From Psychrobacter urativorans (GTDB taxonomy: Bacteria > Pseudomonadota > Gammaproteobacteria > Pseudomonadales > Moraxellaceae), in contig NZ_CAJHBR010000001.1 in the NCBI RefSeq assembly GCF_904846695.1, positions 186,001 through 250,000 of the forward strand: 64,000 nucleotides of DNA, in the 5' to 3' direction. Of the stretch, positions 1 to 64,000 are shown one piece after another. The notes below the pieces were generated by a model that was not told where the DNA came from, did not search any database, and was given only the letters and a program-made list of their open reading frames with translations. Positions within the stretch are counted from its first letter, which is position 1. Every line of letters begins with the position of its first letter. Position numbers and translations under genes: made by a program.

Positions 1-1
1 C

Positions 2-910
2 AGTTTCGCCCAGTTTATCGCTCCTTGGTTACAGTCAGGATCATTGCAACCTTGGTGCGCACAAGTGGTCGAGTTAACGCCAACTGATGGCAATGCTGAG
101 CCTATTATCATTAAAAAAGAGCAGTGGGACACTACGCATGCTCGCTATATTAGCAGTCCCAAAATGACTAGTTGGGGTCGGCAGCTAGCCGATAATCTAA
201 CTAATAGCAGCCTTAAATTCAAAACCCGTGTGGCCCCATTAAGCACAGAGCATCATCAGTCTACGGACCAGAAAACGGAGCTATTTGACGAGTTTGGCGC
301 CAGTTTAGGTTGCTTTGATTGGGTGATCTGTACAATACCTAATGGGCAAGCTATTGAGCTGTTGGCAGATAGTGGCTGTAGTAAACAGGCGCAAATTAGC
401 CAAGCCAAGATGCTGGCTTGCTATACCTTAATGTTAGGCTGGGATAAAGTCAGTATGCTACCGCAGACGTTGCAAAACAGCGTTGCAGCGACTACTACGC
501 CAATATGGGACGTGGCTTATCCACAACAGTCAATACTCGCTAAAATATTTGTGGAACATCAAAAACCTAACCATAGCGAGCTATTACCTAGTGTCACTAT
601 TCATGCTAATAACGACTGGTCAGAGGTGCACGTCAATGATGATCTTGAAATTATCCAAGCGCAATTATTAGTAGCAGCCAAGCGAGCATTAAACTGGAAT
701 AACGATACAGCGCCAAGCCAAGTAGATTGCCATCGCTGGCGTTACGCCGCTACTGTGATCAATAAGGGCGGGGAAGGGTTAGGAGTTTTAGTCGATAACG
801 ATCGCCACTGGATCGTCAGTGGTGATTGGTGTGGACAAGGTAATATTGAGAGTTGCTACTTGATGGCGGAACAAGTCGTTGAAGTAGTAGTCGCTGCTTT
901 AAGCCTGTAA
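2..910 (+). CDS. FAD-dependent amine oxidase-like protein (renalase type), 3' part
   Basis: This is the carboxy-terminal part of an FAD-dependent oxidoreductase resembling the renalase-like amine oxidases; its substrate is unknown and it is probably cytosolic. The frame is open from base 2, so the start and the expected N-terminal GxGxxG dinucleotide-binding fold lie outside the window. About 302 residues remain. They contain the strand DWVICTIPNGQAIELL of the substrate domain and end with GDWCGQGNIESCYL, which matches the family's C-terminal FAD-contact turn and helix. The gene stands alone, with a 782-base spacer behind it. Family assignment rests on the C-terminal motif only, so the exact subfamily is uncertain. 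Confidence 0.7.
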   Translation, partial: SFAQFIAPWLQSGSLQPWCAQVVELTPTDGNAEPIIIKKEQWDTTHARYISSPKMTSWGRQLADNLTNSSLKFKTRVAPLSTEHHQSTDQKTELFDEFGASLGCFDWVICTIPNGQAIELLADSGCSKQAQISQAKMLACYTLMLGWDKVSMLPQTLQNSVAATTTPIWDVAYPQQSILAKIFVEHQKPNHSELLPSVTIHANNDWSEVHVNDDLEIIQAQLLVAAKRALNWNNDTAPSQVDCHRWRYAATVINKGGEGLGVLVDNDRHWIVSGDWCGQGNIESCYLMAEQVVEVVVAALSL

Positions 911-1692
911 TTGCCTTTATTTATCTGCTATTACAAAGACCATGTATGAGCTTATGCCAGCATAACGCACCACATTCGCACGTATAAACATCACCTCAGT
1001 CAAGTGCGTGCCGTCATTAGCAAAGCAACCCTAGGCAAATCAAGCGCAAGATCATTATAGTATTGATTAAGTAGTAACTGAATATGCTGGTCAAATTGGT
1101 AGTCAATCCAATACACATGAACATAAGATTCATATCAATAAAGAAATTAGCAGACAAAAAAAGGCCCACAGAGGAGTAACTGTGGGCTGAGGAAAACTGG
1201 CCAAATAGCTGGATAGTTAGCTATAGAATCAGTGAGTACTACTTATTATTGTTGGTTTCTTAGTAAAATTATACTTTATACAAAGTCATCAGCTTTGATG
1301 GAATTTACATGAGGTTAATCATGATAATTTCAATGTTTATAAATATTCACTTACAACTACCAGTGCACAACTGTAGCTCTGCTATTCATCTATAATAGCC
1401 GAGGTATAGCCAATTTTATAGTTCCAGTTACATGCTATTACGTTCGTACAGGTTTTAATACAATGTCTTATTTTGAAACATTTGACCTCTAGTCAAAAGA
1501 ATACTACCTAATGTCGGATAAATGTTGCTATTAAAGAATTTTAAACTACTTTTTTAGGAGTTTTTATCTGAATAAAGTGAACAGATACAACTACACATAA
1601 ATAGATGGCATGACGTCATAGATGAAAAATGCTAAGCTAGCAGCCATAATCGCATCTCCTATTATTTATTTTCTTATTAGACTGGTTCTGTC
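911..1692. other. 782-base spacer without a protein gene
   Basis: No convincing open frame is present on either strand. The only structured element is a GC-rich hairpin with a T-run reading leftward near 1158-1187, described separately as the end of a possible small RNA. The remainder is A+T-rich and presumably holds the pgsA promoter near its right end. Confidence 0.5.
1155..1261 (-). ncRNA. Candidate small RNA ending in an intrinsic terminator
   Basis: Read on the minus strand, a perfect 8-bp stem (arms at 1180-1187 and 1164-1171, eight-base loop) is followed directly by seven T residues, a textbook intrinsic terminator. No minus-strand gene lies upstream to use it. About 90 bases before it on the same strand is a perfect TATAAT box (plus-strand 1268-1273), although no good -35 box stands 16-18 bases further out. 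A transcript of roughly 107 nt would fit. This is inference; no known RNA family was recognised. Confidence 0.3.
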
Positions 1693-2373
1693 ATGACCAA
1701 AAGTACAGATATACCTACGCCGCAGTCACAGCCAGTACCGAACGATAAAAGCATTTTTAATCTGCCGAATAACCTGACTATTGCGCGTATTTTGATGATT
1801 CCGTTGTTCGTAGCGATCGCTTATTGGCCGCCGGCAATGGGCATCAATATGCCTGCGATAACAGATAACGTTATTGGACGAGTAGGGATGAGTGAGTTTA
1901 GCGATAGTTTGCTACGTCACTTGTTGCTGACCGGGGTGTTTATCATCGCCGCTATTACCGATTGGCTCGATGGTTATTTTGCCCGTAAGCTCAATGTGAT
2001 GTCGGCTTTTGGACGCTTTTTGGACCCTGTCGCTGACAAACTAATGGTAGCGGCGGCGCTGATTATTTTAGTACAGTGGCATCCTAATATTATTATGGCA
2101 ATAGCGGCTATTGTAATTATTTCGCGCGAGATTGCAGTATCAGCGCTACGTGAATGGATGGCCGAGCTGGGCAATCGTACTAGTGTAGCGGTGTCTTATG
2201 TCGGCAAGCTCAAGACCACTTTTCAGATGATCGCTATTACGGTACTGCTACTGAACTGGGAGTCACTGGAATTGGTTGGTTATGGTCTGATGGTGGCAGC
2301 AGTGATCTTAACCCTCTGGTCGATGTTTATTTATCTTAAAGCGGCTTGGCCTTATCTTAAGCAAAGCGGCTAA
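1693..2373 (+). CDS. pgsA: CDP-diacylglycerol--glycerol-3-phosphate 3-phosphatidyltransferase
   Basis: PgsA transfers the phosphatidyl group of CDP-diacylglycerol to glycerol-3-phosphate, the committed step to phosphatidylglycerol and cardiolipin, in the inner membrane. The CDP-alcohol phosphotransferase signature is complete: D90, D93, G94, A97-R98, G107, D111 and D115, the four aspartates that bind metal. Several hydrophobic spans flank it, and INLPN-type N-terminal sequence (FNLPNNLTIARIL) is typical of the family. At 226 residues it is slightly longer than the usual 180-200, with a hydrophilic N-terminal tail and an extra loop before the active site. It appears to be transcribed alone and ends before a terminator at 2509-2540. 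No clear ribosome binding site precedes the ATG. Confidence 0.93.
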   Translation: MTKSTDIPTPQSQPVPNDKSIFNLPNNLTIARILMIPLFVAIAYWPPAMGINMPAITDNVIGRVGMSEFSDSLLRHLLLTGVFIIAAITDWLDGYFARKLNVMSAFGRFLDPVADKLMVAAALIILVQWHPNIIMAIAAIVIISREIAVSALREWMAELGNRTSVAVSYVGKLKTTFQMIAITVLLLNWESLELVGYGLMVAAVILTLWSMFIYLKAAWPYLKQSG

Positions 2374-2436
2374 CTATAAAAGCTTGGATTGAAGCATTAT
2401 TGAGTTGGTTTTCGCTAGATATTTATATTAATACTT

Positions 2437-2473
2437 TAAGTAATGACCTAAGTAATGACCCAAGTAATGAACC
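2437..2473. repeat. Short tandem repeat, unit about 13 bases, three copies
   Basis: The words aagtaatgacct, aagtaatgaccc and aagtaatgaacc follow one another in the spacer after pgsA. Nothing suggests a function. Confidence 0.5.
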
Positions 2474-2508
2474 GATTTTTTAGCTAGCAGTCATTTAGCT
2501 AGTAATAA

Positions 2509-2540
2509 CGTCAGTAGCCTAAGGCTATTGGCGTTTTTTT
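2509..2540 (+). terminator. Probable terminator of pgsA
   Basis: An 11-bp imperfect stem (cgtcagtagcc and ggctattggcg) with a three-base loop is followed by seven T residues. It lies 135 bases after pgsA, on the same strand. Confidence 0.65.
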
Positions 2541-2720
2541 GGTTTTAGCTAGCACTATAATTTTGGCTATTTTTTAAGTTATTTTAAACTTTGATTGTTA
2601 TAGTGATTAAGATATACTCAAAAATAATCTACCGAACATTAGTAAGGCTAGTAAAGTGGCGCACGCTATAAGATAGTATCCACACAGCCGACCTTGACTG
2701 GTTTATAGGAGTAAAGCGTT

Positions 2721-3437
2721 ATGAAATTATATAAAGGGCAGTGTTTTACTGGCGTTGTATTATTAGCGCTGCTGGCCGGTTGTTCTTCCACGGCTCCTAT
2801 AAGCGAAAGCTCAATGCAGACGGCTTCAAAATCGGAACGTTTGGGCACTCAATGGGGTGATGAAGTTAATTCGCCAGTGACTAGCGTTAATTTGCGTCGT
2901 ACTAGTGAGAGACCTATCGAGCAAATGCAGCTTTATTATGCCGATAAAAACTACAGTGGTCGGGCTATAAATAGTATGTCACTAGTGGCTGGAAAAATCG
3001 ACTTTTCAGTAGCTACTGATAGAGGTAATTTATCGCTTTATCGAGATAATGGTCATTATTACGTTCAAGGTCATGCCGGCCAAGCCTACCGTTTAGTGTA
3101 TAAAAATAATAGCCCTAATACTTATGAAGTAGTGGCTAGTGTCGATGGCTTAAATGTTATTGACGGTAGTGCAGCCAGTCGTTATGCCACCGGTTATGTG
3201 CTAGCTCCCAATAAGCAGCTAGTGATTGAAGGGTTTCGAAAAAATAAAAGTGCGGTAGCCTCGTTTATTTTTAGCAAGCCAGAGAATGCTTATGCGGCGA
3301 ATACTGATAGTGGCTCTATAAATAATACTGGCGTTATTGGTGCTGTTATTTACCAGCTTTATGATCCTTCTCGTCCTAGAGCACAAAATTTACAAGCCTT
3401 TCCAGCAGATAATGGCTATGCCAAGCCACCAAAATAA
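2721..3437 (+). CDS. Conserved lipoprotein, first of a tandem pair
   Basis: This is a probable lipoprotein of unknown function. Residues 1-20 form a signal peptide with a hydrophobic core and the lipobox LAGC, which places the lipidated cysteine at C21. The +2 residue is serine, which does not favour inner-membrane retention, so an outer-membrane location is expected. The mature part is a single predicted beta-rich domain containing ERLGTQWGDEV (from about residue 39), LVAGKIDFSVATDRGNLSLY and a C-terminal SKPENAYAANTDSGSINN stretch, followed by an ending in AFPADNGYAKPPK. A good AGGAG site stands ten bases before the ATG. The next gene is a paralogue of almost the same mature domain, so the pair arose by tandem duplication. 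I do not recognise a named domain family. Confidence 0.8.
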   Translation: MKLYKGQCFTGVVLLALLAGCSSTAPISESSMQTASKSERLGTQWGDEVNSPVTSVNLRRTSERPIEQMQLYYADKNYSGRAINSMSLVAGKIDFSVATDRGNLSLYRDNGHYYVQGHAGQAYRLVYKNNSPNTYEVVASVDGLNVIDGSAASRYATGYVLAPNKQLVIEGFRKNKSAVASFIFSKPENAYAANTDSGSINNTGVIGAVIYQLYDPSRPRAQNLQAFPADNGYAKPPK

Positions 3438-3573
3438 GCGCTACTATTATTTGATTATGATCAAATCAATGAGTGCTCGGCTGCTAACCGTTATACAGTA
3501 ATTAAAGCCCCCTAATAGCGTAGCTAATCTAGCAACATTCCTAGCTACCAATTACTTACAAGAGGAAATAAGC

Positions 3574-4392
3574 ATGAAACTAGTCAAAAAACAATCATTG
3601 CTTGCCGTCGGTTTAGTAGCGCTATTAACGGGGTGTTCATCGAATACCAGCATGAAAGAGGACTCTGCTCAACCCTCGTCTGAGCCCGTGCAAAATGAGT
3701 CTACGCAAGATGCAGCAGTGCAGGATGAGACCGTGCAGAATAATGCTGATTCTATGCAAGAAAAGTCAACGCAAGATGCCAGTGAGTCAGAGCGTTTGGG
3801 TACTCAATGGGGCGATGAAGTTGACTCACGAGTGACTATGGTTGATCTGCGTCGTGTCAGTGACCAACCTATTGAGGAGATGCAGGTAAGTTATGCTGAT
3901 AAGACTTATAAGGGCCGCGCCTTAAATAGCATGTCATTGGTTGCTGGTAAGATTGACTTTTCAGTAACCACGGATGACGGTAATTTATCAATTTATCGTG
4001 ATGCTAGTAATTACTATTTGCAAGGTAGAGCAGGTCAGGCATACCGTCTGGTTTATAAAAACAATAGCAGCAATACTTATGAGATCGTCGCTAGTGTCGA
4101 CGGTATCAACGTTTTGGATGGTAGCGAAGCCAGTCGCTATGACGATGGCTATGTGTTAAACCCTAATGAAGAACTGGTTATTGAAGGTTTCCGTAAGAGT
4201 GAAGATGCAGTAGCCTCTTTTATCTTTAGCAAACCTGAAAATGCTTATGCCGCCAATACCGATAGTGGTTCTATAGATAATACCGGCATCATCGGTTCAG
4301 TCATCTATGAGCTTTATGATCCATCTGAGAGCAAACCAAAAACGCAACAAGCCTTTCCAGCAGATAATGGCTATGCCAAAGCACCAAAATAG
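3574..4392 (+). CDS. Conserved lipoprotein, second of a tandem pair, with a Gln/Asp-rich linker
   Basis: A paralogue of the upstream lipoprotein. The signal peptide again gives lipobox LTGC with C21. The difference is a linker of roughly 40 extra residues between the lipidated cysteine and the conserved domain. It is built from imperfect copies of a short unit (TQDAAVQDETVQN, then MQEKSTQDASES), acidic and Gln-rich, and probably a flexible tether. From ERLGTQWGDEV onward the two proteins align without gaps over almost all of their length. An AGAGGAA site sits before the ATG, and a strong terminator follows at 4465-4498. The 136-base gap between the two genes holds no terminator, so they may be cotranscribed. 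Function unknown. Confidence 0.8.
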   Translation: MKLVKKQSLLAVGLVALLTGCSSNTSMKEDSAQPSSEPVQNESTQDAAVQDETVQNNADSMQEKSTQDASESERLGTQWGDEVDSRVTMVDLRRVSDQPIEEMQVSYADKTYKGRALNSMSLVAGKIDFSVTTDDGNLSIYRDASNYYLQGRAGQAYRLVYKNNSSNTYEIVASVDGINVLDGSEASRYDDGYVLNPNEELVIEGFRKSEDAVASFIFSKPENAYAANTDSGSIDNTGIIGSVIYELYDPSESKPKTQQAFPADNGYAKAPK

Positions 4393-4464
4393 TTATTAAA
4401 ATAGCCGTTAATAAAAGGCTGTTTTGACTAAACCAGTTACAATCTACACTTTATAATAGATAGA

Positions 4465-4498
4465 AAATGCCAGCGATACGGTTATCGCTGGCATTTTT
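4465..4498 (+). terminator. Strong bidirectional terminator
   Basis: A near-perfect 13-bp stem (aatgccagcgata and its complement) with a three-base loop has A residues on one side and T residues on the other. It can end the lipoprotein genes on the plus strand and the split-barrel gene on the minus strand. Confidence 0.85.
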
Positions 4499-4601
4499 AA
4501 TTACTGACTGTTTGCTAACTAAAAGGTACTAATTAACTAAATAGTACTAATTAACCAAAAATTAATGATCCATTAAAAAATATTCGTTCAAATCTATAGC
4601 C

Positions 4602-5096
4602 TTATAACTCGATAGAGAAGTTTTCGCCTAAGCTCTTATCGATAGCAGTATCAGTCACTGCTGCGGCAGTAATTTTAAACACATTAGCGAATGAATTACC
4701 ATTAGCCCAGTATTCAGCCCCATGAGGCGTTACTTTTATTAGCTGTACTTTAGGATCATCAATACCTTGCTCAAAATAAGCGTTATATATCGGTGACCAT
4801 AACTCTTTTAGCTTTTCTTCATCAGTAACTAGCTCAGCTTTACCAGTAATGGATAGGTAGTTTTTATCATCTTGACTAGCATAAGCGAGGTTAACTTCTG
4901 GATTGTGCTTAATATTGTCAGCCGTGTCAGAAGGACTATGACCAATAAACCAAATTTCTTTAGCGCCAATACTAGTCTCAATAGTATTCATCGGGCAAGA
5001 GTGCAAATGATCCTCGCTAGTACGAGTGGTCAGCATGGTATATTTAATATCATTAACCATCGCTTGAATCTTGTCCATTTGCTGTTGTCTGCTCAT
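4602..5096 (-). CDS. Pyridoxamine 5'-phosphate oxidase-like flavin split-barrel protein (general stress protein 26 type)
   Basis: A 164-residue cytosolic protein of the PNPOx-like split-barrel family, the group of general stress protein 26; members bind FMN, F420 or haem, and no specific reaction can be given here. Family features include the N-terminal helix MDKIQAMVNDIKYTML, the strand with HSCPM replacing the paralogue's HAWPM, and GAKEIWFIGHSPSD. The open frame runs 24 codons further upstream, but I start at 5096: the ATG there has an AAGGAAG site seven bases away, and the start then matches the paralogue at 5359-5853 exactly in length. The two genes lie in tandem on the minus strand and are clearly related throughout. 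Confidence 0.8.
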   Translation of the reverse strand: MSRQQQMDKIQAMVNDIKYTMLTTRTSEDHLHSCPMNTIETSIGAKEIWFIGHSPSDTADNIKHNPEVNLAYASQDDKNYLSITGKAELVTDEEKLKELWSPIYNAYFEQGIDDPKVQLIKVTPHGAEYWANGNSFANVFKITAAAVTDTAIDKSLGENFSIEL

Positions 5097-5259
5097 AAGA
5101 GGCTTCCTTGTCATTTGTAGGGGGTGGTTAGAGCAATGTTTATAGCTTACCGTAACTAATATAGCCAAATAGCCTAATCCAACAATAGAGGTAGTCTGTA
5201 ATAGGCTGTGAAGGTTTGTAAGCTACTATTGGCTTTATTAAAAGTAAAATTTGCAGCAT

Positions 5260-5294
5260 AAAAAACGCCAGTAAAGAGACCCTTACTGACGCTG
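5260..5294 (-). terminator. Terminator after the upstream split-barrel gene
   Basis: Read leftward, a nine-bp stem (cgtcagtaa and ttactggcg, one G-U pair) is followed by six T residues, 65 bases after the stop of the 5359-5853 gene. Confidence 0.7.
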
Positions 5295-5358
5295 GTATTC
5301 ATACTTTATCTGTATCTATCGTTTGCAACTATTTAAAATTTCAGAACTATAGTTAGAA

Positions 5359-5853
5359 CTATAAAGAGATATTGAACTGTTCGCCGACACCTTCAGCAGT
5401 TTTACCATCTTGCATAGCTGCTGCTGCCATTTTGAACATATTCACAGTAGAGCTGCCACTGATCCAGCATTCTATACCATGGGGAACCACTTTAATCAAT
5501 TGCACGTTTTCGTCTTCTTTACCATGTTCAAAGAATGCGCTGTCCATTGGTGACCATAGTTCATCCAATTTATCTTTGTCTACTGGTAACTCAGCATTAC
5601 CACTGACTGAAACATAATTTTTGGAATCTTGAGTGGCGTAAGTTAAGCCTACTTTTTTGCTATCTTGCAGGTCTTTTACCACGTCTGAAGTCTTATCACC
5701 GATGAACCAAATTTCTTTAGCACCGATACTGCTTTCAGTAGTAGTCATTGGCCAAGCATGTAGATCCCCTTTTTTATTCACTGTAGTCATCATAGCGAAT
5801 TTAACATCTTTGATAACTTCTTGAATCTTATCGATCTGTTGTTGCTTGCTCAT
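5359..5853 (-). CDS. Pyridoxamine 5'-phosphate oxidase-like flavin split-barrel protein (general stress protein 26 type)
   Basis: Paralogue of the neighbouring split-barrel protein, also 164 residues. It keeps the more typical motif HAWPMTTTESS near residue 32, followed by GAKEIWFIGD, and a conserved VPHGIECWI region near residue 130. GGGAAA precedes the ATG. A terminator at 5260-5294 separates it from its paralogue, so the two are probably transcribed separately. In Acinetobacter and Psychrobacter such proteins are often stress-induced; that is knowledge of the family, not visible here. Cofactor and substrate cannot be predicted from sequence. Confidence 0.82.
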   Translation of the reverse strand: MSKQQQIDKIQEVIKDVKFAMMTTVNKKGDLHAWPMTTTESSIGAKEIWFIGDKTSDVVKDLQDSKKVGLTYATQDSKNYVSVSGNAELPVDKDKLDELWSPMDSAFFEHGKEDENVQLIKVVPHGIECWISGSSTVNMFKMAAAAMQDGKTAEGVGEQFNISL

Positions 5854-6315
5854 AGTGTTTCCCTTTTGATTTTTAATTATTTGCGATGCTAGTAACCGAT
5901 ACTAGTAAATGGCATGCTAATTGAATTCTAACCGTTGTTTTATTAACTGACCCTAGAATAGCGAAGTGCATAGCGGTATTTATATAGTTTGCCAGTAAGG
6001 CGATGTGAGCGTTTGTAAGGACTACAATAGTTGCGTAAAAAGTGTGAGTGTTTGCCGAGGTGAATAACTCGCTAACTAAGCTTGCTAACTAACAGAGGAG
6101 GGTAAATCTGCACTAAACCTAATGATAAAATAGGCAAAAATCAGCCACTCAATAGCGAGCAAAGAATAAGGGCTTAGTTATATTTGCCACAAACAAGCTG
6201 AATTTATCGTGCTTTGCCCCTGCTTATTTCAGGTCTTCTTGTTATAATGCAACGACCAATTACCTCGCATGACCATAATGCCACATCTACCTTATACTCT
6301 ATGGAACAAGCCTTT
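5854..6315. other. Spacer upstream of purL
   Basis: This spacer lies between divergent genes and should hold both promoters. A strong ribosome-binding-like GAGGAGGG at 6095-6102 is not followed by any open frame. No purine riboswitch or hairpin was seen. Confidence 0.4.
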
Positions 6316-9300
6316 ATGATGACCATTGCCGGACAACCGTTTTTGACCGACTTCCAGACCCAGCAACTCATTAGTCAGTTTCAACAAAAGACTGCACTCA
6401 ATGTGACTCAAATTAGTACCCAACAGGTCTATGTGCTCTCAAGAGAATTAGATGGTGATGAGCATAAAAAAGCCTTAGATCTATTGGCAGTCACTAACAC
6501 AACCGACTTTACCGCAGCGCAAGCGAATCAGCTGCAAGTCATCGTCGGCCCACGTTTTGGTACTATATCGCCATGGGCAAGTAAAGCGACAGATATCTTT
6601 AACAACTGTGAGATCAGTATCAAGCGTGTTGAACGAGTGATCGTCTATACTTTAACCGTCAGTGATTATAAGCAGGCTAAGCTGCCTGCCGCTGCTGAGC
6701 AATTATTGTTTGACCGCATGACCCAAAGCTTAGTTTATGACTTAGCGGATACTAGTAAGTTATTCGATGATCAGCAACCGGCTTCATTGAACCATGTTGA
6801 TGTCATTGGTGCAGGGCGCAGCGCTTTAGAGTCTGCTAATACACAATTCGGTTTTGCCTTATCTAGTGAAGATATCGACTATTTAATGAACGCTTATGTT
6901 GATGAGCTGCAACGCAATCCGACTGACGTTGAGCTAATGATGTTTGCGCAGGCCAACTCTGAGCATTGCCGTCATAAAATATTCAATGCGGAATGGACAA
7001 TCGACGGTGAAGTACAAGCCAAATCATTGTTTCAGATGATCAAGAATACTTATAAACAAAATCCACAAGGTATTTTGTCTGCTTATAAAGATAACGCTGC
7101 GGTAATGGCTGGCGCTGAAGGCTGGCGCTTTTATCCGGTCCCTAAAAATGCCACTGATATCAATTCAACGCATCCCTATGACTTTCATCAAGAAGATATC
7201 GATATTTTAATGAAAGTCGAGACCCATAATCATCCAACCGCTATCGCCCCTTATGCTGGGGCCGCTACAGGCGCTGGTGGTGAGATTCGTGATGAAGGCG
7301 CAACTGGTCGTGGTGGTAAGCCTAAAGCAGGTCTAACGGGCTTTCATGTCTCGCATTTGCACATTCCTGAGTTGGCCGAGAAGTGGGAACAATCCGGTAC
7401 GCTTAGTACCCAAGATTATGGCACACCGGATCGCATGGCCACTAGTTTGGAAATTATGACCCAAGCCCCTTTAGGTAGTGCCAACTTCTCTAATGAGTTT
7501 GGTCGTCCTAATCTATGCGGTTATTTCCGTAGCTTTCAGCTAGATACTTCAGCTGCCAAAGACGGAAGTCAAATGCGTGGATATCATAAGCCAATCATGC
7601 TGGCTGGTGGTTATGGCAATATCAAACGCAACTTAATCGAAAAAAATACTATCCAACAAGGTGATCTGTTGATCGTCCTTGGTGGCCCAGCGATGCAGAT
7701 TGGCTTAGGGGGCGGTGCCGCCTCTTCAGTCGATAGCGGCTCATTAGATGAAGGCTTAGACTTTGCTTCAGTACAGCGTGATAACGCCGAAATGGAGCGC
7801 CGCTGTCAAGAAGTGATGGATCGCTGCTGGGCACTAGCGGGCAATGATGTCGACGTTAGTAATGGCGGCAAAGACGGTAACCCAATCGTCTCCTTGCATG
7901 ACGTCGGGGCCGGTGGTTTATCTAATGCTATGCCAGAGCTAGTCAATGATCATGAAATGGGCGCTCATCTCAATCTACGCCGCATTCCTTCGTTAGAAGC
8001 TGGCATGTCGCCAATGGCGATTTGGTCAAACGAAGCGCAAGAGCGTTATGTACTGGCGATTCATCCTGAGAGCGAAGCTCAGTTCGATGCAATATGCGAG
8101 CGTGAGCGCTGTCCGTATGCCATCTTAGGTACCGCCACTGATATCCGTCAGCTTATCGTTGATGATGAGTTATTAGCTGAGCAGCCAGTCGATATGCCGA
8201 TGCAAGTATTGCTAGGCGGTACGCCAAAAATGAAGCGTAGCTTTAGCCGTCAACAGGCGACTTTGCCAGCATTACAACTTGATGAGGTGAATTTAGCCGA
8301 CTCTATCACTGACGTATTACGTCATCCTACTGTCGCTAGTAAGTCATTCTTGATTAGCATTGGTGATCGCTCTATCACTGGTATGGTGGTCCGTGATCAG
8401 TATGTCGGTCGCTATCAAGTACCAGTGGCAGATTGTGCAGTAACTGCCACGGGCTTGCGCAGTCTTGCAGGTCAGCCGATGACTGGTGAAGCGATGAGCG
8501 TCGGCGAGCGCACGCCAGTGGCTTTGATTAGTCCTACAGCTTCGGCACGTTTAGCGGTTGGCGAAGCGATCACTAACATCGCTGGCGCGTGCATTGCGCA
8601 GTTATCCGATATTACTATGTCAGCGAACTGGATGGCAGCTTGTGGTGATGATAGCGAGGATGCAGCGTTGTTCGATGCCGTTTATGCGGTAGGCGAAGAG
8701 CTATGCCCAGCCTTGGGTATCGCCATTCCAGTCGGTAAAGATTCGCTGTCTATGCGTGCTAACTGGACAGATGAAGACGCCGAGACAGGCGCACAAGATA
8801 AGTCAGTAGTCTCTCCAATGAGCTTAGTGATTACCGCTTTTGCTCCTGTTGTTGATGTGGCAAAAACCTTAACGCCTGAGTTGTTGAATGGTGATAGTGC
8901 GTTCTATCGCATTGATTTATCCAAAGGTAAGTTACGTTTAGGCGGTTCTATCTTAGCGCAAACCCTTAGCCAATTAGGTAATGACTGCCCAGATCTTACC
9001 CAGCCAAGTGATCTAGTAGATTTCTTTAACTTTATCCAAGCGGGTAATGCCCAAAATGTCATCAGTGCTTATCACGATATCGGCGATGGTGGCCTGCTAG
9101 CAACTATTGCTGAGATGCAATTCACTAGTCGTCAAGGTATCAAGCTGTCATTGACTGATGATAATCTATTAGGTCAGTTATTCAGTGAAGAGTTAGGCGC
9201 AGTGATTCAGGTGTTACCTGAAAACGTACCTGCATTGATGCAAATGGCCGAAGAATTCAATGTCGGTGATATGTTGAGCTTAGTGGGACACAGCACTGAG

Positions 9301-10317
9301 GAGGACAGCTTAATTATCCAAACGCCTAAGTTAATCGGTGAGGATACGCTAAGCTTTAGCCGTGGTGAGTTACAACAGCAGTGGAGTCAAGTCAGTTATC
9401 AAATCGCTCGTCGCCGTGATAATCCAGCATGTGTACAGCAAGAATACGACTTGATTACTGATAGTAGCCATAAAGGTCTAATCGCTGCACCAAACTTTGA
9501 TCTCAATCAAAAAGTTGAAGCGCCTTATCTTAATAGCCGTGAAACTAAGCCTAGAGTCGCCATCTTGCGTGAGCAAGGGGTTAACGGCCAGTTAGAAATG
9601 GCAGCAGGCTTCACTCAAGCGGGCTTTGAGGCGGTAGACGTGCACATGAGCGACTTACTAAAAGGTCGTATCAACTTGCGTGACTTCGATGGTCTAGTGG
9701 CTTGTGGTGGCTTTAGTTACGGTGATGTGTTGGGAGCTGGCTCAGGTTGGGCCAATTCTATCTTGTTCCATGATGATTTGCGTATGCAGTTCGTGCGCTT
9801 CTTCGCTCGTCCAGACACCTTCTCACTGGGCGTCTGTAACGGCTGTCAGATGATGGCGCAGCTAAAAGATCTTATCCCTGGTGCTGAGAATTTCCCACGC
9901 TTTATCGCTAATAAATCCGCTCGCTTTGAAGGGCGTACGGTCAACGTAAAAATTGAGCGCACTAAGTCTATCCTGTTCAAAGGCATGCAAGACAGTATCT
10001 TACCTATTGCTGTGGCACATGGTGAAGGCTTGGCAACTTTGAACTCTACCGAGATCGATGGTATGGCCAAACACGGTCAACTCGCTATGCGTTATGTCGA
10101 TAGCCAAGGTCATCCAACGGAGACTTATCCGCTCAATCCAAACGGTTCGCTCGGCGGGGTCACGGGTCTGTGTAGCACCGACGGTCGTGTCACTATTATG
10201 ATGCCGCATCCTGAACGTACGCTAAGCGCTTATAATCATAGCTGGAAACCAGAAGCATGGGATGAGGACGGTGCGTGGATGCGGATGTTCCGTAATGCAC
10301 GGGCTTGGGTCCGTTAG
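6316..10317 (+). CDS. purL: Phosphoribosylformylglycinamidine synthase
   Basis: PurL makes FGAM from FGAR, glutamine and ATP, the fourth step of purine synthesis, as a single large cytosolic enzyme. Domains in order are the N-terminal domain, the linker with FAQANSEHCRHKIFNAEW, two AIRS-like ATP-binding halves (KVETHNHPTAIAPYAGAATG in the first) and a C-terminal class I glutaminase. In the glutaminase the nucleophile is C1174 in GVCNGCQMMA, with the catalytic His-Glu pair in MMPHPERTL. The frame is open to a TTG at 6214, and ATGs occur at 6247, 6301, 6316 and 6319. I start at 6316 because GGAA lies nine bases before it and because family members begin close to this point; 1333 residues is normal for the long single-chain form. 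A diverged copy of its last 28 codons lies at 11981-12067. Confidence 0.96.
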   Translation: MMTIAGQPFLTDFQTQQLISQFQQKTALNVTQISTQQVYVLSRELDGDEHKKALDLLAVTNTTDFTAAQANQLQVIVGPRFGTISPWASKATDIFNNCEISIKRVERVIVYTLTVSDYKQAKLPAAAEQLLFDRMTQSLVYDLADTSKLFDDQQPASLNHVDVIGAGRSALESANTQFGFALSSEDIDYLMNAYVDELQRNPTDVELMMFAQANSEHCRHKIFNAEWTIDGEVQAKSLFQMIKNTYKQNPQGILSAYKDNAAVMAGAEGWRFYPVPKNATDINSTHPYDFHQEDIDILMKVETHNHPTAIAPYAGAATGAGGEIRDEGATGRGGKPKAGLTGFHVSHLHIPELAEKWEQSGTLSTQDYGTPDRMATSLEIMTQAPLGSANFSNEFGRPNLCGYFRSFQLDTSAAKDGSQMRGYHKPIMLAGGYGNIKRNLIEKNTIQQGDLLIVLGGPAMQIGLGGGAASSVDSGSLDEGLDFASVQRDNAEMERRCQEVMDRCWALAGNDVDVSNGGKDGNPIVSLHDVGAGGLSNAMPELVNDHEMGAHLNLRRIPSLEAGMSPMAIWSNEAQERYVLAIHPESEAQFDAICERERCPYAILGTATDIRQLIVDDELLAEQPVDMPMQVLLGGTPKMKRSFSRQQATLPALQLDEVNLADSITDVLRHPTVASKSFLISIGDRSITGMVVRDQYVGRYQVPVADCAVTATGLRSLAGQPMTGEAMSVGERTPVALISPTASARLAVGEAITNIAGACIAQLSDITMSANWMAACGDDSEDAALFDAVYAVGEELCPALGIAIPVGKDSLSMRANWTDEDAETGAQDKSVVSPMSLVITAFAPVVDVAKTLTPELLNGDSAFYRIDLSKGKLRLGGSILAQTLSQLGNDCPDLTQPSDLVDFFNFIQAGNAQNVISAYHDIGDGGLLATIAEMQFTSRQGIKLSLTDDNLLGQLFSEELGAVIQVLPENVPALMQMAEEFNVGDMLSLVGHSTEEDSLIIQTPKLIGEDTLSFSRGELQQQWSQVSYQIARRRDNPACVQQEYDLITDSSHKGLIAAPNFDLNQKVEAPYLNSRETKPRVAILREQGVNGQLEMAAGFTQAGFEAVDVHMSDLLKGRINLRDFDGLVACGGFSYGDVLGAGSGWANSILFHDDLRMQFVRFFARPDTFSLGVCNGCQMMAQLKDLIPGAENFPRFIANKSARFEGRTVNVKIERTKSILFKGMQDSILPIAVAHGEGLATLNSTEIDGMAKHGQLAMRYVDSQGHPTETYPLNPNGSLGGVTGLCSTDGRVTIMMPHPERTLSAYNHSWKPEAWDEDGAWMRMFRNARAWVR

Positions 10318-10395
10318 GATATAGGCTAAGTTAATTTAAAGTATTGTTTTAGACATAAAAAAAAGGTGGGCTCAAAGCTCACCTTTTTTGTGTTT
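10231..10395 (+). repeat. Direct repeat, copy 1: end of purL plus its terminator
   Basis: This segment covers the last 28 codons of purL, the stop, the 3' spacer and the terminator. It recurs in the same orientation 1750 bases downstream (11981-12144) at about nine identical bases in ten. It forms one bracket around the toxin-antitoxin genes. Confidence 0.9.
10361..10389 (+). terminator. Terminator of purL
   Basis: A nine-bp stem (aggtgggct and agctcacct, one G-U pair) with loop caa is flanked by A and T runs. It starts 44 bases after the purL stop. The same structure is repeated, less perfectly, at 12108-12136. Confidence 0.8.
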
Positions 10396-10444
10396 GTGTT
10401 TGTGTTTGTGTTTGTGTTTGGGATTTGGGATTTGGTGTTTGGGG
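10390..10444. repeat. Hexanucleotide tandem repeat gtgttt, five copies, with degenerate tail
   Basis: Five perfect gtgttt units directly follow the T-run of the purL terminator and grade into gggattt-type units. The second purL-end copy at 12139 has a single gtgttt, so the array expanded on this side only. Confidence 0.8.
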
Positions 10445-10469
10445 ATTAAGTTTTAAGTATTTAGGGTAG

Positions 10470-10496
10470 GTTGGTGTGGAGCTTGCGACACCCAAC
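10470..10496. repeat. Palindromic repeat, copy 1 of 3
   Basis: The word gttggtgtgg-agcttgc-gacacccaac is a stem-loop with arms gttggtgt and acacccaac. Related copies lie at 11536-11561 and 11869-11894. It behaves like a REP-type intergenic repeat. Confidence 0.65.
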
Positions 10497-10568
10497 AACA
10501 CATTGAGATATCATTAGTAATATACGTCAATGGAGTATATAATAAGTAATGAATAAAAAGGATTCTGG

Positions 10569-10901
10569 ATGTTACATTTTATAGAAACCCCATTGTTTAC
10601 TAAGCAAGTGCTTAAACTGTTAGACGACGATAACTATAAAGAACTGCAAGCAGATTTAATTAATAATCCAGAACAAGGGGATTTAATTCAAGGCACGGGT
10701 GGCGTTAGAAAAACCAGATGGGCGCTAAATCAAGGTAAAAGCGGTGGCGTACGTATTATTTACTATTTTGTTGATAATCACGGCGTATTTTTTATGTTGC
10801 TTGCCTATTCCAAAAATAAAAAGGTCAACTTATCAAGCCAAGAGAAGGCAAGCATGTATAAGCTAACCCAGCAAATCAAAGAGGTCTACAACCATGAGTA
10901 A
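10569..10901 (+). CDS. HigB/RelE-type mRNA interferase toxin
   Basis: A 110-residue type II toxin of the RelE/HigB superfamily (COG4737-like), expected to cleave mRNA, probably on the ribosome. Family features are the N-terminal strand HFIETPLFTKQVLKLL, LIQGTGGVRKTRWAL near residue 40, then GGVRIIYYFVDNHG and MLLAYSKNKKVNLS, which carry the basic residues used for RNA binding and cutting in relatives. AAGGA precedes the ATG. The stop overlaps the downstream antitoxin gene by eight bases. Toxin-first order is typical of HigBA. The pair lies inside the segment bracketed by two copies of the purL end and is probably a stabilising cargo acquired by transfer. Confidence 0.88.
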   Translation: MLHFIETPLFTKQVLKLLDDDNYKELQADLINNPEQGDLIQGTGGVRKTRWALNQGKSGGVRIIYYFVDNHGVFFMLLAYSKNKKVNLSSQEKASMYKLTQQIKEVYNHE

Positions 10902-11175
10902 TGAATTTTATGATGATCTATCTACGTCGTTGAATCAAGCATTAGCGATTGCTAAAGGAGAAGCTGAGCCTAGCCGACAGTTTAGCTATGAGCTACCTGA
11001 TATAAAGTTAATACGTGGCAAAACAGGACTATCGCAACAACAGTTTGCTCATAAACTCAATATAAGCCCACGTACTTTGCAGAACTGGGAGCAAGGCACG
11101 AGAAACCCAACTGGGGCAGCGGTTACTCTGATGCGATTGTTAGACAAGCAGCCTGATCTGATTGGTTTGGCTTAA
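10894..11175 (+). CDS. HigA-type antitoxin with helix-turn-helix
   Basis: A 93-residue antitoxin and autoregulator paired with the toxin in front of it. Residues about 45-75 form a Cro/C1-type helix-turn-helix (GLSQQQFAHKLNISPRTLQN), followed by WEQGTRNPTGAA, which is characteristic of the HigA/NadS group. The first 40 residues are likely the toxin-binding arm. The gene starts inside the last codons of the toxin, with AAGAGG as ribosome binding site, which implies coupled translation. In this family the complex represses its own promoter; a matching operator was not identified in the spacer at 10400-10568. Confidence 0.88.
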   Translation: MSNEFYDDLSTSLNQALAIAKGEAEPSRQFSYELPDIKLIRGKTGLSQQQFAHKLNISPRTLQNWEQGTRNPTGAAVTLMRLLDKQPDLIGLA

Positions 11176-11535
11176 TAAATAAGAGCAGCGTATTATTTTT
11201 TTAGCTGCTATCTTGGTAGTTCACTGTTAGGCGAGAGAAAGCAAGTGTCTGAGACATTTGACCCAACGCAAGGGAAAATCTGTGATCTTCTTATGGCTAA
11301 GGTGAGAGGCGTTCCAACATTCGAGCGATCACCTCTAGCCAAGCCCCCGCAGCCCAGTGATCAACCAAGGATATCCGCTGCAATCAGGGCTAAAATGATC
11401 TTAGAATCGATATTGAGTGATTGCTTTAAAGTATTTTTAGCTTTTTGAAATTTATGTGCCATGCTTATTTTATATAAAACGGAGCACGAGGCGCACCCTA
11501 CAATTGATTAGCTTAAACTATCGATAAATCCTTAG

Positions 11536-11561
11536 GTTGGGCGGAGCTTGTGACCCCCAAC
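11536..11561. repeat. Palindromic repeat, copy 2 of 3
   Basis: The arms gttgggcgg and acccccaac enclose agcttgtg. It is nearly identical to the copy at 11869-11894 and related to the one at 10470-10496. Confidence 0.65.
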
Positions 11562-11614
11562 AGCTTGTGTAATAACCATAACTTGTCACAAAAGCCAAAT
11601 TTTTAACAGCTTTT

Positions 11615-11743
11615 GTAGGCTGTGGCTTTAGCCCAGCAGCAGCTATGCAAAAGTACTATTTGAGTTATGAAAAGCCAGTTGTTTAACCAGTGGTAAGTTA
11701 TGCCATGATAGCTAAAAATCGCTGGGTTAAAAACCCAGCCTAC
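11615..11743. mobile_element. MITE-like element with 23-bp inverted ends
   Basis: The left end (11615-11637) begins gtaggctgtggc and the right end (11721-11743) closes with cccagcctac. Left end and reverse complement of right end match over 23 bases with about four mismatches. Each end can also fold on itself; gctgggtt-aaa-aacccagc at the right is a perfect palindrome. The 129-base element carries no gene. Target-site duplication could not be settled by eye. Confidence 0.5.
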
Positions 11744-11868
11744 GGTAACTTTTCTATTTTGAATAATGATTTACAGAATTTTGATATTAAAGACTTAATC
11801 TGTTAAGCCTCGCACCTCGAAACAAAAGCTATCTCATGCTAAATTCTAATCTGTCTTTGCATTGGGAG

Positions 11869-11894
11869 GTTGGGCGGAGCTTGCGACCCCCAAC
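11869..11894. repeat. Palindromic repeat, copy 3 of 3
   Basis: The arms gttgggcgg and acccccaac enclose agcttgcg. It differs from copy 2 by one base and lies about 90 bases before the second purL end. Confidence 0.65.
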
Positions 11895-11980
11895 ATCTCG
11901 ATAGTGCAATATTCATCTGTTGACTCTCGACACCCACCTAGAATTATTTTTCAATATAAGCTGAGCATAACCTAAAAGTT

Positions 11981-12067
11981 TATAACCATAGCTGGAAACC
12001 AGAAGCGTGGGATAAGGACGGTGCGTGGATACGTATGTTCCGTAACGCTCGTGCTTGGGTTCGTTAA
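11981..12067 (+). pseudogene. Duplicate of the last 28 codons of purL
   Basis: The sequence reads YNHSWKPEAWDKDGAW and on to RMFRNARAWVR-stop, the C-terminus of PurL with two changes (E to K, M to I). Most nucleotide differences from the real purL end are silent, so this copy evolved as part of a working purL gene, probably in a related strain, before it was placed here. There is no start and no upstream purL sequence. Confidence 0.85.
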
Positions 12068-12107
12068 GATATAGGTTAAGTTAACTTAAAGTCTTGTTTT
12101 ACACATA

Positions 12108-12136
12108 AAAAAAGATGGGCTCAAAGCTCACCTTTT
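12108..12136 (+). terminator. Duplicated purL terminator, weakened
   Basis: The hairpin agatgggct-caa-agctcacct followed by six T residues is the second copy of the purL terminator. One A-C mismatch and one G-U pair weaken its stem. Confidence 0.5.
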
Positions 12137-12215
12137 TTGTGTTTAGTGTATATTGCGATAACTAACTCTCTTGAAATCTGTGAAAGGTTTTATAACTATA
12201 GTGAGCAATAAAACA

Positions 12216-13127
12216 CTAATTCATTTTCTTTATGTCTTTCAAAGTATACTTGGGTTTAGCTTGTCCCACCTGAATAACGTTAAATTCTACTGTAACAGGT
12301 TTATGCAGGTATTCACGATTTATCACGTCAGGGTCTTCAAATGAAGAGTCAATCTTTCCCTTTATTAAAGTTTTATCAGAATATTCCACAAATTCAAAGG
12401 TCCTAGAGTTAGGTAAGACCCCTTGAAAAGCACCCTTATACTCTTCAGTAAATTCAGTAATATTATCTTCTGAAAGGCGTGAAATAAGTTTACTCAAGAC
12501 TTCTTGCGAATTGATACGTATTAATTTCTTATTAAATTCCATTGCGAACAAAGCTTCACTACGGAGCATTAATTCAAGAAATTCATATACTTTACGAACA
12601 GCTCTTGGATGTATCTCATTAATTACATCACTGATTTGCTCGTCTGTGCCATCAATACCATATTGTAGTAGTTTTTGTATATCATCAATAGCTTCCTCAG
12701 TTCCATTCCGTCCTGCTAGCAAGTCATAATCAGGTTCTGGCAACTCTAATTCGAAGCCAAATGAACCTGTTGCAGTACCTGTTATCAATAATTGATGCTG
12801 CTCTCTATTTGGTATAGGCCCTGAAAAACGCAAATTATTATTCAAACTAGCAACTACACTGGTAATCATATCGTTTAAGCTATCAATAGCTTTACCAGAA
12901 AACTCAGCTGTAATACCATAACTTTTATGGACTGGTTTACCTCTGAATGTAAAAATAGTCTTTTTCACTAATCTGTGAGTGTCAACTTTATTAATTGCAG
13001 CTTGAACACTCTTTAAACGTGACTCTAGGCTCATCCTATCGACAATAGCATAAGATGGTGTTTCTTCAATTAGGCTTTCAAGTGTACTTTTTTCAGCAAG
13101 TAACTTTTTATAGTCAATTTCACGCAT
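12216..13127 (-). CDS. Unrecognised protein, partner of the nucleotidyltransferase-like gene
   Basis: A 303-residue protein I cannot place in a named family. Visible parts are a charged helical N-terminus with likely coiled coil (residues 1-52, KLLAEKSTLESLIEE onward), a beta-rich core including KKTIFTFRGKPVHKSYGITA, and a conserved-looking segment LLITGTATGSFGFELELPEP near residues 114-133. A helical middle and a second beta-rich part follow, ending in TLKDIKKMN. There is no signal peptide or membrane span. Its start overlaps the end of the upstream gene by eight bases, so the two are translationally coupled. The codon pattern is more A+T-rich than in neighbouring core genes. The toxin-antitoxin cassette and purL relic lie next to it, which supports an accessory, possibly defence-related, role; this is inference. 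Confidence 0.75.
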   Translation of the reverse strand: MREIDYKKLLAEKSTLESLIEETPSYAIVDRMSLESRLKSVQAAINKVDTHRLVKKTIFTFRGKPVHKSYGITAEFSGKAIDSLNDMITSVVASLNNNLRFSGPIPNREQHQLLITGTATGSFGFELELPEPDYDLLAGRNGTEEAIDDIQKLLQYGIDGTDEQISDVINEIHPRAVRKVYEFLELMLRSEALFAMEFNKKLIRINSQEVLSKLISRLSEDNITEFTEEYKGAFQGVLPNSRTFEFVEYSDKTLIKGKIDSSFEDPDVINREYLHKPVTVEFNVIQVGQAKPKYTLKDIKKMN

Positions 13128-13689
13128 GATTAGACTCTATCTTTAATTCAGAAAGATACTTCATAGCTTCGTTATCATCACTGGGAGACAAAGGAATAAC
13201 AAAGAAACCTTTCCATATATCAGTATCTCTTTGATGAGACCACATACTGTACCAATAAGTACATTTTCTAATACTTGCTTCGTTAAAGCCTAAATCCATA
13301 TCTACCCAATAAGAATCAACCTTGTATTTATTTTTAGCTGTTGGGTTGTCAAATAAATGGATATTTCTCTGAGCCCAGTTAGGATAGTCAGGTATAGTAT
13401 GATAGAAGTTGCTAAAAGTTACTATATCGATATCGTTTGGGGCACGGTCAGCAATTGACTCTACATTTTCAGCAAAACTTCCGTTTACCCATTGGAAACC
13501 TGTTTCAATACCAGAAGAGTATATTGCTTGCCTATATGCTAAAAAGCCAATGAGTATTTCAATTCGTTCAGATGAAAAGGCAAAGTCTTTTATAAATTTA
13601 TTGATATTAATGCTGTATGGTGAGCGATTATAACTATGACCTTCTTCATTGAGCGCGACTGGCGGTATTACTCCCCTTATATTCCACAT
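13120..13689 (-). CDS. Nucleotidyltransferase-like protein (DUF6932-like)
   Basis: A 189-residue protein with the hallmarks of a minimal nucleotidyltransferase fold. Residues G70-S71 precede a spacer and then P84-N-D86-I-D88, the GS...DxD metal-binding pattern. A third acidic strand follows at VDMD (D130, D132), and near residue 150 comes SHQRDTDIWKGFFVIPL, resembling the arginine/KG motif of toxin-type nucleotidyltransferases. The N-terminus MWNIRGVIPP resembles DUF6932 proteins as I remember them. Substrate and reaction are unknown; relatives of this fold modify tRNA, proteins or small molecules. AAGAGA precedes the ATG. The gene is first in a two-gene unit and overlaps its partner by eight bases. 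No mobility gene is adjacent. Confidence 0.72.
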   Translation of the reverse strand: MWNIRGVIPPVALNEEGHSYNRSPYSININKFIKDFAFSSERIEILIGFLAYRQAIYSSGIETGFQWVNGSFAENVESIADRAPNDIDIVTFSNFYHTIPDYPNWAQRNIHLFDNPTAKNKYKVDSYWVDMDLGFNEASIRKCTYWYSMWSHQRDTDIWKGFFVIPLSPSDDNEAMKYLSELKIESNHA

Positions 13690-13967
13690 TCTATATCTCT
13701 TAAATTTTTATGTAAGTGCCAAATGCCTTTGAAAAACTTATTATAAGTCTCAAGTATAAGCTGATTTTACGGTTTAAGCTAAGCTTATTAAGTGCAATTC
13801 CAGTCTAATGCTAAGGCGTAGCGTTTATTTAAGTAATTCTTAATCATAGTATTTAGAATTGTATAATTTCTTAAACCCATTAATTCTATATAAGAATTGT
13901 GCAAAATAAACTATCTCATATAATTTTTATAAATATACAGCATCTAATCGAAATGTTTTTCATCTAA

Positions 13968-14144
13968 TTAATTATCCTTTGAACACCTCTGAGCCCCAGC
14001 AATCAACTCCCGAACCCGATCACTTTCCCTCAGCACACAAGCATCATAAGCAGAAAGCGGCTCAGACTCTTGTTCTTTCTCCTGATCTTGTTTGGCCTTT
14101 TCTGCTAAATATTCTGCAAGTTTATCCGCTTCAGAATCGCCCAT
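13968..14144 (-). CDS. Small acidic protein, 58 residues
   Basis: A short gene read leftward, starting MGDSEADKLAEYLAEKAKQD and ending RCSKDN. A well-spaced GAGGGA lies six bases before the ATG. Residues 5-30 are a highly charged helix rich in Glu, Lys and Gln, and a second amphipathic part contains AYDACVLRESDRVRELI. There is no signal peptide. It lies just beyond the tdh terminator, so it either has its own promoter in a very short space or is reached by read-through. Function unknown; I recall no characterised relative. Support comes from the ribosome binding site and the protein-like composition. Confidence 0.6.
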   Translation of the reverse strand: MGDSEADKLAEYLAEKAKQDQEKEQESEPLSAYDACVLRESDRVRELIAGAQRCSKDN

Positions 14145-14174
14145 AGTTTATCCCTCATATAATTTTTACCCTAT

Positions 14175-14205
14175 AAAAAACGACACTGAAATCAGTGCCG
14201 TTTTA
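14175..14205 (-). terminator. Terminator after tdh
   Basis: Read leftward, aaaacggcactga-tt-tcagtgtcgttttt forms a long stem with one G-U pair and ends in a T-run, about 60 bases after the tdh stop. Confidence 0.85.
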
Positions 14206-14263
14206 GAAGTCGTGACAATTTAAACCCTAACCACCACTCCTCAAATACTGATGCACTAGATTA

Positions 14264-15289
14264 TCAATCCCAGCTTAAAATCACTTTACCGCATTGTCCA
14301 CTCTCCATGATATCAAAGCCTTCTTGAAAGTCATCAATGTGCATACGATGAGTAATGATGGGCGACAGATCAATACCGCTAATCAGCATTTGCTCCATCT
14401 GATACCACGTCTCCCACATCTCACGGCCATAAATACCCTTTAGGGTTAATGCCTTAAAAATAATCTTGCTCCAATCTACCGTAGTAGTGTTAGGCAAAAT
14501 ACCTAAGAGAGAGATTTTAGAGCCGTTATACATATTACTAATCATGGAATCAAAGGCCTGAGGGGAGCCTGACATCTCAAGCCCAATATCGAAGCCGTGC
14601 ATCTTTAACTCAGCAATAGCACCTTCGATGGTTTCACCCTTGGCTGGGTTTATGGTCATCGTCGCGCCCATTTTTTTGGCAAGTGCTAAGCGATAATCAC
14701 TGATATCACTGACCACAATATTACGTGCCCCTGCGAAGCGACAAATCGCTGTTGCCATAGAGCCAATCAGTCCTGCACCCGTGATTAGCACATCTTCACC
14801 AAGCACAGGGAATGAAAGGGCAGTATGCGTGGCATTACCAAAGGGGTCCATAATGGCGGCCATCTCATCGCTGATACGCTCATCGAGCTTGATGACATTA
14901 TCAGCAGGTATCACCAAGTATTCAGCAAAAGCGCCATCGCGGTCGACGCCTACGCCTATTGTGTTTTCACACACATGTAGCTTACCACGGCGGCAGTTAC
15001 GGCAATGCCCGCAAGCGATATGTCCTTCGCCTGTCACTCGATCACCCACCTCAAAATGCTGCACGCCATCGCCTATTTCGCTAATGATACCGACGTATTC
15101 GTGTCCGATTATCATCGGCGTCTTGATGGTTCTTTGTGACCATTCATCCCATTTGTAAATGTGCAAATCTGTACCACAAATGGCGGTTTTTTTAATTTTA
15201 ATTTTAACGTCATTGATGCCAACAGTAGGTTCTGGCATGTCTTGCATCCAAATGCCTTTTTTGGCATGGGTTTTAACTAGTGCTTTCAT
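14264..15289 (-). CDS. tdh: L-threonine 3-dehydrogenase
   Basis: Tdh oxidises L-threonine with NAD to 2-amino-3-ketobutyrate, which Kbl then cleaves to glycine and acetyl-CoA. The 341-residue length is exactly usual for the zinc-dependent medium-chain form. C38 in [15 protein letters not shown] is the catalytic zinc ligand, HEYVG follows, and [15 protein letters not shown] carries the four structural zinc cysteines. GAGLIGSMA is the NAD-binding turn. AAGAGAA precedes the ATG. It lies 63 bases downstream of kbl on the same strand, the standard kbl-tdh operon, and a terminator follows. Confidence 0.97.
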
Positions 15290-15352
15290 ACTTTTCTCTT
15301 ATTTAACGGTGTTGTACTTAATGGTTGCCTTTAGATAAATACCGCACCACGC

Positions 15353-16543
15353 TTAATCAATCACCTTCATTTGCTTGGCGACTTTGATAAAGGCGGTGAT
15401 ACACTTGTCTAGCTGCTCGCGAGTATGGGCGGCAGAGAGCTGGACACGGATGCGAGCCTCGTCTTTGGGTACGACAGGGTAGAAGAAGCCAATCACATAA
15501 ATGCCCTCGTAGAGCAGTGCATCTGCCATTTGCTGGGAGACGTTGGCATCATAAAGCATAACCGCACAAATTGCCGATGCAGTGGGCTTAATATCGAAGC
15601 CCGCATCTTGCATTTTTTTGACAAAATAGGCGGTATTTTCATGCAGTTTATCTTGTAGGGTATTGTCTTGCGCTAGCATCTCAAATGCTTTTACCCCAGC
15701 TGCCGCCACCATGGGAGGAATGGAGTTTGAAAACAGATACGGGCGTGAGCGTTGACGCAACATCTCAACGATTTCTTTTTTACCCGTGGTAAAGCCGCCA
15801 ATAGCACCGCCAAAGGCTTTGCCTAAGGTACCAGTGATCAGCTCAATGTCACCACGTAGATTGAACAATTCAGTCACGCCGCCACCAGTGTGACCGACCA
15901 CGCCTGCTGAATGCGACTCGTCAATCATTACCATGGCATCATATTTTTGTGCCAACGCATAAATCTCATCCATTGGCGCCACATTACCATCCATCGAAAA
16001 CACACCATCGGTCACAATCAAACGAAAACGCTGTGCTTGCGCCGCTTGTAACTGAGTCTCTAAATCTTGCATATCTGCATTGGCATAACGATAACGGGCC
16101 GCTTTACACAGGCGCACACCATCAATGATTGAAGCATGATTTAGCGAATCAGAAATAATAGCATCCTCGCCGGTTAACAATGGCTCAAAGGCACCACCAT
16201 TGGCATCGAAACAGGCCGCATAAAGAATCGTATCTTCGGTATTAAAAAACTTAGAAATCGCCGCCTCTAATTGCTTATGCAAATCTTGTGTACCACAAAT
16301 AAAACGCACCGATGACATGCCATAACCTGAGTTTTCGATAGCTTGGATAGCCGCCTTTTTAATCTCAGGGTGGTCAGACAATCCAAGGTAGTTATTGGCA
16401 CAGAAGTTAAGCACTTCGCGACCATCGGCGATCTTGATTAGTGCATCTTGCGGAGAGGTGATAACTCGCTCGGTTTTATACAGTCCTGCCGCGCGTATGT
16501 CGCTGATTTCTTGTTGTAAGTGTTTCTGAAAGTCTTGATACAT
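15353..16543 (-). CDS. kbl: Glycine C-acetyltransferase (2-amino-3-ketobutyrate CoA ligase)
   Basis: A PLP enzyme of the alpha-oxoamine synthase family, 396 residues, that converts 2-amino-3-ketobutyrate and CoA to glycine and acetyl-CoA. Features are the N-terminal NFCANNYLGLSDHPE, the DSLNHASIIDG motif, DESHSAGVVGHTGGG and the Schiff-base lysine in TGTLGKAFGGAIGG. AAGG lies seven bases before the start. It is first gene of the pair with tdh; the gap of 63 bases has no terminator. PLP for this enzyme comes from the pathway of the pdxJ gene next upstream. Confidence 0.97.
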   Translation of the reverse strand: MYQDFQKHLQQEISDIRAAGLYKTERVITSPQDALIKIADGREVLNFCANNYLGLSDHPEIKKAAIQAIENSGYGMSSVRFICGTQDLHKQLEAAISKFFNTEDTILYAACFDANGGAFEPLLTGEDAIISDSLNHASIIDGVRLCKAARYRYANADMQDLETQLQAAQAQRFRLIVTDGVFSMDGNVAPMDEIYALAQKYDAMVMIDESHSAGVVGHTGGGVTELFNLRGDIELITGTLGKAFGGAIGGFTTGKKEIVEMLRQRSRPYLFSNSIPPMVAAAGVKAFEMLAQDNTLQDKLHENTAYFVKKMQDAGFDIKPTASAICAVMLYDANVSQQMADALLYEGIYVIGFFYPVVPKDEARIRVQLSAAHTREQLDKCITAFIKVAKQMKVID

Positions 16544-16579
16544 AAAGAGGCCTTTTTTAATATTATTGACGTTTGCTTA

Positions 16580-16605
16580 GGGTCTGTTGAATGTTCAATA
16601 GACCC
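16580..16605. terminator. Hairpin between pdxJ and kbl
   Basis: The arms gggtctgttga and tcaatagaccc (one mismatch) close a four-base loop. There is no T-run on the minus strand, so it may be a weak terminator or a processing site between pdxJ and kbl. Confidence 0.4.
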
Positions 16606-16663
16606 TAATAATGTAGAGGCTAAGACTACTAATAGAATCAAATTATTTGCGTATTAATACGGA

Positions 16664-17392
16664 TTAAGCACAGATATCTAAATACTGACGCACGACGTTA
16701 TCCATACCTTGCTCTAGCGACTCAATCGTAAATGCATGACCAATCGATACCTCAGCAATATCACTAAGCGCGAGCAGATCAGCCAAATTGTTCAAATTCA
16801 AATCATGACCAGCATTGACGCGGATACCGTTTTGATTGGCTAAGGTAATACAATCGCTAAAGCGTTGCTGCACCTCATCGAACTGCTCGCCGCTATATGA
16901 TCGCGCCCATTCTTCGGTATACATCTCGATCGTCTGTACATCGCTCTCGATGACCGCTTTGATTTGTTCAATATCAGGGTCGATAAACACCGCACAGCGC
17001 GTACCAAAGGCTTGTAGCTCTTTGCTTAACGTTGATAAAAATTCATGATGTTTGATGATATCAAAGCCGTGATCAGAGGTCAGCTGATCTTCACTGTCTG
17101 GCACAAGCGTACATTGATGCGGCTTTACTTCACGGATAATCTTCAAGAACTGCTCGTTTGGGTTGCCTTCGATATTGAACTCAATCTCTGGGTAATCGGT
17201 CAAAAACGCACTGATATCATAGACATCTTGGTATCTGATATGACGCTCATCAGGTCTTGGATGTACGGTAAAGCCTTTGACACCTAGATCAATCAGCTTC
17301 TTCACAAAGTACAACAGGTTGGGGTAGTCAGTACCGCGAGAGTTACGGATTAAAGCCAATTTATTCAAATTCACGCTAAACAATGTGCTCAT
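16664..17392 (-). CDS. pdxJ: Pyridoxine 5'-phosphate synthase
   Basis: PdxJ condenses 1-deoxyxylulose 5-phosphate with 3-amino-2-oxopropyl phosphate to pyridoxine 5'-phosphate, a cytosolic (beta/alpha)8 barrel enzyme. The 242 residues begin with the typical VNLNKLALIRNSRG, followed by GFTVHPRPDERHIRYQDV, whose His and Arg residues bind phosphate. The motifs INAGHDLNLNNL near the C-terminus and ISIGHA-type EVSIGHAFTIES complete the barrel. AAGGA precedes the ATG. One substrate is made by Dxs, encoded 36 kb away. The next gene downstream is kbl, whose product needs PLP, but cotranscription is not shown. Confidence 0.96.
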   Translation of the reverse strand: MSTLFSVNLNKLALIRNSRGTDYPNLLYFVKKLIDLGVKGFTVHPRPDERHIRYQDVYDISAFLTDYPEIEFNIEGNPNEQFLKIIREVKPHQCTLVPDSEDQLTSDHGFDIIKHHEFLSTLSKELQAFGTRCAVFIDPDIEQIKAVIESDVQTIEMYTEEWARSYSGEQFDEVQQRFSDCITLANQNGIRVNAGHDLNLNNLADLLALSDIAEVSIGHAFTIESLEQGMDNVVRQYLDICA

Positions 17393-17431
17393 AAAATTCC
17401 TTATACAGCTCGTTTATTATTGAAGAAATGA

Positions 17432-18307
17432 TTAATAAAAATCATTGGTATCAGCATACTTCTTATTCAATGCTTTTAAAATAGCATAAGTCTCTAAGTC
17501 TACCGTTCCTGTTGGGTTACGGGGTCTAAAATGCAACTGAAAAGCATAAACCACATTGCGACTGGCTTTATCCCACTCATCACTATCATTGAGTTGATAA
17601 CCATAATCTCTAAGAGCTTGCTTAATCTGAGGTATCGTGGCCGCTGCAAATGCGTTTGTATCCATAAAAGACAATTTATCAGCGTCATCATACCAAGCGC
17701 CAATGCCATACTCTGTATACAGTCGGTGCCACGGGAACTTCGCACCGGGGTCTATCTTGCGTGACGGTGCCATATCCGCATGACCAATGATATTCTTTGG
17801 TGAGATGCTATATCTGGCTGCCAAGTCTTTTACCAATTGGGCGACTTTTTTAATCTGTAATTCATCGAAGTCAACAAAGTGCTCATAAGGATGATAGTCG
17901 AGATTGCCGTTTTTTAAAGCGTTTCGATATTCATGCTTAATGCCGCTATTGACGATCTCAATGCCAATGGAGGTATCGTTAAGTATCGTTCTACCTGCAA
18001 AGCCGCCATTACCCGCATGCCAAGCACGTTCGCTTTCAGGCACTAAGTTATAAATCTTGTTATCGTCATGGTCCAAAATCAGATAGTGGGCGCTGACTTG
18101 ACCCTTGGTCAAGGTATTTATAGATCTAGCATTATCTGAGACAGTGTAGTGCAGGATGATGGATTTGATTCGCTCGCTCTTGCCAGTGGCTTGATAGGTT
18201 TGGCTGTCTATAACGTAATTCTCAGTGTTAGCCACTTGGGAGGTTGTTGTCACGCAGCCTATTAAGGGCAATGTTAAGCCCAATGCTAAGAAAATATTTT
18301 TTACCAT
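17432..18307 (-). CDS. N-acetylmuramoyl-L-alanine amidase, lipoprotein with peptidoglycan-binding domain
   Basis: An AmiD-like zinc amidase that cuts the bond between muramic acid and the stem peptide, probably in turnover or recycling. From the ATG at 18307 the protein begins MVKNIFLALGLTLPLIGC, a lipoprotein signal with lipobox LIGC and +2 valine. The frame extends to a TTG at 18340, without a ribosome binding site. The amidase_2 domain follows, with zinc ligands in IILHYTV and GHADMAPSRKIDPG and the substrate-side motif VSAHYLI. The C-terminal 60 residues (IKQALRDYGYQL, then VYAFQLHFRP) form a peptidoglycan-binding domain. Domain order matches AmiD. It stands between pdxJ and a DUF2247-like gene, all on one strand. 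Confidence 0.9.
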   Translation of the reverse strand: MVKNIFLALGLTLPLIGCVTTTSQVANTENYVIDSQTYQATGKSERIKSIILHYTVSDNARSINTLTKGQVSAHYLILDHDDNKIYNLVPESERAWHAGNGGFAGRTILNDTSIGIEIVNSGIKHEYRNALKNGNLDYHPYEHFVDFDELQIKKVAQLVKDLAARYSISPKNIIGHADMAPSRKIDPGAKFPWHRLYTEYGIGAWYDDADKLSFMDTNAFAAATIPQIKQALRDYGYQLNDSDEWDKASRNVVYAFQLHFRPRNPTGTVDLETYAILKALNKKYADTNDFY

Positions 18308-18364
18308 GAAATGCTCGGTGTAGGAATGATGTTTTTTCAAAGGGTAGTTCAGATTATGGTATTG

Positions 18365-18865
18365 TTAAGATGCTATTAAATGTCTATAGCTGTCTAGATA
18401 GACCCGCCAGTTATGCAAGATATTGTCATAGCCTAGCTTTTCAGTATTATCATGAGCAGGCATATAACTGATGAGTTTTTCCATATCTACAGGGTAACGG
18501 AAGTCAGCATAAACTTTATTGATTCTATCGTAATCAACACTACTATTTTCCATATTTTCATACAGCCAAAGTAGGATAATGTATCTCCATTTACTGCTTA
18601 CTGAGTTCCGATCAATGTTCACGTCACTAGATATTAAGCTTAAAGGTTTGATGTCAGTATCTATATAAAAACTATCTAACAGCAGATTAACAGCCAATTC
18701 TAATAAGCTCTCATTATTAGGGTATTTAACTAATGACTTATCAACAATGTTAGCTAACTCTCTTAAATCGATTAGCTCATACCTTATGGCAAAACTGATT
18801 TCTTCTGCAGATAAAATGACGCTATGTTGTTGTAAAAAAGAAAAGGGAATATCAATACCTTTCAT
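18365..18865 (-). CDS. DUF2247-like protein
   Basis: A 166-residue helical protein of unknown function. The N-terminus IPFSFLQQHSVILSAEE, the WRYIILLWLYENMENSS segment near residue 93, YADFRYPVDMEKLISYMPA and the final NWRVYLDSYRH agree with DUF2247 as I remember it. Members of such small families often act as immunity proteins next to polymorphic toxins, but no toxin gene is adjacent here, so that role is only a possibility. There is no signal peptide. The ribosome binding site is weak. It sits between the MOSC gene and the amidase on the same strand. Confidence 0.65.
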   Translation of the reverse strand: MKGIDIPFSFLQQHSVILSAEEISFAIRYELIDLRELANIVDKSLVKYPNNESLLELAVNLLLDSFYIDTDIKPLSLISSDVNIDRNSVSSKWRYIILLWLYENMENSSVDYDRINKVYADFRYPVDMEKLISYMPAHDNTEKLGYDNILHNWRVYLDSYRHLIAS

Positions 18866-18893
18866 GATGGTTCTAATCTCTAGTTAGTATTGA

Positions 18894-19640
18894 TTAACTC
18901 TTAATCTTCTTACGTAAAACCACTTTCCAACTCTCCTCTAAACACTCAATAGCTAGCCACGGCTCAATAACCTCTGCGGCAAACTTCTCTTTGGCGTTCG
19001 ACAGTTGCCATAGCTTCTCTAACGTGGCAAACGGATAGGGACGCGCTATCAAATACACCGGCAAATCAGCACTAATCATCCCATCACGGACGACCTTAAA
19101 ATACCAGCCAGCAATACCTTGCTTGCTGATCCATGAAGCGATGTTAGCCACCTCAGTAAACTGGCCGATCTGGTCATTGATTTTGTAACAAGGACGACGG
19201 GGTTGTACGATACGTAATTGCACGCTGTCGCTATCATTGCCATACTGAAAAACATCACCAATACAGACCGTTGATTCATCCATATCCGGTAAATCATTCA
19301 CCGGCTCAGTGATAAGGTTTTCGCCCAAAGTGCCGATACGTACCTTTAAATCAAACTGCTTATTAATGAGACCATAAGTAGCAGTAGGCATCTGATGCAC
19401 CGCTTTTAATGGGCCGCCATGATGCTTGCGATCGGCTTGCTCGTCAGTCGTCAAGCCCATAAAATTGACAGCAACAGGAGCCTTAACAGGCGCTTTATCA
19501 ATGGCACTCAGTTGCTCACGGGAGAAGGGCATAGCTTTGCCAGCTCGAACATCGACTAAAGTTGCGATATGTAGCGGCAAGGTTTGATTAAAGTCATTTT
19601 TGCTTGGTTGCGTCAATGCTTGGCTTGCTTGGTTGCTCAT
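18894..19640 (-). CDS. MOSC domain protein
   Basis: A 248-residue MOSC-domain protein of the YiiM type. MOSC domains bind molybdenum cofactor sulfur and serve in sulfur transfer or in reduction of N-hydroxylated substrates, as YiiM does for 6-hydroxylaminopurine. Visible are the family motif KHHGGPLKAVHQMP, GTLGENLITEP, and the conserved cysteine C151 in QPRRPCYKI that carries the sulfur or cofactor. The C-terminal part has the 3-alpha region found in YiiM-like proteins (PYPFATLEKLWQL). A strong AGGAGGT precedes the ATG. A molybdenum-cofactor enzyme partner is not in the window. Confidence 0.88.
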   Translation of the reverse strand: MSNQASQALTQPSKNDFNQTLPLHIATLVDVRAGKAMPFSREQLSAIDKAPVKAPVAVNFMGLTTDEQADRKHHGGPLKAVHQMPTATYGLINKQFDLKVRIGTLGENLITEPVNDLPDMDESTVCIGDVFQYGNDSDSVQLRIVQPRRPCYKINDQIGQFTEVANIASWISKQGIAGWYFKVVRDGMISADLPVYLIARPYPFATLEKLWQLSNAKEKFAAEVIEPWLAIECLEESWKVVLRKKIKS

Positions 19641-19993
19641 AGGACCTCCTAAACGACAGTTATTTCATACGACAAATAGGGTTTAAATGATAGTAGCTAT
19701 CTTAGCCCAACTCATACTGATTTTCAGCTTATTTACTCAGTCAATACAACTCGGTTTTATGCCTTTGGATCTTAGTTAGCTTAGTTATCTTAGTTTTATA
19801 TACCTTAAGCTTATGCAGCCTAGTTTTAGCCAGCTTACTGTTATATAAATTGACCTTATGCCGCTTAATCTTGTGCAGCCTAAGGTTATACAAATTATAG
19901 CCATAAAAAAAGACCGGAATATTAATCCAGTCTTTTTAAGGTTAAAACCGTCAATAGCTAAGCACTAATAAACTAGCACTATAATAAATAGGG
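19641..19993. other. Spacer with low-complexity repeats
   Basis: This gap of 353 bases between the MOSC gene and rsfS contains several variants of the words ttagttttata and cttatgcagcct, a degenerate local duplication. The rsfS terminator lies at its left-hand end of transcription, near 19905-19938. No gene is seen. Confidence 0.5.
19905..19938 (-). terminator. Terminator of rsfS
   Basis: Read leftward, aaaagactgga and its partner tccggtcttttt form a stem with one G-U pair, and the second arm runs into T residues, 56 bases after the rsfS stop. Confidence 0.8.
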
Positions 19994-20407
19994 CTATTTG
20001 TTTTTATTACGGCGACCAGCGGTTTTCTTTTCACGCGGCACTGCAATTAGCTCAGCCAATTGCTCAGGTGATGACCATAGACCTTCAAGATCATAGAACT
20101 CACGAGCGGCTGGAATCATCATGTGCACAACTACGGCACCTAGATCTATTAGCGTCCAATCAGAATCGTTGCCACCTTCACGGCCAAGCGGCATAAAGCC
20201 TGCTTGTTTGGCATCAGCACCTAGATTGTCAGCCATAGCACGGACATGACGTTTTGATGTACCGTCAGCGATAACGATACGCTCCATAACATCAGTCAAG
20301 TCTTCTACATTCATTACAGTGATGTTCTTAGCTTTCATATCTTCTAAAGAATTTTGGACTAGTGCTAAGCACTCTTTTAAACGGTCATTCGACATAGTTG
20401 GAATCAT
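19994..20407 (-). CDS. rsfS: Ribosomal silencing factor
   Basis: RsfS binds ribosomal protein uL14 on the large subunit and blocks subunit joining when nutrients are short. The 137 residues show the DUF143/Iojap core: VMERIVIADGTSKRHVRAMADNL near the middle, then GGNDSDWTLIDLGAVVVHMM, a near-perfect family signature, and YDLEGLW. A short basic tail (KKTAGRRNKNK) is extra. AAGAGA precedes the ATG. It follows nadD on the same strand 119 bases downstream, the conserved nadD-rsfS arrangement of many bacteria. Confidence 0.95.
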   Translation of the reverse strand: MIPTMSNDRLKECLALVQNSLEDMKAKNITVMNVEDLTDVMERIVIADGTSKRHVRAMADNLGADAKQAGFMPLGREGGNDSDWTLIDLGAVVVHMMIPAAREFYDLEGLWSSPEQLAELIAVPREKKTAGRRNKNK

Positions 20408-20526
20408 AAAGATAAATCTCTTAAATAATCGATCATAATAAAAGTATAAGTAGTCGCTCTACATTAACGAGCTGTATAGGAGCATGCTAAAGGTAAAATG
20501 ACAAAGATAGTGCAATTTTAACGGAA

Positions 20527-21366
20527 TTAGAGCACAGAATATAGCTGATGAGTAATTATATATTGATAAACTTTAGGATTTAGCCAATTGGCTAAATTAT
20601 TGCGCTTATTAACTGCGTATTTAGCAGACGGCAATGACTCAAAATCAGGTTTATAAAATTGTTGTCGAATCTCAGTACTAGAGACAGTTATGACTGAGCG
20701 AGTATCTATATAAATGCGTCCTTGCTGCTGGCTTTTCAAGGCCTCAAGCGAAAAGGATTTATGGCTCGATGTATTGCTCAATGACGGCTGGGTTAATAGT
20801 AACTCGATATACGACTCAGTCACTTGCTGTTGTAACTCATCGGGTAGTTGCAGCTTTAGCACGGCAGTATCCTGCGGTGATTGATTACGCTCAAATATCC
20901 ATAAATGCAAGTAATCAGTCAATTGTAAGCCGCCTTTCCATTTTGCCAAGCTACGGGCGCTGTCCATACCCATAATAAAGATCAAGCAGTCATGAGGATA
21001 GCGCTGGCGCAGTATCCGCACGCTATCGATGCTATAGACTGGCGGCGTTTGCCACAGTTCAAGCTCATCTATCTGCAAGGGAGTGTCCTTAACGGCGAGC
21101 TTTAGCATCGCTAAACGATCAGCAGGATCAGTACTTTGCTCCTTAAAAGGAGAACGAGCATTGGGTAACAGCGCCACTTGTAGCTCACGCTGCTGCTCAG
21201 TGGCGATAGGCAACAGGCTGTTATAGACGCTCATCGCTATTTGAATATGTCCGCCATGCACTGGATCAAAGGAGCCACCAAGATAGGCACGAATGGCTGG
21301 CTGGGGTGTTTCAATAGTTTTAGCGACTGTAGGGCATGTGGCGCATGTAGCGTATGTATCAGGCAT
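20527..21366 (-). CDS. nadD: Nicotinate-nucleotide adenylyltransferase
   Basis: NadD joins ATP and nicotinate mononucleotide to form deamido-NAD in NAD synthesis. With the start used here, the nucleotidyltransferase motif GGSFDPVHGGH has its two histidines at H37 and H40, and the C-terminal VSSTEIRQ is the second ATP-binding signature. The frame is open to an ATG at 21441, but the pta terminator (21443-21474) ends exactly there. The upstream 25 codons also look unnatural, so I start at 21366, giving 280 residues. This is longer than the usual 215 because of insertions around TVLKLQLPDE and QPSLSNTSSHKS. No good ribosome binding site was found, so the start is uncertain. rsfS follows. Confidence 0.9.
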   Translation of the reverse strand: MPDTYATCATCPTVAKTIETPQPAIRAYLGGSFDPVHGGHIQIAMSVYNSLLPIATEQQRELQVALLPNARSPFKEQSTDPADRLAMLKLAVKDTPLQIDELELWQTPPVYSIDSVRILRQRYPHDCLIFIMGMDSARSLAKWKGGLQLTDYLHLWIFERNQSPQDTAVLKLQLPDELQQQVTESYIELLLTQPSLSNTSSHKSFSLEALKSQQQGRIYIDTRSVITVSSTEIRQQFYKPDFESLPSAKYAVNKRNNLANWLNPKVYQYIITHQLYSVL

Positions 21367-21442
21367 AAGTAAAAAGGCTAAATATAAGTCATATAGCGCT
21401 ATTGTAGTGGGCAAGCAGCTTATTGTCATGTTGTCATGCACT

Positions 21443-21474
21443 AAAAAGCCGACTATCGTGATGATAATCGGCTG
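21443..21474 (-). terminator. Terminator of ackA-pta
   Basis: Read leftward, agccgattatc and gatagtcggct pair around a short loop (one G-U pair) and are followed by five T residues. It lies about 50 bases after the pta stop. Confidence 0.8.
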
Positions 21475-21526
21475 GATGCTATAAGAGATAGGGCTAGGGC
21501 ACTTGTTCAGCTACACCTTGAATAAA

Positions 21527-23671
21527 TTAAACAGCGTCACTATGCGCTTGAATGGCGGTCAAAGCGATGGTATAGACAATATCATCGACTAGTGCCCCAC
21601 GTGATAAATCGTTTACCGGCTTATTGAGACCTTGTAGCATTGGCCCTACACTGATGACATTGGCGCTACGTTGTACCGCTTTATAAGTGGTGTTACCAGT
21701 GTTCAGATCAGGGAAGATAAATACATTGGCTTGTCCGGCAACTTTTGAGTCTGGGGCTTTTTGTTTGCCAACACTCATCACTGACGCCGCATCATATTGT
21801 AGAGGACCATCGACCGCTAGGGTAGGCTCACGCTCACGCACGATTGCTGTGGCACGTTTGACTTTTTCCACGTCAGCGCCAGAGCCTGAGGCACCCGTTG
21901 AATAACTGATCATCGCCACTTTAGGCTCAATTCCAAAGGCCGCCGCAGATTGTGCAGACTGAATGGCAATCTCAGCTAGCTCTTCTGCCGTTGGGTCTGG
22001 ATTGATCGCACAGTCACCATAGACCACCACTTGCTCAGGCAACAGCATAAAGAATACTGACGACACTAGCGAGTACTGCGGTGCAGTCTTAATTAACTGA
22101 AACGCTGGCAGTACCGTATTGGCGGTAGTGTGAATAGCTCCAGACACTAAACCATCAACTTCATCTAGTAGCAGCATAACGGTCCCTAAATAGACCGTAT
22201 CTTTGAGCTTTTCAGCGGCAGCTATATCAGTCGTTTTGCCTTTACGGGCGGCAACCACAGCAGCGATATATCTAGTCATGTCTAAGGTTTCAGGGTCGAG
22301 AATCTCTAGCCCTTCTGGTAATACTAAGCTACGGTTTTTGGCCACTTGTTCAACGTCGCTGCGTTTAGCAAGCAATACACAGTTAGCGATACCACGGCTT
22401 TGACAGATACAGGCGGCCTCTATTGTGCGCGGCTCAGAACCTTCTGGCAGTACTACCCGTTTTTTGGCTAGCTGTGCTTTTTTAACCACTTGATGGCGAA
22501 AGGCAGCAGGAGACAGGCGCGGGGTATACTCACCACTGAAGTACTCTTTGATCCAGCTTAGATCTAAGTGGGCGGCTACGTAGCGCGTGACTTCTTGCGC
22601 ACGCTCAGTATCATCGCTTGGAATCTCAGAGCTCATATGCAACAGATTCTGTACGGTCTCAAAGCTGTCAGTCTCGACACTCATCACCGGAATACCAGTC
22701 TTGAGCGCTGATTGCCATAATTCAGCAACGGTTTCGTTGGGCATCACCCCACCAGTTAGCACAATACCTGCTAGTGGAATGCCGTTAATACAAGCCAATC
22801 CAGCGGCTAATAATAGATCATCACGATCACCTGGGACTACAATCAGAGTGCCACGTTTGAATATTTCATCGACACGGGCTACTGAACGGGCGGTTAAACT
22901 GATGTTATTGATACGGCGAGTCTTAGCCTCACCGACATTCAACCACGTGGCGTCAAGCTCAGCGGCGATATCCCAAGTGCGAGGTACTGATAGTGAGTCA
23001 CTAAAAGGCACTACTCCAATCAGGCGGAATTGATCAGTATTAAAATGCGGCGATAAACGCTGGACGTTTTCTATGAATTTTTCATCAAGGCTGAATACCG
23101 CTTCACCTGGAGCTACGGGTTGAGCGTCAAAAGTGTTAGGCACATCGACACGCATCAAGATACAGCCTAGCGTACGCTCATCAGCGATACCGCCAAACTC
23201 ACGACCATGAACATCGAGCTTATCGGCTAACAAGGCAGGATTATTAGTATCAGCCGTACTGACAAAGATAATCTTGGCATCTAAAGCGTGGGCAATAGCA
23301 CGGTTGATTTGTGAGGCATAAGAAGCTTCAGTGGTGGGCACTAAGCCTTCACAGATGATGACATCTTGATCATTACCGATTGACTGGAAGCTCTCAACGA
23401 CTTGTTCCATTAGATCATCAAGGTTGCCATCACCGATCATACGTTCAACGTGTTGACGGCTGATAGATTGTGGAGGGTTGAGACCAAAAGCATGCATAAT
23501 CAAGGCGCTGGAGCTGTCGAGACTATTTTGTTTATCGAGAGTATCATCTTGCAAAAACGGCTTCATAAAAGCAGCTTTAACGCCATTATAATCTAGAGCA
23601 CGGATGAGACCGAGTGCGGCGGAAGTGACACCGATACCACGGCTAATAGGGACAAGTAAAATGGTTTGCAT
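21527..23671 (-). CDS. pta: Phosphate acetyltransferase
   Basis: Pta interconverts acetyl-CoA and acetyl phosphate. At 714 residues it is the long form. Its N-terminal part (residues 1-220) is a P-loop-like, BioD-related domain starting TILLVPISRGIGVTSAALGL, and a DRTGG regulatory domain follows (about 230-350). The catalytic PTA/PTB domain fills the last 330 residues (KKRVVLPEGSEPRTIEAA, then SYSTGASGSGADVEKV and the C-terminal GPMLQGLNKPVNDLSRG). AGGAT precedes the ATG. It lies 79 bases after ackA, forming the usual acetate operon, with a terminator at its end. Confidence 0.97.
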   Translation of the reverse strand: MQTILLVPISRGIGVTSAALGLIRALDYNGVKAAFMKPFLQDDTLDKQNSLDSSSALIMHAFGLNPPQSISRQHVERMIGDGNLDDLMEQVVESFQSIGNDQDVIICEGLVPTTEASYASQINRAIAHALDAKIIFVSTADTNNPALLADKLDVHGREFGGIADERTLGCILMRVDVPNTFDAQPVAPGEAVFSLDEKFIENVQRLSPHFNTDQFRLIGVVPFSDSLSVPRTWDIAAELDATWLNVGEAKTRRINNISLTARSVARVDEIFKRGTLIVVPGDRDDLLLAAGLACINGIPLAGIVLTGGVMPNETVAELWQSALKTGIPVMSVETDSFETVQNLLHMSSEIPSDDTERAQEVTRYVAAHLDLSWIKEYFSGEYTPRLSPAAFRHQVVKKAQLAKKRVVLPEGSEPRTIEAACICQSRGIANCVLLAKRSDVEQVAKNRSLVLPEGLEILDPETLDMTRYIAAVVAARKGKTTDIAAAEKLKDTVYLGTVMLLLDEVDGLVSGAIHTTANTVLPAFQLIKTAPQYSLVSSVFFMLLPEQVVVYGDCAINPDPTAEELAEIAIQSAQSAAAFGIEPKVAMISYSTGASGSGADVEKVKRATAIVREREPTLAVDGPLQYDAASVMSVGKQKAPDSKVAGQANVFIFPDLNTGNTTYKAVQRSANVISVGPMLQGLNKPVNDLSRGALVDDIVYTIALTAIQAHSDAV

Positions 23672-23750
23672 AGCGTATCCTATAGTTTATTTGGTTTTTT
23701 AAACTAACAAGCGCTGCTGTTTTAATAGTATCAGCAGTGTCTACTGGTGA

Positions 23751-24995
23751 CTATTCAACACGCTCTAAACCGAGTGCTTGACGAGTTTCTTGCGCAATGC
23801 GGCATTCTTCATCGGTTGGGATAACCCACAGCTCGATACTACTATCAGCACTTTGGAAGCTGCCTTCTGCACCGCCAACCAATGACTTGTTTTTGTCAGT
23901 ATCGAACTTGATACCGAAGTGACGCATAACCTCTAAGATACGAGCACGAGTGCTTGCCGAGTTCTCACCGATACCGCCAGTAAAGATAATGCCAGTAAAT
24001 ACCGGCATAGCACAGCTGAGGCTGGCTAAGTATTTTCCTACACGGTAGCAAAACATATCAATCGCTAGCTGCGCATCGGCATGGCCTTCACTAGCGGCTT
24101 GCTCGATAGTACGCAAGTCATTCGATAACCCTGAGATACCGAGTAGACCGCTTTCACTATTAAGCATCTTATCGATTTCTTCTAGACTCATACCGAGTAG
24201 ACGCTTTAAATGAATGTGTAGTCCAGGATCGACATCACCACTACGAGTCCCCATCATCAAGCCTTCAAGCGGCGTCAGACCCATGCTAGTGTCTAAGCTC
24301 TTGCCATCATAGACCGCCGTCGCAGAACAACCATTACCCAAATGTGCCGTTAACCAGCCATGCGGACCTTTGGCTTCGGTGAGGGCACTGCCACGTTCAG
24401 AGACGTAAGCGTGTGAAGTACCATGGAAACCATAGCGACGAATTTTTTCATCTTCATACAGGGCTTTTGGGATCGGGTAGCGATAGGCAACGGGCGGCAT
24501 AGTTTGGTGAAAGGCGGTATCAAAAACCACCACTTGTGGAATATCAGGATAGATAGCTTGTACTGCTTCAATACCTAAAGCATTAGCAGGGTTATGCAAA
24601 GGTGCTAGGATCTTTAGACGTTTTACTTCTGAGAGTACATGATCGTCGACCCGTACAGCTTCTGAGTACTCACGACCACCATGAACGCCGCGATGACCAA
24701 CAGCAATAAAGTGATACTGCTCAAGCAATTCAAGAATCTTTTGTAACGCCAGCTTATGACGACCGCCAGGGATTGAGATTTCAATCTTTTTGCCATCTAA
24801 CGTAGTATGCTTAATACGCGCCGTATCTAGGCCCAAGTTTTCTGCAAGACCTGTAATACGAGTAGATTCATCTTCGCTAATTAAGGCATATTTAATCGAA
24901 GAAGAACCGCAGTTCAAAACTAGTGTTGGGTTAGTTAATTGGTGAGTACCAGTAGTCTGATCGCTAAAAGTGGAATTGCTGAGGCTGTCACTCAT
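23751..24995 (-). CDS. ackA: Acetate kinase
   Basis: AckA makes ATP and acetate from acetyl phosphate, or the reverse when acetate is used. The 414 residues carry both acetate kinase signatures: VLNCGSSSIKYAL near residue 27 and RYGFHGTSHAYVS near residue 190. GVHGGREYS and the TGGIGENSASTR motif near residue 338 bind nucleotide and substrate. An N-terminal tail of about 20 residues precedes the first signature. AAGGAT stands before the ATG. It is the first gene of the ackA-pta pair, and its promoter should lie in the long spacer to the right. Confidence 0.97.
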   Translation of the reverse strand: MSDSLSNSTFSDQTTGTHQLTNPTLVLNCGSSSIKYALISEDESTRITGLAENLGLDTARIKHTTLDGKKIEISIPGGRHKLALQKILELLEQYHFIAVGHRGVHGGREYSEAVRVDDHVLSEVKRLKILAPLHNPANALGIEAVQAIYPDIPQVVVFDTAFHQTMPPVAYRYPIPKALYEDEKIRRYGFHGTSHAYVSERGSALTEAKGPHGWLTAHLGNGCSATAVYDGKSLDTSMGLTPLEGLMMGTRSGDVDPGLHIHLKRLLGMSLEEIDKMLNSESGLLGISGLSNDLRTIEQAASEGHADAQLAIDMFCYRVGKYLASLSCAMPVFTGIIFTGGIGENSASTRARILEVMRHFGIKFDTDKNKSLVGGAEGSFQSADSSIELWVIPTDEECRIAQETRQALGLERVE

Positions 24996-25789
24996 AATCT
25001 ATCCTTAGATGGTGTTTTATAATTAGGTAATCATAACGGATTAACCGCTGTTGAACAAATAGAAATAAGCGGAGAGTCGACTAATGTATATTAGCTGACA
25101 GCCCTTTTATTTCAGGGGTTGACAGTGACTAGTTAATTTCAAATTACTGACATTGTAGGTCATTAAAATGCTTACTGTTTTAGGATCAAAATAGCTAGCA
25201 GTAAAGATAAAGTAGAGTAGCTTATTAATTATACCCTGATGACTATAAGGTTTTATCTTGGCGCTCGTCAAGAGTTTAATAGAGCCCGTTATCGGCTAAT
25301 AGCTTAGCTGGCATAGCAGTACAAGCATTGATCCAAATTGTAAGTAAAGTTGTCCAATAGTTTTTGACTATGCCATATAGCTACTAGCAGCAGCTATAAA
25401 ATTTATCAGGCTACCCTCAATAGTGAATAAACAGCGGTTGGTAGGGCAATAATTCTTGCTATAATTAGCGACTAAATAAACTCGATCAATGCACAGCTTT
25501 ATAGATTAATGCTATGATCAATGGCCGTAGAGCGTAGAGTAGGCTAGCTGTTTCAATACTTTCGTAAAGTATCTATAACTGGTCTTTATGATGATTTTTC
25601 ATAAAGGCTGTTTATCGCTACAGGCTGTTTATGATTAAACGCTATCAATCGTTACTTGCTCTGCACTACTGAATTTACTTATAGCCAAAGGTTATCTGTT
25701 GTTAAGGCTAATATTTTGCTCAGTGCAATGTATTATTGAGCAACAGTTCCTGCTATCAATCAGCTCGTCACTCTCTTGGGTACTCCCTT
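24996..25789. other. Long spacer between divergent ackA and the lptM-like gene
   Basis: These 794 bases are A+T-rich with many ctgttta/gctatt words and no convincing gene. Both divergent promoters should lie here. Short frames on the plus strand near 25699 overlap the lipoprotein in another phase and are not real genes. Confidence 0.45.
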
Positions 25790-26068
25790 ATGATAATAAT
25801 CAACAAAGCCTTTTTATCTACAAAATATGCCCTTATAGTACTAAGTTTAGCGGTATTAACTATGACTGGCTGTGGTCAAAAGGGCAGCCTATATTTAGCA
25901 GATAGCGATAGTCAAATGGTCTCTAATAGCTCTGGGGTTCTACAAAGTACTAGCAACCCACAAGATGCTGCTTTTGCTGGAATTGACGATAATGACTATC
26001 AGAAAAATCTCTACTTGGAGCAAGAGCAAGCATTCCCTGAAGTCAGTGATGATCCTAATGATTATTAA
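25790..26068 (+). CDS. LptM-like small lipoprotein
   Basis: A 92-residue lipoprotein resembling LptM (YifL), the small outer-membrane lipoprotein that assists oxidative maturation of LptD. The signal peptide is residues 1-27, with lipobox MTGC followed by the diagnostic GQKGSLYL, close to the CGQKGPLY of the family. The tail is longer than in E. coli and acidic (EQEQAFPEVSDDPND). The frame is open to a TTG at 25736, but the ATG at 25790 gives a normal signal peptide. It lies upstream of lysA, dapF and xerC, the classical neighbourhood of this gene. Family assignment rests on the short motif and this context. Confidence 0.82.
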   Translation: MIIINKAFLSTKYALIVLSLAVLTMTGCGQKGSLYLADSDSQMVSNSSGVLQSTSNPQDAAFAGIDDNDYQKNLYLEQEQAFPEVSDDPNDY

Positions 26069-26340
26069 TAGAGGCTTATCAACAGAAGCTTATTAATATA
26101 GGCTTATTAATAAATGATGGTTGTTTATCGATGATTGATAAGTAACTATTACCAAGTATTTATCAATCATAAGCTTATGAGTTACAAAACACTTAGCCAT
26201 AGGCAGTAATAATCAGTACTCAATAAGCCAGATACTCTTTATCGTTTAATCGGTAAAAATTGCTCCGAGTTAAACACCAGCTGTTGCAAAGCAGCTCGAC
26301 TATATAACCTTGATGACCTGACCAAATTAGAGATATAACT

Positions 26341-27732
26341 ATGAGTAATTCTACTTCGCCAGCTGATGTGACTAATACGCCAACCTATGCTAGTAACTGC
26401 CCTGATGTCACAGTGCAAACCGAGCAAGGCTTGTATATTAACCCTACTGCGCTAACGGCACACTTGCCAGCATTAGCGTATCGCAATAACACTCTGTATA
26501 TGGAAGATATCAGTATCGATGAATTGGCTAAGCGTTATGCTACGCCTTGCTATATCTATTCAAAACAGGCGATAGTAGCCGTCTATCAGGACTATAGCGA
26601 TAGTTTTGCAGCTATTGAGCATCAAATTTGTTATGCGGTAAAAGCCAATTCTAATCTTGCTGTTTTAGGAGTGTTAGCGCAAGCAGGTGCTGGCTTCGAT
26701 ATCGTTTCACGTGGTGAGCTGATGCGAGTGTTAGCCGCTGGTGGCAAAGCGTCAAAGGTAGTGTTTTCAGGGGTAGGTAAGACAGCTGATGATATCGAGT
26801 TTGCCCTCAATCAAGGCATTAGCTGCTTCAACGTAGAGTCTGTTAATGAGCTGATATTAATCAATAAAGTTGCCCAGCAGCTCAATAAATCGGCACCGAT
26901 ATCATTACGGGTTAATCCAGATGTCGATGCTAATACTCATCCGTATATCTCAACGGGGCTCAAAGATAATAAATTTGGTATTGCCCACGATAAAGCAGTA
27001 GCGGTATACCAACAAGCCGCAGCCATGTCACATATCGATATTATTGGTATTGACTGTCATATTGGCTCCCAGCTAACCGAAGTCGCGCCTTTTATTGCCG
27101 CTTTAGATAAGTTAATTGAGCTTATTCAAAATTTAGCGGATAAAGGTATTCAACTTAAGCATATTGATTTAGGCGGTGGTCTTGGGGTGCGTTATATCGA
27201 TGAAGCACCAATTACTATAGCTGAGTTTGCTCAAGCTTTATTACCCAAACTAACAACGCTAGGTCTAAAAGTATTCTTTGAGCCAGGTCGCAGTATGGTC
27301 GCTAATGCTGGTATCTTGCTTACTCGTGTCGATATACTAAAGCCCACTGAGCATAAGAACTTCGCTATCGTTGATGCCGCCATGAATGATTTGATTCGTC
27401 CGGCACTTTATCAAGCTGAGATGGCAGTGATTCCAGCTGTATTGTCGAGTGTCGATGCAGATATTGAAGCTATGCAGGCGTGGGATATTGTTGGCGCTAT
27501 CTGTGAGACTGGCGACTTTTTAGCCAAAGATCGTCTATTGAATTTAGCTGGTAATGATCTATTAGCTATTACTGGTGCTGGCGCTTATGGCATGGTGATG
27601 AGTAGTAATTATAATACCCGCCCCCGTGCTGCTGAGGTAATGGTGGCAGGTACTCAGCATCAGCTGATTCGTAAACGCGAAAGCATCGAAGAGTTATATG
27701 CTTCTGAAACTTTATGGTCAGCTGACCAATAG
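26341..27732 (+). CDS. lysA: Diaminopimelate decarboxylase
   Basis: LysA decarboxylates meso-diaminopimelate to lysine, the last step of lysine synthesis, using PLP. K101 in CYAVKANSN forms the Schiff base. IGIDCHIGSQLTE, DLGGGLGVRY, FEPGRSMVANAG and CETGDFLAKDR are the other fold III family signatures, the last carrying the cysteine given by the partner subunit. At 463 residues it is about 45 longer than usual, because an N-terminal Ser/Thr/Asn-rich tail precedes the conserved LPALAYRNNTLYMED. A terminator follows at 27831-27864, so dapF has its own promoter. Confidence 0.97.
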   Translation: MSNSTSPADVTNTPTYASNCPDVTVQTEQGLYINPTALTAHLPALAYRNNTLYMEDISIDELAKRYATPCYIYSKQAIVAVYQDYSDSFAAIEHQICYAVKANSNLAVLGVLAQAGAGFDIVSRGELMRVLAAGGKASKVVFSGVGKTADDIEFALNQGISCFNVESVNELILINKVAQQLNKSAPISLRVNPDVDANTHPYISTGLKDNKFGIAHDKAVAVYQQAAAMSHIDIIGIDCHIGSQLTEVAPFIAALDKLIELIQNLADKGIQLKHIDLGGGLGVRYIDEAPITIAEFAQALLPKLTTLGLKVFFEPGRSMVANAGILLTRVDILKPTEHKNFAIVDAAMNDLIRPALYQAEMAVIPAVLSSVDADIEAMQAWDIVGAICETGDFLAKDRLLNLAGNDLLAITGAGAYGMVMSSNYNTRPRAAEVMVAGTQHQLIRKRESIEELYASETLWSADQ

Positions 27733-27830
27733 CCGCTCATAACGAATGCTGCATAAGTCGCGCCTGACGATTAGCAATAAGGCTAGGAGTTTTATAAGCC
27801 TAAGGTAGTCAGTGCTATCACCAGTAAGAA

Positions 27831-27864
27831 CCCCATTGTTAAACTAACAGTGGGGATTTTTTTT
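27831..27864 (+). terminator. Terminator of lysA
   Basis: A ten-bp stem (ccccattgtt and aacagtgggg, one mismatch) is followed by an eight-base T-run. It lies about 100 bases after the lysA stop. Confidence 0.85.
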
Positions 27865-27959
27865 GCCTAGTTTCAGATGAAAATAAGCTCGCCCAAGCCA
27901 CTGCGATTGTTATCATTGTGCTATACAGCGTGCTACTATAACGCATACATAAAAATAGA

Positions 27960-28859
27960 ATGGGACACAAGGATATGCTAATAGAATTTACCAAAATGCA
28001 TGGTCTGGGTAATGATTTTATGGTTATCGATCTGGTGACCCAGCGTTTGGAATTAACCAAAGAGCTAGTACAGCTCCTCGGCGATCGACATTTAGGCATT
28101 GGCTTTGATCAGCTATTAGTAGTAGAGCCACCGATGCGCCCTGATGTGGATTTTAGTTATCGTATCTTTAATGCTGATGGCTCAGAAGTTGAGCAGTGCG
28201 GTAATGGGGCTCGCTGTTTTGCTCGCTTCGTTCAAGCGCGCAAACTATCGTTTAAGCAGCGTCTACGAGTAGAGACAGCCAGCGGTGTTATTGCTCTAAC
28301 TACCGATCGCTATGGTTGGGTAGAAGTAGATATGGGTAAACCAAAGTTCGAGCCCAATGAGATTCCTTTTACTCCCAAATCAACTACCAAAATTCAGAAC
28401 GCCTACCATATTGATGTCGCAGGCACACCAGTACAGTTATACGTGGCCAATATGGGCAACCCCCATGCGGTGATCAAAGTTGACGATATTTTAGCAGTTG
28501 ATATCGAAAAACTAGGTAAAGCTATCGAGGGGCATCCTGCTTTTCCTAATCGAGTCAATGTCGGCTTTATGCAAGTGATGAACCAGCGTCATATTCGTTT
28601 ACGTGTGTATGAGCGTGGGGTTGGAGAGACTCAAGCTTGTGGCACTGGTGCTTGTGCGGCAGTGGCCGTTGGGGTGCGTGAAGGCTGGCTCGATGAAGGA
28701 GAAGATGTGCGCACGCAGCTGTATGGTGGCAGTTTAGTGGTGCGTTGGCAGCCGGGCTATTCGGTGATGATGACTGGACCGACGGCATTCGTTTATGAAG
28801 GTGTATTCAGCCCTGATGGACTGATGGCACAATCGGGAATTAAAGCCAATCCGAGTTAA
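27960..28859 (+). CDS. dapF: Diaminopimelate epimerase
   Basis: DapF interconverts LL- and meso-diaminopimelate, supplying LysA and peptidoglycan synthesis, without a cofactor. Both catalytic cysteines are present: C80 in EQCGNGARC and the one in GETQACGTGACA. KMHGLGNDFMVID is the usual N-terminus. Two starts are possible. The ATG at 27975 would begin exactly at the family's normal position, but AAGGA lies only one base before it; the ATG at 27960 adds five residues and lacks a clear site. I list 27960 without strong preference. About 294-299 residues, slightly longer than E. coli. xerC follows after 29 bases. Confidence 0.96.
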   Translation: MGHKDMLIEFTKMHGLGNDFMVIDLVTQRLELTKELVQLLGDRHLGIGFDQLLVVEPPMRPDVDFSYRIFNADGSEVEQCGNGARCFARFVQARKLSFKQRLRVETASGVIALTTDRYGWVEVDMGKPKFEPNEIPFTPKSTTKIQNAYHIDVAGTPVQLYVANMGNPHAVIKVDDILAVDIEKLGKAIEGHPAFPNRVNVGFMQVMNQRHIRLRVYERGVGETQACGTGACAAVAVGVREGWLDEGEDVRTQLYGGSLVVRWQPGYSVMMTGPTAFVYEGVFSPDGLMAQSGIKANPS

Positions 28860-28888
28860 TTTAGTTAGCCCAAGGAGTGCTGATATCT

Positions 28889-29875
28889 ATGGATATTGAA
28901 TCCCTATTAAGCACAGAACCAGATAATGCTCTAGCCGAATTACTAGTACCAGTACAACGCTGGCTAGAGGTGCTGGCAGTGCGCAACCATTCTGAGCATA
29001 CTCTTAGTGCTTATTTTGCTGGGGTCAATCAGCTCGCGTTATTTATACGGGGTAAGCGTTTAACTTGGACACGCTGTGACAAGCGTCAATTGGCTCAGCA
29101 TATCAGTCAGCGCCTTGATGAGGACAAGCTAGCTCTGTCTAGTGTGCAGCAGGAGCTGTCCGCCATTCGGCATTTTTACGGTTGGCTGATTGAAGAAGGG
29201 CTGGCCCGTATTAATCCAAGCACTGGCTACCAGCTCAAACGTAGTCCTAGACCCTTACCTTCGATAGCGGATATCGATCTACTAACTCAGTTACTTGATC
29301 AGTCCAGCCCTGACACTCCAGAACAAGCCCGCTTATGGTTACGGGATAAAGCGATGTTTGAGCTGCTGTATAGTAGCGGTCTACGAGTAGGTGAGCTTGT
29401 GGCTCTAGATAGTAGTGATATCGACTTGGCTGATCTACGAGTACGAGTGACTGGGAAAGGTAATAAGACCCGCTTAGTGCCTATAGGGGCCAAAGCGGCG
29501 GCGGCTATCAAGCGTTACTTGCCGCATCGCAACTTATGGGTCGAGCAGCAAGACTCTGCGCTATTTATTAGCGAAAAGCTCGGTACTCGGTTATCCAGTC
29601 GTGCGGTACAACAGCGCCTAAAAGTAGCGGCAACCCGAGCCGGTATTGCCCAAAATATGTATCCGCATCTATTACGTCATTGCTTCGCCTCACACTTGTT
29701 ATCGGGTAGCGGTGATCTACGTGCTGTGCAAGAGATGCTTGGTCATAGCGATATCAGTACTACTCAGATCTATACTCACGTTGACTTTGCTAAGCTCACC
29801 CAAGTCTATGATCGCGCTCACCCACGTGCCACTCATCGGCCAACTGATAATGAGCAATACTTGCCTTTATTATAA
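28889..29875 (+). CDS. xerC: Site-specific tyrosine recombinase
   Basis: XerC acts with XerD at the chromosomal dif site to resolve dimers before division. The N-terminal core-binding domain (LEVLAVRNHSEHTLSAYFAG) is followed by the catalytic domain with the complete active-site set: Arg in SGLRVGELVALD, Lys in VTGKGNKTRLVP, HxxR in HLLRHCFASHLL, His in GHSDISTTQIYTHV and the Tyr nucleophile in the same segment. An earlier GTG at 28877 is in frame, but AAGGAG at 28872-28877 fits the ATG at 28889. The dapF-xerC order matches enterobacteria and supports XerC rather than a phage integrase. Confidence 0.95.
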   Translation: MDIESLLSTEPDNALAELLVPVQRWLEVLAVRNHSEHTLSAYFAGVNQLALFIRGKRLTWTRCDKRQLAQHISQRLDEDKLALSSVQQELSAIRHFYGWLIEEGLARINPSTGYQLKRSPRPLPSIADIDLLTQLLDQSSPDTPEQARLWLRDKAMFELLYSSGLRVGELVALDSSDIDLADLRVRVTGKGNKTRLVPIGAKAAAAIKRYLPHRNLWVEQQDSALFISEKLGTRLSSRAVQQRLKVAATRAGIAQNMYPHLLRHCFASHLLSGSGDLRAVQEMLGHSDISTTQIYTHVDFAKLTQVYDRAHPRATHRPTDNEQYLPLL

Positions 29876-29904
29876 GGCCCTATTAAAGCTGTACTACAGC
29901 AGAT

Positions 29905-30783
29905 TTAGGCCAAGCGATGACAGTGAAAAATAGGCATACTTTGGCGTCCTTGCTGCTGCGCTAGTTTGTCTAAACTGGCGAACACTAGCGCATAGTCGTT
30001 GACTTGATTGGCTGCTACTTTGTCAATCTCGCTATGCTGATAGCTAGCGACAATAGTGCCATCGAAAGCGCTAATCGCTGCATGTCCCCAAGTTTGACGC
30101 ACTGTACCGTTTCTATAATGATGATCACCGCCTTGTGCCGCACCAATCACCATACATTGGCTGTCCAAAGCACGTGCTTGTAATAATAGCGACCAATGCG
30201 CTTGACCGGTCATATAAGTAAAGGCCGCAGGCGCACTGAGCAGCTCAGCTCCTGCTTGGCGTAAACGTTGGGCCAGCGCTGGAAAACGTAGATCAAAACA
30301 CACCATCATACCCAATTGATAAACCTCATTCTTGAGCTCAATCGGTGTCACTACCGTCTGCGTGCCAGGCTCAAAGGTCAAGGCTTCGTTATAGCTGCCT
30401 TGCTTGTCAGCGACAGTAGCGGTAAACAGATGGATCTTATCGTAACGTGCGACGACTTTGCCAGCAGGGCTAAACAGTAAGCTGACTTGGCGCATACGAC
30501 CATCAGGAACGATCACCCCATCAGGACGATAAGGACAAGGTAGAGAACCGGCAAGCACGTATACTTTATGAGCATAAGCGTAGTCAGCGATAGTCGCTGA
30601 TAACTCATCAAAACGCTGAGCAGTAGCAAGCTGTTCGCCCATACTACAACAGTTCTCTGGGAGTATTACTAGCTGCGCTCCTTGTGCACTAGCCACGCTA
30701 ATAGCTGACTTTATGGTGGCTAAATTGGCGCTAATATCTTGTTGGCTATTCATCTGTACAGCAGCTACAGTAAGGTTATTCAT
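29905..30783 (-). CDS. Carbon-nitrogen hydrolase (Nit1-like amidase)
   Basis: A 292-residue cytosolic amidase of the nitrilase superfamily, branch 10 type, closest in appearance to Nit1/YbeM. Those enzymes hydrolyse deaminated glutathione, a damage-repair reaction. The Glu-Lys-Cys triad is visible: E43 in VILPENCCSMGEQ, the lysine in YDKIHLF and the nucleophile in MVCFDLRFP. The final GRQSMPIFHCHRLA lacks a recognisable extra domain. GAGAA precedes the ATG. It converges with xerC, with only 29 bases between the stops. Substrate assignment is by resemblance only. Confidence 0.88.
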   Translation of the reverse strand: MNNLTVAAVQMNSQQDISANLATIKSAISVASAQGAQLVILPENCCSMGEQLATAQRFDELSATIADYAYAHKVYVLAGSLPCPYRPDGVIVPDGRMRQVSLLFSPAGKVVARYDKIHLFTATVADKQGSYNEALTFEPGTQTVVTPIELKNEVYQLGMMVCFDLRFPALAQRLRQAGAELLSAPAAFTYMTGQAHWSLLLQARALDSQCMVIGAAQGGDHHYRNGTVRQTWGHAAISAFDGTIVASYQHSEIDKVAANQVNDYALVFASLDKLAQQQGRQSMPIFHCHRLA

Positions 30784-31157
30784 AGTTGATTCTCAATGGT
30801 TATTTTTGCTAGTTGCTTTTAATAAAGCCTTTAATAACTTTTTAATAGAGCCTTTGATAGTTAGCTTTCAATAGACAGTCTTTAACTGAGCGCTAACTAT
30901 TTAAGATTTTACTAGGATTAGGTTTGCTGTTTTTTGACTATAACTCTCACGATTGAGCTACAAATGAACAGCTAATCACTCAACAATAATAACTTATAAC
31001 CACTAATTATGGCTCGGCAGGATATAGATTACCATAGCAACAGACGGATAAAAAATGCTATCGTCAAGGCTTATAGGTTGATTACACTGTTAAATCATAG
31101 CAACCAACAACCGCTATTACCAAAATTTTATTAATACTGGAGTGCAATAATCTGTCT
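30784..31157. other. Spacer between divergent nitrilase gene and rpoN
   Basis: A+T-rich, with repeated words around ctttaataac and tttaatagagcc near 30820-30870. No gene or clear structure is seen; promoters of both genes are expected here. Confidence 0.4.
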
Positions 31158-32873
31158 ATGAGTATGTCATTCGGATTGGCAGCCACGCTAAGTACCTCAC
31201 AGAAACTTACCCCCCAAATGCAGCAGGCGATCAAACTGTTGCAGCTCTCTAGTCTTGAGTTGGCACAAGAGGTTCAAGCCAAATTAGATAACAATCCTTT
31301 GCTAGAGCGAGTCGAAGATGATGAAGATAGTAATGAGGACGACTATGAGCTTAGTGTAGCTGATGAGTGTTTGACCTTAGAGATGTGGAATGAGGATAGC
31401 TTAGCTGCTTCAGCAACTAATGACTCTGACAGTAGCAATACCGTCAATAGCGCCGATCAACAAGAGATAGATAGCTTGGATAAGTTACAACAAGCCAGTA
31501 TCGATAACGAGGCTATGGATAACAGTAACGATAGCTACGCCAGTTTAGATAGTGATAACTACGATTATAGTAGTGCTGAGAGCAGCAACTATGCCTCTGT
31601 TGCTGGTTCAACGACCAATTATACTGGCTATGACGATCCCGACAGCTACCAAGGCAGCACTAGCGCTACTATTCAAGACTATGTGCGCTGGCAACTAAAC
31701 TTTAAACGGCTGTCCGATACCGATACCTTGATTGCTGATTATTTAGTGGACTCCATGGATGATATGGGTTTTGTCCGGCTCGATATCGAGGAGCTGCTAC
31801 AGAGTTTCCAGACTATGGGCAGCTTCTATCAATGGGAGGCTCAAATTCAGGCTGACGAGATAGTGGCGGTACTACGAATTATTCAGTCTTGCGACCCTTT
31901 AGGGGTTGGTGCTCGCCATTTGAACGAATGTCTTAGTATCCAGCTACAAAAACTGGATCCTTCTACTGAATTTTTGGCGCAAGCACAAGCCTTACTTAAA
32001 GCCAGTGAGCATCTAGTTAGCAATAATATCAAAGCTTTAACCGATATCACAGGCTTAGTGCCAGAAGAGATTACTCCAGCGCTCAGCTTATTACGTACCT
32101 TAAACCCTGCGCCCGGCTTAGCTTTTCAAAGCCGTCAGCCAGAATATACTCAGTTGCCAGAGAGCTATGATATTCCAGATGTACTAGTTACGCCGTTACG
32201 CCGTGATGTACCAGCAGCTAATGTCAGTGCTAGCAGCAATAACACTAACCAGCAATTAGATAGCAGCCAGAATAACTCAGCTATAATTGAGGGCTGGCAT
32301 GTGCGCCTCAATCCGGATACTTTGCCTAAACTACGAGTTAATCAAGAGTACGCCAATTTGGTCAAACGTGGTGATGAGAGTCCCGAAAATCAATATTTAC
32401 GCGATAATCTAATCGATGCTCGCTTATTCATTCGTAGTATTGAAGAGCGTAATCAAAATTTATTAAAAGTATCCACTAGCATTATTTATCGCCAACAAGC
32501 GTTTTTGCAATATGGCGCTAAAGCTATGCAGCCTCTAATATTAAAAGCTATTGCCGAAGAGGTAGATCTACACGAATCTACGGTTTCACGACTGACTACT
32601 AGTAAGACTATTCTGACTCCACAAGGGTTATTCTCCCTTAAATACTTTTTTTCATCGCATGTCAGTAGTAGCGATGGCGATGTATCTTCTACCGCTATTA
32701 GTGCGATGATTAAGCAAATGATTACTGATGAAGATATGAAGAAGCCGCTTTCTGATAGTCGGTTGCAAGCTTGTTTGCATGAAGAAGGTATCGATATTGC
32801 TCGGCGCACGGTGGCTAAATATCGTGAAGCTTTAGGTATAGGCTCCTCTACTCAACGCAAACAAAAGTATTAG
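31158..32873 (+). CDS. rpoN: RNA polymerase sigma-54 factor
   Basis: Sigma-54 directs core polymerase to -24/-12 promoters, opened by AAA+ activators. Region I is present (SFGLAATLSTSQKLTPQMQQAIKLLQ), rich in Gln and Leu. Core-binding and DNA-binding parts follow, with the C-terminal RpoN box readable as ARRTVAKYREALGI and a helix-turn-helix with ESTVSRLTTSK. The protein has 571 residues, roughly 80-90 more than common relatives. The excess lies mostly in region II (residues about 50-170), a long acidic Asp/Ser/Asn/Tyr-rich stretch, with another Asn/Ser-rich insert near residue 360. hpf follows, as in many proteobacteria. Confidence 0.97.
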   Translation: MSMSFGLAATLSTSQKLTPQMQQAIKLLQLSSLELAQEVQAKLDNNPLLERVEDDEDSNEDDYELSVADECLTLEMWNEDSLAASATNDSDSSNTVNSADQQEIDSLDKLQQASIDNEAMDNSNDSYASLDSDNYDYSSAESSNYASVAGSTTNYTGYDDPDSYQGSTSATIQDYVRWQLNFKRLSDTDTLIADYLVDSMDDMGFVRLDIEELLQSFQTMGSFYQWEAQIQADEIVAVLRIIQSCDPLGVGARHLNECLSIQLQKLDPSTEFLAQAQALLKASEHLVSNNIKALTDITGLVPEEITPALSLLRTLNPAPGLAFQSRQPEYTQLPESYDIPDVLVTPLRRDVPAANVSASSNNTNQQLDSSQNNSAIIEGWHVRLNPDTLPKLRVNQEYANLVKRGDESPENQYLRDNLIDARLFIRSIEERNQNLLKVSTSIIYRQQAFLQYGAKAMQPLILKAIAEEVDLHESTVSRLTTSKTILTPQGLFSLKYFFSSHVSSSDGDVSSTAISAMIKQMITDEDMKKPLSDSRLQACLHEEGIDIARRTVAKYREALGIGSSTQRKQKY

Positions 32874-33174
32874 TTGTGACTAATAATAGAATAAATTAAA
32901 ACAAAATTTTTTGATTATATAGAATTGAGTAAAAAAGCCTAGCTTCTGTTACATTTAATTACAACAACCTACCTTGCTACTCTCGGGGTTTCATGACAAA
33001 TTAGAGAGGTATTAATAGCAAAAACCAATACTTTTTAAATGTGGTTTATAAGGGCTTTTAAGAGTAGAGGCTCTCTACATTGAATAAAGAATTGGCGTTA
33101 TTGATAAGGTAAGGTGGTTAGGCTAGTTTGCCTAATCGCTAGTGATATAAAGTTATGAACATAAGGATAATAAT
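32874..33174. other. Spacer between rpoN and hpf
   Basis: No gene or good terminator is seen in these 301 bases. A promoter for hpf may lie here, but rpoN read-through is not excluded. Confidence 0.4.
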
Positions 33175-33555
33175 ATGAATGTTTCTATCAGTGGTCACCA
33201 TATCAGCGTAACCGATGCCATGAATACAGCTGTACGCGAAAAATTAGAAAAAATTGAGCGTCATTTTGATCAAATTCAAAGCATCCAAGTAATTTTGTCA
33301 TTAGACAATAGTGGTGCCAGCGATGGTGGTCAAAAAAGCCATAAAGCCGAAGCTATCATGCGAGTTTCAGGCAAAGAGATGTTTGTACAATCTTTTGATG
33401 ACGATATGTATAAAGCTATTAACGATATGGCCGATAAGCTTGAGAGACAAGTGCGTAAATACAAGACTCGTCAGGAAGGTAAAAAGACTCAAGGTGCTGG
33501 ACGTGATGGACGTTACGTAGATAATGACATTGCTGATGCAGAGCCTGTAGTATAA
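33175..33555 (+). CDS. hpf: Ribosome hibernation promoting factor, short form
   Basis: HPF binds the decoding centre of 30S subunits in stationary phase and promotes 100S dimers with RMF, or stores ribosomes. The 126 residues match the short form: MNVSISGHHISVTDAM, then VREKLEKIERHFDQI and MYKAINDMADKLERQVRKYK, a beta-alpha-beta-beta-beta-alpha domain, with an added basic and acidic tail (TRQEGKKTQGAGRDG). AAGGAT precedes the ATG. The position directly after rpoN is conserved across proteobacteria. Confidence 0.96.
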   Translation: MNVSISGHHISVTDAMNTAVREKLEKIERHFDQIQSIQVILSLDNSGASDGGQKSHKAEAIMRVSGKEMFVQSFDDDMYKAINDMADKLERQVRKYKTRQEGKKTQGAGRDGRYVDNDIADAEPVV

Positions 33556-33769
33556 GAGGCAGAGACCTTGTAGTCAGAGTAATAGTAGCAATAGCAGTAG
33601 GAGAGACCAACAGTGAGGATGCGACAGTAGTTTTTACAACAACTAAATAGTAAGCCTTTGATCGGTGCGGCACTAGCCACAATTAGTGATAATCATAATA
33701 CTAAAACATGATTGTAGTCATGCCAAGTCGATCAATCTCTTCACTACCCTGTTATTACCTGTTGATGAT

Positions 33770-33811
33770 AAAAAAAGACCTCAAACGTATAATTCGTTGA
33801 GGTCTTTTTTA
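33770..33811. terminator. Bidirectional terminator between hpf and thiS
   Basis: The arms aaaaagacctcaa and ttgaggtctttttt form a long perfect stem around a loop of about ten bases, with A-run and T-run flanks. It serves hpf (plus) and thiS (minus), which converge here. Confidence 0.85.
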
Positions 33812-33897
33812 TGGCTGCTATTTTATTTTGCTTGTCGCTGATGAATCACCGAATAAATTTATGAATTAGTCTAAAGCTTAAGCATTATATTAAAGAC

Positions 33898-34098
33898 TCA
33901 ACCACCGCCTACCGCTTGGACCACTTCAATACTCATACCCTCAGTGATACGTAGCGTAGTAAGCTCGCTTTTAGGAATCAGTTCACCATCGACCTCAACC
34001 GCATAACGACCAGTACTCAACCCCAGCTCATTGATTACTAACTGCACGGTCTGATGAGTAGTTTGTAATGTTTTGCCGTTGACTATAATCTTACTCAT
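33898..34098 (-). CDS. thiS: Thiamine biosynthesis sulfur carrier protein
   Basis: ThiS carries sulfur as a C-terminal thiocarboxylate to ThiG for thiazole formation. The 66-residue ubiquitin-like protein begins KIIVNGKTLQT and ends VVQAVGGG, with the required C-terminal Gly-Gly. GGAAA precedes the ATG. In most genomes thiS and thiG are neighbours; here thiG lies 24 kb away on the same strand. No TPP riboswitch was seen in front of either gene. Confidence 0.95.
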   Translation of the reverse strand: MSKIIVNGKTLQTTHQTVQLVINELGLSTGRYAVEVDGELIPKSELTTLRITEGMSIEVVQAVGGG

Positions 34099-34225
34099 AA
34101 TATTTTCCGGTAATGGTTTGATAAGTGACTAGTAGCTAAAAGTAAATCGCTTATTGATGATAGCTGACTAACGATCTTTTGTTAACCGCATTATTAGGAT
34201 ATCTAGCACGCAAAATGATTGGTTT

Positions 34226-34600
34226 CTATAACGCGTTATTACCTAAACGAAAGGCTGTGACCGCTAGCCATAGCCAGCCTGCAATCATCAGGAGCCCACC
34301 GATAGGAGTAATAGCTCCAAACCAACGTGGTGCTCCTAAAGTCATCGCATAGAGACTACCGGCGAATATAATCACCCCCAGCTGTAATAACCAGGCACTA
34401 GTTTGGCTAGCATAATTGAGACGAATTAATAGGCCAACTAGCAGTAATCCTAGAGCATGGGCTAATAAATATAGAGTTGCGGTATGCCACCAAGCCAGTT
34501 GTTCAGCATTGGCTATACCTTTGAGACCATGAGCGCCGAAAGCACCTAAAGCAACCGCTAGAGCCATATTGAGAGCCGCAATACCTATCCAATTTACCAT
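34226..34600 (-). CDS. DUF423 family membrane protein
   Basis: A 124-residue inner-membrane protein of the DUF423 (YgdD) family, with four predicted hydrophobic spans. Typical motifs are ALGAFGAHGLKG near residue 20, WWHTATLYLLAHALGLL, IIFAGSLYAMTL and the C-terminal APRWFGAITPIGGLLMIAGW. Function unknown in all bacteria I know of. AAAGGTTAG precedes the ATG. It stands between thiS and rpoH on the same strand, with no terminator seen between the genes. Confidence 0.93.
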   Translation of the reverse strand: MVNWIGIAALNMALAVALGAFGAHGLKGIANAEQLAWWHTATLYLLAHALGLLLVGLLIRLNYASQTSAWLLQLGVIIFAGSLYAMTLGAPRWFGAITPIGGLLMIAGWLWLAVTAFRLGNNAL

Positions 34601-34743
34601 GGTCTAACCTTTGAAGTGATTATCGACTATCTAGCTATTAACTACCCACTATTAACCAATCTCAGTTGGGGTAGAGGTTTGCTGCTATTAATAAATAGTT
34701 AATAACTAGTGCTACTGATCGCTATAGATAGTGATGGCAAGTG

Positions 34744-35991
34744 CTATTGAATGTCATCGGGCAAAATCACACTATCAATAGTCATCGCATCACGAATTTT
34801 ATCCATGGCATTCTTCTCGATCTGACGCACTCGCTCTGCTGAGATGGAGTAGACCGCTGCCAACTCATGCAGAGTGGATTTTTGCTCAGTGAGCCAGCGT
34901 TGCTCAACAATATCACGTGAGCGATCATCCAAGGTATCCATCGCCGCTATCAGCGCTGATGAGTTATTCTCTTCCCAATCAGCTTCTTCTACCATTTCGG
35001 CAGGGTCAATACCATCTTCTAAGAATAACTGCGGTGCGTAGCGACCATCATCGTCATCACTTGATTGGGTCTCAAAAGAAGCATCGTAAGAGGTCAAACG
35101 CGATTCCATCTCTAGTACTTGTTTACGAGTAACATTGAGATCGTTGGCAATCGCATCGGCTTCTTCTAAAGTCAGCTGATTATTAGTCTTTTTTAGACTG
35201 CGTAGATTGAAGAACAGTTTGCGGTGAGCTTTAGTGGTAGCGACTTTGACGATGCGCCAATTGCGAATCACAAACTCATGTATTTCAGCCTTGATCCAAT
35301 GCACTGCAAAAGATACTAAGCGTACGCCTTTATTAGGATCAAAGCGTTTGACTGCTTTCATCAAGCCCAAATTACCCTCTTGAATCAAGTCAGCTTGTGG
35401 CAGACCATAACCTGAGTAACTACGAGCAATATGAATGACAAAACGCAAATGTGACATCACTAATAATCGTGCTGCCTCAACATCGCCTTCATCGAAATAA
35501 CGATGAGCCAACTCTTGCTCTTGGGTGGTAGTCAAGATAGGGATTTGATGTACAGTATTGATATAAGCACCCAAATTCACCCCAGGCGCAGACAGATGGG
35601 TCGGCATAGCTGGTACTAAATCACGAGTGCTAGTATCTTCTAAAGCACTAGCATCATAAGGCGGACGTTGAGCTGCAGCCTTAAGCGCGGCTTCACGCGC
35701 AGGATTTATTTCAGCATCAGGCTGATCATTAGCGGGCTTTTTATCCGCTTTTTTACTAACCGTTTTTTCTACTTTATCTTGTTGCACACTAGTAGCTTTA
35801 GCCGTTTTGCTTTGATTATCGTTACCTTCGATTAGCGCATCTTTTAGCTTTGCATCTTTCATTTTAGTATTTTTTGCCTCAGGGCTATTTGGTTTTACAG
35901 TTTTTGCTTTTGCACGCTTGGCTTGGGTGCTTTTTACGATTGCGGTCTTAGGATCATTATTTTGAGTTGTCGTCACCGATTCAGTAGCCAT
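34744..35991 (-). CDS. rpoH: RNA polymerase sigma-32 factor with long N-terminal extension
   Basis: RpoH directs the heat-shock regulon. The core from about residue 138 (GAYINTVHQIPIL) matches E. coli RpoH closely: HLRFVIHIARSYSGYGLPQADLIQ, then the region 2 motif RLVSFAVHWIKAEIHEFVIRN, the diagnostic RpoH box around HRKLFFNLR, and the region 4 helix-turn-helix SISAERVRQIEKNA. About 125 residues precede this core that E. coli lacks. They are Lys/Ala/Asp-rich, hydrophilic and probably disordered. I start at the ATG at 35991 (AAGGTC six bases before) rather than the frame's first ATG at 36027, giving 415 residues; the extension would exist with either start. Confidence 0.95.
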   Translation of the reverse strand: MATESVTTTQNNDPKTAIVKSTQAKRAKAKTVKPNSPEAKNTKMKDAKLKDALIEGNDNQSKTAKATSVQQDKVEKTVSKKADKKPANDQPDAEINPAREAALKAAAQRPPYDASALEDTSTRDLVPAMPTHLSAPGVNLGAYINTVHQIPILTTTQEQELAHRYFDEGDVEAARLLVMSHLRFVIHIARSYSGYGLPQADLIQEGNLGLMKAVKRFDPNKGVRLVSFAVHWIKAEIHEFVIRNWRIVKVATTKAHRKLFFNLRSLKKTNNQLTLEEADAIANDLNVTRKQVLEMESRLTSYDASFETQSSDDDDGRYAPQLFLEDGIDPAEMVEEADWEENNSSALIAAMDTLDDRSRDIVEQRWLTEQKSTLHELAAVYSISAERVRQIEKNAMDKIRDAMTIDSVILPDDIQ

Positions 35992-36138
35992 ATTTTTGAC
36001 CTTGATTAATAGAAGATAAGTAAACAAAGTTACTGTTTAGATTGAACTTAAAGTTAATGCTTAAAGTTACTGGGCAAATTTGCTATAGAGAGGAAATAGG
36101 CAAAATTTTATTATCTTGATTGTAAAGGATAGCAAGGC

Positions 36139-36633
36139 TTAGTTGCTATCAGTTTTGGTAATGATGAAGTGAAATATTGTATCGAAACTTGCACTAGTCT
36201 TAGTTTCAATAGATGCTGGCATAGTTTGGTCAGTAGTGCTTTTATTTAGTATCAGCTGTAACCCTAAAGCATTGCTTGCTTGCTGAGTGTGCTGACAAAA
36301 AGCAGTGATATCGGCCCGTGAATTGGGATCAGTAGCAATGACATATAGCGAATCACCGATAGCCAGATTACGTAGTGCTACTTTAGTTTTTAGCAGGGGC
36401 ATAGGACAAGCCAAACCTCGACCATCGACTAAGGCTTTAATAGTGACCCCATTATTATGTGCTCGTTCAGTGCTTAAACTAGCCGTATCCGACTGAATAT
36501 CACTGATATAACCTGCTGGCAATAGGCGCAAGTTAGTGACAATCATATCTTTATCAGAGGCTACTAAGGTTGGTGCTAAGCACACTAAGTAGGGCTGGGA
36601 TGAGATACTATTCGAGCAGTTATCAGCGTTCAT
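36139..36633 (-). CDS. TusA-like sulfurtransferase domain protein
   Basis: A 164-residue protein with a central TusA/SirA domain. The core motif LVDGRGLACPMPLLKTK puts the sulfur-accepting cysteine at C76, and IATDPNSRADITAF completes the two-layer fold. TusA proteins relay persulfide sulfur in tRNA thiolation or other sulfur transfer. Unlike the 80-residue TusA, this protein has about 65 residues before the domain and 35 after it, neither of which I recognise. AAGG precedes the ATG. It may serve another acceptor than TusA; the neighbours (rpoH, an M48 protease) do not decide. Confidence 0.82.
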   Translation of the reverse strand: MNADNCSNSISSQPYLVCLAPTLVASDKDMIVTNLRLLPAGYISDIQSDTASLSTERAHNNGVTIKALVDGRGLACPMPLLKTKVALRNLAIGDSLYVIATDPNSRADITAFCQHTQQASNALGLQLILNKSTTDQTMPASIETKTSASFDTIFHFIITKTDSN

Positions 36634-37017
36634 AGCAATAGCCTTGGATACCTTGGTTTTATTATGAGGGAGTTACTTGGTAATGCGAAAATGCAAGATC
36701 GCTGTTAGTTGTTTATTAGCAGCCAGTCACCAGCAATTAAGGACAAGCTACTAAGCGCAGTAGACTGATTATAACAAACTAGCGCCACAGCAAAGTTGTT
36801 GTTTGTGAGCACTACTATTAATACCATTATTAAAATTATCAATGATAGCTAATAGCATTACTGAACAGTAAGGGGATCGAAGACAGTGTTGCACAAAAGT
36901 CACGCCGTGCTTAGATATTAGTAGTCAGCAGCAGATTAAAATTGACCTTACGGCAGCAAGCTCTTATAGTCGATTATTGGATACTCCGAATAAAAAGACT
37001 TGCTGATAAATTAGGAT
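36634..37017. other. Spacer between divergent TusA-like and M48 genes
   Basis: These 384 A+T-rich bases contain no gene or strong hairpin. Both promoters are expected here. Confidence 0.4.
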
Positions 37018-38748
37018 ATGCCCTTGAAGCCTTTTAATCATAGTTATGACCCTAGTGTTTTGCACAGTGCAACAGCTAGCAATCGATTAGATGCTGAGCT
37101 GCGCAGCTTTAGTAGTAAAGCGCCGTTGCCAGCTAAGTCAGTTGCTGGCCAGCTTTGGGTGCCTAGCGTAAAGCTATTATTAATTGGCTTAGCCAGTAGT
37201 CTTATGTATAACAGTTATGCAGCGCCTACTACTACATCTATCCTGGCAAAAGACAGTGTAGCTTCTGCACCCACTGTGAACTATGGCTCATGGCAGCAGC
37301 CTAGCACAGAAGTATTGGCGTTACCCAACTTACGTGGTGACAGTCTTAGCTTCGCTGAACAGTATCAAAACAAGCTGCTGGGAGAATGGTCGCTACAGAG
37401 TATCAATGGGCAAGTGAAGATGGAGCATGACCCTTGGATTCAAGAGACGGTCAAGGAGATGACTTGGCGACTTAATGCGCAAGTGCGCCAGCAAGCTCCG
37501 ATGGCGGTAGTGATCATTGATAGTCCCACTATTAACGCTTTTGCTGCGCCAGGTGGGCTAATCGGCATTAATACGGGCACTATTAGCGCTGCCAAAAGTA
37601 TGGATGAGCTAGCAAGTGTAGTCGCTCATGAAGTTGCGCATATTAGTCAGCGTCATTATGAGCATAGCGCTGATGAGCGTAAAAAGGCGCTGCTATTGCA
37701 AGTAGGCGGTATGATAGCTGCGATAGCGGCTACCGCTGTTGATGGTGACGCCGCCGCCGCCGTGATGATGGGTAGCCAAACAGCAGCTATGAACAGTGGC
37801 ATGGCGTTTAGTCGTAGCAATGAGCGTGAAGCGGACCGTGTTGGCATGCAAATCATGAATCAGGCTGGCTACAATCCACGGGCGATGGCCAGCTTCTTTG
37901 CTACCATGAATGATCAAGGACAGTTAAATCAAGTTGAGAATCAGTTTTTACCTAGCTTTATACGTTCGCATCCGTTAAGCAATGAGCGCTTAAGTGAATC
38001 GCAAAGCCGTGCTCAACGTTATCCTAATTTGTCATTGAATCAGCAGCAGCGTCATCAAGCCCTATTTGATTTACTCTATTGGCGGGTACAAAGTACCGGT
38101 AAGCGTATGACCCAAACCGCCCTGATGAGCGCTGCTGAAAATAGCGTTGGCGCCAAACTAGCGTTAATGCATTGGTATGGGGAACAGCAACGTTTTGCTG
38201 AAGCGCAGCAACTATACAAAGCCCTCAGGGCGTTGCCGCTATCTGAGCAACAGTTGCTAGAGCCGCTGTTATCTATTACTCAAAGCCAAATACTAGTTGA
38301 GCAAAATAAATGGGCACAAGCAGCGCAGATTTTGCAGTCGCAACAGAGTCTATATCCCGAGCGCCGTGATTTACGCTTATATTTAGCAGATGCGCTGACC
38401 AATAGTGGTAATCCTACGCAAGCACAAGCACTGTTAAAGCCGCTAACGCTGCAGCAGCCTAGTGATCGCTATGCTTGGCAGAGCCTACAATTAGCTAATG
38501 AAAAAATAGCTAAAACCTCAACGTCGCCACAATTAGCGAAGATTGCCACTATCAATGCCTTACGTTATCGCAGCCATGACCAGCTATGGACTGGACGCTA
38601 CGATAGTGCAATGACCTCGTTGACCCAAGCCAAGCAGTTGGCTGAGCAAATGCAGGCAAGTGGGCAAGAGAGTAGTGCTCGACCTTTGCTGGCGAATATT
38701 ACGCAAGAAATTAGCCAAGTAAAAACCGCTAAAGACTATAAGCCTTAA
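37018..38748 (+). CDS. M48 family periplasmic metalloprotease (BepA-like)
   Basis: A 576-residue protease/chaperone resembling BepA (YfgC), which in E. coli assists or degrades outer-membrane proteins such as LptD. A long N-terminal tail leads to a hydrophobic signal segment at about residues 51-69 ending in SYAAP. The zinc motif is VVAHEVAHISQRH (H204, E205, H208), with the third ligand in SRSNEREADRVG, about 60 residues later. The C-terminal half is helical with tetratricopeptide-like repeats (QQRFAEAQQLYKALRALP and similar), as in BepA. The 50-residue n-region is unusual and the start codon has GGAT directly before it, so a later start is possible. Confidence 0.9.
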   Translation: MPLKPFNHSYDPSVLHSATASNRLDAELRSFSSKAPLPAKSVAGQLWVPSVKLLLIGLASSLMYNSYAAPTTTSILAKDSVASAPTVNYGSWQQPSTEVLALPNLRGDSLSFAEQYQNKLLGEWSLQSINGQVKMEHDPWIQETVKEMTWRLNAQVRQQAPMAVVIIDSPTINAFAAPGGLIGINTGTISAAKSMDELASVVAHEVAHISQRHYEHSADERKKALLLQVGGMIAAIAATAVDGDAAAAVMMGSQTAAMNSGMAFSRSNEREADRVGMQIMNQAGYNPRAMASFFATMNDQGQLNQVENQFLPSFIRSHPLSNERLSESQSRAQRYPNLSLNQQQRHQALFDLLYWRVQSTGKRMTQTALMSAAENSVGAKLALMHWYGEQQRFAEAQQLYKALRALPLSEQQLLEPLLSITQSQILVEQNKWAQAAQILQSQQSLYPERRDLRLYLADALTNSGNPTQAQALLKPLTLQQPSDRYAWQSLQLANEKIAKTSTSPQLAKIATINALRYRSHDQLWTGRYDSAMTSLTQAKQLAEQMQASGQESSARPLLANITQEISQVKTAKDYKP

Positions 38749-38831
38749 GCGGTATAATTAAGCAGCCGGTATAATTGAACAGTCAGCTTAGTGAAAAGTG
38801 CTTTATCACTCTTTATACAAGCTGTTAACGG

Positions 38832-39281
38832 TTACCCTTGCAAAGCATCTCTTACTAACTTTGAAATTAACCCAGGATCTGCCCGACCTGCTGTTTTTTT
38901 CTTTAGTTCGCCCATCACTGCGCCCATATCACGCATAGAAGTAGCACCTTGCGCAGCGATTTCACTGCTGACTAGCGCGGCAATTTCACTATCATCCATT
39001 TGTTTAGGCATGTACTCATTAATAATATCAATCTCGAACTGCTCTTTAACTGCCAAATCTTTGCGATCATTTTCAGTAAAGATAGCTAAAGATTCTTGAC
39101 GCTGTTTAAGCTGCTTTTGTAGCACATCTAACACATCGGCATCTTCAAGTTCGATACGACGATCAATCTCGATTTGTTTGATTACTGCATGCACATTGCG
39201 TAGAACTTTTACACGCTCTATCTCGCGAGCTTTCATAGAAGTGACGATAGTGTCTGCTAAATGCTGTTTAAGTGGACTCAT
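38832..39281 (-). CDS. GatB/YqeY domain protein
   Basis: A 149-residue YqeY-type protein, related to the tail domain of the GatB subunit of tRNA-dependent amidotransferase; its own role is unproven. Family features are MKAREIERVKVLRNVHAVIKQ, then ENDRKDLAVKEQFEIDIINEYMPKQ and the C-terminal DMGAVMGELKKKTAGRADPG. AGGAAT precedes the ATG. It follows rpsU on the same strand, with the rpsU terminator between, the conserved rpsU-yqeY neighbourhood of many bacteria. Confidence 0.94.
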   Translation of the reverse strand: MSPLKQHLADTIVTSMKAREIERVKVLRNVHAVIKQIEIDRRIELEDADVLDVLQKQLKQRQESLAIFTENDRKDLAVKEQFEIDIINEYMPKQMDDSEIAALVSSEIAAQGATSMRDMGAVMGELKKKTAGRADPGLISKLVRDALQG

Positions 39282-39363
39282 AGCTATTATTATTCCTAAT
39301 CAGTTAACCGTGTGAAGTAAGATCAAAACTTATTGATACCACTCAGTGATAAAAATTGTAGCA

Positions 39364-39402
39364 TAAAAAACGCCACTGATATCGATAGATAACAGTGGCA
39401 TT
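39364..39402 (-). terminator. Terminator of rpsU
   Basis: Read leftward, the arms tgccactg and cagtggcg pair around a loop of about 14 bases and end in a T-run, about 55 bases after rpsU. Confidence 0.75.
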
Positions 39403-39456
39403 AGTATAACGCTTGTAGTTATTGATAGGCCAATCAGTGATTAGCCTAAATAACTA

Positions 39457-39672
39457 TTAGTACATACGTGTAGTACGTACAGTATCACGTTGTGTTTTTT
39501 TCTTATAACGCTTCACAGCAGCGGCTTTCTTGCGCTTGCGCTCTTGCGTTGGTTTTTCATAAAACTCACGCTTACGCACGTCTGATAAAACACCAGCTTT
39601 TTCGCAAGCACGCTTAAAGCGGCGGATAGCGATATCAACTGGTTCGTTTTCTTTAACCTTAACTGCAGGCAT
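39457..39672 (-). CDS. rpsU: Small ribosomal subunit protein bS21
   Basis: bS21 of the 30S subunit, 71 residues, the standard length. The sequence is characteristic: [20 protein letters not shown] near the start, then [22 protein letters not shown] and the final [11 protein letters not shown] strong AAGGAG precedes the ATG. In many gammaproteobacteria this gene sits next to tsaD; here tsaD lies 1.3 kb away on the other strand, with the cytochrome gene between, so the neighbourhood is partly kept. Confidence 0.98.
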
Positions 39673-39975
39673 GAAGACTCCTTATAGGGATGAGATACAT
39701 AAAGGCATTAGTTTGGCTGTATAGTAATATTTAGTCGCAATATCTCAAGATCGCAGACATCAGCTCAAACTAGGATAGTCTTGCGCAATAGCACAAGGCC
39801 GATTATTTTAATCAAAAACCTGAGCAAAGTCAAAGATTTTAATATATGTATTCTACAAAACTAGTATAAATTCCTTACTGACTATAACGATTTATGCTTA
39901 CTTTATGCTATGATAATTTTAGGCTGACGGTAGCTAAATTCACGCTTTTATGTCAATTTTATTAAGGATGTTGGG
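39673..39975. other. Spacer between divergent rpsU and cytochrome c genes
   Basis: These 303 bases contain no gene. They should carry the strong rpsU promoter on the minus strand and the promoter of the cytochrome gene near 39890-39920, an A+T-rich stretch. Confidence 0.4.
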
Positions 39976-40545
39976 ATGAGCAAAGCAGTATCAAAATTAG
40001 GGTCAAAAAACCCATTAAGCACTGCATTATTGACTACGCTAGTGCTGGCGTTAGGTATTAGCATCAGTGCTTGTAGCAGTGAGCCTGAAGCTGGAGCAGA
40101 GTCAGAAGAGATCTTGGCAGTGGATCGCGTTGATCAAGCAGCTGATATTGCTCGCCAGTTAGCGCCAAAAGCAGAAGATATGAAGTTCCCAGCGACTGCT
40201 CCTGCCCCTGTAGTTGCGGCCGAAGCCACTCCTGCTGCTGGTGATATGGCCGTAGCAGCAGATGGCGCAGCAGCTCCAGCCGCTGAGCCTACTGAAGATC
40301 TAGCGGTCAATGTTGGGGCAGAGCTTTATAATAAGCAATGCATGGCTTGTCATGCCGCTGGTGTTCTTAATGCGCCAAAATATGGTGATGCAGCAGCTTG
40401 GGCACCCCGTATTGCTAAAGGTAAAGAGACTTTATACACTCACGCATCAAAAGGCTTCAATCAGATGAATGCGCAAGTAAATGCAGAAGTTAGTGAAGAG
40501 CAAGTCCATGCGGCCGTAGACTATATGGTAGCTGCTGCGAGTTAA
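39976..40545 (+). CDS. Cytochrome c5-like monohaem protein
   Basis: A 189-residue class I cytochrome c, exported and probably an electron carrier to an oxidase or peroxidase. Residues 1-32 form a signal peptide ending SISAC at C33, which may be a weak lipobox. An Ala/Pro-rich linker (about 70-110) leads to the haem domain: C122, C125 and H126 in CMACH, with the sixth ligand probably the methionine in KGFNQMNAQV. The domain matches cytochrome c5. AAGGA precedes the ATG. A decayed tandem duplicate of the haem domain follows directly. Confidence 0.9.
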   Translation: MSKAVSKLGSKNPLSTALLTTLVLALGISISACSSEPEAGAESEEILAVDRVDQAADIARQLAPKAEDMKFPATAPAPVVAAEATPAAGDMAVAADGAAAPAAEPTEDLAVNVGAELYNKQCMACHAAGVLNAPKYGDAAAWAPRIAKGKETLYTHASKGFNQMNAQVNAEVSEEQVHAAVDYMVAAAS

Positions 40546-40555
40546 GGCTAGTTAA

Positions 40556-40798
40556 GCGCTTGACGCTGCTGCTAAACTCTACCAATCGAACTGCAAAGTT
40601 TGCCGCGCTAATGGTTTATTAACTGCGCTAAAATATGCTGACAAAGTAGCTTGGAGCACAAGTATTAGCGAAGATAAAAAAACGCTATATATGCATTCAG
40701 CTCAAGGTTTTAATGAGATGCCCGCACAAGTTGTGAATGGCGTTACTAAAGTGCAAGTCAAAGCCTGTGTTGATTATATGTTAGAAGCAGTTAGCTAA
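40556..40798 (+). pseudogene. Decayed duplicate of the cytochrome c5 haem domain
   Basis: Starting ten bases after the cytochrome gene stop, an 80-codon frame reads KLYQSNCKVCRANGLL and ends ACVDYMLEAVS-stop. It aligns along its length with the last 80 residues of the cytochrome (ELYNKQCMACHAAGVLN to VDYMVAAAS). The haem motif CxxCH has become CKVCR, so the iron-ligating histidine is lost. There is no start codon or signal peptide. The frame has stayed open, so either the duplication is fairly recent or the frame was once fused to the parent. Confidence 0.85.
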
Positions 40799-40831
40799 TA
40801 TCAGCTGTAGGCTGTTGAAATTTGTTAAACT

Positions 40832-40866
40832 AACCGTCATTGTAAACTGCGATGACGGTTTTTTTG
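40832..40866 (+). terminator. Terminator after the cytochrome region
   Basis: The nine-bp perfect stem aaccgtcat and atgacggtt is followed by seven T residues, just after the decayed duplicate. Confidence 0.85.
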
Positions 40867-40927
40867 TGGCTACAATCAGCCACTCTTTAGCTATAAATAA
40901 CAGTGAAAACCCTATAAAGGCCATAGC

Positions 40928-41977
40928 ATGAAAGTATTAGGTTTAGAGACCTCTTGTGATGAAACTGGTTTGGCTATTTTTGATAGTGAGCAGATCAATA
41001 GTGGCAATCAGGGTTTACTCGGACAAGTACTGTACTCACAAATAGAGTTACACGCCCTCTATGGTGGCGTAGTACCGGAGCTGGCTAGTCGGGATCATAT
41101 ACGAAAGTTAGTACCGCTATTTCATGAGTTATTAGAGCAGTGCAAGATCAGTAAAGATGAGATTGATGCGATTGCTTATACTAAGGGCCCGGGGTTAATT
41201 GGGGCTTTAATGACTGGGGCATTATTTGGCCGTAGCTTGGCCTATGGCTTAGATATCCCATCGATTGGCATCCATCATATGGAAGGCCATTTACTAGCGC
41301 CTTTAATGGGCGCTAATCCGCCAGATTTTCCTTTTGTCTCGCTACTAGTATCTGGTGGTCATACCTTGCTTATCGCCGCTCGAGGAGTAGGCGAGTACGA
41401 GATACTTGGTGAGTCTATCGACGATGCGGCAGGGGAGTGCTTTGATAAAGCAGCCAAGATGCTAGGCTTAGCTTATCCGGGTGGCCCCAATATCGCCAAG
41501 CTTGCGGAGACTGGTGATGCCAACGCTTATTCGTTGCCTCGACCTATGCTGCATCGTGGTTTAGACTTCTCCTTTAGCGGGATGAAAACCGCCGTGCATA
41601 ACCTTATCAAAGACACGCCTGGCTCAGGTATGGGCTCTGCTAGTGATCCACAAGTACGTGCCGATATTGCGGCTAGTTTCCAACATGCAGTAGTCGATAC
41701 TTTAGTGAAGAAATGCGTCAAGGCGCTCAAGCAAGCTGATATGAGTCGCTTAGTAATTGCTGGTGGGGTCAGTGCCAATAGTCATCTGCGCACTACTTTA
41801 GAAACTGAATTGGCCAAAATAAATGCCACAGTACATTATGCACCGCCGGCACTCTGTACGGATAATGGGGCGATGATCGCTTATGCCGGTTATCAGCGTT
41901 TGCAGGCCGGACAAGCCGATGACTTAGCGGTCAGCTGTGTACCTCGTTGGCCGATGACTGAATTGCCAGCCTTATAG
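40928..41977 (+). CDS. tsaD: tRNA N6-adenosine threonylcarbamoyltransferase
   Basis: TsaD transfers threonylcarbamoyl from its AMP adduct to A37 of ANN-decoding tRNAs, with TsaB and TsaE. The 349 residues begin [19 protein letters not shown], then [11 protein letters not shown]. The iron-binding histidines are in [10 protein letters not shown], and the ASKHA nucleotide-binding parts are [11 protein letters not shown] and [17 protein letters not shown] precedes the ATG. crcB follows on the same strand after 111 bases without a terminator. Confidence 0.98.
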
Positions 41978-42088
41978 ATGGTTGTTAAATTTTTAGAGTT
42001 TAAAACTTTACCACCTTAACGATTTAAGATTTTATGACCTTAAAGTTTTATAGTAAAAAGCTGACAATTTTATGGAAAAGGATAGGTT

Positions 42089-42460
42089 ATGCAGTGGTTA
42101 GCTATCGGTTTAGGTGCTGCCATAGGCGCTTGTCTACGGGCATGGCTTGGGCGCTTTAATCCATTACACAGTTGGATACCGCTTGGTACTCTTAGTGCTA
42201 ATATCTTAGGTGGCTTATTAATAGGGCTAGCATTAGTCTGGTTCGAGCGCATGGGCAGCAATGTACCCGTTAATGCAAAACTGTTTATTATTACTGGATT
42301 CTGCGGTGGTCTGACAACTTTTAGCACTTTTAGTGCTGAAGTTTTTGCCTTACTCAATGATGGGCGTGTGCTACCCGGCCTTGGTCTAGTGGGCCTACAC
42401 GTAGGCCTGACTTTATTGGCGACTGCTATTGGCTTTTATTTATTTAAAAGTATTTTATAA
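42089..42460 (+). CDS. crcB: Fluoride exporter
   Basis: CrcB/Fluc is a dual-topology fluoride channel of the inner membrane that works as a dimer. The 123 residues have four hydrophobic spans and the family motifs [14 protein letters not shown] at the start, [14 protein letters not shown], and [15 protein letters not shown], which lines the pore and holds the sodium site. AAGGAT precedes the ATG. I found no fluoride riboswitch in the 111 bases before it. Confidence 0.96.
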
Positions 42461-42474
42461 TTAATAATCAACAG

Positions 42475-43365
42475 CTATAACGGCTTAACAATCCCTTCTA
42501 ACAAGCCAGCAAAGCCTTGCATGTAGGCGGTATCTTGGCTGGAGCTGCGCGTCGCAGCATAGAGCTGACAATAGACGCCATTACCTAGTGGACGAGAAAC
42601 TACCCAGCCTTTTTTCTCATATTCCGCTACTACCCAATCGGGTAAGGCCGCTACTCCACGTTCACTAGCAACCAGCTGTATCAGCATTGCCGTCAGCTCA
42701 GTAGTACGAATATTGTTGAAGTTTACTTGTGCAGGGGTCATAAAGTTGGCGATGATATCTAAGCGCTTAACTTCGACTGGATAAGCAATCAGAGTCTCAG
42801 TGGTTAGATCATCAGGACGTATAAAGTCTCGCTCGGCTAAATCATGTAAAGGCGATAGCACTAAGCGACTTTCATACTCAAATAATGGCTGATAACTCAG
42901 ACCTTCTATCGGCAAATTACTAGTAGTAATCAATAGATCAATATCACCTTCCATCAATAGATGATGTGGCTCAGGCTCAAAGCCAGTAGCGAAATCCAAC
43001 TCTACGTCAGACCACTCACGGCGATAGCGATTAAGTATCGGCATCAACCAATCAAAGCAGCTATGGCACTCCGATGCTAAACGTAGTCTGCCTGCTTGAC
43101 CGTGAGCTAAACGTTTAAGGTTGGCTTTAGTGCGAGAGACTTGTGGCATTATGCTATCAGCTAGGGCCAATACCGTTTTGCCCGCTGGGGTAAAAGTAAG
43201 GGGGCGAGTACGGCGATTAACTAAGCTAATATCGTAGTAGTTTTCCAGCTCCTTTAACTGATGGGAGACAGCAGAGGCTGTCACATGTAGCTCATCAGCT
43301 GCAGCCGCTAGCGAACCATGTGCTCGCAAAGCGGTTAAGGTATTAAGATGGCGAAGCTCTAACAT
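42475..43365 (-). CDS. metR: LysR-family regulator, MetR type
   Basis: A 296-residue LysR-type regulator resembling MetR, which activates methionine synthase genes with homocysteine as coeffector. The N-terminal helix-turn-helix is HGSLAAAADELHVTASAVSH. The effector domain contains ASECHSCFDWLMPIL, very close to the ECHTCYDWLMP signature of MetR, and LVASERGVAALPDW. CAGGT precedes the ATG. It lies downstream of potC on the same strand, and no methionine gene is in the window. A divergent target is not adjacent, so the regulon cannot be read here. Confidence 0.88.
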   Translation of the reverse strand: MLELRHLNTLTALRAHGSLAAAADELHVTASAVSHQLKELENYYDISLVNRRTRPLTFTPAGKTVLALADSIMPQVSRTKANLKRLAHGQAGRLRLASECHSCFDWLMPILNRYRREWSDVELDFATGFEPEPHHLLMEGDIDLLITTSNLPIEGLSYQPLFEYESRLVLSPLHDLAERDFIRPDDLTTETLIAYPVEVKRLDIIANFMTPAQVNFNNIRTTELTAMLIQLVASERGVAALPDWVVAEYEKKGWVVSRPLGNGVYCQLYAATRSSSQDTAYMQGFAGLLEGIVKPL

Positions 43366-43438
43366 AAGATGACCTGAGTTTTATATTTATTTAAATCAGT
43401 TGTTAAGCCAGTATTTAAACTAATCCTTGCAACCTCTA

Positions 43439-44239
43439 TTAACGTCGACGTAGTAATAGCTGCGAGATCACTACTAATACTATAGAGGCGGCTAGCAATA
43501 AGGTACCAATAGCATTGACTTCAGGTTTAAGCCCTACACGTACCATCGAATAAATCCTTAGCGGCAGAATCTCGTAGCTAGGGCCAGTGACAAAGGTCGA
43601 TACTACTACATCATCGAGCGATAAGGTGAAAGCGAGCAGCCAACCAGCCATCACTGCTGGCAATATTACTGGGATCAGCACAGTGCGTATCATCGTCGAT
43701 TCGCTGGCCCCTAAGTCACGTGCAGCCTCCATTAAGCTCTCATCTAAGCTACTCAAACGGGCGAATACGGTAATCACTACAAAGGGCAAACAGAAGGTAA
43801 TGTGCGCTAGTAACAGCGACACAAAGCCCAGCTCTAAGCCAATCAATAAAAACAGGGTCAACAAAGAAATAGCCAGTACAATCTCAGGCGACATCATCAA
43901 CACGAATAACAAGCCGTTCAATAGCCCTTTACCGCGAAAATTATAGCGATGCAAGGCCATAGCAGTCAGTACCCCTATCAAAGTTGATACAGTAGCAGCC
44001 ACTAACCCTAAGATAATAGAGTGCCAAAACGAATCAAGCATTGCCTGATTTTTAAATAGAGATTCGTACCACTTTAAGCTAAAACCGTCCCAGTTATAGC
44101 CTGTTTTTGACTTGTTAAAAGACATCACTACTAGCACAATGATAGGCAAATATAGCAAAGCGTAGATCAGTCCTAAATAGCCTTTAGCAGCGATACTACC
44201 GATCTTACCGTTCATTTTTATAGGGCGCGAATTAGACAT
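43439..44239 (-). CDS. potC: Spermidine/putrescine ABC transporter permease PotC
   Basis: Inner-membrane permease of the polyamine importer, 266 residues, with six hydrophobic spans. The permease loop EAARDLGASESTMIRTVLIP contacts the ATPase, and SLDDVVVSTFVTGPSYEILPLRI is nearly identical to that of E. coli PotC, which supports PotC over PotI. The start overlaps the potB stop as TAATG. It is last in potA-potB-potC. The expected periplasmic binding protein gene potD is not behind it; metR is. Confidence 0.93.
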   Translation of the reverse strand: MSNSRPIKMNGKIGSIAAKGYLGLIYALLYLPIIVLVVMSFNKSKTGYNWDGFSLKWYESLFKNQAMLDSFWHSIILGLVAATVSTLIGVLTAMALHRYNFRGKGLLNGLLFVLMMSPEIVLAISLLTLFLLIGLELGFVSLLLAHITFCLPFVVITVFARLSSLDESLMEAARDLGASESTMIRTVLIPVILPAVMAGWLLAFTLSLDDVVVSTFVTGPSYEILPLRIYSMVRVGLKPEVNAIGTLLLAASIVLVVISQLLLRRR

Positions 44240-45126
44240 TAGGCCACCTCATTAAAGTCAGTCTTGCCAATTCGGCGACTACTAGCTCGATAAGCCAGTA
44301 ATAATACCGCCATAGCTAAAGTTAACAGCACACTAGCCGCCGCACCAAATGGCCAATCTCGTGCATCTAGGAATTGGTTTTTTATCACATTCCCGACTAA
44401 TAAATTACGTGAGCCGCCCAAGATATCAGCGACATAGAACATGCCCATGGCTGGTAGTAATACCAGCAGCACCCCAGAGATAATACCAGGAGTAGTCAAG
44501 GGTAGAACGACATGCCAAAAAGTCTGTGATCTTGAGGCACCCAAATCTTGCGAGGCCAATAGCATGTCATCACGCAAGTCAGTAAACACTGCATATAAAG
44601 GCAACACCATAAAGGGAAATAGCAAATAAGTCAGGCCAACAATAACTGATCCTTGGGTATATAACATATCGATAGGAGTGTCGATGATGTCAATCGCCAA
44701 CAGCGCTTTGTTGAGCAAGCCATTAGTCGCCAGCAGTAACTTTAGCGCATAAACTCGCACTAATGAATTGGTCCAAAACGGCAATATTAATAGCAACATC
44801 AGCAAGGGTTGCCAGCGTGCCTTAGTTCTGGAGACAAGCCAAGCAAAAGGGTAGCCCAGCAGTAAGCAAATAAGAGTAGTGATACCTGCCATCCACAGCG
44901 AGTGGACAAACACCTCAAAATACAGTGGATCAACCATGCGTACATAGCTGTCAATACTGACCGGTAAGCTAATGAAGTCGCTAGTATCACGAGTCAAAAA
45001 GCTCACTGCTATTACCAATATATTTGGCAGTAGCGCAAAGATCAGCAGCCACCCCCAAATAAGCCATAACGTAGTGGTGCGAAATATACTTTTATTGCTC
45101 AGATGAGTAGCGCTTTTACCTGCCAT
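44239..45126 (-). CDS. potB: Spermidine/putrescine ABC transporter permease PotB
   Basis: Second permease of the polyamine importer, 295 residues, six spans. The matches to E. coli PotB are close: PLYFEVFVHSLWMA, LPFWTNSLVRVYALKLLL, then SQDLGASRSQTFWHVVLPL, LLPAMGMFYVADILGG and RDWPFGAAASVLLT. Both ends overlap neighbouring genes by one base (TAATG), so translation of all three is probably coupled. Confidence 0.94.
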   Translation of the reverse strand: MAGKSATHLSNKSIFRTTTLWLIWGWLLIFALLPNILVIAVSFLTRDTSDFISLPVSIDSYVRMVDPLYFEVFVHSLWMAGITTLICLLLGYPFAWLVSRTKARWQPLLMLLLILPFWTNSLVRVYALKLLLATNGLLNKALLAIDIIDTPIDMLYTQGSVIVGLTYLLFPFMVLPLYAVFTDLRDDMLLASQDLGASRSQTFWHVVLPLTTPGIISGVLLVLLPAMGMFYVADILGGSRNLLVGNVIKNQFLDARDWPFGAAASVLLTLAMAVLLLAYRASSRRIGKTDFNEVA

Positions 45127-46388
45127 TAGCTCAAATCCTTATGCACAGTTGCGCTACTCATATCGAAAATGGCTTTAGGTACGACTTCATCATCGATAGA
45201 GCCGTCATTAGGCAATACCCATTCCCAACCGTCGACCCAAGTGACTTTCACCGGCTCATTCATTTTGTAATCAAAGCTAGGGTCATCTTCATCAAAGAAC
45301 TCTGAGGCTTTTATAATATGGCCATTATCCAACTCAATAATAGAGTCTAGAGTACTGCCTTTGTAGTTACTCTCAATTACTCGACCTAGCAATCCAGAGT
45401 GAGAGCTGTCATTGGCTTCATAAATACGTAAGTCCTCTGGACGCAGTAGTAAATTAACGATATCACCAACCTTTACATCACTAACAAAGTTAGGACGGCG
45501 TAGATTACGCAAAGTAGCCGGTGTTGCTTGTGCTTGCGCCTCGCAGACTTCGACTTCGATACGGCCGTTAGTAACGAGTCCATCACGATCTGGCTGTTGC
45601 GGATAGACGTTCTTTACTTCAGCCTTAAATAGATTGGTTTCACCGATGAATTTGGCAGTAAATAGATTCGCTGGAGTTTCATAGATCTCAATAGGAGTGC
45701 CAATCTGCTGGAACTTGCCATCTTTCATCACTGCAATACGATCGGACATCGACAGCGCTTCTTCTTGATCGTGAGTGACGAATACAAAGGTGATACCTAG
45801 CTCACGTTGCAGACGTTTGAGCTCTGATTGCATCTGCAAGCGTAGCTTATAATCAAGCGCTGAGAGTGGCTCGTCTAGAAGGAGTAACTTGGGACGGTTG
45901 ATCACCGCACGAGCAATAGCCACCCGCTGCTGCTGACCACCAGACAAGTCTTGCGGACGACGATTGGCCAAAGCTTCTAGCTGCACCATTGCCAACATAT
46001 CGCGCACTTGAGTTTGAATCTCATCCTTCGGTACTTTTTTAAGCTTTAGCCCATAAGCAACGTTTTGCGCTACGGTCATATGAGGGAATAGAGCGTATTG
46101 TTGAAATACGGTATTGACCGGACGTTTATCAGCAGATAGCCCAGCCATTTGTACCCCATCTAACTGAATATTTCCGGCTGTCGGTTGCTCAAAGCCGGCA
46201 ATAAGGCGTAGCAAAGTCGTCTTACCACAGCCCGATGGGCCTAATAAAGTTAGGAACTCACCTTGTTTAATATCCAGATTGATATCTATTAATACTTCGG
46301 TTTTATCATAGGACTTTTTTAGCCCAGTTATTTTTAGTAGGGTATCAGTAGCAGCAGATGCTTGAGGGTTTACGTCTGAGTCAGTCAT
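45126..46388 (-). CDS. potA: Spermidine/putrescine ABC transporter ATPase PotA
   Basis: ATP-binding subunit of the polyamine importer, 420 residues. Walker A is GPSGCGKTT (about residue 54), with the Q-loop in [15 protein letters not shown]. The signature is [14 protein letters not shown], Walker B is [15 protein letters not shown], and the switch is [10 protein letters not shown]. The [21 protein letters not shown] segment is characteristic of PotA. The C-terminal regulatory OBD region ([14 protein letters not shown]) is about 40 residues longer than in E. coli. AGGAA precedes the ATG. It heads the potABC operon. Confidence 0.93.
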
Positions 46389-46927
46389 GATCGAGATTCC
46401 TAAGAGACCAAAATAGAAGGTGTCTGTAGTGAGAGAGCAGTTAGGTAATATGCTTAATATAAACGCTTAACGTCGAGACCTAATAGTAAAGCTTGGCATT
46501 AGGCATAAGCTCAATGTAATTGTTGCGTATTATAACAAACCTTCCCTATAAGTTGCTGCAAGTTACGCAGGCTATACTTTATTGCGCCTAAACTATGGCG
46601 TTACCGTTTAGTTGACTGACTGCCTAAGATTTCATTGAATGCTAATGACTGTAGCTGTGCTGATAGGTCTGGCTAACATAAAAGCCCATACGGTTTGAAA
46701 ACAGCTAATAAACTGAGGGCTGACATAACGGTTTAGAAACAGCTAATAAACTGAGGGCTGACATAATATGAGGGCTATTTGATGCTTTGATGACAGCCAT
46801 CTGTATTGGTCAATGACTAAGCGACAGCTGCTAATATTAAATTTTTTATTATTATTTTACTTTTATTGCTATACAATAATTTTGATACTAATGAATAATA
46901 TAACCCATTTATAATCAAGGATTGCTA
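46389..46927. other. Spacer between divergent potA and carbonic anhydrase genes
   Basis: No gene is seen in these 539 bases. They contain a 38-bp tandem duplication (listed separately) and an A+T-rich run just before the carbonic anhydrase gene that may hold its promoter. Confidence 0.45.
46691..46766. repeat. 38-bp tandem repeat, two copies
   Basis: The unit begins cggtttgaaa and ends gggctgacataa. The second copy, 46729-46766, differs at two positions (cggtttagaa). A third partial word, tgagggct, follows. The two copies are almost identical, which suggests a recent slippage event. Confidence 0.9.
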
Positions 46928-47563
46928 ATGCCTAATGCTAATCGCCCAAAAACAGGAACGGAAGCGCTTGCATTGCTTAAAGAGGGCAATAGGCGCTATG
47001 TGGATAGTTTAACTAGTGATCCATCGATGCAGCGTCGTCCAGAATTAGTCAGAGATCAAGATCCACTAGCTATTATTTTAGGCTGCTCGGATGCTAGGGT
47101 GCCCGTAGAAATTGTCTTCGATCAAGGTTTAGGTGATTTATTTGTGATCCGAGTAGCCGGTAATATAGTAGCACCGTCACAAATCGGGTCTATTGAGTTC
47201 GCTGCTGAAAAGTTCGATACTAAATTAGTAGTTGTACTAGGTCATTCAAATTGTGGAGCGGTAAGCGCTTGTGTAGATACCCTAATTAATCCTGAGAAAA
47301 ACTATTCACCAAATTTACAGTCTATCGTTGATCGTATCCGTCCAAGTGTCTATAACTTACATGAACTGGCCACTGCTAATGGGCAAGATGTGGATGCCGA
47401 AGAGCTTATAAATCGCTCTATACGCGCCAATGTACGCATGTCAGTGAGTCAGCTCAAACACGGCTCACGAGCTTTAGAAGATTTATCAAGTACCGGCCAG
47501 CTGTTAATCGTTGGCGCAGAATACAATATTGACACTGGCAAAGTACGCTTTTTAGACAGCTAA
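46928..47563 (+). CDS. Beta-class carbonic anhydrase
   Basis: Interconverts CO2 and bicarbonate, giving bicarbonate for carboxylases. Zinc ligands are the cysteine in LGCSDARVP, with its Asp-Arg dyad, and the His and Cys in GHSNCGAVSA. VIRVAGNIVAPSQIGSIEFA is also typical. The frame opens at a TTG at 46922; I start at the ATG at 46928, which has AAGGA six bases before it, giving 211 residues. The protein is cytosolic. It appears monocistronic. Confidence 0.95.
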   Translation: MPNANRPKTGTEALALLKEGNRRYVDSLTSDPSMQRRPELVRDQDPLAIILGCSDARVPVEIVFDQGLGDLFVIRVAGNIVAPSQIGSIEFAAEKFDTKLVVVLGHSNCGAVSACVDTLINPEKNYSPNLQSIVDRIRPSVYNLHELATANGQDVDAEELINRSIRANVRMSVSQLKHGSRALEDLSSTGQLLIVGAEYNIDTGKVRFLDS

Positions 47564-47692
47564 TAAAGTACTCTCGACTAGCAGAAGATAGCGAAGTCGC
47601 TGATAAAGGCACTTTGGTTGTTTTTTGCTATAACATTATCGATAGCAGTAATATCTGTGCTAATAACATTATTTTAAAAAGTGAGAACAATT

Positions 47693-48304
47693 ATGTCTAA
47701 TGACACTAATCCTAATACTAATAACATCAATGCTAATAACACTAATGCCAAGAGCAATGACAGCAGCAATCATATCTCTCAACCTGCGACTAGTATCCAA
47801 GTGCCGGGGGTGCAGCCTATCGCTATGGTGACTAGTGGCTTTACCTTTAATCACACTATGCTAAGAGTCAAAGATCCCATTAAGTCTTTGAGTTTTTATA
47901 CTGGAATTTTAGGTATGAGCTTATTAGCTATCAAAAAGTTCCCCGAAATGGGCTTTGATTTATACTTTTTGGCTAAGTTGACTGATGAGGAGCGTGACAA
48001 TCTACCAGCGGGTGATGATTTGGCTATCTATGCCTTCCGTCAGCGTGGTATCTTGGAATTGACGCATAATTATGGCACTGAAACTCAGCAGGACTTTAGC
48101 TATCATGATGGCAACGAAGAGCCACAAGGCTTTGGTCATATTTGCTTTACTGTGCCCGATTTAGAAGCTGCGGTTGCTTGGTTTGATGATAACAAGGTTG
48201 ATTTTAAAAAACGTCCAGAACAAGGTAGTATGAAAAACATCGCTTTTATTAAAGATGTTGATGGTTATTGGATTGAGATTGTGCAGGCCGACTTGATGGG
48301 CTAG
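47693..48304 (+). CDS. gloA: Lactoylglutathione lyase (glyoxalase I)
   Basis: GloA converts the hemithioacetal of methylglyoxal and glutathione to S-lactoylglutathione. The metal ligands are visible: His in FNHTMLRVKDP, Glu in LELTHNYGTE, His in FGHICFTVPD and Glu in GYWIEIVQ. The enzyme core starts at about residue 45. Before it lies an Asn/Ser/Thr-rich tail (TNPNTNNINANN), so the 203 residues exceed the 135-185 of common bacterial forms; the fold spacing resembles the longer plant/yeast-like type. A GTG at 47681 is in frame; the ATG at 47693 is preferred. Confidence 0.94.
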   Translation: MSNDTNPNTNNINANNTNAKSNDSSNHISQPATSIQVPGVQPIAMVTSGFTFNHTMLRVKDPIKSLSFYTGILGMSLLAIKKFPEMGFDLYFLAKLTDEERDNLPAGDDLAIYAFRQRGILELTHNYGTETQQDFSYHDGNEEPQGFGHICFTVPDLEAAVAWFDDNKVDFKKRPEQGSMKNIAFIKDVDGYWIEIVQADLMG

Positions 48305-48426
48305 TGCTTTAATCGCCGTTAGTTTTGCTTATCGAACTCTATAATGGTTAAGTAATATAGTTTTGTGCTTGATAGTTTCAATAGCCTAGCGATAAACACC
48401 ATAAAAAAGACAGGAATAATGATTCT

Positions 48427-49359
48427 ATGCCTACCTCTGATACTGACGTTGCAGCGGCTCCTACGGAAGCTCTGACTTACCAAACTATCACTGGCACTGC
48501 TAATGAGCTATTAATAAGCTTTATAGAGCGTGTTCCTTATCTAGTAGCAGCAATAATAGTCATGCTGATTTTTTGGTTGCTATCCAAAGTTTTTAAAAAG
48601 GTTGTGATTAAACTATTAGGCAAACAGCGTAACCATCAAAACTTAATCAAAGTCTTTCAGCGAGTAGGCGCGGCGCTGATATTTTTTATTGGTTTTATGA
48701 TAGCTATGGTAGTTGCTATTCCCGGTTTTACTCCTGCTAAATTAATTGGTGCTTTGGGTATCGGTTCAGTAGCTATCGGCTTTGCTTTTAAAGATATTTT
48801 CCAAAACTTGCTATCGGGTATTTTGTTATTGTTATCAGAGCCATTTCGTATCGGCGATCAAATCGTCTCCGGTAGTTTTGAAGGTACCGTTGAAGATATC
48901 AAAATCCGTGCTACTACGATTCGTACCTATGATGGTCGACAAGTAGTAATCCCTAACTCAGACCTTTATACCTCGGCTTTGACGGTCAACACCGCTTATA
49001 AACAGCGCCGCTTACAGCTAGCTGTGGGCATCGGTTATGCTGATGATATTGAACAGGCCAAAGCACAGATTATCCAAGCGTTAACTAGAGCAAACACGGT
49101 TTCAACCTTAGCTGCACCAAGCGTTATCGCTACTAATTTGGGAGATTCAACGGTTGATTTGATCGTGCGCTGGTTCATTGAAGATGGTACCCAAGCCAAC
49201 AAAGTGGCTTCTATTGATCAAGTCCTGATCGAAGTCAAAAAAGCGCTGGATAGCGCCGGTATAGATATGCCATTCCCAGTACGTACTTTAGATTTAAGTG
49301 ATCCTTCAGTATCAGCCATAGCCAAGCAAATAAAGCAGCAACAGGATAAGGATAGCTAG
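48427..49359 (+). CDS. MscS-family mechanosensitive channel
   Basis: A small-conductance mechanosensitive channel, 310 residues, that releases solutes at hypo-osmotic shock. Three N-terminal spans lie at about residues 33-130. The pore helix region LIGALGIGSVAIGFAFKDIFQNLLSG holds the Gly/Ala pattern of TM3. The beta domain follows with EPFRIGDQIVSGSFEGTVE and IRTYDGRQVVIPNSDLY, and then the C-terminal alpha/beta domain. Length is close to E. coli MscS (286). It stands alone after gloA; AGGAAT lies 11 bases before the ATG. Confidence 0.94.
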   Translation: MPTSDTDVAAAPTEALTYQTITGTANELLISFIERVPYLVAAIIVMLIFWLLSKVFKKVVIKLLGKQRNHQNLIKVFQRVGAALIFFIGFMIAMVVAIPGFTPAKLIGALGIGSVAIGFAFKDIFQNLLSGILLLLSEPFRIGDQIVSGSFEGTVEDIKIRATTIRTYDGRQVVIPNSDLYTSALTVNTAYKQRRLQLAVGIGYADDIEQAKAQIIQALTRANTVSTLAAPSVIATNLGDSTVDLIVRWFIEDGTQANKVASIDQVLIEVKKALDSAGIDMPFPVRTLDLSDPSVSAIAKQIKQQQDKDS

Positions 49360-49520
49360 GTTTAGCAATTGGATTTAGTAACTGGGTTTAGTAAGCAACT
49401 GGGCCTGCTAAGTAGTTTGCATAAACCGCTGCTAGCTGTAGTGACTAATTTGAGTAATTGCTGGCCGATCTATGGTCTATTCGCTGGTCAAATTCGTTAT
49501 GGTAGCTAAGGTTTGAGCAC

Positions 49521-49554
49521 AAAAAAACCGCCACTATCGAGGATAGAGCGGCTT
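49521..49554 (-). terminator. Terminator of the cytochrome c' gene
   Basis: Read leftward, agccgct and agcggttt arms with an inner ctatc/gatag stem are followed by a seven-base T-run, 33 bases after the stop. Confidence 0.75.
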
Positions 49555-49586
49555 CATAATTCTACTGATCTATTAAATTAATAGTA

Positions 49587-50060
49587 TTAGTCGTCTTTAT
49601 CTACTTGGTAATCATCATGGCATGATTTACAGCTTTTACCGACCGCACCAACAGCCATCTTTATATCGTCAGCAGAAGTTGCTGTTTGTGCCACAACATT
49701 CAACTCAGCACTAGCCTGCTGAAAATCTTCCGCTTTGGCTTTGAAGTCGGCCATATCAGTCCAAACTGCTTCTTTAGCATTACCAATGGCTGCTTTATCT
49801 TCAAAATGAACCCAAGGGCTCTTAGATTCTTCCGCTAAAAATGAGGCTTGCTCTTTTAAAGTTACCGCATCAAAAGTATCAGGCTCTTTTACCATCCCAC
49901 CTATTGATTTCATGGTATCACCGTAGTTCTTCATGATATCTTGACGGGCTTTTACATCAGGATTGGTAGGGCCGCTACAGGCGCTTAAGCCTAGTGCCAA
50001 AGTCATCAAAGTGACGCTAGTGATAGATTTTAATGAGGTAAGGTTATAAAATTTTGACAT
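49587..50060 (-). CDS. Cytochrome c' family protein
   Basis: A 157-residue exported cytochrome of the c' (class II) type, a four-helix bundle that binds NO in relatives. The signal peptide ends LSAC, with the likely lipidated cysteine at C28. The haem motif CKSCHDDYQ lies at the extreme C-terminus, as is usual for class II. Upstream helices include VKARQDIMKNYGDTMKSIGGM. AAAGGAG precedes the ATG. Function in NO protection is known for some relatives and not demonstrated here. Confidence 0.9.
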   Translation of the reverse strand: MSKFYNLTSLKSITSVTLMTLALGLSACSGPTNPDVKARQDIMKNYGDTMKSIGGMVKEPDTFDAVTLKEQASFLAEESKSPWVHFEDKAAIGNAKEAVWTDMADFKAKAEDFQQASAELNVVAQTATSADDIKMAVGAVGKSCKSCHDDYQVDKDD

Positions 50061-50182
50061 AGTAAAACTCCTTTATACGTGGCTTGTGATAAGCGTATTA
50101 AATCATACTGACCTTAAAGTGCTTATGCAAAAACAAGTGGCTACGTTAGACTAGCTATAAATAAAGTATCTCTTATAAAGTT

Positions 50183-50207
50183 AAGGTCAGCTACAGGAGC
50201 TGACCTT
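50183..50207. terminator. Perfect hairpin downstream of hemF
   Basis: The ten-bp perfect arms aaggtcagct and agctgacctt enclose a five-base loop. The T-run on the minus strand is poor, yet it lies about 85 bases after hemF and is the only candidate terminator. Confidence 0.55.
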
Positions 50208-50292
50208 CGGATATGCTAAACGTTTACTAGCAAATCTAATTTTATAACGTAAGACATTTATCTGCTTATCAGAGTTATTATGCCAATAAAGA

Positions 50293-51324
<1,032 letters not shown>

Positions 51325-51487
51325 TTAGGACTTAGAACTCAGCAGTGGCAACTTAGAACTCAGCAATCGTCAATTCACAAAACGCTCTAACTAATGATCG
51401 CTCTAGTATTAAGCATTGAGAAACTAAGGTCTTAATGGTCAAAGGCTTTAAAGCGCTATTTTTTATTATTAAAGTACCAGCAGTGTT

Positions 51488-52243
51488 CTAAATTTCTGGG
51501 TCTAGTAAATGGCCCATGCGATCACGTTTAGTGGCCAAATAATCAGCATTCATAGCATTGACCCCTACTACTAGAGGCACGCGCTCAACCACTTCGATAT
51601 CATGCTCAGTTAGATAAGCGATTTTGTCTGGATTGTTAGTAATTAGTCGAACCTTGTCAACGGCTACATGAGCCAGCATAGCGCCACACATATCATAAGT
51701 GCGAGCATCGGCTGGAAAGCCTAGCATAAGATTGGCATCCAAAGTATCATGACCTTGATCTTGCAGAGCATAGGCTCGGATCTTATTGGTCAAGCCAATT
51801 CCGCGACCTTCTTGACGCAAATATAAGATAGCGCCACAGCCTTCCGCTTGAATGGCCTGCATGGCAGTATTTAGTTGCGCCCCACAATCACATTTAAGCG
51901 AGCTAAAGGCATCGCCGGTTAGACATTCAGAGTGAATACGTACTAAAGGCACTGTTTTATGATGCTCATCAAGCTGCTGACCACCGTTATTACTAGCCGC
52001 ATTTACACTGGGCAAAACTTTGTCAGTTGACTTGTTATTAGTGCTTTCAGCTGAGCGGTCAGTAGCAGTAATAGCAGCCACTTGGTTACTGCTAATGGCA
52101 CTACGCAAGGTATCTTGCTCGTCAACAGGCAGGCCAACTGTGAGCATTACATGCTCTTGACCATCACCGTTTTCAAACATGTGGATATCGAACTCGCCAT
52201 GACGAGTAGGTAATTTAGCACTGGTAATAAAATGATATGACAT
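51488..52243 (-). CDS. ribA: GTP cyclohydrolase II with an inserted linker
   Basis: RibA opens GTP to the first riboflavin precursor. The zinc cysteines stand in [20 protein letters not shown]. Next come [20 protein letters not shown] and [18 protein letters not shown], all canonical. The length is 251 against about 196 in E. coli. The extra residues are a Ser/Asn/Thr-rich insertion (residues about 40-90, around [12 protein letters not shown] and [12 protein letters not shown]) between the first strands and the catalytic core. The frame is unbroken and the core complete. GCAGGA precedes the ATG. It has no DHBP synthase fusion. Confidence 0.95.
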
Positions 52244-52788
52244 TACTGTCCTGCATAGGCCGATGATGTAAACGGTACAAAGTATGAGTGTTATGATTAT
52301 TGGGCTGATGGCGACCTTGTTAGTAGGTGAGCTATTAGTAACCGATAAATAACAACGATGAGTGCTAGCTATATTGGCATCAATACCCAGAATACTAGTC
52401 TACGTTAGCTTTACTAGTCACTTCACTAGCAATAAAACACATAAAATTCACAGAGTAGCCACGATGATTGGAGCGATGGGCTAAAAAAAATGCTATTATG
52501 CCATACTATTTTAACAGATACAGTCCCGAGTCTTTGCCCTTACATTACTGTATCGTCATCAACATTTAGTATGAATACTCAGCAACAGTGTTTATTATTG
52601 AGTCTTACTATAAATGATTAGTGGCGATGCACTAAACATATCGTTATCTACAGTCAATAATTGCAAGCTTTATGCCGCTATTGTCAAGATTGTAGAATAT
52701 CCATGTCTCCGCATCATAACGATAACGGAGCGCATTTGATAGGGTAAGGCGGCACCTTGTCAGCAGATTGGTAGGTATAGCACGGTTT
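52244..52788. other. Spacer between divergent ribA and dxs
   Basis: No gene is seen in these 545 bases. An A-run followed by tgctattatgccatactat near 52490-52510 looks like promoter sequence, but no box is certain. No FMN riboswitch was recognised. Confidence 0.4.
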
Positions 52789-54840
52789 ATGCAGCAGTCA
52801 CCTCATTCCCCACAGTCTCGGTCAGCGTCTACTTCGACGTCATCAGCTACTGAGTCTGCTGCACACCTAAACGGTTTGCAACAGACTTATGTGACGATTC
52901 CGCATACACGTCCTCAGACCTTGTTATTGGATAGTATCGATAATCCCTCTGACCTTAAGACATTATCTACCGATAAGCTAATCACTCTAGCTGACGAGTT
53001 ACGCTTGTTTTTATTATATGCAGTTGGTCAAAGTGGCGGTCATTTCGGTGCCAACTTGGGCGTGGTTGAACTTACTATTGCTTTGCATTATTTATTAGAT
53101 GCACCGCGCGATCAGATCGTTTGGGATGTAGGTCATCAAGCTTATGGTCATAAAGTCCTGACTAGCCGCCGTGAAAAACTCATTGGTATTCGTGCTAAGG
53201 CGGGCCTAACGGCGTTTCCTGAGCGTGCAGAATCTATCTACGACACCTTTGGGGTAGGTCATTCATCGACTTCTATTTCAGCCGGCCTAGGCATGAGCTT
53301 AGCCTTGCGTTACCAAAAGCGTGAGCAGACAGTCGCTTGTATTATCGGTGATGGTGCTATGAGCGGTGGCATGGCTTTTGAAGCGATGAATGATGCCGTG
53401 CAACAAGATGCTGATTTATTGGTTATCCTTAATGATAACGATATGTCTATATCTTGTTCGATAGGGGGCTTTTCACGGCATTTAGCGATGTTGTGGGAAT
53501 CCGGCTATCAAGTTGATATTTCAGAAACGGGTGAACCAGTTCTGCGTCAGCGCCCTAGCATGCAGGACTTCGATCGACGCAAACGTCATAAGCAGCATCG
53601 TGAGGTGCCTAAGATTGAAGATAATTTATTTAAAGCTATTGGCTTTACCTACTTTGGCCCATTTGACGGTCATAATTTGCCGGAGCTTCTGCGGGTATTA
53701 GGTAGAGCCAAGCAGATAAAAGGCCCAGTATTAGTTCATATCTATACTACTAAAGGCAAAGGCTTTGCGCCTGCTGAAGCAGATCCTGTTGGCTTTCATG
53801 CCATAGGTAAAGTAGCCGCTGTTGACAGTGTGAAAGATTTGCAGACTAAGCCTGACTTGCAGCAAAAAACGCCTCTGAAGTATTCGCAAGTATTTGGACA
53901 GTTTTTGTGTGACAAAGCGCCACAGGATGATAAACTGCTGGCCATTACTCCGGCTATGGAAGAAGGCTCGGGAATGACGGACTTCGCTCGTCAATATCCT
54001 GAGCGTTTTTTCGATGTGGCGATTGCTGAGCAGCATGCAGTGACCCTAGCGGCAGGGATGGCTACTCAAGGTGTTAAGCCTATAGTAGCTATTTATTCCA
54101 CCTTTTTACAGCGCGGCTATGATCAGCTCATTCATGATGTGGCCTTACAGAATCTGGATGTAACCTTTGCCATCGATCGTGCTGGCTTGGTGGGGGAAGA
54201 TGGGGCAACTCACGCAGGAATATTTGATTTTGCCTTCTTGCGTTGTGTTCCTAATATACTAATTGCTGCCCCTAAAGATGAAAACGAGTGCTACCATCTA
54301 TTGAATACTTGTTATGAGTATCAAGGCTGTAGTGCTGTACGTTATCCACGTGGTAATGGGGTAGGCGCTGCTATTGAGCTACCAGCACAGCAATATCCAA
54401 TAGGGCGCGGAGTAGTGGAGTTAGTATTAGGCGCAGATAATGCGGTCACTAAGCTGGCGATTTTAGCCTTTGGTACTTTAGTTGCGACAGCGCAACAAGC
54501 TGCTGCTATGCTGATGGATAGTCATACTGATATTCAAGTCCAAGTGGTCAATATGCGCTGGGTCAAACCTCTAGACACTCAACTGTTAGAGAGCTTGATT
54601 AGCCAAGGAGTCACCCATATTGCTACTGTAGAAGAGCATGTGATTATGGGCGGCGCTGGTAGTGCGGTAAATGAGTATTTGCTAAATAGCTCGCCGGCCT
54701 TTAAGTCTAATAGACCGGCTATTGCTAATATTGGTATTCCTGATAGCTTTTTGGCTCATGGTTCACCTTTAGAGCAGTTAGTTGATGCTGGTTTAGATAC
54801 GACTGGTGTGGTTGCCCAGTTACAAGCCCTAGTAGTCTGA
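52789..54840 (+). CDS. dxs: 1-deoxy-D-xylulose-5-phosphate synthase
   Basis: Dxs condenses pyruvate and glyceraldehyde 3-phosphate with thiamine diphosphate. Its product feeds isoprenoids, PdxJ and ThiG, both encoded in this window. The thiamine motif is [17 protein letters not shown], ending in LNDNDMSIS. The catalytic His lies in [17 protein letters not shown], and the pyrimidine domain includes [17 protein letters not shown]. The frame opens at TTG 52768; the ATG at 52789 gives 683 residues, about 60 above the common length. The extra residues are an N-terminal Ser/Thr/Gln-rich tail (about 45 residues) and a loop near residue 250 ([20 protein letters not shown]). A terminator follows. Confidence 0.97.
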
Positions 54841-54843
54841 TAG

Positions 54844-54896
54844 TGGCTGTAATAGGCGCCTACTAAATAGTGGGCTGCTATTACAGCCATTATTTT
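54844..54896 (+). terminator. Terminator of dxs
   Basis: The arms tggctgtaatag and ctattacagcca form a perfect 12-bp stem around a 22-base loop. A T-rich run follows. Confidence 0.7.
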
Positions 54897-55071
54897 TATA
54901 GCAATTGTTGTTAAACTTACGGTTGCTAAAATCGCTGTTATTAGAGCCACTAGGTAATAATTTCACAGCGCTTTAAAAGCAAAAAACTTTATAGATCATC
55001 TCTTTAGAGTTATATTATTTTACAGCTTAAATACTATTTCGTTTTTTATTCCTCAAACAGACAGGTTATTT

Positions 55072-55899
55072 ATGGAACCCATGGTTGTCATCGCAGCGCG
55101 TGCTGCTGAAAAAGTTGGTAAAGAGATTTTATACGCGCATCAAAACCGCCATAAAGTTGAATTTGATATTGAGTCAAAAGGTTTAGATGGGCTAGTAACG
55201 CGTATCGATCGCTTTAGCGAAAAGTTGACTATTGAGACCTTGAAGAGTAGCTATCCTACTCATTCGTTCTTAGGTGAAGAGTTCGGCATGCAAGAAGGTC
55301 GCGGCGAAGATGCTGACTGGTGCTGGATTATTGATCCTCTTGATGGCACCAAAAACTTTGTGCATGGTATTCCACAGTTTTGTGTGTCTATTGCCGTTCA
55401 ACACAAAGGCGTTACCCAACATGGCGTAGTCTATGATCCTGTCCGTGACGAGATGTTCTCTGCTAGCCGTGGTAAAGGCGCTCGTCTAAATCAGCGCCGG
55501 ATCAACGTCAGTGAGCGCAAAACTATTGAGGGCGGTCTATTTACTACCGGTCATCCTTTAGAGCGTACACGTAACAATGAAGTGGTCTCTTATGCTAAAC
55601 AGCATTTTGACAGCTTATTGAAGATTACTGAAGAAGGTGGTCAAATTCGTCGTTTAGGTTCAGCGGCGCTAGATCTATGTTATGTCGCTGCTGGCCGTCT
55701 TGATGGCTATTTCGAGATGTCGATTAAGCCGTGGGATATTGCTGCTGGTGAGCTGATCGTTACTGAAGCTCGCGGTACTGTAGTTGATCATACCGGTGCT
55801 CATAACTCTATGACTACAGGCTCAATTTTTGCTTGTAATATCAAGTTGTTAAAGCCTTTGATGCAAGTAGTTGTGCCTATCTGGGGCGATGCAGTTTAA
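55072..55899 (+). CDS. suhB: Inositol monophosphatase family protein (SuhB)
   Basis: A 275-residue magnesium-dependent phosphatase. SuhB also binds RNA polymerase in the rRNA antitermination complex in E. coli. Metal-binding motifs are FLGEEFGMQEG, WIIDPLDGTKNFVHGIPQF (the family's first signature) and SIKPWDIAAGELIVTEA (the second). VTRIDRFSEKLTI is also typical. CAGG lies before the ATG. The terminator at 55941-55976 closes a single-gene unit. Confidence 0.94.
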   Translation: MEPMVVIAARAAEKVGKEILYAHQNRHKVEFDIESKGLDGLVTRIDRFSEKLTIETLKSSYPTHSFLGEEFGMQEGRGEDADWCWIIDPLDGTKNFVHGIPQFCVSIAVQHKGVTQHGVVYDPVRDEMFSASRGKGARLNQRRINVSERKTIEGGLFTTGHPLERTRNNEVVSYAKQHFDSLLKITEEGGQIRRLGSAALDLCYVAAGRLDGYFEMSIKPWDIAAGELIVTEARGTVVDHTGAHNSMTTGSIFACNIKLLKPLMQVVVPIWGDAV

Positions 55900-55940
55900 G
55901 CGATTATTTAGCGACTGCTAAAAGCTAGATAGTGTTTATA

Positions 55941-55976
55941 AAAAAAGCTGACTCTTTAATAGAGTCAGCTTTTTTG
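55941..55976. terminator. Strong bidirectional terminator after suhB
   Basis: The perfect 15-bp arms aaaaaagctgactct and agagtcagctttttt enclose a five-base loop. It can end suhB on the plus strand and the WS/DGAT gene on the minus strand. Confidence 0.9.
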
Positions 55977-56125
55977 TGCGGCTAATTAAGGCTCAAAGCC
56001 AGTTACTTAAAATTGTTACTTAAAATTGTTACTTAAGGTGATTACTAAAGGCTTATTACCGAAACAGTGTTAATGAAACTTGAGTGTTTAACCTTAAATA
56101 TTAGCGATTCAATACTGCGCAATGA

Positions 56126-57523
56126 CTACTTCTCACGTAAGCCCAAACGTTTCTCTTCACTGATACTTTCTAACAAGCTCAGCTCTTCTTCGATCAATGC
56201 TAGCATATCTTGCACATGAGGCAAGATTTTACTACAAGCGGTAATACAAAATTCAATTTTGTCTTGATAACTAGCCAGAGTAATGTTCAATGCTTGTCCA
56301 TCTACTAGAATAGAAGCGGGATACAAGGCTTTGAGCGGTGCGCCATTCCAGTACAGCTGCTTTTTGGAACCCGGTACATTGGAGATGATTAAGTTAAAAG
56401 CCTGCTTTCTAGGGAACAGCCCAGTGAATACATTTAGTCCTTCCCAAGCATAAGCCACGGCACTGTAATTGATAACTTGTGCTTGGTTCATTCGGCGAAA
56501 GCGACGCTTACCACTATTCATACTGTCATGAATCAGTTGCATACGCTTTACTGGATCGTCTAAGTGAGTCGCCAAATTGGCCATCAAAAATGAGATTTGA
56601 TTGCCAGAGTCACTATCATCACAACGCAATGACATCGGTACAAAGCCTATCAGTGGCTTAGTGGGTAAGGCATTCATATCCAATAAATAACGACGAATCG
56701 CTCCTGAACAAACTGCCAGCACCACGTCATTTTGGTTCATCTCAAAGCTATCAGCTATGCTATAAAAACGCTTAATATCGTAAGACTGCGCTGCGATACG
56801 CCGCGAGGCTGAAATACGTTGATTAAGTATACTCATAGGCGCATCAAAAGTGCCAACATAATCGATATCGCCACTATGCTTTAGATTGTCTATTAGCTCA
56901 GTGAATACTGGTTTGATAGTAGACAGTTGCTCTTTAATGATGCGTATAACTGAACGTGCTGCAGGCTGCACTCTTTCAGCTTTATTGCCATGACGAGTCA
57001 TCAGCGACCATAGCGGCAATGTCATCGGTTCAGTTGGTGATTGTGACAATGCCTTTTCAACGATGCGCATGGCAGCAATACCATCAACCAAAGAATGGTG
57101 GATTTTAAAGTATAAAGCAAAGCGCCCAGGCCTACCTTCGAACTCAGGTAAGATCCCTTCGATGACATGACACTCCCATAGCGGCATAGCGCGATCAAGC
57201 AAGCGACTGTGCTCCTTCGATATGTACATCAATAGCTCACGCACCCGACCAGGATTAGGTAGCGCGACATGGCGGAAGTGATGTTCAACATCGAACTGAT
57301 CGTCTTGCTTCCAAAAAATTAAATTTTCTAGCACTTGGTTAAAAGGAAAACTTGGCGGCACCGTTGAGGTCTGCATCTGCTGCACTAATTTATAAACAAA
57401 ATCGCTATCGGCACTTTGTTCATCTTCAGGGAGCTCAAACAAAAACAAACCACCGACATGCATAGGTTGTTTGCGCGACTCTAACAGTAAAAATAATTGA
57501 TCAACGGCGGTCATAAGTCGCAT
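56126..57523 (-). CDS. Wax ester synthase/diacylglycerol acyltransferase
   Basis: A bifunctional WS/DGAT of 465 residues that transfers acyl groups from acyl-CoA to long-chain alcohols or diacylglycerol, making storage lipid. The catalytic motif HHSLVDG places H142, H143 and D147. N-terminal sequence TAVDQLFLLLESRKQPMHVGGL and PLWECHVIEG are typical, as are NDVVLAVCSGAIRRYL and NLIISNVPGSKKQLYWNGA further on. AAGGAC precedes the ATG. Such genes are a mark of Acinetobacter, Psychrobacter and relatives. The enzyme is expected at the membrane or lipid droplet surface. Confidence 0.93.
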   Translation of the reverse strand: MRLMTAVDQLFLLLESRKQPMHVGGLFLFELPEDEQSADSDFVYKLVQQMQTSTVPPSFPFNQVLENLIFWKQDDQFDVEHHFRHVALPNPGRVRELLMYISKEHSRLLDRAMPLWECHVIEGILPEFEGRPGRFALYFKIHHSLVDGIAAMRIVEKALSQSPTEPMTLPLWSLMTRHGNKAERVQPAARSVIRIIKEQLSTIKPVFTELIDNLKHSGDIDYVGTFDAPMSILNQRISASRRIAAQSYDIKRFYSIADSFEMNQNDVVLAVCSGAIRRYLLDMNALPTKPLIGFVPMSLRCDDSDSGNQISFLMANLATHLDDPVKRMQLIHDSMNSGKRRFRRMNQAQVINYSAVAYAWEGLNVFTGLFPRKQAFNLIISNVPGSKKQLYWNGAPLKALYPASILVDGQALNITLASYQDKIEFCITACSKILPHVQDMLALIEEELSLLESISEEKRLGLREK

Positions 57524-57655
57524 AATAAGTCCTTTTACGGCGATTAGTAATTAATGAGATGATAACTTATAAAAATTTACTAAAAAGTTTTAGGCAAGTT
57601 GGCAGTGGACAGCTTATCGACAGCAGTTACCTACCAACTTGTTATTGCAAAGCTT

Positions 57656-58489
57656 TTATTGGAAAAAATAGCCAGTTTGCGGTGAGCTGGCAGTAGCCAT
57701 TCTGCGCATCGGCATACGTCCTGCCAAAAATGCTTGGCGTCCTGCCCAAACCCCATGCTTCATCGCCTGCGCCATCATTACCGGATTTTGTGCATTGGCA
57801 ATCGCTGAGTTCATTAGCACCCCATCACAGCCAAGCTCCATGGCAATAGCGGCATCTGATGCCGTACCTACGCCAGCATCTACTAGCACTGGTACTTTAG
57901 CATTTTCAATAATCAAGCTGAGTGTATGGCGATTGAGAAGACCTAGACCTGAGCCAATCAAGCTACCCAAAGGCATGATAGCTACGCAGCCCATGCTCTC
58001 AAGCTCTTGTGCGACTATCGGGTCATCTGAGGTATAAACCATGACCTCAAAACCATCATCGATCAGAATTCTAGCTGCTTTTAGCGTTTCCATAACATTG
58101 GGATAGAGACTAGTCTCATCGCCCAACACTTCTAATTTCACTAGATTATGCCCTCCTAATAGCTCGCGAGCAAGTTTACAAGTGCGCACGGCACTATCGC
58201 TATCATAACAGCCAGCAGTGTTTGGCAGAATAGTGTATTTATCTGGAGAGATTACATCTAATAGATTGGATTCATTACGGTTCTGGCCTATATTAGTTCG
58301 ACGAATAGCTACGGTAACGATTTCTGCAGCAGAGGCGGCAATGGCTGCACCAGTCTCGTTCATGTCTTTATATTTACCGGTACCAACTAACAATCGTGAT
58401 GAAAAAGTACGGCTGCCTACTGTAAAGCTGTCTGAGCCTAATGAGTTTTGTTGATTAGTAGTGGCTTCTTGGGTGTTAGCTTGTGACAT
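57656..58489 (-). CDS. thiG: Thiazole synthase
   Basis: ThiG makes the thiazole phosphate of thiamine from deoxyxylulose 5-phosphate, dehydroglycine and ThiS thiocarboxylate. The 277 residues contain [33 protein letters not shown], the Schiff-base lysine K118 in [24 protein letters not shown] and [22 protein letters not shown], all canonical. A 25-residue Gln/Asn-rich N-terminal tail precedes the core. AGGA precedes the ATG. thiS lies 24 kb away. Dxs, which makes one of its substrates, is encoded 3 kb to the left. Confidence 0.97.
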
Positions 58490-58952
58490 AGATAGAGTCC
58501 TGATAACGGATAGGCAATAAAAGTAAAACAGCGACTAAAGTTAGGCTGGATTAATCAGCCCTTTATAGCGATTAATGATCGCTATAGACAGTTATCAACT
58601 CAGCGAATAAAGCATAGAGTCTGTTTATTGATAACCTGCTGTAGGTATAACAAAATGTTATTATAACAAACTCATCTAAACTCACGACCACTCTTTTTGC
58701 CTTTTCACTCAACAGTTAGCTTGTTAATAAATAGAGGTTTATTAGCCGGTTTTAGGAAGTTTATTAGCGAGTGGTTAGAGCATTTATTGGCTGATTGTTA
58801 CAGTCATTAATAACTAGCTATTAGTTGGTTATTAGGGCGATGATTGCAGTAGCTGTTAAATAAAGCAACTGTTAAATAAAGCAACTATGCCCGCAAATCG
58901 CTGAGTATTGCTTTACCTTGAGCCACCCAACATTCTTTGTCAGGTCCTTCTT
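58490..58952. other. Spacer between divergent thiG and gspE
   Basis: No gene is seen in these 463 bases. A local duplication, taaagcaactgt at about 58860-58885, and many ttagttg words are present. No TPP riboswitch motif (such as CTGAGA) was found in front of thiG. Confidence 0.45.
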
Positions 58953-60494
58953 ATGATGCAATTGCCTTACAGTTTTGCCAAGCGCCATCAGCTATTAATC
59001 CTCCTGGCTATTGATCCTGAGCTGCCGCCAACCTTAGTATTGACTAAGGCGACGCCGCTATCTGCTATCAACGAAGCAGTACGGTTTTTGCAGCAGCAAG
59101 GTATACCAAGCGTACCGACTTATGAGAGCATCAGTCCTGAGGATTTTGAAAAGCGCATGAATGCGGCTTATTCGGGTAACACGGGCGAGTCGCAACATAT
59201 TGCTGCTGGTCTAGAAGATCATCCTGACCTAGATAGCCTAGCGGATAGTGTTCCTGAAACCGAAGATCTTATGGACAGCCAAGATGATGCGCCTATTATT
59301 CGTCTTATTAATGCACTGCTGTCAGAAGCGATTCGTCTCAATGCCTCAGATATACATATTGAGACTTTTGAGAAGCGTCTAGTGGTGCGTTTTCGTGTCG
59401 ATGGCGAGCTCAAAGAAATCATCACCCCCAAAAGACAGCTGGCACCATTGCTAGTATCTCGTATCAAAGTCATGGCTAAACTTGATATCGCTGAGAAACG
59501 AGTACCACAGGATGGTCGTATCAGTCTCAGGTTAGCAGGCAGAGAAGTCGATGTTCGTGTCTCGACGCTACCTTCAAGTTTTGGTGAGCGAGTGGTGATG
59601 CGGCTACTAGATAAGCAAGCTGGGCGCTTGAATATGACCTATCTAGGCTTATCTGATGACGACTATCAACAGCTTAAGCGCTTGATCTATCAGCCACACG
59701 GCATTATTTTAGTCACCGGTCCTACAGGCTCTGGTAAAACCACTACTTTGTATGCAGGCTTGACTGATCTTAATGATCAGACTCGCAATATCTTAACCGC
59801 TGAGGATCCTATTGAGTTTCAGCTCGATGGTATTGGACAGACGCAAGTGAATAATAAAGTTGATATGACTTTTGCGAAGAGTTTGCGGGCTATGTTACGC
59901 CAAGATCCAGACGTAGTTATGGTCGGGGAGATTCGTGATCTTGAGACCGCTGAGATTGCTGTGCAAGCCTCATTAACCGGTCACTTAGTACTATCAACTT
60001 TGCACACTAATACCGCTATCGGTGCAGTAACTCGTCTGCAAGATATGGGCGTAGAGCCGTTCTTATTGTCATCCTCATTGATAGGGGTAGTCGCTCAGCG
60101 CTTAGTACGTACTTTATGCAGCCATTGTCATAGTTGGCAAGTAGCAGATCCTGAGCAAGCCAAGCTATTTAACGAGATTAATCTGCCAATCGATAGCGTA
60201 ATAAAAATACCTAAGGCGGTCGGTTGTGATAAGTGTAATCAATCAGGATTTAAAGGACGTACTGCGCTATATGAAGTCGTCCCTGTGGATGATACTTTGC
60301 GACGAATGATTCATAGTAATATCGCAGAGTATGAGCTGGAGGAATACGCGCGTAAAAACACTCCTTCTATCCGTGCTGATGGACTACGTAAGGTGCTGGC
60401 AGGACGTACTACTTTAGAGGAAGTGCTACGCGTCACTAAAGAAAGCGCCATGCTCGATGACGCTGTGGTTATTCAACAGCAGTGTTTATTTTAA
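58953..60494 (+). CDS. gspE: Type II secretion system ATPase GspE
   Basis: Cytoplasmic hexameric ATPase that drives the type II secretion pseudopilus. Residues about 115-160 read DAPIIRLINALLSEAIRLNASDIHIETFE, characteristic of GspE rather than PilB. Walker A is GPTGSGKTTTLYAGL, followed by the Asp box with ILTAEDPIEFQLDGIGQTQVN, Walker B RQDPDVVMVGEIRD, and the His box LTGHLVLSTLHTN. A CxxC-type zinc site is formed by CSHC and CDKC. The frame opens at TTG 58908; I start at the ATG pair at 58953, giving 513 residues. The other gsp genes are not in the window. Confidence 0.93.
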   Translation: MMQLPYSFAKRHQLLILLAIDPELPPTLVLTKATPLSAINEAVRFLQQQGIPSVPTYESISPEDFEKRMNAAYSGNTGESQHIAAGLEDHPDLDSLADSVPETEDLMDSQDDAPIIRLINALLSEAIRLNASDIHIETFEKRLVVRFRVDGELKEIITPKRQLAPLLVSRIKVMAKLDIAEKRVPQDGRISLRLAGREVDVRVSTLPSSFGERVVMRLLDKQAGRLNMTYLGLSDDDYQQLKRLIYQPHGIILVTGPTGSGKTTTLYAGLTDLNDQTRNILTAEDPIEFQLDGIGQTQVNNKVDMTFAKSLRAMLRQDPDVVMVGEIRDLETAEIAVQASLTGHLVLSTLHTNTAIGAVTRLQDMGVEPFLLSSSLIGVVAQRLVRTLCSHCHSWQVADPEQAKLFNEINLPIDSVIKIPKAVGCDKCNQSGFKGRTALYEVVPVDDTLRRMIHSNIAEYELEEYARKNTPSIRADGLRKVLAGRTTLEEVLRVTKESAMLDDAVVIQQQCLF

Positions 60495-60499
60495 AGCTT

Positions 60500-60537
60500 T
60501 TTATAGTTAAGCCTTGGTTATTAAGCTTAACTATAAA
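60500..60537. terminator. Hairpin between converging gspE and ridA-like genes
   Basis: The perfect 13-bp arms tttatagttaagc and gcttaactataaa enclose a 12-base loop. It is A+T-rich and lacks long T-runs, but lies between two converging genes and fits a bidirectional terminator. Confidence 0.6.
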
Positions 60538-60552
60538 ACTATTGAGCGAAAT

Positions 60553-61077
60553 TTATTTTGCAGCAATACATTCAATCTCAACACTAGCACCAGCGGCTAG
60601 CTCTGTAACCCCAAAGGCTGAGCGTGCTGGATAAGGCTTACTCAGCTCGCTCTGATAGACTTTATTGAAGTCGCCAAAGTCGTCCATATCAGTCAACATA
60701 GCGCTACACTTGATGATATCTGACTTTTGATAGCCGTACTCTAGCAATACCATTTGGATATTGTCTAGTGCTTGCTTAGTCTCAGTTTTGATACCACCTT
60801 TAACTAGCTTGCCATCTTTAAAGCCAATTTGACCTGACATATATAAAGTATCGCCAACTCGTACAGCTTCTGAGAACGGGTATTTGCCACCATCACCCAA
60901 GAACAGCGGTGCAGATTTGCTATAAGTAGGATTAGCAGTAGTGGGGGCTGCATTGGCGCTGAAAGCTAAGCTCAACGTGCCAGCGGCTATTATTAGTGGT
61001 ATTAATGGAGTTGCTAGTAATGGGGCTGCTAAGCGACGCACTACAGCGCTAGTCACTTTGCTAGGGTTGCTAAACAT
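60553..61077 (-). CDS. RidA-family protein with an export signal
   Basis: A RidA (YjgF/UK114) family protein; cytosolic RidA deaminates reactive enamines from PLP enzymes. The family core is complete: AVRVGDTLYMSGQIGFK, TKQALDNIQMVLLEYGY, MLTDMDDFGDFNKVY and the catalytic-arginine stretch YPARSAFGVTELAAGASVEIE. Before it is a 48-residue N-terminal part with a hydrophobic stretch ending in LAFSANAAP, a clear signal peptide, so the protein should act in the periplasm. The ATG at 61077 has a strong AAGGAAG. The frame goes up to 61155 without support. Length is 174 residues. A hotdog protein gene lies upstream on the same strand. Confidence 0.88.
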   Translation of the reverse strand: MFSNPSKVTSAVVRRLAAPLLATPLIPLIIAAGTLSLAFSANAAPTTANPTYSKSAPLFLGDGGKYPFSEAVRVGDTLYMSGQIGFKDGKLVKGGIKTETKQALDNIQMVLLEYGYQKSDIIKCSAMLTDMDDFGDFNKVYQSELSKPYPARSAFGVTELAAGASVEIECIAAK

Positions 61078-61168
61078 AGAAGCTTCCTTATTTATAATAG
61101 TATTATTTGCTTTTCTGATGATCGTTGTTGAGCTTAATGATCGACAAAGTCGCAACTTATATCAGCAG

Positions 61169-61864
61169 TTATTTATTCAAATCGCTATTCGACTGTGAGT
61201 CCGCTGCTGGTTTTACGTTTTTATTGTTATTGTTATTGTTATTGCCTTCACGTCTAGCTTCAAGCTCAGACTTAGGTATCCAAGCCCAAGTCATCTCAAC
61301 TACTATAGGATCGCGCTCGCTATCGGACTCCCGATCATTGATAACGCAAGGGATAATCATCTCACCTTTAGGAGTATTAACAATCTCCAGACGTTGCTCA
61401 TCTGATAAAGTAGCGATAGCCGCTACTTGACCTTTTTTAAGCGGTCGATAAAAATTAACGGAGTAAGACTTTATTAATAATACTCGATCCATAGGTAAGT
61501 TTAAACCAAGAATAAAACCAGTAGCCGTTTCAGCGAGTAAAGTAATAGCAACGGCATGAATAGAGCCGATATGGTTCTGAACGTTTTTACTATTATTTAG
61601 ACTGACGACTACTTTATTAGGCTCAACAGTTTCATAATACACGCCAGTAGTGCCAACATAAGGCACCACTTTGCCAAAAGCCTTAGATAATACTGTAGAG
61701 CGTGCAGAGGCAGGCAGATATTTGGTCACTGATAATAGTTTGGTAAACTGATTGCTAATCGGCTTCAGTTTATCATTCAAAACCTCTGTTTGAGGAGTAA
61801 TAGCTTTCGCAATTTTGGTAGGTAACTTGGCTTTGTTGGATAGTTTATTCAGTAATTCTGACAT
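61169..61864 (-). CDS. Hotdog-fold thioesterase-like protein (DUF4442)
   Basis: A 231-residue protein with a DUF4442-type hotdog domain, related to acyl-CoA thioesterases; substrate unknown. Typical stretches are VGTTGVYYETVEPNKVVVSL, NHIGSIHAVAITLLAETATGF and KSYSVNFYRPLKKGQVAA. The C-terminus carries a run of seven asparagines encoded by a hexanucleotide microsatellite, ending the protein in a disordered tail. I start at the ATG at 61864, which has AAGGAA eight bases before it; the frame extends to 61912. The exported RidA gene follows after 91 bases. Confidence 0.85.
   Translation of the reverse strand: MSELLNKLSNKAKLPTKIAKAITPQTEVLNDKLKPISNQFTKLLSVTKYLPASARSTVLSKAFGKVVPYVGTTGVYYETVEPNKVVVSLNNSKNVQNHIGSIHAVAITLLAETATGFILGLNLPMDRVLLIKSYSVNFYRPLKKGQVAAIATLSDEQRLEIVNTPKGEMIIPCVINDRESDSERDPIVVEMTWAWIPKSELEARREGNNNNNNNKNVKPAADSQSNSDLNK
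61220..61244. repeat. Microsatellite ttattg, about four units
   Basis: This run of attgttattgtt words encodes the poly-Asn tract of the hotdog protein. Units are multiples of three, so length change would alter the tract without a frameshift. Confidence 0.8.
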
Positions 61865-62185
61865 AGCGCATTCCTTGGATTTGAACAAAACGATAGCAGT
61901 TAATTGATACAATAAAAGCAGTAATGCTATGATTATTAAGATATTTATTAATTAGTATCTAGATTTATGTGGCCAGCTTTAGCTAGGCTAGTATCTCAAT
62001 GCTATTACAACTATGGTAGCATTAACTGGCACTTTACTAATACTCATAACATAGACTGTTGCGCTTATAAAATAACCTTAGTGGAGACTTTAATTTCTAA
62101 TTAACCACAGGTTACTGCGTTTGCGCTCTTTGGCTTTACTAGGTACCTTAAGCAAGTGCTATCTCTCTCAACAGCTAGGTTTATT

Positions 62186-63682
62186 ATGCGTGACATTTCT
62201 GTGAATACTGCTACTAACGTTATTTATACGGGTGTTGCTGGTACAGGCAAGACTTATCAGTTGCTACAAATCGCTCAACAGTACACCGATCAGTTGCCAG
62301 TTATTGACCATCAGCAACTGTTGGCGCAACTGCTACAGCCACTGAGCTGGCGAGAAGTCGTCTGTTTAGTCATGCTGGATTTACGAGCTGAGCAGCAGGA
62401 TTTAGCAAAAGTACCTGAGATTGTAGCGCATGAGTTATTCATCGCTAAAGCGGCCCAAAATGCCCGAGCAAAAAACCTTAATAATACCGCTTGGTCAGTG
62501 CTACAAATGTACAGTCCAGTAGACTCTAAAACTGTCAGCTGTGATAACCGTGCTAGCCAAGCTTACTTCGATAAAGATGAGAGTGGCGCTTGGTATTTAT
62601 TGGCAGACAGTTTGCCATTATTGACTGATTTAGCGCAGCAGTTGACTGAGCTTAAACAAATGCAGGATGAGCAGCAGCCTAAACAAGGCCAAAGCTTTAG
62701 CGCTCAAAGTAGTCAGCGTTTTAGTATGGTCAGCTTCCACCAAGCGTATGGTTATGAGGAGTTTGTAGAAGGTATTCGCCCAGTGCTCAGCGCCGGTACT
62801 CAGAACCAGCAAAGCAGTCAAATGCACTATGATATCCAAGATGGGGCTTTTTTAAAGTTATGTCAGCGGGCAGCTAATGATCCTGAGCGGCGTTATGCGA
62901 TGCTGATCGATGAGATCAATCGTGCTAATGTATCGCGAGTATTCGGCGAGCTGCTAAGCCTAATTGAGCCAGATAAACGTAGTGGTCAAGAGCAAGCTAT
63001 GCAAGTGAATTTGGCCTATTCTGGTCGAGCCTTTGCCGTGCCTAATAATCTTGATATCTATGCCACTATGAATACTCAGGATCACTCTTTAGCGCCACTC
63101 GATATGGCGATGCGACGCCGTTTTCGCTTTATCGATTGTCCGCCACGGCCAGAATTATTAGCGACTATCCAAGTGCCTGATAGCCTAGAGAATGAGCTTT
63201 CAAACCCGCCTAAACTATCAACTAATGCTGCTAATAATGCTCCTAATGAGCAAGCAGTGACAGTTATAGATTTAGCAAAAGTTTTGACTGGTTTAAATCA
63301 GCGTATCATACAAATATTAGGGCCAGAGGCACAATTGGGTCATGCTTTTTTATGGTCAGTGACGACTCTTAGCCAGTTACAAACCGCTCTTATTGAACAG
63401 ATTATCCCGCAATTGGCGCAAGCGACGGGGGGACAGTTGGCATTACTACAGTATCTATTTAATGATGAACAGCAACCTTTGTATGCGCAGTTTATTCAGG
63501 ATAGTCAGGCGCATTTTAATAGTCAAACTAACATTCAAGCTGGCTATAGTGACCCTATGTTCAATACCCAACAGGCGCTGTTAGGTCAGTCGATGGCCGC
63601 TAACAGCTATCAAGTTAATGCGCAGCTAGTTGCTAGAACAGGTACCTTCGCTAAGGCTAATGTTTATCAACGCTTATATTAA
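62186..63682 (+). CDS. mcrB: McrB-like AAA+ GTPase of a methylation-dependent restriction system
   Basis: The motor subunit of an McrBC-type system, which cuts DNA containing modified cytosines. The 499 residues consist of the AAA+ motor: Walker A GVAGTGKT at the extreme N-terminus, Walker B MLIDEINRANVSRVFGELLS near residue 245, and the McrB hallmark LDIYATMNTQDHSLAPLDMA followed by RRRF. GTP rather than ATP use is known for McrB. The usual N-terminal DNA-binding domain is missing, so target recognition must come from elsewhere. The long Gln-rich insert (residues about 175-200) is unusual. The start at 62186 has AGG six bases before it; a GTG at 62156 is in frame. mcrC begins 165 bases downstream. 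Confidence 0.88.
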   Translation: MRDISVNTATNVIYTGVAGTGKTYQLLQIAQQYTDQLPVIDHQQLLAQLLQPLSWREVVCLVMLDLRAEQQDLAKVPEIVAHELFIAKAAQNARAKNLNNTAWSVLQMYSPVDSKTVSCDNRASQAYFDKDESGAWYLLADSLPLLTDLAQQLTELKQMQDEQQPKQGQSFSAQSSQRFSMVSFHQAYGYEEFVEGIRPVLSAGTQNQQSSQMHYDIQDGAFLKLCQRAANDPERRYAMLIDEINRANVSRVFGELLSLIEPDKRSGQEQAMQVNLAYSGRAFAVPNNLDIYATMNTQDHSLAPLDMAMRRRFRFIDCPPRPELLATIQVPDSLENELSNPPKLSTNAANNAPNEQAVTVIDLAKVLTGLNQRIIQILGPEAQLGHAFLWSVTTLSQLQTALIEQIIPQLAQATGGQLALLQYLFNDEQQPLYAQFIQDSQAHFNSQTNIQAGYSDPMFNTQQALLGQSMAANSYQVNAQLVARTGTFAKANVYQRLY

Positions 63683-63847
63683 TCCGACAGTAGCTATGAG
63701 AAATCATCAATACCTGTATATAGGGGGTGAGGTTTTCCAGCTATTAGCAACTATGATGATGCTCAAAACCATGCTGCTACCCAAAACCATACTAATACTC
63801 AAAAACATACGGTTACCTAGAACCCTAGTGATATGGATGAATCGTAG
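63683..63847 (+). other. In-frame tail between mcrB and mcrC with three stops
   Basis: In the mcrB frame these 165 bases read as Asn/Gln/His/Thr-rich protein (GFPAISNYDDAQNH, then TQNHTNTQK) broken by TGA and TAG codons and ending with TAG directly before the mcrC ATG. Other frames look less natural. It may be an eroded extension of McrB. Confidence 0.4.
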
Positions 63848-64000
63848 ATGCCAATAGATACTATCAATAGCCGTCAGCCCCAGCTTGCGTCAGTAAATAG
63901 ACGTGGCCCATCGACTAGCAAGCATCAACAAATTGGTTTAGAGACTTTAAATAATTTAATTATTATTGTGTTTGAGCATCAACGCTTGACGGCAAAAGAC
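63848..64000 (+). CDS. mcrC: McrC-like protein, 5' part
   Basis: The first 51 codons of a gene cut by the window edge. After a Ser/Gln-rich start (MPIDTINSRQPQLAS) comes NNLIIIVFEHQRLTAKD, in which the VFEHQRL pattern matches the N-terminal strand of McrC proteins. McrC is the endonuclease partner of McrB, with a PD-(D/E)xK domain that would lie beyond the window. The position directly after mcrB supports the call. A GGA lies ten bases before the ATG. Confidence 0.7.
   Translation, partial: MPIDTINSRQPQLASVNRRGPSTSKHQQIGLETLNNLIIIVFEHQRLTAKD

Follow-up and report, generated by a model that had tools for sequence, protein, structure and literature searches.

A repeated purL 3′ end in Psychrobacter urativorans suggests stepwise addition of cassettes at a defence hotspot

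Introduction

How integrase-free defence hotspots grow, and do not merely swap their contents, is still an open question. It is raised by a 64,000-nucleotide stretch of Psychrobacter urativorans DNA (the window), in which a second 3′ end of purL stands downstream of the gene, beyond a toxin-antitoxin (TA) cassette. An earlier note, made from the letters of the window, had read this second end either as the product of an insertion, comparable to elements that integrate at gene ends, or as a recombination scar between diverged lineages. The window was compared with the purL loci of the genus, using a sample of one genome per species. purL was present in 102 of 105 genomes, and tblastn with the window's purL open reading frame recovered it in every one of the 100 other loci. 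The locus comparison rests on same-strand matches of at least 45 bits located more than 200 nt from the purL stop; open reading frames under 80 aa were omitted from its display.

Results

The features between purL and an AmpD-like amidase gene are listed in Table 1. As the earlier note had stated, TA genes lie between the two purL ends; they encode a RelE-type toxin and a NadS/XRE antitoxin. A PF00589/PF00239 search agrees with the note that no integrase lies there. Relatives of the toxin were present in 9 of the 100 other loci. The spacer behind the antitoxin is 82-100% identical to that of sister species locus L033 per 60-column window (94% overall). For the 303-aa protein no match was obtained in Pfam, PADLOC or NCBIfam; its partner corresponds to PADLOC candidate PDC-M63A (E 2e-11). 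This pair stands directly behind purL in locus L070 and behind a purL copy in L101. The hairpins of the purL ends look like transcription terminators, and an Rfam search of 9900-14200 returned nothing at gathering score.

Table 1. Coordinates of features from purL to the amidase gene in the window
Feature	Position	Strand	Remarks
purL open reading frame	6214..10317	+	most relatives align from about codon 33
purL end, first copy	10211..10395	+	CDS end, stop 10315-10317, untranslated region, hairpin 10359-10389
RelE-family toxin of TA cassette	10569..10901	+	PF06296, E 3.1e-8
NadS-family HTH/XRE antitoxin	10894..11175	+	PF01381; NF041265 67.9 bits, above NCBIfam cut-off
TA cassette spacer, without supported gene	11176..11960	.	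two of three copies of a 32-nt repeat
second purL end, 5′-truncated	11961..12149	+	CDS remnant 11961-12067, untranslated region, hairpin 12108-12138
303-aa protein, second cassette	12216..13127	-	directly 3′ of purL-end copy
DUF6932 protein, partner of 303-aa protein	13120..13689	-	PF22014, E 5.5e-26
tdh and kbl (threonine 3-dehydrogenase, glycine C-acetyltransferase)	14264..16543	-	variable part; each in 42/101 loci
pdxJ (pyridoxine 5′-phosphate synthase)	16664..17392	-	variable; 32/101 loci
AmpD-like amidase	17432..18340	-	conserved right border of interval; 83/101 loci; NF008758 below its cut-off

The recurrence of the purL codons, stop and terminator 1750 nt downstream and in the same orientation was confirmed, a single alignment of both ends giving 87% identity over 189 nt (E 1.5e-60). 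Positions 10211-10363 match 11961-12113 without gaps (86%, spacing 1750), and the terminator at 10358-10395 matches 12107-12144 in the same orientation (97%, spacing 1749). With a cut-off of E 0.001, a whole-genome search with the purL end gave just these two matches. The terminator core of 16 nt occurs exactly three times in the genome and once more with a single mismatch, and two of these occurrences lie at this locus; an origin of the repeat by chance or from a generic terminator was therefore rejected.

Over the last 28 codons the copy differs from the window's own purL at nine positions, seven silent and two non-silent (E to K, M to I), so that the differences are mostly silent there, as had been claimed. 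The description fails against the nearest other-species purL when ten more upstream codons are included, some of which may fall outside the true copy. The copy extends beyond the 28 codons, as ∼20 nt further upstream (11961-11980) belong to the alignment, and these are closer to purL alleles of other species than to the window's own. The CDS part of the copy carries alleles of other species. The untranslated part of the copy, judged by sequence, does not look like a lineage other than that of the window's own end: among 112 sequences each is the best hit of the other (92%), and the sister species' purL end is strongly different from the window's in this part. The likeliest reading of this match is that one copy later converted the other. 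Grouping of the copy with its own purL, which the earlier note had taken as the mark of a simple local duplication, was found, but solely via the untranslated part and not the CDS part. A single donor for the window's copy was rejected, since the best purL ends attain only 87%.

Across the 101 purL loci the cargo between purL and the amidase gene is hypervariable, with many anti-phage and TA genes, and the interval is a hotspot for such cassettes. Nearly empty sites, which had been proposed for comparison, do exist, with the 3′ end of the amidase gene 374 nt (L072) or 519 nt (L095) behind the purL stop, and other cargo between purL ends was likewise found. Searching downstream of purL only, we counted 11 second purL ends with CDS (45-200 nt long) in 10 of the 101 loci; repeats of the terminator alone, which stand at about +640 or farther out in additional loci and have little or no CDS, were excluded from the counts. 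Several of the 91 loci free of such copies hold transposase-like open reading frames when inspected by eye. Genome-wide, eight extra purL-end matches were obtained in 7 of the 102 purL-bearing genomes, all of them downstream of purL on its own contig and strand. For three neighbouring core genes, extra 3′ ends were found in 0/99, 0/104 (setting aside one 24-nt match) and 0/100 genomes; note that conservation in these searches is lower for the control genes (about 70-85%) than for purL (about 85%), and short diverged copies of them are therefore harder to see. With a protein query, two purL-end matches were found in 7 of 76 genomes of the genus versus 0 of 140 from 15 other genera.

The copies begin at no fewer than four points in purL, about -205, -190, -143 and -126 nt from the stop. 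Compared with the purL end of the same genome, the CDS part is 71-87% identical for 10 of the 11 copies and 98% identical over 45 nt for the remaining one. Copies farther from purL are more decayed (rho 0.75, n=11, the points not being independent). The gene behind a copy belonged in 10 of 11 cases to a family that elsewhere stands first behind purL, versus 89 of the 261 other genes of the interval (Fisher p 2.3e-4) or 12 of 35 when only the same loci are compared (p 1.4e-3); open reading frames under 100 aa were not included in these counts.

The junction in L101 is the only one comparable with relatives of both parents. It falls near codon 18 of an ACT-domain gene (c6) and has a microhomology to purL of 6-8 bp, the length varying with the parental c6 allele. 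The purL end of this locus is 99% like that of L059 over 143 nt, versus 93% in the purL body, and its purL-end copy is 97% like L083 over 143 nt. For the window's own junction, among the loci only sister L033 reaches it. Window and L033 are 96.5% identical over 5649 nt across purL and cassette; cargo differs behind the copy, up to just before tdh.

Cargo is 93-99% alike in pairs of loci with purL bodies 80-86% identical. L040 and L086 have TA genes and copy in common (98.3% over 885 nt; purL bodies 80.0%), and L070 and L101 have the DUF6932 pair in common (96.8% over 1514 nt; purL bodies 84.3%), its similarity starting at the terminator in both. Identity switches at the terminator hairpin, without donor purL DNA upstream, in 9 of 14 cassette-sharing pairs; two of the 14 (L052) were misfitted through a 76-nt insert behind the stop codon and are reported here, not counted as hits. 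Most profiled pairs other than L101 have no donor tract in the purL end. No signal of excess recombination in the purL 3′ end was obtained from the 79 of 101 loci used, distant and frameshifted ones being excluded: agreement of the last 60 codons with the remainder of purL has a rho of 0.61, inside the range of 0.55-0.79 obtained for other segments. No insertion as such was seen in this comparison of one genome per species; L086 and L107, the closest loci of which one has a copy and the other has none (purL bodies 95.9%), differ in cargo.

Discussion

The explanation that we favour with moderate confidence is that the purL end served as the recombination anchor for adding cassettes beside the gene, with their other side joined illegitimately and the older end left before the older cassette. 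Incoming DNA would consist of a purL end and a cassette and would pair with the resident purL end, as the donor-like alleles in L101 suggest. Its other side, as seen in L101 and presumably elsewhere, would be joined illegitimately within the resident purL 3′ end. purL would remain whole because the incoming end completes it, and the displaced resident end, cut at its 5′ side, would remain before the older cassette. The second purL end in the window is most likely the scar of a new set placed before an older one without a dedicated integration enzyme. The TA cassette would then be the newer layer and 11961-12149 the displaced end before the DUF6932 pair; alternatively, 11961-12149 may be the end through which that pair later entered. 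Once in place, purL-end copies would offer extra homology for further exchange. Cargo behind a copy may have been exchanged in this way between the window and L033, a cassette bounded by two purL ends occurs in distant species (L040/L086), and copies could convert each other, as the untranslated region in the window suggests. The route may be natural transformation; ComEC and DprA families are encoded in the window's genome. Note that a left crossover anywhere in the 4 kb of purL would not predict the switch at the hairpin, and later overwriting of purL must be assumed. The genus comparison lends support to both of the earlier note's readings: that an insertion left the second purL end behind, and that recombination of diverged lineages left a scar.

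It is rather unlikely that the locus is an ordinary hotspot in which whole blocks are swapped by double homologous recombination in purL and the downstream genes, the copies being rare accidents without a role. Such swapping accords with the 91 loci that have no purL CDS copy and with the differing cargo of relatives, and it has been proposed for published mobile-element-free hotspots in the account given of them (PMC5635113). It does not account for the purL-first families behind 10 of 11 copies, for cassette and copy being common to L040 and L086 as one unit, or for the same DUF6932 cassette starting at the terminator both behind purL and behind a copy.

Integration of a site-specific element at the purL 3′ end by a tyrosine or serine recombinase, since lost or acting in trans, would restore the gene and would fit the position at a gene end, the restored reading frame, the cargo stacked at purL and the sharp left border of several cassettes at the terminator. 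We hold it to be improbable. In the 10 genomes with copies the purL-amidase interval contains no match to PF00589 or PF00239, and there is thus neither an integrase in or beside the element, as for integrative elements at gene 3′ ends, nor an integron integrase adjoining an array. The nearest PF00589 gene lies 15-23 kb downstream in nine of the ten, with similar score and length in each, and on another contig in the tenth. Identical direct repeats with a fixed core are likewise missing at these copies, given their several start points and diverged CDS parts. The likeness to gene-end-integrating elements drawn in the earlier note is therefore not borne out in the usual sense.

A further, very improbable reading is that of an integron-like system with no integron, in which the purL terminator hairpin itself is the point of crossover: a cassette, being cargo plus hairpin, would enter behind purL, push older ones outward and be able to leave between two hairpins, via a housekeeping or trans-acting recombination factor. 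It is suggested because four cassette families (TA, Rmr, c41 and DUF6932) have shared sequence that starts at the hairpin right arm, with purL and the hairpin loop differing, and because several cassettes terminate in a purL-end hairpin. The least credible reading, that the purL end was duplicated in tandem locally in a single lineage and then drifted, is already contradicted for the group: the window copy's best purL end is the window's own and their untranslated parts are mutual best hits, yet its CDS part carries other-species alleles, L033 has the copy at the same place but with differences there, none of the five other genomes tested (L033, L039, L097, L101 and L112) has its own purL end as best match, and cargo lies between the copies.

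Under the favoured explanation, some additions leave behind a legible footprint made from the end of an essential gene, and therefore the order, age and donors of defence cassettes would become readable genus-wide. The mechanism is open to testing in transformable relatives, and a search rule for new anti-phage systems in Psychrobacter follows: look behind purL and behind purL-end copies. The kinds of mechanism are known; the setting is new.

Acinetobacter baylyi belongs to the same family as Psychrobacter. Homology-facilitated illegitimate recombination is reported in that species as having homology at one end and mostly 3-10 bp of microhomology at the other (PMC3240628). The purL locus would be similar in having a homologous anchor at one end; a microhomology joint of a length within this range is seen in L101 only. 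The laboratory events described there generally carry a deletion of about insert size (PMC3240628), whereas those at purL are additive and repeated at one place in nature.

The orphan immunity arrays of the Vibrio cholerae T6SS are described as built by sequential displacement, for which a process resembling homology-facilitated illegitimate recombination is proposed, with later transfer by homologous recombination (PMC5361080). As in that description, modules would enter at an anchored upstream end, older ones would be pushed downstream, and a displaced gene can leave its 3′ remnant between them. The anchor described for the arrays lies upstream of an effector-immunity module whose effectors are displaced (PMC5361080), whereas at the purL locus, where the anchor is not part of a secreted effector module with immunity cargo, it is formed by the end of a housekeeping gene whose integrity must be kept, and defence and TA genes make up the cargo.

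Neisseria minimal mobile elements are defined as two conserved genes with differing whole-gene cassettes between them, incorporated by homologous recombination (PMC3082526). purL and the amidase gene likewise flank differing whole-gene cassettes; the definition as given there makes no mention of second flanking-gene ends, whereas cassettes at purL are stacked, and part of the flanking gene is included in some of them. The locus also resembles the core defence hotspots of Pseudomonas aeruginosa (PMC10250203) and the mobile-element-free hotspots (PMC5635113) as these are characterized, with fixed core flanks and rapid turnover of anti-phage genes or other cargo, often without a mobility gene. 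What the passages describing those hotspots do not mention, and the purL locus carries, is a footprint of stepwise addition at one flank.

The purL locus of the window

The second, diverged purL 3' end reported in the earlier note is confirmed. A purL end comprises the end of the coding sequence, stop codon, untranslated region and terminator hairpin; the second, in the same orientation 1750 nt behind the first, matches it at 86% over 153 nt without gaps and at 97% in a terminator block, or at 87% over 189 nt in a single alignment. No third match was present at E 0.001 in the whole 3.46 Mb genome. Differences in the last 28 codons, read from the sequence, are mostly silent (7 of 9), as had been stated.

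Features of the purL locus, in window coordinates
Feature	Position	Strand	Remarks
Tandem pair of similar genes	2721-4392		upstream of purL; lipoprotein-like (by eye)
Tandem pair of similar genes	4602-5853		upstream of purL; pyridoxamine-oxidase-like (Pfam)
purL ORF	6214-10317	+	
First purL end	10211-10395	+	
GTGTTT short tandem run	10390-10420		behind first terminator; missing from sister locus L033
32-nt repeat, three copies	10469-10500, 11534-11565, 11867-11898		within cassette region
RelE-type toxin gene	10569-10901	+	between the two purL ends
NadS/XRE antitoxin gene	10894-11175	+	between the two purL ends
Spacer, ~0.8 kb			between the two purL ends
Second purL end	11961-12149	+	
Genes for 303-aa protein without family and DUF6932 protein	12216-13689	−	two-gene cassette behind second purL end; also in L070, L101
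tdh, kbl, pdxJ, AmpD-like amidase gene			next after the DUF6932 gene, in that order

Survey of the genus and controls

Of 105 Psychrobacter genomes, 102 gave a match when searched with the purL 3' end. purL and up to 13 kb of downstream sequence were compared in 101 of these 102, the window's among them. An AmpD-like amidase forms a conserved right border in 83 of these 101 loci; the interval before it is variable in content, and the distance from purL stop to amidase 3' end ranges from 374 nt (L072) to 9.8 kb (L042). On the downstream side of purL, 11 copies containing purL coding sequence were found in 10 of 101 loci, one of which (L097) has two. Contigs end less than 2 kb behind purL in 14 of the 101 loci, so the numbers given for cargo and for copies are minimum values.

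The genome-wide search gave eight extra purL-end matches in 7 of 102 genomes, each of them downstream of purL and sharing its contig and strand. Repeating the search with 3' ends from three of the window's core genes, which we take from their proteins to be lysA, pta and ackA, gave no second copies in 99, 104 and 100 genomes, respectively, bar one 24-nt pta match; note that these ends are less conserved than that of purL, making the control less than perfect. With the last 90 PurL residues as query, two matches occurred in 7 of 76 genomes of the genus and in none of the 140 genomes with a purL end among 143 from 15 other genera of the family. Within what was searched, the occurrence of second ends is thus specific to purL and to this genus.

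Order of cargo behind purL

The test gene for each copy was the nearest one behind it that codes for 100 aa or more. Ten of the 11 test genes are of a family that also stands first after purL itself in some other genome; among other interval genes this holds for 89 of 261 (Fisher p 2.3e-4), or for 12 of 35 if comparison is kept to the same loci (p 1.4e-3). The 11 cases come from eight families, of which seven fit, and are not independent. The DUF6932 pair, for example, lies behind a copy in the window and L101 and directly behind purL in L070, while the toxin gene is first behind purL in nine loci and behind a copy in L042. From this, a copy seems to mark where purL once ended. Copies would then be scars of stacking, with cargo nearer purL seemingly the newer, and their decay rises with distance (rho 0.75, n = 11, not independent). 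A shorter form of scar occurs at about +620 to +650 in L059, L060, L061, L064, L080, L100, L103 and L104, where part of the purL stop region and terminator comes after a cassette with a c6 (ACT-domain) gene.

Junctions and the probable mode of addition

Copies start at about −205, −190, −143 and −126 nt from the purL stop; there is therefore no fixed core. No PF00589 or PF00239 match was found between purL and amidase in the 10 genomes with copies. At L101 the junction lies at −143 in purL and at about codon 18 of a c6 gene, whose family representative has ACT domains; 6-8 bp are shared, depending on which c6 allele is taken as parent. The working purL end of L101 is 99% like that of L059 and its copy 97% like that of L083. 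Such a pattern is what recombination with one homologous side and one illegitimately joined side would be expected to leave. Of the two readings in the earlier note, a recombination scar between diverged lineages is better than insertion at a gene end. ComEC and DprA families were found in the window's genome, which allows natural transformation, though it does not show it.

The border at the terminator

In pairs of genomes that share the cassette next to purL and differ in their purL alleles, identity mostly switches at the purL terminator hairpin, on its right arm. Counted from the end of the terminator, the switch falls between −45 and +25 nt in 9 of 14 pairs (six TA, two Rmr and one c41, not independent; two of the 14 were misfitted owing to a 76-nt insert). 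It lies far upstream in L065/L066 and downstream in L053/L077 (+28) and L054/L115 (+151); the DUF6932 cassette has the same border between L070 and the L101 copy. Later recombination that overwrote purL and stopped where homology ends is the likelier explanation; that the hairpin, near which most switches fall, is itself the crossover point is held less likely. Such an insert, ~76 nt long, comes immediately after the purL stop and precedes the usual untranslated region in L035, L036, L043, L049, L052, L065, L066, L071, L076, L077, L090, L096, L098, L101, L108 and L113.

Transfer, and probable exchange and conversion

In L040 (P. piscatorii) and L086 (P. submarinus), TA genes and purL copy are 98.3% identical over 885 nt against 80.0% for the purL bodies, similarity fading in the untranslated region of the copy; a cassette with a purL end on each side has thus passed between distant species. 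Aligning the window with its sister L033 (Psychrobacter sp. TAE2020) gives 96.5% identity over 5649 nt from purL through the TA cassette; within this alignment the purL-end copies are only 73-88% alike per alignment window, and behind them the two loci carry different cargo up to a point just before tdh. Among 112 sequences, the untranslated parts of the window's two ends are each other's best match (92%), whereas the purL end of L033 is very different between about −30 and +110. Our reading is that one of the two copies probably converted the other in the lineage of the window; alternatively, a single donor may have supplied both.

Cargo

Of 20 interval proteins, hand-picked from families rather than sampled at random, 14 matched PADLOC-DB at E 1e-5 or better and 10 at 1e-20 or better. 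The latter ten were RmrA, RmrT, LmuB, HamA, HamB, ThsB, AriB, two candidate families and an LmuA relative with a metallo-beta-lactamase domain. PADLOC gave no match for the window's toxin or 303-aa protein and only helix-turn-helix matches for its antitoxin. Pfam, PADLOC and NCBIfam likewise gave no name for the 303-aa partner of the DUF6932 protein; the two-gene cassette is a candidate defence or TA pair. With the window's toxin as query, 12 loci were obtained from species genomes, 10 of them titled Psychrobacter; 8 of the 12 have a purL end, or a copy of one, in the flanking sequence retrieved. The contig L145, titled Streptomyces cinereus, has 46% G+C in the fetched stretch and a toxin 65% identical to the window's, and is possibly mislabelled or contaminated.

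Comparison with known systems

Among the open-licence papers listed on purL in Psychrobacter, natural transformation in the genus, purL as an integration site and homology-facilitated illegitimate recombination, none was named that describes the purL locus. Several papers concern related systems: the immunity arrays of V. cholerae, for which stepwise displacement with homology on one side has been proposed (PMC5361080); homology-facilitated illegitimate recombination (PMC3240628); minimal mobile elements (PMC3082526); hotspots without mobile elements (PMC5635113); and core defence hotspots (PMC10250203). The purL region is best read as a variant of known cassette regions built by recombination, one that grows additively, has the end of a housekeeping gene as anchor and leaves readable footprints.
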